Source of the DNA: a virus
DNA length: 38,907 nt
IMG/VR virus record: IMGVR_UViG_3300043429_000433
Coordinates: 1-38,907 of that record
Strand: one strand, 5' to 3'
Shown here: positions 1-38,907 of the stretch, piece by piece
Position numbering within the stretch: position 1 is the stretch's first letter
Layout of the letters: each line of letters begins with the position of its first letter
Made by a program: the position numbers and the translations under genes
Notes under the pieces: generated by a model
Database searches by the model: none
Told to the model about the DNA's origin: nothing
What the model saw: the letters and a program-made list of their open reading frames with translations, nothing else

Positions 1-1
1 A

Positions 2-874
2 AAGACCTACGTCATCTACAACGCCAGCGCGTATGCGGCTACGATCTACAACTGGGACAGCTCTGTTTATCCCGGAACGCTGCGTCCAGCCTCTGGTGGA
101 ACAGGTACAGGGGTAACCATCCCTGCAGGCAAAACCATGACGGTTTGGTCGGATGGAACAAACTTCCGCGTTCAAAACGACCACCTTTCCAGTCTGACGC
201 TTACCACTCCTCTTGCTGTGGCCCAAGGCGGTACTGGAACGACTACATCCACTGGTACCGGGTCAACAGTACTATCGGCAAGCCCTGCGCTTACCGGCAC
301 CCCGACAGCACCGTTAATGGGGTTGGGGGATGCAACAATGGCTATTGCGAACACGAGCTTTGTTCAAGCCGCTATACAGCGCATGTACCCTGTCGGCTCG
401 ATCTACATCAACGCAGGTGTAACCACTAACCCCGCCACTCTTTTTGGGTTTGGCACATGGGTTGCATTTGGCGCTGGCCGAGTCATGGTGGGTCTGAACG
501 CTGGTGATCCACTGTTTGATGTTTTAGAAGAGACTGGCGGTAGCAAAGATGCTATTGTTGTTGCGCACACCCATACAGGGAATACCAATACTACTGGCGG
601 ACATCAGCATTTCGCTGTCTATAATGGCGGCACTGATTCCAGTTCACAATACTCCCCCACAGTTGGCTCTACGAAGTCTCTGGCGGCTACTGGGGGTGGT
701 GGTGGATTTGAATTGTATACCCTCAACGGAACCTCCCAGACTCCTGATGGCGGTCTGACTTCCACTGCTGGAACACATAGTCACTCGTTTACCACAGATT
801 CCACGGGCTCCAGCGGCACTAACGCCAACCTCCAGCCGTACATCACTGTGGCAATGTGGAAGCGTACTGCGTAA
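2..874 (+). CDS. Phage tail fibre / receptor-binding protein, C-terminal part (5' end cut by window)
   Basis: The frame is open from the first bases of the window, so this is the C-terminal 290 residues of a longer protein. The region begins with a beta-rich fibre-like segment. From about nt 380 it has a Pro-Val-Gly-Ser-Ile-Tyr motif, then Asn-Pro-Ala-x-Leu-Phe-Gly-Phe-Gly-Thr-Trp, then Gly-Arg-Val-Met-Val-Gly and His-Thr-His. This pattern is that of the C-terminal baseplate/fibre domain named after T4 Gp10, used by many phages at the tip of a receptor-binding or short tail fibre. Gly/Ser/Thr-rich stretches and further His residues (HSHS near the end) follow and may bind metal as in T4 gp12 tips; that is inference. 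It would act outside the cell in host recognition. It is followed after 25 nt by the next gene. Confidence 0.75.
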   Translation, partial: KTYVIYNASAYAATIYNWDSSVYPGTLRPASGGTGTGVTIPAGKTMTVWSDGTNFRVQNDHLSSLTLTTPLAVAQGGTGTTTSTGTGSTVLSASPALTGTPTAPLMGLGDATMAIANTSFVQAAIQRMYPVGSIYINAGVTTNPATLFGFGTWVAFGAGRVMVGLNAGDPLFDVLEETGGSKDAIVVAHTHTGNTNTTGGHQHFAVYNGGTDSSSQYSPTVGSTKSLAATGGGGGFELYTLNGTSQTPDGGLTSTAGTHSHSFTTDSTGSSGTNANLQPYITVAMWKRTA

Positions 875-899
875 CCCTGTGTTGTAGTAAGGAGTCGGT

Positions 900-1346
900 A
901 TGTTGGCCGAAATTGCTGCCGCAAACGCCGCGTTTTCGGTTATTAAAACGGCTCTCGCCAACGGCAAAGAGCTGTCTGCGCTCGGCTCAAAGGTCTTTGA
1001 TTACTTTGACAACAAGGCAAAGATTCAGGAAAGCGCCAACAAAAAAGGCGGCGGCTCTGACCTTGAAGAGTTTATGGCGCTGGAGCAACTGCGCCAGCAA
1101 GAAGAAGAGCTGCGTGAGCGTATGGTCTACGCTGGCCGTCCGGGCATGTGGACTGACTGGCAGAAGTTCCAAGCGCAAGCTGCTCGTAAGCGCAGGGAAG
1201 CCAAAGAAGCCGCAGAAAAAGCAGCAAGGCTACGCAGGGTCAGGTTGGAGCAACTGGTTGAGTACATTGCCATTGGAATCGCCTCGCTGGTCTTGGCTGC
1301 GTTGATTATTTACGGCATCATTTTGTACATGTTGCACCTGCGATGA
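900..1346 (+). CDS. Hypothetical membrane-anchored phage protein, coiled coil plus C-terminal TM
   Basis: This encodes 148 residues and starts after a strong AAGGAG ribosome site 5 nt upstream. The N-terminus is Ala-rich, residues about 55-115 are highly charged and helical (many Glu, Lys, Arg, Gln) and likely a coiled coil, and residues about 121-145 form one hydrophobic membrane segment close to the C-terminus. I do not recognise the family. Its stop overlaps the start of the next gene (ATGA), and it lies just upstream of the holin and endolysin, so a role in lysis timing or in the virion is possible but unproved. A spanin is less likely, because inner-membrane spanins carry their anchor at the N-terminus. 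Confidence 0.7.
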   Translation: MLAEIAAANAAFSVIKTALANGKELSALGSKVFDYFDNKAKIQESANKKGGGSDLEEFMALEQLRQQEEELRERMVYAGRPGMWTDWQKFQAQAARKRREAKEAAEKAARLRRVRLEQLVEYIAIGIASLVLAALIIYGIILYMLHLR

Positions 1347-1960
1347 GCGACGAAAAGTTAAACGCCAACACAACGCTCGACAAGGTGCTCGGGTATGTGG
1401 ACTCGCCGTTTAAGCTGTTTGCCATCCTCATCATGGGCGTGGTGGCTTTTGCCGGGTACTTCCTGTGGCAGAACCAAGAGTTCATGCGGGACGCCTACAA
1501 GGAATCCAAGAAGCTGCCGGAGATCAACACCAGCCGAGCTGACGACGTAGGCTCGATGCTGATGAAAAAAACTGGGGCCACAGTGGTGGCGGTCTTTAAG
1601 GTCAACCCACTTTTCAATAGCCGGACGGTCTACAGGGCGTACACCAAGGACGGCAGGGACAAGAGCATTGAGGACATTGATGTTGGGCTGTTCAGCCAGA
1701 ATTCGTCCAACAACTCGGATGTGGTCAAGCTGATGACCAACGAAATTCCTTGCGGGGAGTACCGCTACGCGCAGTCCGAAGTGGGCCTGTGGTACTTGGA
1801 GAAGGGCGTTGGGTACACCTGCCGGGTGAGCGTTCCGCCAGACAGCTATCGGTTTGTTGGGCAGATCACAGTGGGCTGGGCAGAGCCACCGCAGGACATC
1901 CAACAAGTAAAATTCATGCTGGAGATTGCCAGCGCCATGCTAACCAAAAGGGGTAACTGA
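1343..1960 (+). CDS. Hypothetical phage protein with N-terminal transmembrane anchor
   Basis: This encodes 205 residues. Residues about 22-42 form a single membrane segment (Phe-Lys-Leu-Phe-Ala-Ile-Leu-Ile...), followed by a roughly 160-residue soluble domain with no motif I can assign. The start overlaps the upstream stop by ATGA and the stop overlaps the holin start by TGATG, so it is translated as part of the lysis block. The topology (short N-terminal tail, one TM, larger domain) would put the bulk of the protein in the periplasm or cytoplasm, depending on orientation. Function unknown. An antiholin or accessory lysis protein is a position-based guess only. Confidence 0.7.
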   Translation: MSDEKLNANTTLDKVLGYVDSPFKLFAILIMGVVAFAGYFLWQNQEFMRDAYKESKKLPEINTSRADDVGSMLMKKTGATVVAVFKVNPLFNSRTVYRAYTKDGRDKSIEDIDVGLFSQNSSNNSDVVKLMTNEIPCGEYRYAQSEVGLWYLEKGVGYTCRVSVPPDSYRFVGQITVGWAEPPQDIQQVKFMLEIASAMLTKRGN

Positions 1961-2463
1961 TGCTTTCACTTATTTCAACTCTCGGGGGTCTGCTGATCTC
2001 CGGCCTGCCCAAGCTGCTGGAATACTTCCAAAACAAGGCCGATCAGAAACACGAGCTGGCGCTGGCCCGAGTCCAAACCGAGCGTGAGTTGCAACTGGCC
2101 GCTGCTGGCTTTGCCGCACAGGCCAAGATCGAGGAAATCCGCACCGAGCAGGTAGCGATGGAGACCGATGCCAAGATGACCGAGGCAGCGCTGGCCCACG
2201 ATGCCAAGGTGCTTGAGAAGGCCGCTTCATGGGTGTCCAGCTATGTGGGCACTGTGCGCCCAACAGTAACTTACATCTTCGTGCTGGAGCTGGTGGCAAT
2301 CAACGCTTTCATGGCTTGGTATCTGTACCAGCAGCCGGGTCTGATCACCAGCATTGACGATGTAATCCGCTACTCCGACCTGATTTTCTCCAGCGACGAG
2401 ATGGCCATGCTGGGCGGCATCATCGGATTTTGGTTTGGTTCTCGCCAGTGGAGCAAGAAGTGA
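1960..2463 (+). CDS. Holin, GTA-type three-TM family
   Basis: This encodes 167 residues. An N-terminal hydrophobic segment (residues about 1-18) is followed by a long charged helix (25-90). Two further membrane segments sit at about 101-122 and 146-161, with an Arg-Pro before the second segment and a Phe-Gly-Ser-Arg-x-x-x-Lys-Lys end. This layout is typical of the '3TM holin for gene-transfer release' family, which permeabilises the inner membrane to release the endolysin. The GTG start of the lysozyme overlaps its stop codon, giving a classic holin-endolysin pair. Function is inferred from family pattern and neighbours; confidence in the holin role is good but not complete. Confidence 0.75.
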   Translation: MLSLISTLGGLLISGLPKLLEYFQNKADQKHELALARVQTERELQLAAAGFAAQAKIEEIRTEQVAMETDAKMTEAALAHDAKVLEKAASWVSSYVGTVRPTVTYIFVLELVAINAFMAWYLYQQPGLITSIDDVIRYSDLIFSSDEMAMLGGIIGFWFGSRQWSKK

Positions 2464-2975
2464 AACTGAGCAAAGCCGGGGAAGACCTGATGCACCGCTT
2501 TGAGGGGTGTAGGAACAAGCCATACCTTTGCCCGGCCCACATCTGGACGATTGGCTACGGCCACGTCCTGTACCAAGAGCAGATCAGGCTCCCTATGGTT
2601 CGGCCACCGGGCAAGACCAAAGCCGACATCCCCATGATCCGCAGCGAGTTTCCGCTGAAGCCGGAGGACAACCGTGTCTGGACGAAAGAAGAGATCAACG
2701 AACTATTCCGAGTTGACGTCAGAGATTTTGAACGGGGTGTTCTTCGTCTTGTTCCCGGTGTGGTTGGGCGTCAGGGCTCTTTCGACGCTCTTGTCTCTAT
2801 TTCCTTTAACTTTGGGCTAGGCAATCTCCAGCGCAGCACCATCCGCATGAAAGCCAACCGGGGGGATTGGGAAGGCGCAGCAGAGGCGTTTCGGGTTTGG
2901 ACCAAGGGGGGTGGGAAAGTCTTGCCGGGTCTGGTCAAACGCCGTGAGGCTGAGATTGCGCTGTTCCTGAGTTAA
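2460..2975 (+). CDS. Endolysin, GH24 (T4-type) lysozyme
   Basis: A GTG start at 2460 overlapping the holin TGA is chosen because the family N-terminus (Leu-Ser-x-x-Gly) begins immediately after it; a TTG at 2430 would add unrelated residues. The protein is 171 residues, the usual size. It has Phe-Glu-Gly at 14-16 and Trp-Thr-Ile-Gly-Tyr-Gly-His at 29-35, the hallmark of T4-like muramidases that cut peptidoglycan between MurNAc and GlcNAc. The catalytic residues fit Glu15 - 8 residues - Cys24 - 5 residues - Thr30, with Cys in place of the common Asp. There is no signal peptide, so export should rely on the upstream holin. The C-terminal half keeps the helical lysozyme pattern (Leu-Val-Ser-x-x-Phe-Asn-Phe-Gly). 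Confidence 0.9.
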   Translation: MKLSKAGEDLMHRFEGCRNKPYLCPAHIWTIGYGHVLYQEQIRLPMVRPPGKTKADIPMIRSEFPLKPEDNRVWTKEEINELFRVDVRDFERGVLRLVPGVVGRQGSFDALVSISFNFGLGNLQRSTIRMKANRGDWEGAAEAFRVWTKGGGKVLPGLVKRREAEIALFLS

Positions 2976-3006
2976 GTGCGAAAATGCTGGAAAACTGAGG
3001 TAAACG

Positions 3007-4950
3007 ATGCCCTTACAGAAACTCCAACTGCGCCCCGGTGTAAACCGTGAATCGACAACGCTGGCCAATGAAGGCACTTGGTTCGAGATGGACAAGGTGC
3101 GTTTTCGCTCGGGCTATCCCGAAAAGCTGGGCGGTTGGGTTAAGGATACCGGCACAACACCATCGACACTGCAGCCACCGGCAGGGTCATACTGGGGCGT
3201 AGCCCGCTCTCTGTGGAACTGGATCACGCTGTCCGGCGCTAACTTGATGGGTATCGGCACCAACCTTAAGTACTACATTCAAGACAGTAGCGGCGGTTCT
3301 TTTTACGACGTCACGCCTTTGCGGGATGTCAACACCGTGGCTTCCAATGCATTTACCACGGTAAACGGCTCCACTACAGTGGTGGTCAACGATGCCGGGT
3401 ACGGCGGTCAAGAAGGCGATTTTGTCACCATCTCCGGTGTAGCTGGCGCAGTTAATGGCATCCCTGCAGCCGCACTAAACCGCGAGTTCAGGATCACATA
3501 CATCGACTCAAGCACGTACAGCATTGTTGTGTCTTCCCCGGCCACGTCTTCCGGCACTACAGGGGCGGCTACCTTCTCCTACCAAATATCCGTTGGCGGT
3601 GAGATTTTTACGGTTGGCACAGGTTGGGGTGCAGGTGGTTGGGGCGGAAACACTGCGGGTGTGCTTACAGGTTGGGGGGCCCCTGCCCCCGCCGGTATTG
3701 GTGTGGGCATTCAGTTGCGGTTATGGAGCCAAGACAATTACGGGCAGGACTTGATCTTGAATCCTCGCGGGGGCGGGCTGTATTTGTGGAAAGTCAACCC
3801 CAGCCCAAGCACATATGACCGCGCCGTGCTGCTGTCCCCCGCAAGCCCGTCACCATACACAACAGATACGGACTGCCCAACGGTGGCCAATGCAGTGGCC
3901 ATCTCTGATGCTTCGCGCTTCACGATCGCTTTTGGCTGCAACGACTATGGCTCCGCTGTTTTAGACCCACTTCTAGTTCGGTGGTCCGATCAGGAAAATT
4001 ACGCCTTGTGGTCTCCGGCAGTTACCAACCAAGCAGGTAGCTACCGCCTGAGTACGGGCTCGTCCATTGTGGCGCACCAGCAAACCCGCCAAGAAATTTT
4101 GGTGTTTACTGACGCAGCGGTGTACTCCATGCAGTACCTTGGCCCTCCGTTTGTTTGGGGCTTCCAAATTCTGGGCGACAACATTTCGATTGCGGGGCCA
4201 AACGTCACTGCAACAGCGTCCAACGTCGTGTACTGGATGGGCTACGACAAGTTCTACATGTACTCCGGTCGTGTGGAAACGCTCTACTGCCCCCTGCGCC
4301 AGTACATCTTCGGGGACATCAACCTGCAGCAGCAGTACCAATTCTTCGCAGGTACCAATGAAGGCTTCAACGAAGTCTGGTGGTTCTACTGCTCGGCCAA
4401 CTCCACAGTGGTTGACCGCTATGTCATTTACAACCACGTGGAAAAAATCTGGTCTTACGGCAACCTTGCACGCACTGCATGGCTGGACACCCCCCTGCGC
4501 GATAGCCCCACCGCTGCGGGCTACAACGGCCAGTTGATCTACCACGAAAGTGGTGTGGATGACGGCACCACAAACCCACCAAGCCCGATCGTTTCGTTCT
4601 GCCAGTCAGCCGACGTGAACATTGGGGACGGACACAACTACGGCTTTGCATGGCGCATGATCCCGGACGTCACCTTTGACGGTTCAACAGTCAACAACCC
4701 GTCGGTCACCATGACGCTGCGCCCACGGCAAAACCCCGGCTCAAACTACGGCCCTGCCGCATCTCCCACAGTGACCAGTACGCAGAACTACCAAGGCCAG
4801 CGCAACTACACGGTGCAACAGTTCACCGAGATTGTGTATGTCCGGGTCCGTGGTCGCCAGATGGCGTTCCGTATTAGCTCGGACGGTTTGGGTGTGCAGT
4901 GGCAGCTTGGCGTTCCGTCACTTGACATCAGGCCTGATGGTCGGAGATAA
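3007..4950 (+). CDS. Phage structural protein, possible tail nozzle / DNA-stabilisation protein
   Basis: This encodes 647 residues, with GAGG 8 nt before the ATG. The N-terminus (Leu-Arg-Pro-Gly-Val-Asn-Arg-Glu, then Lys-Val-Arg-Phe-Arg-x-Gly-Tyr-Pro-Glu-Lys-x-Gly-Gly-Trp) matches a type of large virion protein frequent in uncultured podoviruses. The body is beta-rich with repeated Gly/Ser/Thr/aromatic strands. Two blade-like motifs around residues 395-440 (Val-Val-Tyr-Trp-Met-Gly, then Phe-Tyr-Met-Tyr-Ser-Gly) recall the beta-propeller of P22 gp10, the tail nozzle that plugs the portal. No membrane segment is present. The gene sits between lysis and ejection genes. That it is a virion protein is fairly sure; the exact tail position is inference. 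Confidence 0.6.
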   Translation: MPLQKLQLRPGVNRESTTLANEGTWFEMDKVRFRSGYPEKLGGWVKDTGTTPSTLQPPAGSYWGVARSLWNWITLSGANLMGIGTNLKYYIQDSSGGSFYDVTPLRDVNTVASNAFTTVNGSTTVVVNDAGYGGQEGDFVTISGVAGAVNGIPAAALNREFRITYIDSSTYSIVVSSPATSSGTTGAATFSYQISVGGEIFTVGTGWGAGGWGGNTAGVLTGWGAPAPAGIGVGIQLRLWSQDNYGQDLILNPRGGGLYLWKVNPSPSTYDRAVLLSPASPSPYTTDTDCPTVANAVAISDASRFTIAFGCNDYGSAVLDPLLVRWSDQENYALWSPAVTNQAGSYRLSTGSSIVAHQQTRQEILVFTDAAVYSMQYLGPPFVWGFQILGDNISIAGPNVTATASNVVYWMGYDKFYMYSGRVETLYCPLRQYIFGDINLQQQYQFFAGTNEGFNEVWWFYCSANSTVVDRYVIYNHVEKIWSYGNLARTAWLDTPLRDSPTAAGYNGQLIYHESGVDDGTTNPPSPIVSFCQSADVNIGDGHNYGFAWRMIPDVTFDGSTVNNPSVTMTLRPRQNPGSNYGPAASPTVTSTQNYQGQRNYTVQQFTEIVYVRVRGRQMAFRISSDGLGVQWQLGVPSLDIRPDGRR

Positions 4951-4952
4951 GC

Positions 4953-5591
4953 ATGACCCAGCTTCTCGGTGTTGTACCGCCACGACTGCCCGCTGCTCCG
5001 CAAGCGTACGAGACGCGATTTCACAACCAGCACAGCGATGTGCTGCGGCTGTATTTCAACCAGCTTAATGGCAATGTCAACACGTTGGTTGGTCCTCGTG
5101 GAGGGCAGTACCTGAATTTCCCGTACGCTGCCATTCAGCGCACTACGGACAAGACTTTCACGGTCAACACCGCTACGCAAATCACGTTTGACGAGACCGA
5201 CTTTATCAACGGCTGCGTCAACGATGGCACGGACGGCATCTTGGTCAACCAGTCCGGCATTTACAACTATCAGTTCAGTGTCCAGTTGAAAAACACCGAC
5301 AGCCAGATTCACTCTGCGTGGATTTGGCTGCGCATCAACAACATCGACGTGACTGGGACAGGCAGTAAGTTTGACGTCATCTCCAGCCACGGGGGTATTC
5401 CGGGGTTTGTCATTGCAGCGGCCAACTTTTATGTGCAACTGACCGCCGGGGACACCGTTGAAATGTGGGCAGCGGCCAGCGATACAGCCGTGACTTTTGA
5501 CGCTACCGCAGCCCAGACCAGCCCCTTCCCGATGCCGTCCATCCCCTCTGTGGTGGCCACACTTTCATTTGTCTCTTCGGTTCTCCCATGA
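4953..5591 (+). CDS. Virion decoration / fibre-like protein with C1q/TNF-like jelly-roll appearance
   Basis: This encodes 212 residues, beginning 2 nt after the previous stop with GGAG 6 nt before the ATG. The first 60 residues are Pro-rich and contain Arg-Phe-His-Asn-Gln-His-x-Asp-Val-Leu-Arg-Leu-Tyr-Phe-Asn. The rest alternates hydrophobic strands ending in the motif Gly-Ile-Tyr-Asn-Tyr-x-Phe-Ser-Val-Gln-Leu, then Trp-Ile-Trp-Leu-Arg-Ile-Asn. The order 'G-x-Y-x-F-x-V-x-L ... W-L-x-x-N' is reminiscent of trimeric C1q/TNF-like jelly-roll heads on phage fibres and decorations. The fold is inferred from pattern only. It probably works with the large structural protein encoded just upstream. Confidence 0.55.
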   Translation: MTQLLGVVPPRLPAAPQAYETRFHNQHSDVLRLYFNQLNGNVNTLVGPRGGQYLNFPYAAIQRTTDKTFTVNTATQITFDETDFINGCVNDGTDGILVNQSGIYNYQFSVQLKNTDSQIHSAWIWLRINNIDVTGTGSKFDVISSHGGIPGFVIAAANFYVQLTAGDTVEMWAAASDTAVTFDATAAQTSPFPMPSIPSVVATLSFVSSVLP

Positions 5592-5625
5592 TAGACTCAA
5601 TCAACCCCCATTCCGTGAGGCCCCA

Positions 5626-6702
5626 ATGAGCCTAGAACTTGCTGCACAACACCTTGCCAGCCGTGGGCGCAAAGGCGACACCATGTTGGTTCACATGGCC
5701 CCAGAGGAAGTCTCGGGCCTCCAAGCGCTCGCCATGGCTGCAGGCGGCACCCTGACGCTCAACCCAGATACGGGTTTACCCGAAGCCAACTTCCTTAAGC
5801 GAATGCTGCCCATGCTCATCGGTGCTGGCATTACTGCAGCCACAGGCGGCGCTGCCGCCCCTTGGATGATTGGGCTAGGGATGGGTGGGCTGGAAACCGT
5901 CCGTACAGGTAGCTTGGAAAAAGGTCTGATGGCAGGGCTTGGCGCATACGGCGGCGCTGGGTTGACTGGTGGCTTGATGGGCGCGGGTAATGCGGCTGCC
6001 AGTCAGGCGGCGTCTGCCGCAAACCCCGGTTTTGTGGGGCCTATGCCCGGCGCGGCGAGCAACACAGGCGCATTGAGTGCAGGCATTAAGGGTCTTGGCA
6101 CTGAAGCTGGTCGCTCTGCTGCACTGTCCTCCATGGGCGGCGGAGCACAAGCAGCTAAATTCGGTCTCGCTGCACTGGCCCCCACGTTGGAGCCCGATGC
6201 GGCAAAGCCTTACGCTGGCAGCGGCCCCAACTACGAATACACATACGACCCCAACACCAGCAGCTATACGCAAGTACCTGTGGGTACGCGAGACAAGCTG
6301 GGCAGAACCCCGAGCTACTACGCAGCAGGTGGCCCAATCGAAGCGTTGTCCGACCGCAATGAAATGGAAACCATGATGGCCAACGGCGGTCAGATGTTTG
6401 CTGCAGGGGGTATCTCCCACCTCGGTGACTACTCCGATGGCGGTCGGCTTTTGAAAGGACCCGGCGATGGTGTATCTGACTCCATTCCTGCAACGATTGC
6501 GAACAAGCGCCCAGCGCGTCTTGCTGATGGTGAGTTCGTTGTCCCTGCTCGTATCGTTTCTGAACTAGGTAATGGCTCCACGGAAGCTGGCGCACGCAAG
6601 CTGTACGCCATGATGGACCGCGTTCAAAAAGCTCGTGGCAAGACCACGGGTAAAGACCGTGTAGCCGTTAACTCCAAAGCCGATCGGCTGCTGCCAGCAT
6701 GA
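5626..6702 (+). CDS. Internal virion / ejection-type protein, Gly/Ala-rich
   Basis: The start at 5626 is chosen because GTGAGG lies just upstream; the frame is open further upstream but would overlap the previous gene by almost 100 nt. It encodes 358 residues. Residues about 67-130 are a long Gly/Ala/Met hydrophobic stretch that could insert in a membrane. The C-terminal third has Gly-Gly tags (Tyr-Ala-Ala-Gly-Gly and Phe-Ala-Ala-Gly-Gly). It also has a conserved-looking tail with Gly-Asp-Gly-x-Ser-Asp-Ser-Ile-Pro-Ala, Gly-Glu-Phe-Val-Val-Pro-Ala and Ala-Arg-Lys-Leu-Tyr, a pattern I associate with podovirus proteins encoded beside the ejection proteins. Its stop overlaps the next start (ATGA). 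Role in DNA ejection is inferred from position and composition. Confidence 0.55.
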   Translation: MSLELAAQHLASRGRKGDTMLVHMAPEEVSGLQALAMAAGGTLTLNPDTGLPEANFLKRMLPMLIGAGITAATGGAAAPWMIGLGMGGLETVRTGSLEKGLMAGLGAYGGAGLTGGLMGAGNAAASQAASAANPGFVGPMPGAASNTGALSAGIKGLGTEAGRSAALSSMGGGAQAAKFGLAALAPTLEPDAAKPYAGSGPNYEYTYDPNTSSYTQVPVGTRDKLGRTPSYYAAGGPIEALSDRNEMETMMANGGQMFAAGGISHLGDYSDGGRLLKGPGDGVSDSIPATIANKRPARLADGEFVVPARIVSELGNGSTEAGARKLYAMMDRVQKARGKTTGKDRVAVNSKADRLLPA

Positions 6703-8213
6703 GAATTGAACGCGTTGATGTAGGACATGTCCACCAAGTCTGGCCTCTGGTGGAGTCCCATATTGCATCGGCGCTTGAGCACTCCAAAGGCGATTACACG
6801 CTGGAGTCGGTTAAGGTTTTGCTGGTCACAGGCCAGCTACTGCTGGTCGTAGCGGTGAATGATGAAGGTGTACAAGGAGCGGCAACAGTGATGTTTACCA
6901 GCCGTCCGCATGACCGCGTTGCATTCATCACGACAATCGGCGGCAAGCTGATCAGCAACGAAGAGACGTTTGAGCAGATCAAAGCGCTGCTGCGTTCTTT
7001 GGGCGCAACTTGTATTGAAGGTGCTGCAAGAGAAGCCATCGCCCGGCTCTGGTCACGTTACGGCTTTGAAGAAAAGTACAAAATTGTTAGTGAAGATATG
7101 AGCTATTCCCGCAGACAGCTTGAAGCATTTGGCGAGCCGTTGGGCGACTCCGTTACCCGCAACGAAGGCGGTCGCATCATTTATGGTGGTGGTGGTGGGG
7201 GTGGGGGTGGCACAAGCACCCAAGTTGTTGACCTGCCCGATTGGGCCAAACCCGCTGCGGAGAGATCACTTGCAAAAACGGAAGCGTTGACTACGGATCG
7301 CCCGTTCAAAAGTTTTGCTGGGCAGTACGATCAAGCGGGTAACCAGATTGGGTTTGACGCCAGCAAAGTGGTTGCTGGCATGGACCCCATGCAACAACAG
7401 GCGTATCAACGCGCTGGCGGTATGCAGACTTCTCCACAGCTGGGGACGGCTATGGGGCTTGCAGGTACTGCTGCCAGTCGCGGACTGGGTATGCAGTATG
7501 ACCCCTATGCCACGGGTCAGTTTGGCGCACAAGCCGGTCAGTACATGGACCCGTACATGCAGAATGTGGTGAACATTCAGCAGCGGGAAGCTCAGCGACA
7601 GGCCGATATTGCAGGCACACAGCGCGGTGCTCAGGCTGTTAAGTCCGGCGCGTTTGGCGGTAGCCGCCAAGCCATCATGGACGCAGAAGCTGCGCGTAAC
7701 TTGGCAACCCAAAAAGGCGACATCCAAGCTCGGGGTTTGCAAGATGCGTTTGCTCGTGGTCAGCAGCAATTCAACACTGAGCAGCAGCTCCGTGAGCAGT
7801 CACGTCAGTATGGCGCGGGTCTGGGCCTTCAGGGTTTGCAGGCGGCCTTGCAGGGCGCAGGTCAGTTGGGTGCTCTGGGGCAGCAACAGTTCGGTCAGGA
7901 ACGCGACATCCTCAACCTGCAAAACCAGTTTGGTGCTCAGCAGCAAGCGCAGCAACAGGCGATTCTTAATGCCCGCGCGCAGGACTTTGCCACAGCACAG
8001 CGGTATCCGTATCAGCAGTTGGAGTTCATGTCGAACATCCTGCGCGGCACGCCTATGGGCACAACCCAAACAATGTACCAAGCGCCTCCCAGCGTAGGCT
8101 CTCAGTTAATCGGTGCAGGCACTGCGCTATACGGCGCAAGCAAACTGGCCAAGGGCGGTGCGGTGAAGAAAAAATCGGCAGGTCTGGCTGAGCTGGCCCT
8201 GTCAAAAATCTGA
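6699..8213 (+). CDS. GNAT-like domain fused through a polyglycine hinge to an internal virion protein
   Basis: This encodes 504 residues. Residues 1 to about 140 look like a GNAT acetyltransferase fold: an N-terminal strand, helices, Leu-Leu-Leu-Val-Val-Ala-Val, Gly-Ala-Ala-Thr-Val-Met-Phe, then a helix and a final Tyr-Gly-Phe-Glu-Glu. T7 gp13 is described as GNAT-like and lies at the equivalent place. Residues 163-171 are nine consecutive glycines (nt 7185-7211). After them comes a Gln/Ala/Gly-rich helical protein (about 175-490) with many Gln-Gln pairs, and a Leu-Ala-Lys-Gly-Gly near the C-terminus. The classical acetyl-CoA loop is not obvious, so activity is doubtful. The fusion is unusual because the domain and the poly-Gly protein are, as I recall, usually separate genes. 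Confidence 0.6.
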   Translation: MRIERVDVGHVHQVWPLVESHIASALEHSKGDYTLESVKVLLVTGQLLLVVAVNDEGVQGAATVMFTSRPHDRVAFITTIGGKLISNEETFEQIKALLRSLGATCIEGAAREAIARLWSRYGFEEKYKIVSEDMSYSRRQLEAFGEPLGDSVTRNEGGRIIYGGGGGGGGGTSTQVVDLPDWAKPAAERSLAKTEALTTDRPFKSFAGQYDQAGNQIGFDASKVVAGMDPMQQQAYQRAGGMQTSPQLGTAMGLAGTAASRGLGMQYDPYATGQFGAQAGQYMDPYMQNVVNIQQREAQRQADIAGTQRGAQAVKSGAFGGSRQAIMDAEAARNLATQKGDIQARGLQDAFARGQQQFNTEQQLREQSRQYGAGLGLQGLQAALQGAGQLGALGQQQFGQERDILNLQNQFGAQQQAQQQAILNARAQDFATAQRYPYQQLEFMSNILRGTPMGTTQTMYQAPPSVGSQLIGAGTALYGASKLAKGGAVKKKSAGLAELALSKI

Positions 8214-8221
8214 GGTAGGCC

Positions 8222-9886
8222 ATGATCGACGTCAACAAAATCACCTCCACGCTGGCCAAGTTGCCTGACCAGCAGCTGCAGCAGTATGCGCAGATGCACA
8301 AGAACGACCCCTACATCATGGCGCTGGCCATGTCGGAGTCCAACCGCCGCAAAGAAATGCGTGCTGCCGGTCAGGGTGAGATGCAAGAGCAGCCCAAGGT
8401 GGTTGATCAAGAAATCGCCCGCATGGGTGACATGCAGGGCGCAAACCCAGAGCAGCTTGCAAGACTGGCGCAGATGCTTGATGCGCGGAAAGAAGCCGAG
8501 TACAAAGAGTTCACAGGACAGAAGTCCCAGCAGATGCCTGAAGATATGGGTATTGGCCAGCTCCCCGCAGGCGATATGAACTTCGCAGGTGGCGGCATCG
8601 TTGCGTTTGCTGACGGTGGTGATGTTGAGCGTTACTCTGGCGAGTTTGGTTCTTTGACGGGGGAGTTCAGTGGCTTTGGCGGAATGAGCCCTGAACAAGC
8701 AGCGGCGGCTGAACTTCGCGCAGCCGAAGAAGCAAGACGCAAGCAGCTGGCTAAATTGGAACAACAGACGGCTTTTTTAAAAGCTGCTAAAGCGCCGCAA
8801 GCCCAAGCGGCACAGGCGCAGTTGGACGCACTGAAAGCCAGTATGCAGCCCAAGCCGTCCCCAACCGACCCCAACTTCCGACGTCAAGAAGACCCGCGTA
8901 TGAAGCCGGGGGTAGCCGCAACCGCGCAGCCGCTGATTACTTCCGGTACCGCGCCCACTGCCGATACTGGCCGGAAAGGCCCTGCGGCAGAGCCCGTTGC
9001 AAAAAAAGAAACCGGGTTTGACGCGTTGCTTAAAGCTCTTGACGGCGCTCCTGCACCTGCCTCTACAGATAGTGTTTTTTCGCAAAAGATTACGGACCTG
9101 ACAAATGCCCGCGTGCAAGCGCGTAGGGAAGAGGCGGAAGGATTGGACGCCATCCACAAAAAGTTTTCGGATATTTACAAGGGCCGCGAAGAACGCCTGT
9201 CCAAACGCGAAGGCGAGCTGGGCAAAATGAAGGATCAGAACATGGGGCTGGCGCTGTTGCAGGCAGGCGCAGCCATCATGTCCACTCCGGGCAGTCTGGG
9301 CACGGCTATCGGTAGGGGTGTTGACGTCGGCTCTAAACAGTACGCAGCAGGCATGGATAAACTCAACGCCGCCAAGGAAAAGCTGTCGGATGCGCGTGAT
9401 CGTCTGGACGACCTTAACGCCCAGCGCGGTGAAATGTCCGCCCGAGAAAAGCTCAAAGCTATGTCCGCGATCAAAACCGAAGAGGCTGCAGGGCTGGAGT
9501 TGTTGCTCAAAGCCGACATGGATATGCACAAGATCAGCCGAGAGGAAGCGCTCAAGCGTCTGGACCTCCGTACACGTATCGGTATTGCACAACTGCAAGA
9601 GCAGGGCCAGAATGTTCGGGCGGCTGCAGGAAACCGCAACAACCAGCTAGAGGTGTTGAGAGCGGTGGAGGCGGACCCCCGCTTGATGGCGGCTTATCGG
9701 GCAATGCAGGGTAAGAACGAAGACGTTATGGCCCAGTACAACGACTTCCTGAAAGCAAATCCGACTCTGGCGATGGACCCACAGAAAGCCATGACGCAGT
9801 TTTTGATGAGTAAGTCTGTTTTCTCTCAACTGGGCGCGGCCCCTGTAACTGAAAAAGCTACTGGACCTATTCGCAAACAGCCTTAA
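8222..9886 (+). CDS. Internal virion / ejection-type protein, Ala/Gln-rich helical
   Basis: This encodes 554 residues, with GAGG 6 nt before the ATG. The N-terminal 110 residues are helical and Met/Gln-rich. Around residues 119-136 is Asn-Phe-Ala-Gly-Gly-Gly-Ile-Val-Ala-Phe-Ala-Asp-Gly-Gly, matching the Gly-Gly tags of the two preceding proteins. Residues 155-210 are an Ala/Gln/Lys helix, followed by a Pro-rich linker, then a second charged helical block (about 290-500) with one more hydrophobic Ala/Gly stretch near 340-370 (Leu-Ala-Leu-Leu-Gln-Ala-Gly-Ala-Ala). No enzyme motif is visible. Its position between the GNAT fusion and the giant protein suggests a T7 gp14/gp15-like ejection role; this is inference. 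Confidence 0.55.
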   Translation: MIDVNKITSTLAKLPDQQLQQYAQMHKNDPYIMALAMSESNRRKEMRAAGQGEMQEQPKVVDQEIARMGDMQGANPEQLARLAQMLDARKEAEYKEFTGQKSQQMPEDMGIGQLPAGDMNFAGGGIVAFADGGDVERYSGEFGSLTGEFSGFGGMSPEQAAAAELRAAEEARRKQLAKLEQQTAFLKAAKAPQAQAAQAQLDALKASMQPKPSPTDPNFRRQEDPRMKPGVAATAQPLITSGTAPTADTGRKGPAAEPVAKKETGFDALLKALDGAPAPASTDSVFSQKITDLTNARVQARREEAEGLDAIHKKFSDIYKGREERLSKREGELGKMKDQNMGLALLQAGAAIMSTPGSLGTAIGRGVDVGSKQYAAGMDKLNAAKEKLSDARDRLDDLNAQRGEMSAREKLKAMSAIKTEEAAGLELLLKADMDMHKISREEALKRLDLRTRIGIAQLQEQGQNVRAAAGNRNNQLEVLRAVEADPRLMAAYRAMQGKNEDVMAQYNDFLKANPTLAMDPQKAMTQFLMSKSVFSQLGAAPVTEKATGPIRKQP

Positions 9887-9897
9887 AATGCGGGGAC

Positions 9898-9916
9898 GCG
9901 CCCACCTTACGGGCGC
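9898..9916 (+). promoter_or_regulatory. Intergenic hairpin upstream of the giant virion gene
   Basis: A perfect 6-bp inverted repeat GCGCCC / GGGCGC with the 7-nt loop ACCTTAC lies in the 51-nt gap between the 554-residue gene and the 2976-residue gene. It is not followed by a T run on either strand, so it is not a standard terminator. It could protect or cleave the mRNA, or lower expression of the giant gene, whose ribosome site is weak (only GGAA 7-10 nt before the ATG). Confidence 0.4.
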
Positions 9917-9937
9917 ACACAATTCGGAACACTTGCC

Positions 9938-12900
9938 ATGGCCAAATACCTGACCCTCCCTGACGGTTCTTCGTTTGAAATGAAGGAGGGGCAGACCCCC
10001 GCCGATGCAATGCAAGCGGCGATTAGGCTGTATCCCGACGCTTTTGGTTTCGGGGCAGAAAAGCCCCGGCAAGACACTTCCGGTCTTAAAGCCGCCGCCT
10101 CTGCAGGGCTTGAGCGCCTCAAGGGACAGACGGCCTTGACGGCTGCTAAGTTGGGGTTCAAAGACATCGCCGAGGCCGAGGCGTATCAAAAGCAGCAAGA
10201 AGCCAAAGCAGCCGAGCGTTTCACGCCCACTGAAAAAGGCTGGACCGAAGCCCCCTTCCTAAAGTTCCGCGAAACCCTTGGTGGCTCGTTGCCCTACATG
10301 GTGGCTCCTGTTGCCGCAGGCGCTGCGGCGTTAGCCGCTCCAGTATCGGCCCCGGTCGCTGCAGGTTTGGGTTTGCTGGGCGCTGGCGCTGTGTCTACGG
10401 GCCAGTTTACTGGCTCCAACATTGCCCGTCAGATGGACGAAGGCAAGTCGCTGCAAGAAGCCAGCCTCGGCAAAGCTGTTGGCGCTGCGGTTCCGCAAGC
10501 CCTGCTTGATACCGCTGCCATGGCGTTGCTGCCCGGTGTGGGCAAGCTGTTTGGCTCCGTGGGTTCCAAACTCACAAATGAGCAGGCAAAAGCCATTGCC
10601 TCCCAAACACTGGGCAAAACCGTTGCGGATTATGCAGCAAAAACTGGCACCGCAATGACGCGTGAAGGCTTGACGGAAGCTGTGCAACAGTCGCTTGAGC
10701 GACTGCAAGCGGGCTTGAGCATCACCGACCCCGAGGCCCGCAAAGAATACGTTGATAGCTTTATTGGTGGTGCTGTGCTTGGCGGGGCGGCAGCGCCTTT
10801 TGGTCGTGCGTTTGAGCGTAGCGGTGCCAAGAAACAAGCCGAAGCTGCGCAGCAACAAGAACAGGCCGATGCAGCTGCCGCAGCCGAAGCTGCCAAGAAT
10901 ACGCCCGAAGCCCTGCGCCAGCTTGACACTGACTTCCGCGCAGCGGATCAGCAACTCAAAGCCCTGAACGCACAGCTCAACGCTGCCAAGCCCAAGAAGG
11001 GTGCGACAGAAGAACAAAAGCAGGCGTACGAAGCGCTCAAAGCCAAGCGCGATGAATTGCTGATTGCCTACAAACCCCTGCGCCAAGAGTTTATGCAACG
11101 CAAGGGTGCGCTCGACAAACTGTACGAAGACCAGCAAGCGCAGCTTGAGGGGCAGTCAGTACCCGGCCAGACCGCAGCAAAGCTGCCACTGCCTTCTGAC
11201 ATCCCCGGCGCACAACCCTTCCAGTTGTCAGACACCTCGCGTCTGATGAATGAGTACGACAACTTGCGCAACCAAGTGGCCGCAGTTGAGCAGCAACTGG
11301 CCGCAGGCCCAGACCTCGATACCCAGACGGCTTTGACCCAGCAGCGCAGCCAGATCATGGCTCGCATGGCTGAAATGGCCCCGATCATTGATGAGCGCGG
11401 TGGTGTCGTAGACACCGAAAAAGAGTTTGCCAAGAAGCTGGCCGCTGCCGAGAAAGAGCGCTTGCGTCTGCTTGAGATTGGTGACTTTGAAGCGGCTGCA
11501 AAGCAAGCCGAAGTTGTGCGTGATCTGCAAGCCCGCGCTCCCTTCCTGCAAGAGCTAAACGATTTCCGTACAAAAGCTGGCCAGAACCGTGAACTGGGGC
11601 TGGAAGAGCCCGCACAACCCGAAGGCGGTGGCGTACAGTATGTGTCGCCTACAGGCAAACCCATCACGCCTTTCCCAGCAACGGCTGCAGAAGCTGCACC
11701 GCTGCCCTCTGACAAACCTCAAGAACTGGCGGCAGTACAGACTGCGCAGACCGGCGTGGATGCTGCACAGCAAGCGCTGGATGCAGCGGTCAAAACCAAA
11801 GACACAACCCAAATCTTTGGCGCGGTGGATGCGCTCAACCAAGCGCAAAACACAGTGGCGCGGGCGCAAGAGGATATGGGTCGCCCACTACTTAAGCCTG
11901 CAGTGCTGGACATTTTCAGTCCGGCCAACATTCTGAACACGGCAATCCAAAACGGCAACTCGAAGGTAATCAACGACATTGCGTCCCACGCCGATACTAT
12001 GGCGCTGCGTGCAGCCCTCGACCAAAACCTCAGTGAGCGCGAGAAGCTGATCAATGTGTTGGAGAACCGCGCTGGTTTGGGTGGTTCCGAGCGTGCAGCC
12101 AGAGTTACGTTTGCCCCAGAAGAAGCTGGCGGTAAGACCCGTACTGTCGAGAAAGGCGAAGGCGAACCTCTGCAAAGCGTCAAGCGCGAACGCGCTGACT
12201 TGTTCTCCAAACTGTACGACGCTCGGCAGCAGGCACTGTTTAAGAACGGCACATACCCTGACCGGGAACTGCAAGCCCTTTACGACAAAGGCGGTCCAGC
12301 CGCCGTTGAGTATGAGCGCGTCATGCAGGACGTCGAAGAACTGTCCAAAAAGGTTACGACCAAGCAAGGCAACGCCAAACAATCCCTGTACGAGCAGCTC
12401 GTAGATTTGGCCGCGCAGCACGCCGCATTGGTTGCGCAGCTGGAAGCCGGTGTGGCCACGCCCAACATGCGGGAAAAGACCGCTGCGTTGCAGGCCAAGA
12501 TGGGTAAAGGCGAAGCCCCGGCTCAGCGCCAGATGGACGCTGCTGAGAAGTACCAGCTTCAACGCAAGATTGACGCGCTGGTCAACAAGTACAAGTTGGT
12601 GGAAGGCCAAGTAGCCCCCATCCGTGACCAGATTACCAAGTTGTACAACAGTCTGTACAAAACCGTGCCACTGGAAAAAGCCAGCACTATCGCTGAGCGT
12701 AGGGCACGGGAGTCGGACGAAGCTGCCAAGGGACCAAAAGCCAAGTCCCGCACTACCGCCACTGCTGCAAGAATTAACGCAGGGGATGTGCGCAAAGAAG
12801 CCGAAACCTCTCAGAAGATGCGCGATCTGGCGCGTGAACTGGGTATGGAAGAGGCGGAGTACAAGAAGTTAAGCGACAACTTGACCAAGCGTTATGCCGC

Positions 12901-15900
12901 TCTGAAAGAGAAGTACGGCAAGAACGACCCCGCTGTTAATCAGTTCCAGATCAGTATGGTTGACCAGCTGAACGACAAAGCCATGGAGCTGGGCAAGGCC
13001 ACGCCTGAGTACAAGGCCACGCTGAAAGAGCAGATCGAGTACTTCCAGAAAACGCTCGCCAACGTAAATGCTGTTGTTGGCGCACAGAAAGCCCCAACCA
13101 AACGCACTGGCCCCGTTACGCGCAAACAGTCGGCAGCGCCAAGCCGTTTGGTAACGTCATCTCCTGAAAGCCGTGCGCAGACTGATCTCGAAGACCGGGC
13201 AGTGCGCCTCAAGCGCGGTTCGCTCAAGGACTTCCAAGAAGCGATTGATGCGGAAAAAGAAGGCCGTGACTACCTGCGCGGTGTTGAGACCGAAAGCGTT
13301 GCATTGAATCGTGACGTGGTTTCTCTGCTTGAAAAAGGTGATGTGCAAGGTGCTCTGCGCCTTATCAGCAAAGACCCATCGGTGGATAAATTCAGCCAAG
13401 CTGTGGCTGCGCGTCTTGCGCCGTTCCTCGATGTCACCAAAGTCAAGATTGAAAACGACCTGCGTGACCCTGATGGCAAGGAAGTTTTGGGCGCTGCAAC
13501 AAGCAAACTGATTGAACTGAACCGCAACGGCGGTCTGTCGGTTGAGACGCTGCTGCACGAAGCCACACACGCGGCAGCTGAACGCGTTGTGCAGCTATCT
13601 GAGACAAACCCCAAGGCGCTCACAAAAGAACAAACGCTGGCTATCAACGAGCTGAAGGCACTGCACGCTCGCGTTAAAAACGACAAAGGGATCACCAGCA
13701 AAAACGCCAAGGGCAGCCTGTCTGAGTTTGTGGCCGAAGTGATGTCCAACCGCAACCTGCAAAAGCAACTGGCGCAGCGCCGTTGGAAAATGCTGGACGC
13801 ATGGACTGGAGTCAAGTCCATCATCATGCGCATGCTGGGCCTGCAGAAAGTGGAAACCATGTTCGGCGCGTCTGTTGTGGCGGTCGATCAGTTGTTTATC
13901 CCGGCAAGCGCGAAGGTGGGCAAAGGCCGCAAGGAAACACGCGTTACTCGGAACCTGTCAGCCAAAGACATTGCTGCGTTGCACGACGGTACTAACTCGA
14001 TGAAGCAGTTTGCCGATCAGTTCGGCCCACTCATCAAGCAGAAAGACCGTACGCCCGAAGACGTTGAGCGCATCGCCATGCAGGCATTAAAAGACATGGG
14101 TGAAGACCTCGACAACCTTTTGTCTGTTCCCACTGCAGATACGCTGGACTACAAAGCAATGGCGACTATGTCGGACGGAAAGCTGTACGACGAGAACAAC
14201 CCACTGCACTACGTTGAGGCAACCCCAGCTACCTTTGCTGCGTTGGAAGCAATGAACAATCCGCAGTTGCGCCGACGCGAAGCCGCCGCTATTGCACAGC
14301 AACGCAAAGACGACTTTACAAGTCTGGCTCAATTTTTTGTAGACAACTACGACAACTACACCTTTGCAGAAACGGCGTTGGTTATGAAAGCCGCATCCAA
14401 GTATGCGGTGCTGTCCGGTAAAGACGGTAAGCTGCGTCTGGCCGAACTGGCGTCCAATAACCGACACAACATTGCTGTGGTCGGAAAAGAAGACGCAGAC
14501 GCTATTATTGAGCAGCTGCGTGCAGGCAAGAACCTCAAACAAGCCTTCTTGGACGGCTTGCAGAAAAACGCTGATGACAACGCCAAGAACAACGAGCGCA
14601 AAAACGGCTGGAAAAAGTTTGAGCAGGCGGGCGGCGATACACCTTTGCTTGCCACGCTGTATACCAATGCCGAAGTTATTGACGCCGAAGCGGCAGCAGC
14701 AAAGAACGGACTTGAGTTCGGCCCTGACACGGGGCAGAACAACATGGACGACTTGATTGAAGCGCTTGTTGAAAACGGTTACTTGCCGTTCAGGGGAGGC
14801 AATATCGGTGAAAAAATTGAAAAAGCAGCGATTGAGTTGAACGCAGGCTGCGCAGGCACGCCGTGGTGTACAGGCGCAAGCGTCGGTACTGCCCGCAATC
14901 AAATTGAGGGCGGCGATTTCTACGTCTACTACAACAAGGGGCGTCCTGAAGTTGCAGTACGTATGAATGGGCAAGACCGTATTGGCGAAGTTCGCGGCAA
15001 CAACCCAAACCAAGCGCTTGACCCTGAGCAACAAAAAATTGCTGCAAATTTCTTGCGTGCAAATAACTTTCAAAGCGCGGATGAGTATCTCTCGGAGTTT
15101 GAGCGCCGTGAAGCGCTTGTCAAATTGGCCAAAGGCGAAACAACACTTGGTGTCAAAGACTTGTTGGGGGAAGACTCTGTTGTCAGTAGCGACGGTAAAG
15201 TGGATGCTTACGAAGTAGACAAACTGTTGAGGTTCCGCACGATTGATGGTTACGGTAACCGACCAAAACCTGTCGATAGCGTTGTAAAGTTTTTTGGCCA
15301 ACAGTACCTTGAAGCAGCATCGCGTGCGTACGACAACAACGAGTTTGTTTTTTCGGAGGTTCGTGTCGACGAAACTACGGCTGAAAAAGGTATCGAAGTA
15401 GAGTTTGCGGGCAAGAAGTACAACGCCACTACAGAAAACTTGAAAGCAGCTAAGGAACTTGTTTTGTCGGTGTTTAGCTACGGCAGCAAACCGGCTGAAG
15501 CTGTTACGTTTCCAAACCTTACAGACGTGCAAGAACTGAGCATGTTCAAAGGGGAGTTGGTACTGCCCTCACTAAAAACGGTCAAAGAGGTGACATTCTT
15601 TAGACGCGAATTTAGTGGCGCACCTGCAAAAATCGTACTGCCGCCCAACGCCACCGTAAAAGAAGTGCGCGGTTATGAAGACGCGTCTGGTGTGATTGAA
15701 GGCCCCACAACCGTTGAGTTGGTAATGCTTTCGCGTGGTCTGGGTAGTTTGACGTTGGATTTGCCTGACACCAAATATGTAGCTACTGTGGATGACACTC
15801 GCGGCATTACACGCGCTTATGCCGGTAGCGCAAGTGAAGCCATCGACGACGCGCTTGAAGCCAAGGGGATTGGTTTTGCAGACCTCCGACGCGTTAGACG

Positions 15901-18868
15901 CGGCGAAGGAACACCTGCCCAAACTGCGGTGTATAAAGACATTACAAAACCGGCGCTTGAAAAGTTTTACAAAGCGCTAGAAAAAGAGTTTGGTTCTGAA
16001 ACAATTGACCAACTACTCAACAACACCGATATAGCCGACGCCAACCGTGACGGTGATTATAAAACCGCATTTAAGGAGGCTATACCTGAAGTGTTGGAGG
16101 CCAACAAGTACTCACGCGAAGCCTTCGACAAAATGGCAAAAGTCATTAAGGCTGCCACAGGCGCGGACGTTGTGTACCCAGAAGGGCAGTTGATTGCGCC
16201 CAAGCGTGTTGGCAACCCGCCTTACGATCAGCCTTTTACTGAAGCTCCTGAAGAGCGCCGTTTTGCTCCCAAAGATGTGGGCGTGCAGGAGGACAAGAAA
16301 GGCGTGTTCTCGTTTGCCCGCAAGCAAGTCAACTCGTCGTCTGTAGTTGCTCGTGAGCCGGGCGTTGTGGACACCTTGCTCGGCAACATCATGGGTTTGG
16401 CGGGGCGTGTGCAGTTCATTGACCAGTACGCAGCTTTGGAAGCCGCTACTAAAAAGGGCATGAATGCCGGGGTTATCAGCAGTCTGGAGGCTACCAACGC
16501 CAACTACTTACTGCGGTTTGGCCAGCAGCGCAGCCAGTTTGCGGGGCAGTTCCTGACCAACGGTCCGGTCAAAGCCGAGATCACACGCAAGAACGGCGGC
16601 ACTGAAACGGTGTACCGCAGCACCAAAGGCGTGTCGATGGTGGACGTTGCACAGGCACTTAACAAGGCCAAGTTGTCTAACGACGTGGAGCAGGAGAACA
16701 TGTTCACGTTGTACGTGGCAGGCAAGCGTGCTCAGCAAGTCGGTTGGGACAAGCTCAACTTCTCCAGCCCTGCGCAAGCCAAGGCCGAGTACGACGCCGT
16801 TATTGCCCGTCTGAACAACAACCCAGAAGCCAAGAAAGCGTTTGAAGAAGCGGCCAAGCTGTATCAACAGTACAACGCAGGTTTGCTGGACTTCCTTGCA
16901 CAAACAGGCGCTTTGTCGGACAAGAAAGTGGCGGAACTGAAATCAATCAACTACGTGCCGTTCTACCGGGTGAACAACAACGGTGAAGTGCAGTTGATGG
17001 TGGACAAAGAGCGCCCTGTGCGTATCGCCAACATCAAGGACCAGCCGCAGCTTAAAGAGCTGATTGGCGGCAACACCGCTATTTTGCCGATCTTTACCAG
17101 CGCAGCGCAGAACACGTTCATGCTCACAGGCATGGGCTTGCGCAACCAAGCCGTGAAGGAGACCTCCTTTATGCTGCAAAAGCTCGGCATCGCCAGCCGC
17201 GTAGCGCCGGGTAACGGGCCGACAGGAGCCAACGTGGTGCGCTTCTTCAAGAAGGGCGAGCCATACTACGCACTGATTGATACCGACGCTTACGGCATCC
17301 CGGCTGAGTTGATCGTGCGCGGTATGGAGGGCATCAAGACAACGCTGCCTGCTATCGTTAAGCTGCTGGGGATTCCGGCCAACATTTTGCGCTCGTTCGT
17401 TGTGCGCAACCCCACCTACGCTGTACGCCAGATCATCCGTGACCCGCTGAACGCTTGGCTGACAACCGGCACTGACGCCGTGCCTGTGCTCTCGTCCATG
17501 AAAGAGCTGGCCAAAATGGTGGCTGGCCGCAGTGATGCCGAGCGAAAACTCATGGAGACAGGCGCAATCAGCAGCAACGTCTACAGCGGCGATGAGCAGG
17601 ATATGTCCAAGTTCCTCAAGGACATGTCGGCAGGCAAGTCTGGTTGGGACAAAGCTGTCGGTAAGCTCGATGCTTTTGCGTTGCAAGGCGATGCCGCTAC
17701 CCGTGCTGTGATCTACAAGGACTCGCTGGCCAAGGGTATGTCTGAGCAAGAGGCGCTGCTGCGCACGCTGGAGTCGATGAACTTCAGCCGCCGTGGCGTG
17801 TCGCCAAGCATGCAAGCTCTGTCCACGCTGATCCCGTTCTTCAACGCACAGGTGCAGGGTCTGGATGTCATCTACCGCGCATTCAAAGGCGACATGCCTT
17901 ACAGCCAGCAGCTCGACATTCGCGGAAAGATGGCGCGTCGTGGCGCTCTCTTGGCCGCAGGCACAATTGCCTACGCCATGTTGATGGAAGACGATGAGGC
18001 GTACAAACGCGCCAAGCCTGAAGAGCGCCTTGCCAACTGGTTTGTGTATGTGCCCGGTATCGACGAGCCTGTGCGTGTACCAATCCCGTTTGAAATGGGC
18101 TTCTTGTTCAAGGCATTGCCAGAGGCTGTTTACAACATGGCCATGCAAGACGACAAAGCAGACGCTGCCATCAAGGGTCTGGGCCGACTTGCGTTGCAAA
18201 CCGTACCGCTGAGCCTGCCCCAAGCCGTTAAACCGCTTACAGAAGTGATACTGGGCAAGTCCTTCTACAGCGGTGACATTGAGTCTGTTCGTGAGAAAGA
18301 CGTGCTGCCCACCCAGCGCTACCGCGATAACTCCACCGAGCTGGCCAAAACCATTGGCGCTGTGACAGGCAATATCGGACTCAACCCGATCACGATCGAC
18401 TACTTGATCCGTGGTTACACAGGCGGTCTGGGTATTGCGCTTGTGCAGCTGGCCAACCCGATACTGGCTCCCGGCGACAAGCCAGAGGTTGCCGAGCCTA
18501 CTACCAAGATCAGCAAGGCACCTTTCATTGGCGGTTTGTTCCAGCCTGTGCAGGGCCGGGGTACGCTGGATGAGGCCTACGACCGCATGACTGAGATCAG
18601 GCAGGTCAAGGGCACATTCAATGACCTCGTGGAGAAAGGCAAACGTGCTGAAGCGATGGCGTTTGCTCAGGAATACTCCGACAAGCTGGCGGCTGCGTCG
18701 ATTTCGGGCAGCGTGCAAAAACAGTTGGGCGAGTTGGCAAAGCTGGAGCGCCAGATCAAGGCTGCGCCCAACCTGACGACGGAGCAGAAGGACGCTCAAC
18801 TGGAGCGTCTGGACAAAGCCAAAACCGCAATCGCCCGGCAGTTCCTTGCAACAACAGCTCAGCGATAA
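9938..18868 (+). CDS. Giant polyvalent virion/ejection protein with HExxH peptidase motif, PcfJ-like and LPD38-like regions
   Basis: This encodes 2976 residues. Residues about 110-150 and 165-205 are hydrophobic Ala/Gly segments. Residues 285-1080 are mostly charged coiled coil. His1207-Glu1208-x-x-His1211 (Leu-Leu-His-Glu-Ala-Thr-His-Ala-Ala) is a zinc metallopeptidase motif, with Glu1263 or Glu1267 (Ser-Glu-Phe-Val-Ala-Glu) as candidate third ligand. Residues about 1450-1700 hold Pro-Trp-Cys-Thr-Gly (1642-1646) and Gly-Asp-Phe-Tyr-Val-Tyr-Tyr, recalling PcfJ. About 1850-1950 there are Leu-Pro-x-Leu-type repeats like leucine-rich repeats. From about 2130 to 2890 the sequence resembles the 'large polyvalent protein-associated domain' LPD38. 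Phages inject such proteins with DNA to act on the host; T7 gp16 is the positional counterpart. Domain names other than HExxH are from memory of family patterns. Confidence 0.75.
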   Translation: MAKYLTLPDGSSFEMKEGQTPADAMQAAIRLYPDAFGFGAEKPRQDTSGLKAAASAGLERLKGQTALTAAKLGFKDIAEAEAYQKQQEAKAAERFTPTEKGWTEAPFLKFRETLGGSLPYMVAPVAAGAAALAAPVSAPVAAGLGLLGAGAVSTGQFTGSNIARQMDEGKSLQEASLGKAVGAAVPQALLDTAAMALLPGVGKLFGSVGSKLTNEQAKAIASQTLGKTVADYAAKTGTAMTREGLTEAVQQSLERLQAGLSITDPEARKEYVDSFIGGAVLGGAAAPFGRAFERSGAKKQAEAAQQQEQADAAAAAEAAKNTPEALRQLDTDFRAADQQLKALNAQLNAAKPKKGATEEQKQAYEALKAKRDELLIAYKPLRQEFMQRKGALDKLYEDQQAQLEGQSVPGQTAAKLPLPSDIPGAQPFQLSDTSRLMNEYDNLRNQVAAVEQQLAAGPDLDTQTALTQQRSQIMARMAEMAPIIDERGGVVDTEKEFAKKLAAAEKERLRLLEIGDFEAAAKQAEVVRDLQARAPFLQELNDFRTKAGQNRELGLEEPAQPEGGGVQYVSPTGKPITPFPATAAEAAPLPSDKPQELAAVQTAQTGVDAAQQALDAAVKTKDTTQIFGAVDALNQAQNTVARAQEDMGRPLLKPAVLDIFSPANILNTAIQNGNSKVINDIASHADTMALRAALDQNLSEREKLINVLENRAGLGGSERAARVTFAPEEAGGKTRTVEKGEGEPLQSVKRERADLFSKLYDARQQALFKNGTYPDRELQALYDKGGPAAVEYERVMQDVEELSKKVTTKQGNAKQSLYEQLVDLAAQHAALVAQLEAGVATPNMREKTAALQAKMGKGEAPAQRQMDAAEKYQLQRKIDALVNKYKLVEGQVAPIRDQITKLYNSLYKTVPLEKASTIAERRARESDEAAKGPKAKSRTTATAARINAGDVRKEAETSQKMRDLARELGMEEAEYKKLSDNLTKRYAALKEKYGKNDPAVNQFQISMVDQLNDKAMELGKATPEYKATLKEQIEYFQKTLANVNAVVGAQKAPTKRTGPVTRKQSAAPSRLVTSSPESRAQTDLEDRAVRLKRGSLKDFQEAIDAEKEGRDYLRGVETESVALNRDVVSLLEKGDVQGALRLISKDPSVDKFSQAVAARLAPFLDVTKVKIENDLRDPDGKEVLGAATSKLIELNRNGGLSVETLLHEATHAAAERVVQLSETNPKALTKEQTLAINELKALHARVKNDKGITSKNAKGSLSEFVAEVMSNRNLQKQLAQRRWKMLDAWTGVKSIIMRMLGLQKVETMFGASVVAVDQLFIPASAKVGKGRKETRVTRNLSAKDIAALHDGTNSMKQFADQFGPLIKQKDRTPEDVERIAMQALKDMGEDLDNLLSVPTADTLDYKAMATMSDGKLYDENNPLHYVEATPATFAALEAMNNPQLRRREAAAIAQQRKDDFTSLAQFFVDNYDNYTFAETALVMKAASKYAVLSGKDGKLRLAELASNNRHNIAVVGKEDADAIIEQLRAGKNLKQAFLDGLQKNADDNAKNNERKNGWKKFEQAGGDTPLLATLYTNAEVIDAEAAAAKNGLEFGPDTGQNNMDDLIEALVENGYLPFRGGNIGEKIEKAAIELNAGCAGTPWCTGASVGTARNQIEGGDFYVYYNKGRPEVAVRMNGQDRIGEVRGNNPNQALDPEQQKIAANFLRANNFQSADEYLSEFERREALVKLAKGETTLGVKDLLGEDSVVSSDGKVDAYEVDKLLRFRTIDGYGNRPKPVDSVVKFFGQQYLEAASRAYDNNEFVFSEVRVDETTAEKGIEVEFAGKKYNATTENLKAAKELVLSVFSYGSKPAEAVTFPNLTDVQELSMFKGELVLPSLKTVKEVTFFRREFSGAPAKIVLPPNATVKEVRGYEDASGVIEGPTTVELVMLSRGLGSLTLDLPDTKYVATVDDTRGITRAYAGSASEAIDDALEAKGIGFADLRRVRRGEGTPAQTAVYKDITKPALEKFYKALEKEFGSETIDQLLNNTDIADANRDGDYKTAFKEAIPEVLEANKYSREAFDKMAKVIKAATGADVVYPEGQLIAPKRVGNPPYDQPFTEAPEERRFAPKDVGVQEDKKGVFSFARKQVNSSSVVAREPGVVDTLLGNIMGLAGRVQFIDQYAALEAATKKGMNAGVISSLEATNANYLLRFGQQRSQFAGQFLTNGPVKAEITRKNGGTETVYRSTKGVSMVDVAQALNKAKLSNDVEQENMFTLYVAGKRAQQVGWDKLNFSSPAQAKAEYDAVIARLNNNPEAKKAFEEAAKLYQQYNAGLLDFLAQTGALSDKKVAELKSINYVPFYRVNNNGEVQLMVDKERPVRIANIKDQPQLKELIGGNTAILPIFTSAAQNTFMLTGMGLRNQAVKETSFMLQKLGIASRVAPGNGPTGANVVRFFKKGEPYYALIDTDAYGIPAELIVRGMEGIKTTLPAIVKLLGIPANILRSFVVRNPTYAVRQIIRDPLNAWLTTGTDAVPVLSSMKELAKMVAGRSDAERKLMETGAISSNVYSGDEQDMSKFLKDMSAGKSGWDKAVGKLDAFALQGDAATRAVIYKDSLAKGMSEQEALLRTLESMNFSRRGVSPSMQALSTLIPFFNAQVQGLDVIYRAFKGDMPYSQQLDIRGKMARRGALLAAGTIAYAMLMEDDEAYKRAKPEERLANWFVYVPGIDEPVRVPIPFEMGFLFKALPEAVYNMAMQDDKADAAIKGLGRLALQTVPLSLPQAVKPLTEVILGKSFYSGDIESVREKDVLPTQRYRDNSTELAKTIGAVTGNIGLNPITIDYLIRGYTGGLGIALVQLANPILAPGDKPEVAEPTTKISKAPFIGGLFQPVQGRGTLDEAYDRMTEIRQVKGTFNDLVEKGKRAEAMAFAQEYSDKLAAASISGSVQKQLGELAKLERQIKAAPNLTTEQKDAQLERLDKAKTAIARQFLATTAQR

Positions 18869-18905
18869 AACCACACCCCGCTCAGTCCCTTGTGGACGGC
18901 GGGGT
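18867..18905 (-). terminator. Intrinsic terminator of the leftward early transcript
   Basis: On the minus strand a stem ACCCCGC / GCGGGGT (7 bp, positions 18899-18905 and 18875-18881) encloses an inner stem GTCC / GGAC with a 5-nt loop. It is followed within 4 nt by TTTT (18870-18867). This is a good rho-independent terminator shape for transcription coming out of the primase-helicase gene. It lies directly after the stop codon of the convergent giant gene, so it may also end or stabilise the rightward transcript, but no T run follows on that strand. Confidence 0.65.
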
Positions 18906-19006
18906 AGGCTTTGGCGTCGAAGATACGGCAGCGCAGCGCTTCATTGAGGCCGGTGCTGCGCACCTTCTCGGTGTCGAGGCAGGGGACGAAAAACCCCTGC
19001 CCCCGC
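18869..19006. other. Structured convergent intergenic element (candidate ncRNA / 3' UTR)
   Basis: The 138 nt between the two convergent arms hold several inverted repeats: the terminator stem at 18875-18905, a GCGCAGC / GCTGCGC pair, overlapping CACC/GGTG and GGTGC/GCACC pairs on the minus strand, and the perfect 8-bp stem at 18978-19001. Two short reading frames also cross it. The plus frame runs from a GTG at 18892 to a stop at 19015-19017 (41 residues, no ribosome site). The minus frame runs from about 19047 to 18859. Neither has a start I can defend. I see no known RNA family. Confidence 0.45.
18978..19001. terminator. Perfect 8-bp hairpin between convergent arms, possible bidirectional terminator
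   Basis: GGCAGGGG (18978-18985) and CCCCTGCC (18994-19001) form a perfect 8-bp stem with the loop ACGAAAAA. It begins 5 nt downstream of the leftward primase-helicase stop. No run of T follows on either strand, so its efficiency as a terminator is uncertain. It may instead block exonucleases at a 3' end. Confidence 0.4.
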
Positions 19007-21985
19007 TTAACCCGTAACCATGGGAATACTCTGGAGTACCGTGTCATCGAGTGTGCTCATATTCGCGCTCAGGCGCAGTGTCGCAACGCGCATCGGTGGG
19101 CCGTCCGTCTTGGCGGTCATATCCTTCTTGGCCACCTGCTGCACGATAAACGACTGCGCGATCTCTTTCTTGAACGTCGCATAGCTGAAGCTCATGTTGG
19201 AGCAGTACGCACGCAGCAAGCGCTCTTCGATGTAGTAGTCCACGTAGCCCGGATTGACGCCGTGCTCGACCCGACCCATGATCTCTTGGCGCGTTGTCGT
19301 TCTGCCCACCGTTGTGCCGTCCCCAAACATGGCAGCAGGGCTGGCCTTCTCACCGTACTTGACGATGACGAACTTGCCTTGGAACTCCTGCGTGTACGAG
19401 TTGAGTACGTCCTCGGCTGTGCGCTTGCCGCCCTTGATGCACTGGCGCTGGTGGTCGATCTGGCGGCGGTACGACTCGATGATCTCCTGCAAGGGGATGT
19501 TGACGATACCTGTATGCTTGTCGCTCAGGAGCAGACCTGCTGCCACGATAGCGCCCACACCTGCCATCCAGTACCGCTCGTCGTTAGGGGCCTTGTACTC
19601 GGTGTACATACGGCGCACGCACTCGGGCACCAGTTCACGCAACATGCCGATGTTGTCCACCAGATACTGCGCCAAGACTTCCCCCGCTACGCCGAAGTTT
19701 GACGGCAGCGACTTGATGATCTCGATCTCTTCTTGCGACCACTCCAGCTTCACGTCCATGTTGAACTCGATCATGCGGCGCAGTTCACCCTCAGAGGAGT
19801 GCTTGCGCTCACCTGTCATGTAGTCAACGGCAGGGCGGTTGGAGGACATCAGCGCCAGCGTGGCCCACGTGGACAGGTTCAGGCGTTCTTTGTTGGTGCC
19901 CGACTCCATGCGTTCTTTGCCGCGCCCTTCGCTCATACTGAACAGGAAGGCAGGGAACCACTCAAAGTCCTTGCGGTTGTTTGTGGTGATCTCGTCCGTG
20001 ATGAGCGGCAGGCTGCGCAGATGCCCAAGGCGTTGCTGCATGGCAACAGGTGATGTGCCCGAGCCTGTGCGGTAGTGGATCGGATGGCCCCAGATGGACG
20101 CTGCTGCATCCAGCGACAGCGACTTGCCCGTACCGGACTCGGTGGAGGCCACGTGCACCGTCATGCCCAGCAGCCCTGTGAAGCGCATCAAGGGGGCAGC
20201 AGCGCCAGCCAGCACGATGGCCAACTGATCCCACATCTTGCGCCGCACCATCATGTTGATGACATTTCTCCAAGCGTCCAGTGAGCCAGTGGGTTTGGTG
20301 CTGGCCACGATGTTTTGCAGCTCAGACATGGGCACCATCACGGGCTTGCGGTTGGCGCTGTACACGCGGCTTGCAAACACAAAGCTGTCATCTTCCTGCC
20401 AGCCGTAGCTGGGAGGCATCTTGATGGGGTTCTTCTCAATGCTGATCTTCTCCACGCTGGCGCGGATGTAGGCAAAGAAGTTCTGGTCGTTGCCCGAACC
20501 GAATGAGGCCATGACGTTCTGGTTGGCCAAATGTTTGATCGTCTCGTCCTTGCTGGCCATGCACTTCTGTGGCACCAGCACTTCGTGCATCTGGTTGTTC
20601 TTCACCACGCAGAAGTGGACCTCGTGGCTGCCGTTGTTGTTCAGGATGTCCACAGGGAAAATTGTGTTGGCGCACAGCAGCACGCGCTTCTTGATGGGAT
20701 TGCCGTCAGCGTCTTCCTCGTCCCGCTCCAAGAACACACCGCCACGTTCACCGTAGGCGTACCCTTTTGGTGGCTCAGGCTGCGCAATCTCCACAGTATC
20801 GGCATCGGCAGCTGCACTGTTCTTCACCTCGATCGTGGTCTCGTTAGTGACCACTGACATTTCCCTGCCCCAAATGAGTGGGTTGGTGATCTTGCCCCAG
20901 TGGGCGCAGCCACGGCACACGCCGGGGTTAATGTCGTCCATGGCAGCGCATGAGTACGGGCCTTTGATCTCGGCCAGCTTCTGGTGCATGCGCTCGTGGG
21001 GGTAGGGGTGCAGGTCGCTCAGCCACGTGGATGCTTTCTCCCCATCTACGCAGACCTTGGCCCAACTGAGCATCCCACGCCAGATCGGCTCCATGCCATC
21101 GTCGGATGCGTTCTCAACGTAGTTCTGGAGCTGGGCGCAGCCTGAACCGTTTTTGGTTTTGATCAGAATTTTTTTGAACAACGTCACGCTGTTTTGCGTG
21201 ATGGCCGTCAACGTGGAGGGTTTACTGACACCCGTTGGCCGCTGCCCCGGCAGCGCCAGCGTGGAGGGGGTGGGCTTCTTTACAAAGTCTGGACCGAACC
21301 CTTGTGCTGTCAGGAGGGCCTCGATGTCGGCCACGGCAAACTTGTTGCCCTCGGCCATGCTGCGCACCCGTGTGGCTTCGCGTACAGCCTTGCCGTTCTT
21401 GATGCCGGTGTTGGTGGTGTCAGGTACGCGCAAGACTCGGGAAGCATCGCCTGTGACCGCAGTGTCGATGGCCAGCCCGTGCTTGATGCACATCTCTTTG
21501 AAGCGCTTGGCCAGCGGATACCAGTCCTCTTTGAACAGCATCTCGTCGAGCGGCCAGTAGGCATGGATGCCGCCGCCAGAATGAACAAGCCACGGGTCGC
21601 CAAGTGCCGACAGCCCTGTGTCCTCACAGAACTTTTGCAGCGCCTGCGCCGCAGCTTTGGCGCTCGGATATGCCTTGGGCTTGATGACCATCTCGCCCGT
21701 TTCTTTGTCGGGCTGGGGTATGTCCTTGGGATGGTTGCAGTCAAGGTCCACGGCCAGCACTTGGCTGGCGTGCATGTTGTCCTTGGTGCGGTCCTTGTCC
21801 GTGCCGAACGTGCCCAGTGCAAAGTAAGTGTCGTATCCCGCTTTCGCCCACTGCTCGACGGTGGGCATGATCTCCTCAAGTGTTTGTCCGTAGACGTGTT
21901 GTTTTTTCTTTGTAAGTTCTACCGCGCAGTAATAGCCATTACCCGGAGACGGCAAAACCGCCGCCATCAAATCGAGCGGAGTCAT
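19007..21985 (-). CDS. Primase-helicase: AEP-type primase domain plus DUF927-like superfamily III-type ATPase
   Basis: Start at 21985 is chosen because GAAGGA lies 5 nt upstream; an in-frame upstream codon would add an Arg-rich stretch overlapping the next gene. The protein is 992 residues. The primase half has Asp80-Leu-Asp82, Ser136-Gly-Gly-Gly-Ile-His141 and Asp174 with Gly-Asp-Ala-Ser-Arg-Val-Leu-Arg-Val-Pro (179-188), as in archaeo-eukaryotic primases. A Cys/His cluster near 340-365 may bind zinc. The second half has Walker A Glu-Ser-Gly-Thr-Gly-Lys621-Ser and Walker B Leu-Pro-Leu-Ile-Thr-Asp664-Glu665, with Ser-Ser-Asn-Arg near 730 as sensor. It should prime and unwind DNA at the phage fork for the family A polymerase. 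It is the last gene of the leftward arm. Confidence 0.85.
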   Translation of the reverse strand: MTPLDLMAAVLPSPGNGYYCAVELTKKKQHVYGQTLEEIMPTVEQWAKAGYDTYFALGTFGTDKDRTKDNMHASQVLAVDLDCNHPKDIPQPDKETGEMVIKPKAYPSAKAAAQALQKFCEDTGLSALGDPWLVHSGGGIHAYWPLDEMLFKEDWYPLAKRFKEMCIKHGLAIDTAVTGDASRVLRVPDTTNTGIKNGKAVREATRVRSMAEGNKFAVADIEALLTAQGFGPDFVKKPTPSTLALPGQRPTGVSKPSTLTAITQNSVTLFKKILIKTKNGSGCAQLQNYVENASDDGMEPIWRGMLSWAKVCVDGEKASTWLSDLHPYPHERMHQKLAEIKGPYSCAAMDDINPGVCRGCAHWGKITNPLIWGREMSVVTNETTIEVKNSAAADADTVEIAQPEPPKGYAYGERGGVFLERDEEDADGNPIKKRVLLCANTIFPVDILNNNGSHEVHFCVVKNNQMHEVLVPQKCMASKDETIKHLANQNVMASFGSGNDQNFFAYIRASVEKISIEKNPIKMPPSYGWQEDDSFVFASRVYSANRKPVMVPMSELQNIVASTKPTGSLDAWRNVINMMVRRKMWDQLAIVLAGAAAPLMRFTGLLGMTVHVASTESGTGKSLSLDAAASIWGHPIHYRTGSGTSPVAMQQRLGHLRSLPLITDEITTNNRKDFEWFPAFLFSMSEGRGKERMESGTNKERLNLSTWATLALMSSNRPAVDYMTGERKHSSEGELRRMIEFNMDVKLEWSQEEIEIIKSLPSNFGVAGEVLAQYLVDNIGMLRELVPECVRRMYTEYKAPNDERYWMAGVGAIVAAGLLLSDKHTGIVNIPLQEIIESYRRQIDHQRQCIKGGKRTAEDVLNSYTQEFQGKFVIVKYGEKASPAAMFGDGTTVGRTTTRQEIMGRVEHGVNPGYVDYYIEERLLRAYCSNMSFSYATFKKEIAQSFIVQQVAKKDMTAKTDGPPMRVATLRLSANMSTLDDTVLQSIPMVTG

Positions 21986-22005
21986 GAGGGTCCTTCGGGA
22001 ATGGG

Positions 22006-22155
22006 TTACTTCAGGTCGTCTTCGGCGGCGTCCAGCAGCGCAGCGTAGCGCTTCCACAACTCCTGCACAAACTCAACGGGTACAGCGTAGTTCTGTATGT
22101 AGATATAGTTCATCAACTCTTCGTCGGTCAGGGCTTGAGGTTGTACTCGTGACAT
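22006..22155 (-). CDS. Small acidic hypothetical protein (49 aa)
   Basis: The ATG at 22155 has GGAG 6 nt upstream. The frame opens further upstream, but those residues are out of character and overlap the HTH gene fully. The product is 49 residues, acidic, helical, with Asn-Tyr-Ile-Tyr-Ile-Gln-Asn-Tyr and Glu-Leu-Trp-Lys-Arg-Tyr. It overlaps the 3' end of the HTH gene by 28 nt and precedes the primase-helicase by 20 nt. Function unknown. Confidence 0.55.
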   Translation of the reverse strand: MSRVQPQALTDEELMNYIYIQNYAVPVEFVQELWKRYAALLDAAEDDLK

Positions 22156-22406
22156 ATTCTTCTCCATGCTTCGTCCGCTGTGTTTGAGGACTGCATTATT
22201 GTTAAGAGGGTTTCCACGCGGTGTCGGTACGCGACAAAGACTTCTGATCCGTTGAACCAGTTGTAGACGGTCTGGCGTGTGACACCAAGGGCGTAGGCGA
22301 TTTTGGTGACGGGGAAATCCAAGTGGATAGCCCAACGCCCAAGCTGGTTGCCCAGAGACTTGGGAGTCTTCATCACATCGTCAATGATTTTTTGTGAGTA
22401 GGCCAT
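22128..22406 (-). CDS. HTH DNA-binding protein (XRE/Cro-like)
   Basis: This encodes 92 residues. Residues about 30-55 (Val-Thr-Lys-Ile-Ala-Tyr-Ala-Leu-Gly-Val-Thr-Arg-Gln-Thr-Val-Tyr-Asn-Trp) form a classic helix-turn-helix, with the recognition helix Arg-Gln-Thr-Val-Tyr-Asn-Trp-Phe. It probably binds phage DNA as a transcription regulator, or it could set up replication next to the primase. The region before its ATG holds no ribosome-binding sequence; a UUCG hairpin (22413-22428) sits there instead, so translation may be low or regulated. It could be an early-to-late switch protein; that is a guess. Confidence 0.7.
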   Translation of the reverse strand: MAYSQKIIDDVMKTPKSLGNQLGRWAIHLDFPVTKIAYALGVTRQTVYNWFNGSEVFVAYRHRVETLLTIMQSSNTADEAWRRICHEYNLKP

Positions 22407-22412
22407 GGTAGT

Positions 22413-22428
22413 AGGGGCCGAAGCCCCT
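22413..22428 (-). promoter_or_regulatory. UUCG tetraloop hairpin directly upstream of the HTH gene
   Basis: On the minus strand AGGGGC - TTCG - GCCCCT is a perfect 6-bp stem with the extra-stable UUCG loop. It lies between the stop at 22434 and the ATG at 22406, where the ribosome site would be. No T run follows it on the minus strand. It could occlude ribosomes, mark an RNase cut, or protect an mRNA 3' end. Confidence 0.55.
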
Positions 22429-22433
22429 GTTGT

Positions 22434-22718
22434 TTAGGTCTTGGCTGGGAACAACTGCGCCAGCACGGATTCATACTGGGTCTTGCGGCGCTCAAGCAAG
22501 GCGACCTTGTCCAGCTTGTCAAGAAGGCTTGGGAAGTTGATGTCTTCCTTGGCGCACTGCTCTTGAATGTCCGCTTCCAAACGAATCAACTCGTCGTCCA
22601 GCTTGGCCATCTCCAGCTCCGCTTGGCTGCGAACCTTGCGTGCGCGGATGGGTGCCAGTGCTTCTGACAACTTCTCCTTGGACATGGCGATGATTTCTGC
22701 GAATGGTTTGAGTTTCAT
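22434..22718 (-). CDS. Hypothetical coiled-coil protein (94 aa)
   Basis: This encodes 94 residues, almost wholly helical and charged, with heptad-like Leu spacing from about residue 12 to 85 and no Cys pair or enzyme motif. AGGAG precedes the ATG by 7 nt, and the ATGA overlap with the upstream gene suggests coupled translation. The family is not recognised. It lies between the candidate ssDNA-binding protein and the HTH regulator, so a role in replication or its control is possible. Confidence 0.65.
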   Translation of the reverse strand: MKLKPFAEIIAMSKEKLSEALAPIRARKVRSQAELEMAKLDDELIRLEADIQEQCAKEDINFPSLLDKLDKVALLERRKTQYESVLAQLFPAKT

Positions 22719-22984
22719 GGTGCTTCTCCTGTGAGTAAAAGTTTGTTGTCTGCTTTGCTGAGAAAACTCAGCGGGTCTTTGGGGTCAACGACAGCTACTT
22801 GCCGTTGTTGCTCTGCGTGGTTTCCGCCAGCGATTGCTTTGCCGTATGGGTTTTGCCCCATTTGCTGCTGGGCTGCGTACATCTGGCGCTGTTGCATCTC
22901 GCGCTCGAAGCGTTCGCGCTCGCTGTAGTACGTGTCGCGGTTGGCGTCGTAGTACAGACCTCCCTGCATTGTTCCGATTGCCAT
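22715..22984 (-). CDS. Hypothetical Gln/Tyr-rich protein (89 aa)
   Basis: The ATG at 22984 is chosen for the AAGGAG 6 nt upstream, although the frame stays open across the 110-nt gap before it. The 89-residue product starts Met-Gly-Gly-Leu-Tyr-Tyr-Asp-like (residues 6-12) and contains Glu-Arg-Glu-Arg-Phe-Glu-Arg-Glu. It then has a Gln-rich stretch (Met-Gln-Gln-Arg-Gln-Met-Tyr-Ala-Ala-Gln-Gln-Gln) and ends with Asp-Pro-Leu-Ser-Phe-Leu. No domain is recognised. It could be a partner of the upstream ssDNA-binding candidate. Confidence 0.6.
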   Translation of the reverse strand: MAIGTMQGGLYYDANRDTYYSERERFEREMQQRQMYAAQQQMGQNPYGKAIAGGNHAEQQRQVAVVDPKDPLSFLSKADNKLLLTGEAP

Positions 22985-23094
22985 GTGCTTCTCCTTGTAG
23001 GTGGGGGTACTCGCTGCGTCTGTGATCATGAAGCGGGGTGGAGTTGCACCACGACCTAACACCCGCACAGCATCCGCTTTCCCCCCGATTCTTT

Positions 23095-24078
23095 TTACTC
23101 GTCGTCCCAATCGGACACGATGTCAGCCAGCTTGGACTTCTTGGCTGGCACGGCGGCAGCCTTGGCTGTCTCTTTGCGCACTTCCGGTTCGTCGTCAGCA
23201 TCGGCCACGGGCGCAGCTTTGGCCTTGGCAGCTTTCGGGGCGGGTGCTGGAGCTGGAGCCGGAGCCTCATCTTCCTCCTCAACCACAGGCGCGGGCTTAG
23301 CAGCGGCCTTGGGCGCAGCACCGGGGATCGACATCGGGGCAGCTTTCACGCCGTCAGCTTGCGCCACGGTCAGGGTCACAGCCTTCTTGGCATCGTCAGA
23401 GTCGCCTTGCGCCACAGCGATTGGGTACTCTTCGTCTGTCAACCAACGCACAGGGTTGAAGAACAGCTTGGGAGACTCAGCCTTGGTGTCGAACTTCATG
23501 CGTGTGACGATCTGCTCGGGGTTAACCGGAGGTGTCTGCGCTGCCAAGAAGCGGGCGTAGGCTTGCAGGGGACGCTTATCGCCTTCTTCCTTACCGAAGA
23601 TGCTGGTAGCTGGGAGTGTCAGTTGCAGGACATCGCCTTCAGGGTTGTTGGCCAACACAACAGCAAGGCGCTGTTGGAAGCGGCAGGCACGGCTGTTGCC
23701 GTTACCGGAACCGGCTTCGTTCTGTGGGCAACCCATGCAGGTCTTGCTCTGTGGAGCAGCGATGCTGGCGTCAGGTTTCTCACCGTCGTTGCTCCAGCAG
23801 TCAGGGCGCACGATCGCGTCAGCGTTGTAAGCGCCAGCGTAGAAGATGCGGCTGACCTTGGGGGCAGCACGGACGATGATGACATCAAGGTGACGGTCTT
23901 CGATGGCGGCTACTTCCTTGCCACCTGCCACCAGACGGAACACGCCGCCTTTGATGGAGATGCGCTTGGTGGATACACCAGCACCGCCGCCCGTCAGGGC
24001 TTTGGCTGTTTCAGACAACTCGTTGTTACGAGCGAATGCGGGGACGTTGGACGAATTGAAAAGCGTAATGTTGCTCAT
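23095..24078 (-). CDS. Candidate phage ssDNA-binding protein with four-Cys zinc site and acidic tail
   Basis: This encodes 327 residues. The N-terminal 245 residues form a beta-rich domain with four cysteines, Cys94, Cys114-x-x-Cys117 and Cys132, likely one zinc site as in T4 gp32-type proteins. Residues about 250-310 are an Ala/Pro/Lys/Glu linker of low complexity. The C-terminus ends Ser-Asp-Trp-Asp-Asp-Glu, an acidic tip of the kind SSB proteins use to bind partners. Its place between replication genes and the likely high need for the product fit this call. No known OB signature can be proved by eye, so the function is inferred from layout. The ribosome site is weak. Confidence 0.55.
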   Translation of the reverse strand: MSNITLFNSSNVPAFARNNELSETAKALTGGGAGVSTKRISIKGGVFRLVAGGKEVAAIEDRHLDVIIVRAAPKVSRIFYAGAYNADAIVRPDCWSNDGEKPDASIAAPQSKTCMGCPQNEAGSGNGNSRACRFQQRLAVVLANNPEGDVLQLTLPATSIFGKEEGDKRPLQAYARFLAAQTPPVNPEQIVTRMKFDTKAESPKLFFNPVRWLTDEEYPIAVAQGDSDDAKKAVTLTVAQADGVKAAPMSIPGAAPKAAAKPAPVVEEEDEAPAPAPAPAPKAAKAKAAPVADADDEPEVRKETAKAAAVPAKKSKLADIVSDWDDE

Positions 24079-24085
24079 GATTGCG

Positions 24086-24502
24086 TTACTTTCTTGCTTT
24101 GGTTACACGAATGTCGAACTCAGTGACTGAGTTCAGCCCCGGCGGTACAACGCCGGGGTTCTCTTCCAGAAACTGTGCCATGTTGGTTTGGGCGATGCGC
24201 TTTTCCAACAGGTCTACGACTTGATGCTCAAGCACGAATGCTTTGAACGAGTCCCAGTCCTGTGTGTTGTAGCGCGTCTTCTTCATCAACGACACGGTTC
24301 CCGTGGAGGTCTGGACCGATGTCAGGCCGAGGGCCTTCATCTGGTCTTTGATTGCGAGGCGCACCTGCGTGCGCGTCTCCTCCAGCTCAGCGAGCTGGCG
24401 ATCAAGGCCTTCCATCTTGGCCTTGATCTTGGAGTGAATGGCGACCAGCTTGTCGAGCGGAATTGCTTCAACTTCCGGTGCTTCTTCGATGTCTTCAGTC
24501 AT
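24086..24502 (-). CDS. Hypothetical phage protein with N-terminal coiled coil (138 aa)
   Basis: This encodes 138 residues. Residues 15-65 are a helical, heptad-like stretch (Leu-Asp-Arg-Gln-Leu-Ala-Glu-Leu-Glu-Glu). A small domain with Thr-Gly-Thr-Val-Ser-Leu-Met-Lys-Lys-Thr-Arg and Trp-Asp-Ser-Phe-Lys-Ala-Phe follows, and Pro-Gly-Leu-Asn near residue 120. This general outline resembles small phage proteins encoded beside SSB and recombination genes, but I cannot name a family. The ribosome site is GGAGAAAGCA directly before the ATG, a leader shared with several genes in this arm. It is 7 nt upstream of the ssDNA-binding candidate. Confidence 0.65.
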   Translation of the reverse strand: MTEDIEEAPEVEAIPLDKLVAIHSKIKAKMEGLDRQLAELEETRTQVRLAIKDQMKALGLTSVQTSTGTVSLMKKTRYNTQDWDSFKAFVLEHQVVDLLEKRIAQTNMAQFLEENPGVVPPGLNSVTEFDIRVTKARK

Positions 24503-24570
24503 TGCTTTCTCCTATATTTTTGTCAAGCGTTGGACAGTTTACATGGCTTTTTTCGTGGCGCAACCCCCTT

Positions 24571-26130
24571 TCAAGAATTTATTTCAAGGGTAAACATCTC
24601 AGTCAGAAGTGAGCTATCGCTCACTTTCGCTCCGAGGGCTTTGAACATCTTGGACTCCACCGGGGAGCTCTGGATGTGGAAGACTGTCACCTTGTCGGAG
24701 TTCTGCCCCTTGCGGTCGGCACGGGCAATACACTGGATGTACTGCTCCACGCTCATCAACGGGCCGTAGAACACCACGGTGTCGGCAGCAGTCAGCGTAA
24801 TGCCGTGCGCTGTAGCCGCAGGCTGCATGACCAGCACCCTTGGGTCGGGGTCGGTCTGGAAGCGGTGGATGATGTCGCCGCGCTTGGTCGCAGACACGCC
24901 GCCGTGGATGCACTCGTTGGTGATGCCCTTGGATGTCAGGTGCTTCTGGATGGTCTCGATGCTGGCGCGGAACAACGCAAAGACGATGACCTTGCGCGAT
25001 GTCTCCTCCAGAATTTCCTCCAGCACGCCAAGCCGTGGGCCAGCGTCAAACTCCACCACCTCTTTGGTGTCCGTGAGCGCAGCACCAGCCGAGACTTGCA
25101 GCAGCTTGCTCAGCATAGCAGCGGCGTTGACCGCTGTGATGACCTCCCCTGCGGCTTGCACCAGCATCTGGTCCTTGAGCAAGTTGTAGTACTTGACCTG
25201 CTGTGGAGTCAGCGGCACCTCGCGGGTGAGCGTCATCACTGGCGGCAAGTCAAGGCACTGGTCTTTGGAGAAGCGGATCGCTGGTTGCAGCGCATTGAAT
25301 ACGCGGTCGCGTGCATCGGGCTTGGGTGCCCACTTGTACAGCGTGATCTTGTTCATCACCGAGTCGCGCCATCCTGTGAAGAACAGCGGCACGTTGTCAG
25401 GGTTGACCAGCTTGGCCAGCCCGTACGCATCAGCAGGCGACTGCGATGCAGGAGTACCGGTCATCATCCACAGGTGCGTCTTCGGCGTGATGATCGACTT
25501 GAGAGTCTTCCAGCGCTTGGTGGTCACGGTCTTGTAGGCGTTGGCCTCATCCACAATGATCAGATCAAAGCGACCATCGTTTTTGATCTCCTCGGCAATC
25601 AGGTTCAGCCCGTCGTAGTTGCAGATCACGAACTCGTAGTCCTGCTGAATCATCTCGATGCGGCGGGATGCCTTGCTGTGATGCGCCACGATAGCCGAGC
25701 GGTGGATGATGCTGTTGTTCAAATCACTGAGCCACGCTGAGTGCATGATCGACAGTGGGCACAGTATCAACACACGCCGCACAAACCCCAGCTTCATCAA
25801 GTAGTCCGCTGCCCATAGCGAGGCAAGTGTCTTGCCCGTGCCGGGATCGTTGAAACAAAACGCACGCTTGTGCATGGTCAGAAACGATGCGGTCTCCACT
25901 TGGTGAGCCATCGGCTTGTAACGCCCCGGCCACTCATAGCGCCGAGTGATCGGCGACTGGATGTCTTTCACGCCTAGATTCTTCAGGACACGCGCCTCGT
26001 CCAAGCCCCAGTACACAGCCACATCGTAGCTGCCATCCTCGCGGTCAAACACTTTGTGCTTGGGAATGATGCTGTACTTGTCGGGATTGCGCGTTCTGAA
26101 GACAACGGCTTTGTTGTCGATGATGTCCAA
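24571..26130 (-). CDS. SNF2-family helicase / translocase
   Basis: The start is TTG at 26130, placed by GGAGAAAGCA immediately upstream; no ATG fits. The protein is 519 residues. It has the Q-like region Tyr-Lys-Pro-Met-Ala-His-Gln (71-77), Walker A Asp-Pro-Gly-Thr-Gly-Lys100-Thr and motif II Asp194-Glu195-Ala-Asn. Motif III is Thr-Gly-Thr-Pro (224-227), and motif VI is Gln-Cys-Ile-Ala-Arg-Ala-Asp-Arg-Lys-Gly-Gln near residue 470. This is the SNF2/SWI2 ATPase set, which translocates on double-stranded DNA. Phage members help replication or recombination. The DEAN instead of DEAH box is a mild variation. It lies next to HNH and Cas4-like genes. Confidence 0.9.
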   Translation of the reverse strand: MDIIDNKAVVFRTRNPDKYSIIPKHKVFDREDGSYDVAVYWGLDEARVLKNLGVKDIQSPITRRYEWPGRYKPMAHQVETASFLTMHKRAFCFNDPGTGKTLASLWAADYLMKLGFVRRVLILCPLSIMHSAWLSDLNNSIIHRSAIVAHHSKASRRIEMIQQDYEFVICNYDGLNLIAEEIKNDGRFDLIIVDEANAYKTVTTKRWKTLKSIITPKTHLWMMTGTPASQSPADAYGLAKLVNPDNVPLFFTGWRDSVMNKITLYKWAPKPDARDRVFNALQPAIRFSKDQCLDLPPVMTLTREVPLTPQQVKYYNLLKDQMLVQAAGEVITAVNAAAMLSKLLQVSAGAALTDTKEVVEFDAGPRLGVLEEILEETSRKVIVFALFRASIETIQKHLTSKGITNECIHGGVSATKRGDIIHRFQTDPDPRVLVMQPAATAHGITLTAADTVVFYGPLMSVEQYIQCIARADRKGQNSDKVTVFHIQSSPVESKMFKALGAKVSDSSLLTEMFTLEINS

Positions 26131-26145
26131 TGCTTTCTCCGGTAG

Positions 26146-26379
26146 TTATTTGTTGTCGCCCTGATTGGCTTTCTTGGCACGCAGTCTCAGGTTACCCGGC
26201 GTTGACTTGCCGCCAGCCCGCAAGGGCTTGATGTGGTCGATGTCTTTGCCTGCACGGTCGATACCTTTCTTGTCGTATGCACGACGCGCACGTTGGCGCT
26301 CATGCTGGTCTGAGTCTGGGCCGGACTTGCCGGTCTCCAGATCGCGTTTGTATTCCTTCTTGTAGTCACGGGTTGCCAT
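26146..26379 (-). CDS. Small HNH-type protein
   Basis: The ATG at 26379 is selected by the AAGGA upstream; longer versions add unrelated sequence that overlaps the Cas4-like gene. The product is 77 residues. The core Asp-Ile-Asp48-His49-Ile-Lys-Pro-Leu-x-x-Gly-Gly (46-57) followed by Gly-Asn63-Leu-Arg is the HNH metal-finger nuclease pattern. The usual last His is not evident, so it may be a minimal or reduced HNH. It lies between the Cas4-like nuclease and the SNF2 helicase. It could nick phage or host DNA, or assist recombination. Confidence 0.7.
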   Translation of the reverse strand: MATRDYKKEYKRDLETGKSGPDSDQHERQRARRAYDKKGIDRAGKDIDHIKPLRAGGKSTPGNLRLRAKKANQGDNK

Positions 26380-26380
26380 A

Positions 26381-27046
26381 TCAATCCTTCTTTCGGTTGT
26401 ACTCACAGGTTTTAACGACACACCAGCCGCAAAGCGGTGTGGGCTTGGGGTTCCACACCCCGGTCTCATGCGCCTTCTCAATGCGGGCGACGCGCTCCCG
26501 GTAATCCCACCAGTACTCCTCAGCTTCACCGCGCAAGAAGCTGGCCTTGACCAGATCATTCTTGACCACGAACAGCAGACCGCCGCTGACTTTGCGGATG
26601 TGCGGGAAGTGAACGAACACCATCAACGCCATCAGCCGAAGCTGCTCCCGGTCCGGGTACTTGTTGTTGCCCGTTTTATAGTCCACTACTCGCGCTGTCA
26701 AGTTCTCGTCGTCGATGATGAGCAAGTCGGCAATACCGCGCACCCACACATCTTTGTCCATGAACCCGCAGGGTTGCAGGTCAGCAGTCACACCCATCTC
26801 GTGCTCACACAGCTTGCGACCGGGCTTGGCCTTGAGCGCATCGAGCATGTCCTTGATGAACTCAAACTGCGGTGGCAGCGGCGTGTCGTCCTTGATGTAG
26901 TGCTCAGCTGCGGAGTGCAACTCCTTGCCGTACAGCGTGGCTTGCGTGTCCGTGAACGGGAAGTTCTTGAGGACCTTCACCTCGTGGTAGCGCCGGGGAC
27001 AACCTTCGTAGTCCTTGAGCGCTGAGTGTGACCATTTAACTGTCAT
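26381..27046 (-). CDS. Cas4-like PD-(D/E)XK exonuclease with Fe-S cluster cysteines
   Basis: This encodes 221 residues. Cys16 near the N-terminus and Cys206-x-x-Cys209-x4-Cys214 at the C-terminus form the one-plus-three arrangement that binds a 4Fe-4S cluster in Cas4/AddB-type nucleases. The nuclease core is Gly-x3-His44, Asp107 (Gly-Ile-Ala-Asp), Asp122-Tyr-Lys124 (Val-Asp-Tyr-Lys-Thr-Gly) and Gln135. It should degrade DNA ends, and phage homologues serve replication-linked recombination. The start overlaps the upstream stop as TAATG, and the HNH gene follows after 1 nt. Confidence 0.85.
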   Translation of the reverse strand: MTVKWSHSALKDYEGCPRRYHEVKVLKNFPFTDTQATLYGKELHSAAEHYIKDDTPLPPQFEFIKDMLDALKAKPGRKLCEHEMGVTADLQPCGFMDKDVWVRGIADLLIIDDENLTARVVDYKTGNNKYPDREQLRLMALMVFVHFPHIRKVSGGLLFVVKNDLVKASFLRGEAEEYWWDYRERVARIEKAHETGVWNPKPTPLCGWCVVKTCEYNRKKD

Positions 27047-27354
27047 TAAAACCTCGCAGATTGAATTGCTTTGTGGAGTCTGTTGCTGAACCCCTCGACG
27101 AAGTGCTCGTCGTTGTTCAGGTCAGGGCGGTCCATGCTCTCAAGGATGGCGTGCGTCAGCTCGTGCCAGAACGTCTCTTGCAGAGCCGAGAGTTTGAGCG
27201 GTATGCCGTGGTAGGACTTACGCGCCAGTGTGATGGTGCGCTTGGCGTAGTGGACTTCCCCCATGTACATGCGCTCACGCATCGCTTCCGCGATCTCCAC
27301 GCTGTACCAGTTGTCCCCCACTTTGATCTTCTTGGGTAGTGTCAGTTGCTTCAT
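27046..27354 (-). CDS. Small HExxH metallopeptidase-like protein
   Basis: This encodes 102 residues. His64-Glu65-Leu-Thr-His68 in Phe-Trp-His-Glu-Leu-Thr-His-Ala-Ile-Leu-Glu is a zincin motif. Glu87 in Phe-Val-Glu-Gly-Phe is a plausible third ligand, as in SprT- or ImmA-like small peptidases. The ribosome site GGAGAAAGCAA lies directly before the ATG. The stop overlaps the Cas4-like start by TAATG. The substrate is unknown; by analogy with ImmA it could cut a host or phage DNA-binding protein. Confidence 0.65.
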   Translation of the reverse strand: MKQLTLPKKIKVGDNWYSVEIAEAMRERMYMGEVHYAKRTITLARKSYHGIPLKLSALQETFWHELTHAILESMDRPDLNNDEHFVEGFSNRLHKAIQSARF

Positions 27355-27563
27355 TTGCTTTCTCCTTGTGTGTACTCTTCGTCGATGTGTTCGGGCTGCG
27401 GCAGCTCGTATACCTCAAACGCGTTCTGCCCGCTCTCTCGCCAGTGATGGCGCTCTTCACACATCTTGCGCACCTCTTCGGCCTTGCTCTTGTCAGCAAA
27501 CAGCCCGACGATCTTGGACGATACGCCGCACTCGATGCAGCCGATGTTAAATACCATGTACAT
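27351..27563 (-). CDS. Hypothetical small protein with Cys pair (70 aa)
   Basis: This encodes 70 residues, preceded by AGGAGAAAGCA directly before the ATG. Cys9-x-x-Cys12 (Gly-Cys-Ile-Glu-Cys-Gly) near the N-terminus is followed by Phe-Ala-Asp-Lys-Ser-Lys-Ala-Glu-Glu-Val and a Cys at 35, and the C-terminal part is acidic. A single zinc site or redox role is possible. The ATGA overlap couples it to the metallopeptidase. No family assigned. Confidence 0.6.
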   Translation of the reverse strand: MYMVFNIGCIECGVSSKIVGLFADKSKAEEVRKMCEERHHWRESGQNAFEVYELPQPEHIDEEYTQGESK

Positions 27564-27578
27564 TGCTTTCTCCTGTTG

Positions 27579-29558
27579 TTAACCTTTTGCCAAACCATAA
27601 CGGCGGTGCGCACCGACCTCTGAGTTCAGCGGTATGCCGGGCATGTACTTGGGCTGTGCAATCATCTGCTCCAGCACCCAGTCAGTGGCTTCCTTGACCT
27701 CAGCGTCAGGCACGACACAGAGCAATTCATCATGCACTGTGCCTACCACGGGGTACTTCTTGTCCACCCGTAGCATGCCGTCTGTCATCACCACACGCGC
27801 AGTTCCCTGCACGATGTTGTTCGTTATCTTCCCAGCGTACAGCTTGGTTGGCTTAGTGCCTTCCTCTCCGTACACCCAATTCAACTGCTTCGTTTCTTTG
27901 TCGCGTTCTTGTCTTAAATGCGGATATTTGAGCGTCATGCCCGAGGGCAAGACTATCGTTTCTTTCTTGAATGTCACGCATTTATACACCACCTCTTCGC
28001 CGCCGTAAAGCGACTTCTCCATCAGCTTGCTGCACATGTCCCAAAAACTCACAACGGGGTGCGCAGTGCTGCGGTAGATGTCGATGATCTTCTTGGCTGC
28101 CACGCAGTGGATCAGCAACTCCCGCTCCGTACAGGTGTGGGGAATCTCCCGGAGCTTTTTAACATTCTCGTCCCAGTCAACGAAACGGTCGATGTAGGCG
28201 GCGTCCACACCGAGCTTCTTCGCAAACGCTTTGTCGTAGCGTACGGGAGGTGCGCCAAGGAATCCAACGAGAAGCTGAGCAGCGAAAGACGCCCAGCCAA
28301 GCCCGTACCCGCAGCCAAGGAGTGCCGACTTTGCAGACTGTCTAAGGTCTGGATGGCTTTCTTTTGAAAGGCCGGGTATGTTGAACATCTGAGCGCCGAA
28401 AGCGGCATAAGCGTCGCTGCCAGACCGGAAGATGTCGAGCATATCTTCGTAATCCGAAAACCACGCCAGTACTCTCGGTTCAATTTGTGAAAGGTCCCCA
28501 ACGACAAGCTGGTGCCCCACCGGTGCCATGATTGCTTTGCGTAGGAACGAACCTCGCTTGAGGTTTTGCATGTTGATGGCGCTGCCCTTTGCGGCAGTCC
28601 AACGGCCTGTCGCTGCGCCGTAATAGCTAAGCGGAACCGGGAGCGGACCCCTGCCCGATATATCAAGGAACCGCTGCGCACGTGTACGCTCGGTGGTTGA
28701 TTTAACCCGAAGACGCGCTTCACAAAGAAGGGCAACGTCTTCACGTTCACCGTTGAGCAGCGCTTGAAAAAGAGCGTCATTTTTTGCAAAAGCAAACGCC
28801 TCCTTCCCAGTGGTCTTGCTGACTTTTGTAGGGGGCGTGACGCCCATGGCAACGAGGACCTGCGCAAACTTATCGTTCGACGCAAGTGCAGCTTCTTCCA
28901 CGCCGAGCCTCTGTAACAGTCCTTCACGTTTCTCTCCTTCTTCTGATAGGGCTTTGATGAGCATCTCCCGGTCCAGCTCAAGGCACGCGTTTGTGTACAT
29001 CTTGAGCGTCATGTCGATGAGGCGCAGTTCTTTGGCGGGGTAGCCGGGGATCAGTCGGGCAAAGATTTCTTCACAGAGGAAGACATCGTGCTTGCAGTAC
29101 TCCGCAAGCTCCACCTCAATCTGTTCCGGGAGTACCTCCAATCCGTTGGTCGAATGAACGGCTCGTCCCTTGTCAGGTAGTCCAAAATCCATTGCGAGTT
29201 TGGCCAAGGAGTTGCCCACTTCCACGCCTCGTAGAGCGCGTCCCATTGATAGCGTGTCGAAGATGAAGGCGGGTTTGATTCCGTATCTCCAGCACAGGAT
29301 GGATACGTCAAACTGGGCGTTATGGGCGAGAAGGGCTGTTCGGCTCCAGTCGATCCCAGCAACGTACTCACGTAGGTCGCGTCCTCCAATCCACACGATT
29401 GGATCAGCACTTCCATACTCGTGGAAGCAACACCCAAATGCTTTGAATCTAATATCACGGATGTACTCCTCTGTTGTCATCTTTGACAACGTGTAGTCTT
29501 TACTGTCCCACCGCGTCTCAAAGTCCACGGTAATGATGCGGTCGTACGGTGCGCTCAT
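27579..29558 (-). CDS. DNA polymerase, family A (PolI-like) with 3'-5' exonuclease domain
   Basis: This encodes 659 residues, the size of phage PolA enzymes lacking the 5' nuclease. The proofreading domain has Asp12-Phe-Glu14 and Asn-Ala-Gln-Phe-Asp near residues 79-83. The polymerase has motif A with Asp355 (Gly-Asp-Leu-Ser-Gln-Ile-Glu-Pro-Arg), motif B Arg-Gln-Ser-Ala-Lys-x3-Leu-Gly-x-Gly-Tyr-Gly (about 405-418), and motif C Val-His-Asp610-Glu611. It copies the phage genome together with the primase-helicase. The start ATG overlaps the upstream stop (ATGA). All key residues look intact. Confidence 0.95.
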   Translation of the reverse strand: MSAPYDRIITVDFETRWDSKDYTLSKMTTEEYIRDIRFKAFGCCFHEYGSADPIVWIGGRDLREYVAGIDWSRTALLAHNAQFDVSILCWRYGIKPAFIFDTLSMGRALRGVEVGNSLAKLAMDFGLPDKGRAVHSTNGLEVLPEQIEVELAEYCKHDVFLCEEIFARLIPGYPAKELRLIDMTLKMYTNACLELDREMLIKALSEEGEKREGLLQRLGVEEAALASNDKFAQVLVAMGVTPPTKVSKTTGKEAFAFAKNDALFQALLNGEREDVALLCEARLRVKSTTERTRAQRFLDISGRGPLPVPLSYYGAATGRWTAAKGSAINMQNLKRGSFLRKAIMAPVGHQLVVGDLSQIEPRVLAWFSDYEDMLDIFRSGSDAYAAFGAQMFNIPGLSKESHPDLRQSAKSALLGCGYGLGWASFAAQLLVGFLGAPPVRYDKAFAKKLGVDAAYIDRFVDWDENVKKLREIPHTCTERELLIHCVAAKKIIDIYRSTAHPVVSFWDMCSKLMEKSLYGGEEVVYKCVTFKKETIVLPSGMTLKYPHLRQERDKETKQLNWVYGEEGTKPTKLYAGKITNNIVQGTARVVMTDGMLRVDKKYPVVGTVHDELLCVVPDAEVKEATDWVLEQMIAQPKYMPGIPLNSEVGAHRRYGLAKG

Positions 29559-29716
29559 TCGTCGTCCTCCTCATCCATGTGGTCTTGAATAAGTTGCTGC
29601 TTGGCCAACTCAAGGCAGCCGAGCGCTGTTGGCAGCAGTAGTGTTTCGTCGTACTTGTGCACGACTGCAAGCAGTTCGTCCACCAACGCTTGCGTCAGGT
29701 TTCCTGAGTAGTTCAA
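29555..29716 (-). CDS. Small acidic protein with TTG start (53 aa)
   Basis: A reading frame of 53 residues starts with TTG at 29716, overlapping the TGA of the gene before it, with GGAG 8 nt upstream, and ends as ATGA with the polymerase start. The product begins Asn-Tyr-Ser-Gly-Asn-Leu-Thr, is helical, and ends in an acidic run Met-Asp-Glu-Glu-Asp-Asp-Glu. Tight overlaps on both sides and good ribosome spacing support it as a real gene. Function unknown. Confidence 0.6.
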   Translation of the reverse strand: MNYSGNLTQALVDELLAVVHKYDETLLLPTALGCLELAKQQLIQDHMDEEDDE

Positions 29717-29997
29717 TTAAACATCTCCTTGGGTGGGGCATCGCGCAGTGTCAGTGCTTGTGCCATCTCGTTTGCTTGGCCGATCATGCTGGCCATGTCC
29801 ATCTCATCCGCGCCAGCGCAGAAGGTCAGCAGGGCTTCTCCAGTATCGACCAGCACAACTGCCTTGTGGGGCGCGTCCATGTTGTAGCACTTGGCCAGCG
29901 TCATGATCAGTTGCGCGAAGTGATCGCGCACGTTCTCATCGCGTTTGCTCAAGTTGGCGACCGTGTCGTCCCATGCTGCTTGCGTCACTTTGTCCAT
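29713..29997 (-). CDS. Hypothetical protein (94 aa)
   Basis: This encodes 94 residues, mostly helical, with Asp-Met-Ala-Ser-Met-Ile-Gly-Gln-Ala-Asn and one hydrophobic strand Ala-Val-Val-Leu-Val-Asp. There is no recognised motif or membrane segment. It overlaps the VRR-NUC gene by 13 nt upstream and a TTG-started small gene downstream. It may be a subunit or regulator in the replication block. Confidence 0.6.
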   Translation of the reverse strand: MDKVTQAAWDDTVANLSKRDENVRDHFAQLIMTLAKCYNMDAPHKAVVLVDTGEALLTFCAGADEMDMASMIGQANEMAQALTLRDAPPKEMFN

Positions 29998-30281
29998 AAC
30001 AGTAGCCGTCCTTCCATTTCTTCCAAGTTGTCTTCACGGGCCACGAATGTGAACCCGCCAGCGGCTTTGATCCATTGCAGCTCGCGCTCTTGCAGCGCAG
30101 TGGTCTTGCCCTTGCCCGCCTTGCACTCGATGGCGATGAACCGCCCGTTATAGCAGCCGATGATGTCGGGGATACCCGAGCGCCCAAGCCCCATGCCCGG
30201 AGGCATGAAGTGGTAGATGCCCAAGCGGTCCAGTACCTTGCGCACTGCGGCTTTTACCTTGCCTTCAGGTGTTGTTGCCAT
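29985..30281 (-). CDS. VRR-NUC domain nuclease
   Basis: This encodes 98 residues. Glu6, Asp39 in Gly-Ile-Pro-Asp39, Glu52-Cys-Lys54 in Ile-Glu-Cys-Lys and Gln64 give the VRR-NUC variant of the PD-(D/E)XK fold. Members cut branched DNA such as flaps or Holliday junctions, and stand-alone ones are common in phages. The small size is typical. It would resolve replication or recombination intermediates before packaging. It overlaps the DUF3310 gene by 17 nt upstream. Confidence 0.85.
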   Translation of the reverse strand: MATTPEGKVKAAVRKVLDRLGIYHFMPPGMGLGRSGIPDIIGCYNGRFIAIECKAGKGKTTALQERELQWIKAAGGFTFVAREDNLEEMEGRLLLWTK

Positions 30282-30513
30282 TTTGCACCTCCGCCAGCTT
30301 GACTGCGTAGTGACGTGCCTTGTTGGCGTCGTCGCTGTCCTTCTTGCCTTGGCGCATCCCGTACTTGATGACGTTGCCTTTGAGGTAGCCGATCCACTCT
30401 TCGCGTGTCAGCACGGCCTCCATCACAGCCCAAGGCTGGATGCCCATGTCTTTGTAGTGTTGGCCACCAACTTGCAGATCGTCTGCACGTGTGCCGTTGA
30501 GTTTGTTTTCCAT
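30265..30513 (-). CDS. DUF3310-type phage protein
   Basis: The ATG at 30513 has GGAG 8 nt upstream; an in-frame earlier codon would overlap the next gene. The product is 82 residues. The core His-Tyr-x-x-Met-Gly-Ile-Gln-Pro-Trp-x-Val, followed by Gly-Tyr-Leu-Lys-Gly-Asn-Val-Ile-Lys-Tyr-x-x-Arg and Lys-x-Asp-Asp-Ala-x-Lys-Ala, is the signature of DUF3310 (SaV-like), frequent beside phage nucleotide-metabolism and replication genes. Its biochemical role is not known. Confidence 0.8.
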   Translation of the reverse strand: MENKLNGTRADDLQVGGQHYKDMGIQPWAVMEAVLTREEWIGYLKGNVIKYGMRQGKKDSDDANKARHYAVKLAEVQNGNNT

Positions 30514-30514
30514 T

Positions 30515-30763
30515 TCATTTTCTCCTTGGTTTGGTTTCAGGACGGGGGCAATTCTCTGGGGGTACAACCACGCACCAGATGGCTATTGGTGGGGTGCCTC
30601 TGTGGCGTACCCATCTGTCGATGTAGGCGTCAGGCATGGTGTTGAGTAGCTTGCGGATGTTTTTCGGCTCTCGGTCCAGCTTGTTGGCTATTGTGCCTGC
30701 GTCCATGCCGTCCGGGTTGTCGCGCAGGAGTTTGCGGACGGCGTGCGTTGCGAAAGTTCTCAT
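30515..30763 (-). CDS. Small winged-helix / HTH protein, paralogue A
   Basis: This encodes 82 residues. Residues 5-45 are a predicted wHTH (Asp-Ala-Gly-Thr-Ile-Ala-Asn-Lys-Leu-Asp-Arg-Glu-Pro-Lys-Asn-Ile-Arg-Lys-Leu-Leu). It then has Met-Pro-Asp-Ala-Tyr-Ile-Asp-Arg-Trp and Val-Pro-Pro-Glu-Asn-Cys-Pro-Arg-Pro. A second gene at 32738-33040 has the same plan. It likely binds phage or host DNA. The start overlaps the upstream stop as TAATG. Confidence 0.65.
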   Translation of the reverse strand: MRTFATHAVRKLLRDNPDGMDAGTIANKLDREPKNIRKLLNTMPDAYIDRWVRHRGTPPIAIWCVVVPPENCPRPETKPRRK

Positions 30764-30948
30764 TACAGTTCGTACTTGTTGAGTTGTGGTTTGATGTGGG
30801 GTTGCGCTCTCAGGAAGATACCGAACAGTTTGTAGTCAGTACTCACTACCGCACCCTTGGCACGGAACAGTGGGTCTTGCAAGAAGATGCTCGGCCTCGG
30901 GTTTTGCTTCCAGTGGAAAGGCGAGTTGGGATGGCATTTACATTTCAT
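30763..30948 (-). CDS. Hypothetical small protein (61 aa)
   Basis: This encodes 61 residues with GGAA upstream of the ATG. It begins Met-Lys-Cys-Lys-Cys-His-Pro-Asn and is basic and aromatic-rich. The Cys-x-Cys-x-x-x-x-Pro start could be part of a metal site, but the other ligands are not clear. It is followed by the wHTH gene with one base of overlap. Function unknown. Confidence 0.5.
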   Translation of the reverse strand: MKCKCHPNSPFHWKQNPRPSIFLQDPLFRAKGAVVSTDYKLFGIFLRAQPHIKPQLNKYEL

Positions 30949-30957
30949 GTATTTTCC

Positions 30958-31413
30958 TTATTTGTGTTTAACGCGAACGGTTGAGGGGCCTTTGGTCACA
31001 CCCCAGTCCGTGGCTTGATTGCGGTTTGATATAGCCAGTACGTTCATGGCTATTCGTTTTCTGTTGCTTTTGACGTTGTTTATCAGTGACGCTCGCTCAG
31101 CCTGACCTTCGTCGTACATCTTTGTTTCCAGCGAGTCGTACGGGCTTGTCTCCAGCTTGCGCAGCAACAAGATGTCTTTCTCTGGCGGCTGATCCCATAA
31201 CCGTGCGCTGATCTTTGGCAGGTATTCTGCAACGTATACCCGAATGCCGACGCCGAAAGGCAAAAACTTTTTTGGCACACGCTTGAGCGGCGGGTCACAC
31301 TCATCTGTGCGCTTACCTGACAGTGTTTTGAAAAGACGCAACGCATCCACGTAGGTGCCAGACAACCGCCACGTTTTAATGAGCGCGGCGTCCCAGTTTT
31401 TTTGGTCGCTCAT
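30958..31413 (-). CDS. Hypothetical phage protein (151 aa)
   Basis: This encodes 151 residues, basic in the N-terminal half with Pro-Pro-Leu-Lys-Arg-Val-Pro-Lys-Lys-Phe and Phe-Gly-Val-Gly-Ile-Arg-Val-Tyr-Val-Ala-Glu-Tyr. The second half is helical and ends with basic residues. There is no enzyme motif or TM. ATGA overlap with the upstream gene. Not recognised. Confidence 0.6.
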   Translation of the reverse strand: MSDQKNWDAALIKTWRLSGTYVDALRLFKTLSGKRTDECDPPLKRVPKKFLPFGVGIRVYVAEYLPKISARLWDQPPEKDILLLRKLETSPYDSLETKMYDEGQAERASLINNVKSNRKRIAMNVLAISNRNQATDWGVTKGPSTVRVKHK

Positions 31414-31637
31414 GTGTTTTGCCTTTTCTGCACAAGGTCGTGGAGCTTTTCTTCAATAGGAGCATCAATCCCGCCACCTGTCCATGCATCCCATGCGCCC
31501 AATCTTTTTTGGTTGATGGTCAGGTCGCCGTCAGGGCTGTCTTGAAGTAAGCGCCCCATCTCAGCGCAGCTTGCAGTGAAGCTCTTTGGTGTGTCTTGGT
31601 CGGGGCAGATCGTGAATGTATACGGCAGCTTAGCCAT
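31410..31637 (-). CDS. Hypothetical small protein (75 aa)
   Basis: This encodes 75 residues with Pro-Tyr-Thr-Phe-Thr-Ile-Cys-Pro and Leu-Gly-Ala-Trp-Asp-Ala-Trp-Thr-Gly-Gly-Gly-Ile. It is compact, with one Cys near the N-terminus and a helical C-terminus. It is coupled to its neighbours by ATGA downstream and an 8-nt overlap upstream. No family. Confidence 0.55.
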   Translation of the reverse strand: MAKLPYTFTICPDQDTPKSFTASCAEMGRLLQDSPDGDLTINQKRLGAWDAWTGGGIDAPIEEKLHDLVQKRQNT

Positions 31638-31860
31638 GGTTCTTCTCCATCAAAGTTGTCATTGTGTCGATCACTACCGCGTATACGGCATCGCGTAATT
31701 TTGAGTCAGTGATTGTCATGTTGCCGTCGATGATGGCGTCCATCTCTGAAAGGTCAAGCCCCACCCACTCACGCTTTGGCAAGCGGTAGTCTTTGGGGAA
31801 GGCGGCGCGGTACTTGATGTACTCCTCGTCAAAGGCCTTGTTTATTTCTTCTGCGTTCAT
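31630..31860 (-). CDS. Small protein with Lys-Arg-Glu-Trp-Val-Gly-Leu module (76 aa)
   Basis: This encodes 76 residues. The middle has Pro-Lys-Arg-Glu-Trp-Val-Gly-Leu-Asp-Leu-Ser-Glu-Met-Asp-Ala-Ile, a module also found in the gene at 32185-32544; 24 identical nucleotides are shared (31757-31780 and 32396-32419). Such modules recur in small phage proteins, and I know of no activity. ATGA overlap with the upstream gene. Confidence 0.6.
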   Translation of the reverse strand: MNAEEINKAFDEEYIKYRAAFPKDYRLPKREWVGLDLSEMDAIIDGNMTITDSKLRDAVYAVVIDTMTTLMEKNHG

Positions 31861-32027
31861 TTGTTTTCCTCTTCTTGCGTGTACTTACCCCACACAGCGT
31901 CGAGCATGTCAGCTGCTTTGTTGAGCTTGTGAATCAAGGTCTTGTGCTGGTACTCGTCCAGCCCGGCGGCATAGCCGCGCATCCATGATGCCATGGTGAA
32001 GTATTGCAGTTTGTTTGGGTCGATCAT
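31857..32027 (-). CDS. Hypothetical microprotein (56 aa)
   Basis: This encodes 56 residues with AGGAG 8 nt before the ATG. Sequence features are Met-Ala-Ser-Trp-Met-Arg-Gly-Tyr-Ala-Ala-Gly-Leu-Asp-Glu-Tyr and a helical remainder; there is no Cys and no TM. It ends overlapping the next gene by ATGA and starts inside the stop of the gene upstream. Function unknown. Confidence 0.6.
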   Translation of the reverse strand: MIDPNKLQYFTMASWMRGYAAGLDEYQHKTLIHKLNKAADMLDAVWGKYTQEEENK

Positions 32028-32188
32028 GCGTTGCGCTCCTTAATTTTTGTTTCCAGTATTGCCAGATACTCACGCGCCTGCTCAACCGGAACTTCGGCGT
32101 GATAAAAAATCAATGCGGCTTCTACAAGCTGCACGCTTTGGGGTACGTCTTTGAAAACAGCCCATAGGTACTCTCGCTTATCGCTCAT
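32024..32188 (-). CDS. Hypothetical microprotein (54 aa)
   Basis: This encodes 54 residues, Met-Ser-Asp-Lys-Arg-Glu-Tyr-Leu-Trp at the start and helical through Glu-Gln-Ala-Arg-Glu-Tyr-Leu-Ala-Ile-Leu. Both ends overlap neighbouring genes by ATGA, which supports it as real. Not recognised. Confidence 0.6.
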   Translation of the reverse strand: MSDKREYLWAVFKDVPQSVQLVEAALIFYHAEVPVEQAREYLAILETKIKERNA

Positions 32189-32544
32189 TGTGGCTCCTTG
32201 TGGTTGATAATTTTGACCCCCGTTTCCGGGTCGACGTAGGTCACTTCAGCGCCGCACCAGCAGGGCGACCCGTCAGTTATGTGCTTTCGCGCATACCCGT
32301 TTTTTTCTTTGAGTTTGGCTTCGACGTCTTTTGCCATATGCCACAAGCCGGTTCCAAAGTTTGAGTTGATAGCTTGCCCACGCTCCTCATCCGTCAGCCC
32401 CACCCACTCACGCTTTGGCTGGATAAGTTCTTGTGCCGCAAACGTCATGGCTTGCCCCAATTTCTTGGCCAGCACATCTTCGATCAGTGGCACGATGGCC
32501 TCTTGCAGATACTCTCGCAGTGCTGCCTCTTGTTTCGGTGTCAT
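32185..32544 (-). CDS. Small protein with Lys-Arg-Glu-Trp-Val-Gly-Leu module and C-terminal zinc-like motif (119 aa)
   Basis: The ATG at 32544 has AAGGAG 6 nt upstream, so it is preferred over a longer upstream frame. The product is 119 residues. An N-terminal helix is followed by Pro-Lys-Arg-Glu-Trp-Val-Gly-Leu-Thr-Asp-Glu-Glu and a C-terminal segment Pro-Cys-Trp-Cys-Gly with a later His, suggesting a zinc site. The module is shared with the gene at 31630. Function unknown. Confidence 0.6.
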   Translation of the reverse strand: MTPKQEAALREYLQEAIVPLIEDVLAKKLGQAMTFAAQELIQPKREWVGLTDEERGQAINSNFGTGLWHMAKDVEAKLKEKNGYARKHITDGSPCWCGAEVTYVDPETGVKIINHKEPQ

Positions 32545-32741
32545 GTCTTTCTCCTTGGTTGATTCGTTATCCGGTCCCAGTGTTCGCCGTAGATTTCTTC
32601 GCGCATGGCCCACACGAAAAGCTGAATCCACATTGACCGGGCATGGCCGAGCGCGTGATGCTTCTTGGCAACTTCCAAGTGGTTCTCACTGTTACGCAGG
32701 ACATACGCTTCACGGGCATCGTCGTTGTACGGCACGCTCAC
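32541..32741 (-). CDS. Hypothetical protein with GTG start (66 aa)
   Basis: The GTG at 32741 overlaps the upstream TGA (GTGA), with AAGGAG 7 nt upstream. The product is 66 residues, helical, with Ala-Lys-Lys-His-His-Ala-Leu-Gly-His-Ala-Arg and Trp-Ile-Gln-Leu-Phe-Val-Trp. The His cluster might bind metal. No family assigned. Confidence 0.6.
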   Translation of the reverse strand: MSVPYNDDAREAYVLRNSENHLEVAKKHHALGHARSMWIQLFVWAMREEIYGEHWDRITNQPRRKT

Positions 32742-33040
32742 ACTCTTGCTCCTTCAACAATGACCCACTGGGTCTTTGGTTTCCTGTAGTTCACCCCCCA
32801 CTTTACGCGGTCTTTGGGGTGAGGGCAGTCCTCGGGTACAGGCACAGCGACCCATACCTTTGTGAACTGCCCACGCTTGCCCATTCTCCAGCGGTCCACA
32901 TACACATCGGGCATAGCCCTGAGCGCTGTCCTGACATTGGCCACGTGTACCCCAGTAACCGCCGCGATCTCAGGCGGTGTCATCCCGTTCGGGTGTGCCC
33001 GCAGAACGGTACGGATTTTCTTCTGCCGTACAGGGGTCAT
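32738..33040 (-). CDS. Small winged-helix / HTH protein, paralogue B
   Basis: The ATG at 33040 overlaps the upstream stop (ATGA). The product is 100 residues. The wHTH at residues 7-45 (Met-Thr-Pro-Pro-Glu-Ile-Ala-Ala-Val-Thr-Gly-Val-His-Val-Ala-Asn-Val-Arg) is followed by Met-Pro-Asp-Val-Tyr-Val-Asp-Arg-Trp and Val-Pro-Glu-Asp-Cys-Pro-His-Pro. This is the same plan as the protein at 30515-30763, so the two are paralogues. It likely binds DNA. Confidence 0.65.
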   Translation of the reverse strand: MTPVRQKKIRTVLRAHPNGMTPPEIAAVTGVHVANVRTALRAMPDVYVDRWRMGKRGQFTKVWVAVPVPEDCPHPKDRVKWGVNYRKPKTQWVIVEGARV

Positions 33041-33267
33041 GCTTGCCTCGCTTTCAGCATGGCATCGGCCATTTTGTAAGCTACTTCTGCAATGTAATCG
33101 CAACGTGGTTGTTCAACGTCAACCATCATCCCCTGCATCGCCTCGGCCGCAAAGAAGTCGCGCAGGGTCATGCCATCAACAGGCTCAAATTCGGCTGTGG
33201 CGTATCCGGCGCGATAAACGCGCTTCTTAGATGGAAACGCTGGTCCGCCTGTGTTTGTGTTGCTCAT
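33037..33267 (-). CDS. Small phage protein with Gly-Gly-Pro-Ala-Phe-Pro and Leu-Arg-Asp-Phe-Phe-Ala motifs
   Basis: The start at 33267 overlaps the upstream stop (ATGA). The product is 76 residues, beginning Met-Ser-Asn-Thr-Asn-Thr-Gly-Gly-Pro-Ala-Phe-Pro, then Gly-Met-Thr-Leu-Arg-Asp-Phe-Phe-Ala-Ala-Glu-Ala-Met-Gln-Gly. This pair of motifs is common in small early phage proteins of unknown role. Helical C-terminus. Confidence 0.65.
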   Translation of the reverse strand: MSNTNTGGPAFPSKKRVYRAGYATAEFEPVDGMTLRDFFAAEAMQGMMVDVEQPRCDYIAEVAYKMADAMLKARQA

Positions 33268-33599
33268 TTGTCTGCCTTTTTGTTGGGTGGAACTACCTGT
33301 GGTGGCTCGTTGACCAGCCACAGGGTGAAGCTCTTGGTCTTGTGGTCTTTGAGTTGGCGGACGCTCACTGTCCTGCGCAGCCCCTTGTTGTCGATGAAGC
33401 GTTGCAGCGCCTTGCGCATACCGCCAAAGTCACGCTCAGGCACACTCAGCGCCTCCTTGAAACCAAGCAGCTTCTCGAACTTGTCGTCGTGCTGCGTGGT
33501 GCCCTTGCGCTTGACGCTGACCTTTGGGATGGGCACGAACTCAATAACCTCTTTGCCTGTGAATATGTTGTGCACAGGTGCGAACCGTGTTGCTGTCAT
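33264..33599 (-). CDS. Hypothetical phage protein (111 aa)
   Basis: The ATG at 33599 overlaps the upstream stop (ATGA), so it is chosen over a longer frame. The product is 111 residues and basic, with Ile-Pro-Lys-Val-Ser-Val-Lys-Arg-Lys-Gly, Asp-Phe-Gly-Gly-Met-Arg-Lys-Ala-Leu and a Lys-rich end. No TM. It might bind nucleic acid, judged on charge alone. Not recognised. Confidence 0.6.
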   Translation of the reverse strand: MTATRFAPVHNIFTGKEVIEFVPIPKVSVKRKGTTQHDDKFEKLLGFKEALSVPERDFGGMRKALQRFIDNKGLRRTVSVRQLKDHKTKSFTLWLVNEPPQVVPPNKKADK

Positions 33600-33685
33600 T
33601 TGATGATCCTCATGAACGCGCCGCATCGGGCGCACTTGTAGATTGGTTGGTCAGGGACTGGTTCCCAGCGGTGTTTACAGGTCAT
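33596..33685 (-). CDS. Zinc-knuckle microprotein (29 aa)
   Basis: A 29-residue frame with Cys3, His5, Cys18 and Cys21 (Cys-Lys-His and Cys-Ala-Arg-Cys-Gly) could fold round one zinc ion. Both ends overlap neighbours by ATGA, exactly as in the surrounding genes, and a GGAAG-type site precedes it. This argues for a real gene despite its size. Confidence 0.55.
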   Translation of the reverse strand: MTCKHRWEPVPDQPIYKCARCGAFMRIIK

Positions 33686-33906
33686 GTGCCCATCTTCCTT
33701 TTAAGTTCGCCGTAGTTCCACACGGCCTCGTTCAGCCAACCTTCTGTTTTGGTGAGTCTGCTCTCCAAGTCGATGGCCGCTTCTTGAGCTTGGAACAACG
33801 CGGCTTCAAGCGTGCCGATGCGCTCGTTAATCCAATCAAGCTCCAGCTTGGTCCACTTCCACCCACCGATGAAGTCGGGGTGATCTTCCGGTTTGATTTT
33901 GCTCAT
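33682..33906 (-). CDS. Hypothetical coiled-coil protein (74 aa)
   Basis: The ATG at 33906 has AAGGAG 8 nt upstream, so it is preferred over a longer frame. The product is 74 residues, with Trp-Lys-Trp-Thr-Lys-Leu-Glu-Leu-Asp-Trp-Ile then a heptad-like helix to the end. It overlaps both neighbours by ATGA. Function unknown. Confidence 0.6.
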   Translation of the reverse strand: MSKIKPEDHPDFIGGWKWTKLELDWINERIGTLEAALFQAQEAAIDLESRLTKTEGWLNEAVWNYGELKRKMGT

Positions 33907-34022
33907 AGAAACCACTCCTTGATGTGATACCACGCGATGCAGACCGCGATGAACCAAACGCCAACCAACGCAATGCATAAGTAGGCCATAGCCCACCATC
34001 CAGCTTTTTCTCCATCGTTCAT
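33903..34022 (-). CDS. Single-TM microprotein (39 aa)
   Basis: This encodes 39 residues with a hydrophobic helix from about residue 9 to 31 (Trp-Trp-Ala-Met-Ala-Tyr-Leu-Cys-Ile-Ala-Leu-Val-Gly-Val-Trp) and short polar ends. Overlaps by ATGA at both ends support it; the ribosome site is weak, fitting coupled translation. It probably sits in the inner membrane; role unknown. Confidence 0.6.
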   Translation of the reverse strand: MNDGEKAGWWAMAYLCIALVGVWFIAVCIAWYHIKEWFL

Positions 34023-34246
34023 GATGCGTACCCATCCGAAATAACTTTGGCCTTGGCTTCTTCCAACATTCCAATCAGTGCAAGCCGGTCTGGTGTTGAT
34101 GATGTCTTGATGGTGAACTGGCCTTTGTCGTACCAGAAGCACAGCACTATGGCGGTGTCTGGCTCTTCATCAATGGCTTCGTTCAGCACAATCTTGGCGT
34201 TAACTTTGTGGCGGTTTGGGATGGTTGCTGTCTTGAGTTTGCTCAT
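34019..34246 (-). CDS. Hypothetical protein (75 aa)
   Basis: The ATG at 34246 has GGGGG 8 nt upstream. The product is 75 residues, a small alpha/beta protein with Thr-Ala-Ile-Val-Leu-Cys-Phe-Trp-Tyr-Asp-Lys-Gly-Gln-Phe-Thr-Ile and Leu-Ala-Leu-Ile-Gly-Met-Leu-Glu-Glu-Ala-Lys. Overlaps the next gene by ATGA. Not recognised. Confidence 0.6.
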   Translation of the reverse strand: MSKLKTATIPNRHKVNAKIVLNEAIDEEPDTAIVLCFWYDKGQFTIKTSSTPDRLALIGMLEEAKAKVISDGYAS

Positions 34247-34248
34247 GA

Positions 34249-34386
34249 TCAATACCCCCATCGAATACGGAAGCACACAAGCCATAGGTGCAACACAAAC
34301 TCATTGCCACCGGCAAAAAAGCCAACAGCAAAGCATGGCCACTTGCGTGGTAAAAATTCGGTTGTTGTGTGCAAACTTTTTCTCAT
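34249..34386 (-). CDS. Membrane microprotein (45 aa)
   Basis: This encodes 45 residues with AAGGAA 5-6 nt before the ATG. The N-terminus is basic, then a hydrophobic Phe/Gly/Leu/Trp-rich stretch runs from about residue 18 to 41 (Phe-Ala-Val-Gly-Phe-Phe-Ala-Gly-Gly, then Leu-His-Leu-Trp-Leu-Val-Cys-Phe). Its start overlaps the upstream stop by ATGA. Possibly a membrane protein; role unknown. Confidence 0.5.
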   Translation of the reverse strand: MRKSLHTTTEFLPRKWPCFAVGFFAGGNEFVLHLWLVCFRIRWGY

Positions 34387-34526
34387 TTTGTTTCCTTTGC
34401 TTTCTCGATGAACTTTGTTGGTGGCAGTTTGCCGTTGTTGACAACGCACGCTCCGCACCTTGCCAGCACTTTGATTGCCGGTGAATGGGGCGCGGTGCAG
34501 CGTTTGCAGTAGTCAGCGGCGGTCAT
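34383..34526 (-). CDS. Zinc-ribbon microprotein (47 aa)
   Basis: The ATG at 34526 has GAGGA upstream and overlaps the preceding stop (ATGA). The product is 47 residues with Cys7-x-x-Cys10 and Cys24-x-x-Cys27, a complete zinc-ribbon set, and a basic C-terminus. It may bind nucleic acid or a host protein. Confidence 0.6.
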   Translation of the reverse strand: MTAADYCKRCTAPHSPAIKVLARCGACVVNNGKLPPTKFIEKAKETK

Positions 34527-34819
34527 GTGTTCCTCCTTGCTCGGATGGCGTCGCCGACTGCGCGGCCTAGCGGGCTGCGTCCTTTGGTCAGGAAATCCTC
34601 TGCGTGTTTCGCACACGCCTCACGCTCGGCCTCGACAGCTTCACGGGTCGCCACACACGCATACCGTTTGCAAGTGGGGCCGCATGAGTGAATGTCCCAC
34701 TTGTATTTTTCACGCTCGTCAGCACGGACAAGCTCGGCAAATCGTTCAACAGCAGCCACTCGCTCGTCACTGGTCATCCAAAGATCAGCCTCCCGCGCCA
34801 TTTCAATTACGGTCTTCAT
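34523..34819 (-). CDS. Small protein with Met-Lys-Thr-Val-Ile-Glu-Met-Ala-Arg-Glu-Ala start, copy 1 (98 aa)
   Basis: This encodes 98 residues. The first 11 residues are identical to those of the next gene upstream (34816-35100), and the coding DNA there is an exact 35-nt repeat. It then has Phe-Ala-Glu-Leu-Val-Arg-Ala-Asp-Glu-Arg and Cys-Gly-Pro-Thr-Cys-Lys-Arg-Tyr-Ala-Cys, a possible metal site. An Ala/Glu-rich helix with Glu-Ala-Glu-Arg-Glu-Ala-Cys-Ala follows. It is typical of modular small phage proteins; function unknown. Confidence 0.6.
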   Translation of the reverse strand: MKTVIEMAREADLWMTSDERVAAVERFAELVRADEREKYKWDIHSCGPTCKRYACVATREAVEAEREACAKHAEDFLTKGRSPLGRAVGDAIRARRNT

Positions 34820-34820
34820 G
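34786..34820. repeat. 35-bp direct repeat, copy 1
   Basis: The 35 bases here are identical to 35067-35101. They cover the start codon and first 11 codons of two adjacent genes plus one base upstream of each ATG. The two copies are 281 bp apart. The identity at DNA level points to a recent duplication or recombination of this gene start. Confidence 0.85.
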
Positions 34821-35100
34821 TGCTGCTCCTTGCCTTAAGGCCAGACGGATCGCTTTGCAGTGAGTACGCGTCAATCATCTGCCGCATAAATGCCTGAAGT
34901 CTTTCGCGCTCGGCCTGCTTGCCTGCCTCGTACCCCTCTTGCCATGTCATGTATGACTGCGGTGGGTGGTTGGCGATCACAAGGGCGGCAAAGCGTTCAA
35001 GCTGCTCCGGGTTGAAGGTGTGCGTTGGTCGATCTGGATAGTGGCGATTGGTGTAAGGGGTAGCCCCAGCCTCCCGCGCCATTTCAATTACGGTCTTCAT
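34816..35100 (-). CDS. Small protein with Met-Lys-Thr-Val-Ile-Glu-Met-Ala-Arg-Glu-Ala start, copy 2 (94 aa)
   Basis: This encodes 94 residues. It shares its first 11 residues with the next gene and then diverges: Arg-His-Tyr-Pro-Asp-Arg-Pro-Thr-His-Thr-Phe, Gln-Leu-Glu-Arg-Phe-Ala-Ala-Leu-Val, and Gly-Tyr-Glu-Ala-Gly-Lys-Gln-Ala-Glu-Arg-Glu-Arg. The Phe-Ala-x-Leu-Val segment is also similar between the two. ATGA overlaps on both sides. Function unknown. Confidence 0.6.
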   Translation of the reverse strand: MKTVIEMAREAGATPYTNRHYPDRPTHTFNPEQLERFAALVIANHPPQSYMTWQEGYEAGKQAERERLQAFMRQMIDAYSLQSDPSGLKARSST

Positions 35101-35101
35101 G
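35067..35101. repeat. 35-bp direct repeat, copy 2
   Basis: This is identical to 34786-34820 and has the same place relative to its gene (start codon plus first 11 codons). Confidence 0.85.
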
Positions 35102-35372
35102 CGTCCTCCTTGATGCCGTGGGCGGCTTCGACAAATTCCTTGATGACTTTAGCGCTGCGTAGCAGACCAATCTTGCCTCGCATCTGGATTGAACCGCCAA
35201 CGAAAGCGGCAACGCCGACAAGCTCTTGTGTTCCTGTGCGCAGAATCAACTCCAAAAACTCCTCATCCGTCAGCGGCTTGCGCTGTGCTTGAGACTTGAG
35301 TTTGTTGAGCAGTTCGTTACGCTGTCGGCTGCACTCTGCGTAGGCCAGCTTGAGTTCTTCAAGTTCACTCAT
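35097..35372 (-). CDS. Small protein with Arg-Lys-Pro-Leu-Thr-Asp-Glu module (91 aa)
   Basis: This encodes 91 residues. An N-terminal helix (Glu-Glu-Leu-Lys-Leu-Ala-Tyr-Ala-Glu-Cys) precedes Gln-Arg-Lys-Pro-Leu-Thr-Asp-Glu-Glu. This module is shared with the next gene upstream at DNA level (28 identical bases, 35262-35289 and 35468-35495). A Gly/Val-rich middle and a helical end follow. Function unknown. Confidence 0.6.
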   Translation of the reverse strand: MSELEELKLAYAECSRQRNELLNKLKSQAQRKPLTDEEFLELILRTGTQELVGVAAFVGGSIQMRGKIGLLRSAKVIKEFVEAAHGIKEDA

Positions 35373-35746
35373 GTGTTCTGCTCCCGCAACGTGGCTTCGA
35401 TGGCTCGGACAAACTCACGAATGTGATTGCTTGGGGTGATAACTGCATCCCAGATAGCGTCAATCTGCTCATCCGTCAGCGGCTTGCGCTGTGCTGGTGG
35501 AGATGTGTAGAGGGGCGCAATCTTTTTCAAGCGGGGGTTGCCTTTCTCAAACCCCCATTCGACTTGTTGCGCATCTACGCACATGGTTCGCCCAGTTTCT
35601 TCATGCTGAAACATCCACGCCACAGGCTCCTGCTGTGCTGGCTGCTCTGCCCACTGCGGGTTCTCCTCCAGCTTCTTGTCAGCCCACGCATTCAATTCAT
35701 CTACCGTAAACCATGCGCGGTGCTGCGCCTCGTCTTTCTTGCTCAT
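35369..35746 (-). CDS. Small phage protein with Glu-Pro-Val-Ala-Trp and Arg-Lys-Pro-Leu-Thr-Asp-Glu modules (125 aa)
   Basis: The ATG at 35746 overlaps the upstream stop (ATGA). The product is 125 residues. It has Gln-Glu-Pro-Val-Ala-Trp-Met-Phe, then Pro-Leu-Tyr-Thr-Ser-Pro-Pro-Ala-Gln-Arg-Lys-Pro-Leu-Thr-Asp-Glu-Gln-Ile, and a C-terminal helix ending Glu-Ala-Thr-Leu-Arg-Glu. This chain of modules is common in early proteins of betaproteobacterial phages; the activity is not known to me. Confidence 0.65.
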   Translation of the reverse strand: MSKKDEAQHRAWFTVDELNAWADKKLEENPQWAEQPAQQEPVAWMFQHEETGRTMCVDAQQVEWGFEKGNPRLKKIAPLYTSPPAQRKPLTDEQIDAIWDAVITPSNHIREFVRAIEATLREQNT

Positions 35747-36069
35747 ACCCCACCCCCTCTCTTGGCACACGGCCAGCGGTTGGACAGCGTAGCTTGCACG
35801 TAGATGTCAGCGGCCATGTGGCGCTCAGACGGCACGCGCTCCAGTGTTTGTTTCACCATGTCCACCATCTGCCCGAGGCTCACCTGACCGGGAGGGATAC
35901 AGATCGTCACACCAGCCTGCGAATCAGCAACCCCCGCTATGTACCCAAGGACCAAAGCCCGGTCGTTTGTGAGTCGGGTGTATAAATCCTGCCCCGTGTA
36001 CAGGATGGAGGATGGCTGTGCGTGTGCGCTGCTACACATCAGTGCAGCGATGATTAAAAGTCTTTTCAT
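35743..36069 (-). CDS. Rap1a/Tai-like secreted protein
   Basis: The ATG at 36069 has AGGAG 10 nt upstream. The product is 108 residues and begins with a signal peptide (Met-Lys-Arg, hydrophobic core, Ala-His-Ala cleavage site before Gln18). The mature part has Gly-Tyr-Ile-Ala-Gly-Val-Ala-Asp, Cys-Ile-Pro-Pro-Gly-Gln and a final Trp-Pro-Cys. These match the Rap1a/Tai immunity-protein pattern known from periplasmic type VI secretion immunity. It probably acts in the periplasm with a disulfide between its two mature Cys. In a phage it might block an effector or a competing lysin; that is inference. Confidence 0.65.
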   Translation of the reverse strand: MKRLLIIAALMCSSAHAQPSSILYTGQDLYTRLTNDRALVLGYIAGVADSQAGVTICIPPGQVSLGQMVDMVKQTLERVPSERHMAADIYVQATLSNRWPCAKRGGGV

Positions 36070-36173
36070 ACCAATGCTTCTCCTACGCTGTCGCGTTGTT
36101 GTTTCTCGTACAGTTTGATCTGCTCTGGTGTCCACGGCACAGGGCCAGTGGGTGGTGGGAAGGGCCACGTCAT
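36066..36173 (-). CDS. Proline-rich microprotein (35 aa)
   Basis: A 35-residue frame starting Met-Thr-Trp-Pro-Phe-Pro-Pro-Pro-Thr-Gly-Pro-Val-Pro-Trp, ending as ATGA with the Rap1a-like gene and lying 2 nt after the upstream stop. A G-rich site precedes it. The packing supports translation. Function unknown. Confidence 0.5.
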   Translation of the reverse strand: MTWPFPPPTGPVPWTPEQIKLYEKQQRDSVGEALV

Positions 36174-36175
36174 AC

Positions 36176-36691
36176 TCACCCCACCAAAATGTTACGCAGT
36201 GCTTTGAACAGGGCGATGGCTTGATGCACAGTCAGCTTGTCGATCACATCGTTGGGCTCCCACTCTTTAACCACCGGGGTAGGCTCGACCTTGGGCGCGG
36301 CTGCGACAATCTCGCCCGTGCGCTTGTTGATGAGGACAACTTTCTTGCGCTGCGGTGCTTGCGGCGTCTCGGCCACAGCCTTCATCTTCTTGGATGCTTT
36401 CAACGGGGTGTACGCACTAGTCGTGACGTACAGCAGGCCGGTGCTATCGCGCACAAGGCCTTGCTTGGCCATCTGCCCCAGCAGCGAGGTTACAGAGCTG
36501 CTCTTGTAGCCTTGCTTCTCCAGCGCAACGGCGATTTCCTTGCGGGTCTTGCCGGGGTTGTCTCGCACGTAGTCGAACGTGATGCGGCACACGTTGTTGC
36601 TCACCGTGAAGTAGGGCTTGGTTGCGGGTTGGGCCTCGGGAGTGTTCCACTCGTTAAGGACTTTGTTCAGTTCGGATTTGAGATCAGGCAT
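36176..36691 (-). CDS. Winged-helix DNA-binding protein (171 aa)
   Basis: This encodes 171 residues. Residues about 30-95 form a wHTH (Arg-Lys-Glu-Ile-Ala-Val-Ala-Leu-Glu-Lys-Gln, Ser-Ser-Val-Thr-Ser-Leu-Leu-Gly-Gln-Met, Gly-Leu-Val-Arg-Asp then a beta wing). A basic Ala/Pro/Lys linker and a C-terminal helical segment follow. It probably regulates early phage or host transcription. It overlaps the Nmad5-like gene by 8 nt. Confidence 0.65.
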   Translation of the reverse strand: MPDLKSELNKVLNEWNTPEAQPATKPYFTVSNNVCRITFDYVRDNPGKTRKEIAVALEKQGYKSSSVTSLLGQMAKQGLVRDSTGLLYVTTSAYTPLKASKKMKAVAETPQAPQRKKVVLINKRTGEIVAAAPKVEPTPVVKEWEPNDVIDKLTVHQAIALFKALRNILVG

Positions 36692-37172
36692 TTTTTGCTC
36701 CTTTGGGCCAGCCGAGTTTGGACAGGTCTGCCATGACGTTGGCCAGTGCAGGTAGGTTCTTAGACATGGGCGCTTCCTCTGCGGGGTAGTACTTCTCGAA
36801 CTCGGGCAAGCGAGTCATGAGCGACTTGCGTGTGGTGCACCCTTCGATGGCTCCTTGTAGCTTGCAGCGGACAGCGTGGATTGCCTCGTCCTCTGCCTTG
36901 TAGGGTGCAGTCAGCTCGTCGAGCTTCTCCTTAGTCACGTCACCAACGACCAATTCACGCGAGTCATAGCGGGTGTTGTCATACACCAAGTCACCGAAGT
37001 AGTGCGCCTTGAGCGCACCGGGGGATTCCCTGAACACCTTGCGCACAGCAGGACTCATGGCCTTGACAATGGCCGCTTGCAGGTCAGCGCGGCGCTTAGC
37101 TTTGTCGGGCTTGGGTACGTCCGCCATGATGGCTTTGACGATGGACGCTCGGGCGTATTTATCTATTCTCAC
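36684..37172 (-). CDS. Nmad5-like protein (nucleotide-modification-associated, putative)
   Basis: The start is GTG at 37172 with AAGGAG 6 nt upstream. The product is 162 residues. The N-terminal helix Ala-Ser-Ile-Val-Lys-Ala-Ile-Met-Ala-Asp-Val-Pro and the later Leu-Met-Thr-Arg-Leu-Pro-Glu-Phe-Glu-Lys-Tyr-Tyr-Pro with Asn-Leu-Pro-Ala-Leu resemble the family called Nmad5, predicted to be linked to modified phage DNA. No catalytic site is visible and no modification enzyme is seen in the window. The assignment is from memory of the pattern. Confidence 0.5.
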   Translation of the reverse strand: MRIDKYARASIVKAIMADVPKPDKAKRRADLQAAIVKAMSPAVRKVFRESPGALKAHYFGDLVYDNTRYDSRELVVGDVTKEKLDELTAPYKAEDEAIHAVRCKLQGAIEGCTTRKSLMTRLPEFEKYYPAEEAPMSKNLPALANVMADLSKLGWPKGAKNA

Positions 37173-37188
37173 GGGATTCTCCTTGGGT

Positions 37189-37371
37189 TTATTTGAAAAA
37201 GATGATGGGGGTGAATGATTGCGCAGGCACAGGGGGCGGCGTCATGTTCTCCGAGGGTGGAGTCCAGCCGTACTTGCGCCAGAGAGACTGGACGTCAGCG
37301 CCTGACGTCCACTTGAAGTCGGGGTGCCCGACAGGTATCCACGGGGTGGTTTTCTTTGCTTCGATGTTCAT
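37189..37371 (-). CDS. Hypothetical small protein (60 aa)
   Basis: This encodes 60 residues with AAGGAG 6 nt before the ATG. It is Pro/Trp-rich (Trp-Ile-Pro-Val-Gly-His-Pro-Asp-Phe, Leu-Trp-Arg-Lys-Tyr-Gly-Trp-Thr-Pro-Pro) and ends in a hydrophobic Ile-Ile-Phe-Phe-Lys. No known family. Confidence 0.55.
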   Translation of the reverse strand: MNIEAKKTTPWIPVGHPDFKWTSGADVQSLWRKYGWTPPSENMTPPPVPAQSFTPIIFFK

Positions 37372-37407
37372 AGTTTTCTCCTTGGGGTTGGGATTATTTG
37401 TACAGCG

Positions 37408-37608
37408 TTAGACATTTGTCAACGTCTTTTTGAGTTCCGAGATTTGATATTCAATCCTCTTGAGCGCACGCTGCGCATCAAGTTGGTGCTCACTATCGCT
37501 AGGACAGTTGCCAACCTGCCCTCGCCTGCGTTTGGTCCAGTAGTCACACAGGGCTTGCGCCCTGCCCAACTCGGCTTGTAGTTGCTCCATCGTCTTCATC
37601 ACCGTCAT
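37408..37608 (-). CDS. Hypothetical coiled-coil protein (66 aa)
   Basis: This encodes 66 residues, helical at both ends, with a basic Thr-Lys-Arg-Arg-Arg-Gly in the middle and one Cys on each side. GGAG lies 6 nt before the ATG. Role unknown. Confidence 0.55.
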   Translation of the reverse strand: MTVMKTMEQLQAELGRAQALCDYWTKRRRGQVGNCPSDSEHQLDAQRALKRIEYQISELKKTLTNV

Positions 37609-37609
37609 T

Positions 37610-37738
37610 TCATTCTCCAGTTAAAAACATAATCACAACGAACGCCACGGCCAGCACGACGAACCATACGGCCAGCGTGCTGTCGGACATGGGCTCCCTA
37701 TGCGTAGGGATGGGTTTGGCGGGGCCTTTGTATTTCAC
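37610..37738 (-). CDS. Single-TM microprotein with GTG start (42 aa)
   Basis: A GTG start at 37738 overlaps the upstream TGA (GTGA), with AAGGAG 7 nt upstream, so it is preferred over an internal ATG at 37690. The product is 42 residues: a basic Pro-rich N-terminus (Lys-Tyr-Lys-Gly-Pro-Ala-Lys-Pro) and a hydrophobic helix from about residue 22 to 40 (Leu-Ala-Val-Trp-Phe-Val-Val-Leu-Ala-Val). It probably spans the inner membrane; role unknown. Confidence 0.6.
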   Translation of the reverse strand: MKYKGPAKPIPTHREPMSDSTLAVWFVVLAVAFVVIMFLTGE

Positions 37739-38496
37739 TTGGTTTCTCCTTGGGTTGTGTAGTCGTGAAAAATTGTGCCTTTGCTGGCATCACCGCGTTT
37801 GTGCGCTCGCACCCAGTAACGCTTGCCGGACTTCTTACGCACAGCCCAGTGCCCTCGCACGCCGTGCTCTCGTTGTGGCTCACGTGGTTTGGCTGCACGC
37901 ACTGCGGCGGCTATGCGCTTGCGTATCGTGGCGTCGATGACGATCGTCTTCCACTCGTACAGTGGCGTCTTCCCTTTGCGTCTACGCTTGGTGTTGGCAG
38001 GGTTTGTGGGGCAGCTGTAGTACTCTGGCGCACCGCGCTTGGCGGTCGATGCGTAGTGCAAGTTCACCATCATCTCCACTGTGTTTTGCTTACACCAATC
38101 CGCTGCTTTTCGCCTGTCTTGCTGAAAATGGGGGAGCACCCGCTCGGGGTCAAAGTCCACCAGCATGGCGTACTCCCCGCCTTCCTCGTCGAACAGCTCG
38201 ACACGAAAGCCGCTATCCGGCTGTCCTTGTAGCCAGCCCGTCACTTTAATGCGCCCGTTCACCCGCTCAAGCGTGAACACATCTTGGTCAGACCAGTTGG
38301 CAAGGGGTGGGATGATGGCCATGCGCTCAAACAGAAGCGGCATCTTGGCCACACTGAAGGACGCTTGCTCAAGCGCGTAGGGGTGCAAGTCTTCGCGTGA
38401 AACATCCTGTTCGGACAGGTCTAGCCATGTGTACTCAGCAGCATCAAAAGCCACAAGCATTGCTGCCCGTGCCACTCTTGGGTTTATCTCAGTCAT
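37735..38496 (-). CDS. Hypothetical phage protein with conserved-looking C-terminal Gly-Lys-Arg-Tyr-Trp-Val region (253 aa)
   Basis: This encodes 253 residues with GGAGAAAGCA directly before the ATG. The N-terminal 170 residues are an alpha/beta region with no motif. The C-terminus is very basic (Lys-Arg-Arg-Arg-Lys-Gly). It then has His-Trp-Ala-Val-Arg-Lys-Lys-Ser-Gly-Lys-Arg-Tyr-Trp-Val and His-Lys-Arg-Gly-Asp-Ala, a small domain I have met at the ends of other phage proteins. It may bind DNA. Function unknown. Confidence 0.6.
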   Translation of the reverse strand: MTEINPRVARAAMLVAFDAAEYTWLDLSEQDVSREDLHPYALEQASFSVAKMPLLFERMAIIPPLANWSDQDVFTLERVNGRIKVTGWLQGQPDSGFRVELFDEEGGEYAMLVDFDPERVLPHFQQDRRKAADWCKQNTVEMMVNLHYASTAKRGAPEYYSCPTNPANTKRRRKGKTPLYEWKTIVIDATIRKRIAAAVRAAKPREPQREHGVRGHWAVRKKSGKRYWVRAHKRGDASKGTIFHDYTTQGETK

Positions 38497-38511
38497 TGCT
38501 TTCTCCTCATG

Positions 38512-38907
38512 TTATGCCGCGTAGGCTCGGTCAAAAATTGTGGCGAGCACGACTGTGGGGTCGTACACATTGCTGTCCTTGAGTGCTTCTGCAAGCACGC
38601 GCTCGTCTATCTTGTTGCGGTCGATCATGCGCTCGGCCATCTCTGGGTCCTCGGGCCACACGGACTCACACATCAGCTCGATGAGCCACTGCTTGGAGCC
38701 TGCCTGCGCATCGTACAGCGCCTCTTGAAGCTCGATGGCGTAGGAGTCATAGTCCCAGTCGTAGTCGTCATCACTGAGGTGGTGCCACGCAGAAGAAGCA
38801 GAAGAAGAATTGACACCCGTCAAAGACGCCCCCGCATACACACCCCAGCGGCCCCAGTCCACTGTCTCCACCACAGTTGGGTCGCGGTCAGTGGGCAGTG
38901 AGTCCCA
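38512..38907 (-). CDS. Hypothetical acidic phage protein, 5' end outside the window
   Basis: The frame stays open to the right edge, so at least 131 residues are seen and the true start probably lies beyond 38907 (GTG codons at 38874 and 38871 are possible internal starts). The protein is acidic, with Ser-Ser-Ser-Ala-Ser-Ser and Asp-Asp-Asp-Tyr-Asp-Trp-Asp-Tyr-Asp, then a helical region with Glu-Met-Ala-Glu-Arg-Met-Ile-Asp-Arg. No family is recognised. Confidence 0.6.
   Translation of the reverse strand, partial: WDSLPTDRDPTVVETVDWGRWGVYAGASLTGVNSSSASSAWHHLSDDDYDWDYDSYAIELQEALYDAQAGSKQWLIELMCESVWPEDPEMAERMIDRNKIDERVLAEALKDSNVYDPTVVLATIFDRAYAA

Follow-up and report, generated by a model that had tools for sequence, protein, structure and literature searches.

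What does a zinc peptidase do inside a giant protein that a phage is predicted to eject with its DNA? To our knowledge, the role that peptidases play in injected phage proteins of this size has been open since they were first described. The question is raised here by IMG/VR virus record IMGVR_UViG_3300043429_000433, taken over its entire 38,907 bases (hereafter the window), in which an ATG-initiated frame of 2976 aa, without an internal stop, spans positions 9938-18868 (+). An earlier note on this DNA had pointed out this single 8.9-kb frame, which frame analysis confirmed, and had read its product as a polyvalent ejection protein that combines a zincin motif with PcfJ-like, LRR-like and LPD38-like parts and uses the peptidase as a main weapon against host defences.

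Genomic context and layout of the giant protein

The giant gene is preceded by g9 (6699-8213, +), a DNA ejection protein by its match to phrog_4287 (E 3.8e-11) and the first or second of an ejection trio, and by g10 (8222-9886, +), a 554-aa product without a family that is the predicted second ejection protein and lies next to the giant gene in almost every relative. The order g9, g10, giant gene is kept in relatives and matches the ejection-gene trio of podoviruses. The giant protein is predicted to be the largest of the three DNA-ejection proteins of this phage. The first ~145 residues of g9 (6699-7133, +) resemble a small acetyltransferase by eye, without confirmation from PHROGs; several relatives encode a similar frame of ~136 aa as a separate gene, and in phage JC1 an acetyltransferase gene (gp63) precedes a virion protein. 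Downstream, a gene for a DUF927 primase/helicase of 1016 aa (19007-22057, -) is convergent with the giant gene, an adjacency that is also kept in relatives. Elsewhere the window encodes a tail protein with a Gp10 C-terminal domain (137-874, +; PF21939, E 5.8e-24), an endolysin (2430-2975, +; phrog_7, E 5.8e-48) and a replication module with a DNA helicase (24571-26130, -) and a family A DNA polymerase (27579-29558, -). Two antisense frames of 481 and 643 aa (14087-15532, - and 16943-18874, -) overlap the giant gene, whose codon bias most likely accounts for them.

No DNA-level relatives of the window were found among named phages. Searches of IMG/VR with the giant protein and with alignments of its segments collected about 45 distinct relatives, and segment profiles run over all frames revealed how they are commonly built: the N-terminal half varies and is followed by a zincin, then optionally by a block of linkers, WCTG domain and LRR-like repeats, and last by an LPD38 carrier. 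In the alignment, the N-terminus MAKYL is common to the giant protein, L004, L009 and other relatives. Residues 1-43 (9938-10066, +) align as an LPDG...YPDAF motif, replaced in some relatives by a PDGR...EQ version. A Gly/Ala-rich hydrophobic region (residues 115-300; 10280-10837, +), conserved in the consensus of the relatives and marked by a weak hydropathy peak at 122-140, is possibly a membrane part. The variable middle, rich in Ala, Glu, Gln and Lys (residues 300-1084; 10835-13189, +), is probably helical; residues ~300-1085 gave no Pfam match, and residues 939-1104 weakly match a tape-measure PHROG. Beyond the zincin, the linker blocks mid1 and mid2 (residues 1340-1560; 13955-14617, +) co-occur with the WCTG domain and are also found in the phage contigs L086-L088.

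The C-terminal carrier (residues 2120-2976, ~860 residues; 16295-18865, +) matches phrog_9854 (E 3.4e-45) and includes the LPD38 domain (residues 2686-2852; 17993-18493, +; PF18857, E 2.6e-31), whose score of 109.6 bits against a Pfam curated cut-off of 27 bears out the LPD38-type end proposed previously. LPD38 was the sole domain called in the Pfam scan of the giant protein, and the PHROGs scan placed two unknown families C-terminally and matched the middle to the N4-type virion RNA polymerase (vRNAP) family. Methylase, helicase, ART and lysozyme domains were not found in the giant protein, and for 32 relatives the N-terminal half gave no credible Pfam match to a known cargo domain.

The HExxH zincin domain

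Alignment, structure model, Foldseek and PHROGs together place the zincin, which we call type A, at residues 1105-1325 (13250-13912, +). Its HExxH motif (residues 1207-1211; 13556-13570, +), already noticed as His1207-Glu-x-x-His1211, is invariant: H1207, E1208 and H1211 are unchanged in 41/41 distinct type A sequences, as are E1263 and E1267 (13724-13738, +), either of which is a candidate third zinc ligand. Overall, 31 of the 221 alignment columns are fully invariant. The AlphaFold model (mean pLDDT 80.5, core ~90, first 34 residues unreliable) consists of three strands, the HExxH helix and a subsequent helix (177-186) bearing both glutamates, the same topology as in the polyvalent-protein peptidase class (Iyer et al., 2017; PMC5512222).

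The zincin fold that had been expected around residue 1207 is backed by the topology of the model, and also by predicted viral structures, among which Foldseek matched internal core proteins, internal protein D, a Cellulophaga phage structural protein and polyvalent proteins with prob 1.00; the comparison with the PDB, on the other hand, gave nothing significant (no match with E below 0.2), a bacterial zincin-type protease standing at rank 3 with prob 0.20. A search of PDB sequences with the zincin profile returned a weak match to an internal virion protein (9sfn_G, E 0.28) with HExxH in register. Among named phages, tblastn of the zincin retrieved N4-like vRNAPs and gp16-position internal virion proteins, and HExxH was in register in all four matches inspected (Pollock 2238, MY01 2308, Axy23_041 413, GF1_43 673). 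Scanned alone, the zincin segment matched phrog_2206 (N4-type vRNAP) at residues 1197-1320 and profile positions 2097-2243 only (E 1.4e-9); the vRNAP-family match of the giant protein falls outside the polymerase part, within the zincin part. Judged by sequence, the domain is a member of the polyvalent-protein peptidase kind, with predicted catalysis.

One peptidase of two types upstream of the carrier

The relative L009 is 63.6% identical to the giant protein over the N-terminal 1112 residues and 82.5% over the carrier. It lacks the zincin-WCTG-LRR block and carries in its place a domain of 220 residues with the motif HELIGH (HExxxH), which we call type B. An HExxxH set was included among the polyvalent-protein peptidases by Iyer et al. 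(2017; PMC5512222), and the general-base Glu is kept in the HExxxH of type B. Across relatives with at least 500 residues before the carrier, this slot holds either type A or type B and never both, contig-end cases aside. The type B domain lies 0-56 residues from the carrier, mostly within 13.

We recounted the slot in loci fetched with the carrier only, which removes the bias from the type A zincin and WCTG searches (493 candidate loci in IMG/VR, 80 of them retained). Exactly one zincin lies directly upstream of the carrier in 64/64 informative relatives, 46 of type B and 18 of type A; two loci that have WCTG but no zincin (L209 and L235) are left out of this count, as in both a contig end cuts into the gene and the sequence starts only downstream of the zincin position. 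A carrier-only tree (82 rows) contains at least ten switches between the types, all forced by well supported branches, although the tree is a quick build in which long branches may be misplaced. Named isolates hold both types: the type B profile matches PTXU04 gp25, CF418P1, 252E42.2, NVP1232O_28 and ARM81mr_p69, and HExxH is present in Shewanella X14 and Planktothrix Pag-Yong1. Outside the near family the rule does not hold throughout: neither zincin motif is present in the LPD38 protein of Bacillus phage Page or in that of Pelagibacter HTVC010P (gp20).

This slot rule (always one zincin, two types, many exchanges and no loss) is new here. Since the slot peptidase is often exchanged yet never lost, it is probably a needed part of the protein. 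The rule makes it a testable claim that entry requires the peptidase.

The WCTG-LRR module

The Trp-Cys-Thr-Gly region described in the earlier note is real, with W1643-C1644-T1645 conserved among relatives. It belongs to a domain (residues 1625-1760; 14810-15217, +) of an uncatalogued family common to Patescibacteria and Bacilli, for which we found no Pfam, NCBIfam or PHROGs family and nothing relevant to the motif in the open-licence literature. Behind it lie LRR-like beta-rich repeats (residues 1800-2010; 15335-15967, +), placed by AlphaFold model and relatives. What stands of the LRR-like part in the giant protein itself is a beta-rich stretch in the model, without a Pfam LRR match; only its relatives (L086, L095, L132) show clearly regular repeats. 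The WCTG block is present in 35/42 type A and 0/39 type B proteins (Fisher p 5e-16, overstated as the rows are related). As far as these sequences go, WCTG-LRR is an optional module of the giant protein, seen only with type A.

A scan of bacterial genomes for the WCTG domain gave 203 encoding stretches, from which 78 loci were retained; their titles are mostly Patescibacteria and uncultured Bacilli, Tenericutes or Erysipelotrichaceae. Occurrence in Patescibacteria and RF39-like Bacilli is patchy: 11/145 genomes carry the domain in a sample of the phylum of the Parcubacteria genome L098 (itself counted), and of 149 genomes sampled from the L095 class just one does, L095 itself. In the bacterial proteins the domain mostly lies near residue 250-370, often with LRR-like repeats behind it. 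The uncultured Bacilli genome L095 encodes three tandem WCTG-LRR paralogues (5260-11447) and five copies genome-wide, and in L131 (1570-3870) eight DUF4116 repeats, not LRR-like repeats, follow the domain. In the phage contigs L086-L088 the WCTG domain is placed ahead of a long LRR array: L086 (1-7362; also L087 and L088) encodes a 2454-aa phage protein with WCTG and about twenty LRR-like repeats. Two HExxH-like motifs come after the repeats in L086; the protein has a HEIGVH motif and, as a second zincin, one of the type seen in the window, and LPD39 takes the place of LPD38.

What kind of fold the WCTG domain has may be approached through its AlphaFold model (pLDDT 87.6). An enzyme with a GNAT-like fold, as in acyl or aminoacyl transferases, is suggested by 29 of the 50 best Foldseek matches in the PDB being GNAT-fold proteins (A-PGS, MprF, ATE1, GCN5 and others; by our count), which is only a hint, and by the invariant Trp, Cys, Asp, Arg and Glu of the domain. 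However, no single match was significant (best E 0.28) and a profile search of PDB sequences with WCTG returned nothing, so that we hold this assignment to be rather doubtful. Homology to PcfJ, as the earlier note would have it, is less credible still: Cys, Gly, Pro and RG..N motifs do fall in register in hhalign, but with a probability of 0.2% and P 0.35, no WCTG member scanned with Pfam matched PF14284, and PF14284 was absent from the three WCTG-bearing genomes tested. We rejected it after hhalign and hmmsearch comparisons with six PcfJ sequences. The module is probably a host-directed effector or binding part, and it fits a counter-host effector better than the peptidase does. A more speculative idea, to which we give limited credence, is that WCTG constitutes a new enzyme or ligand-binding family, perhaps GNAT-like, which together with repeat arrays would form a recognition-effector module of reduced-genome bacteria acquired by injected phage proteins, and that the adjacent slot would supply LPD38 phages with an entry peptidase both essential and freely exchangeable.

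Proposed function of the giant protein

We favour, as reasonably likely, a giant protein that comes third among the ejection proteins of a short-tailed-type phage and is the largest of them, with one always-needed entry peptidase and an optional WCTG-LRR cargo. The original suggestion of a polyvalent-class ejection protein that has a zincin and ends in LPD38 agrees with the LPD38, PHROGs, viral-model and gene-order evidence and with the presence of JC1 gp69 in virions. The protein would be packaged in the head, in the position of T7 gp16, N4 gp50 and Burkholderia JC1 gp69, and would exit after the products of the two upstream genes. It would consist of the conserved LPD38 carrier fused to a membrane-directed and helical N-terminal half, with one type A zinc peptidase in between that performs a step always needed around entry; the most likely step would be a cut at the boundary of N-terminal half and carrier after ejection, or a cut of one conserved host protein. 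WCTG-LRR would travel as optional cargo. Self-processing, which we regard as quite conceivable, is in line with the processing that Iyer et al. (2017; PMC5512222) proposed for such peptidases. Ready self-cleavage before ejection is argued against, because the N4 vRNAP is packaged unprocessed, as noted by Iyer et al. (2017; PMC5512222), and no degradation was seen in full-length recombinant N4 gp50 (PMC12633501). A conserved host target is a somewhat more tentative option.

The peptidase could alternatively be a counter-defence or takeover weapon that cuts variable host targets, as the first reading of this DNA had it. Effector action on host proteins is among the options of Iyer et al. (2017; PMC5512222), and the zincin domain is spread over many phages. 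Yet in the informative relatives it is never lost or doubled while being swapped repeatedly, and PADLOC gave no match. Optional weapons are usually gained and lost. Because there is always one zincin, never both, and many switches, the peptidase looks like a built-in infection part, and an entry peptidase acting on itself or on a fixed host target fits better, since it is often exchanged and never lost; the weapon now appears rather unlikely to us. Finally, the fold might be structural, binding zinc and aiding the packing or ejection of the carrier without any cleavage. The intact recombinant gp50 is compatible with this, as is the report, cited in PMC5512222, that encapsidation depends on the region surrounding the peptidase of N4. 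Against it stands the general-base Glu, invariant in type A HExxH and in type B HExxxH alike. For zinc binding alone this residue is not needed, and we judge a zincin devoid of catalysis improbable.

Comparison with known systems

The giant protein resembles the polyvalent proteins described by Iyer et al. (2017; PMC5512222), which are likewise giant and multidomain, lie beside late virion genes and combine a zincin with LPD38; it differs in adding WCTG-LRR, described in none of Pfam, NCBIfam and PHROGs. N4 gp50 and its relatives (Schitoviridae) have a related HExxH domain, at H2228 in gp50, where the C1 domain seen by cryo-EM covers 2124-2375, and gp50 is also the largest of three ejection proteins, the giant one exiting last (PMC12633501). 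Unlike gp50, the giant protein is without an RNA polymerase domain, and it ends in LPD38, which is not known to be related to the N4 C2 domain. An N4-type RNA polymerase in its long middle part was considered and rejected, with no polymerase match in Pfam or PHROGs.

The internal virion proteins at the gp16 position of Autographiviridae (Axy23_041, GF1_43, PAO1_Ab05 core protein) share the ejection-gene position and a zincin with a HExxHAAT-type motif, but are 1059-1337 aa long and gave no LPD38 or WCTG match in the searches run. In Burkholderia phages, the LPD38 giant JC1 gp69 (Bcep22 DarB-like) is encoded after a 510-aa virion protein and is virion-borne: mass spectrometry of virions recovered 51 unique peptides from this 4515-aa protein (PMC9144972). 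Unlike the giant protein here, it has LT, methylase/helicase and LPD3 domains; no Burkholderia phages were among the tblastn organisms listed at 1e-5. Finally, proteins of Patescibacteria and RF39-like Bacilli share the WCTG domain, often with LRR-like or DUF4116 repeats behind it, but are stand-alone proteins of ~550-900 aa, sometimes in tandem, without zincin or LPD38. The WCTG domain ties injected phage proteins to an uncatalogued family in these bacteria.
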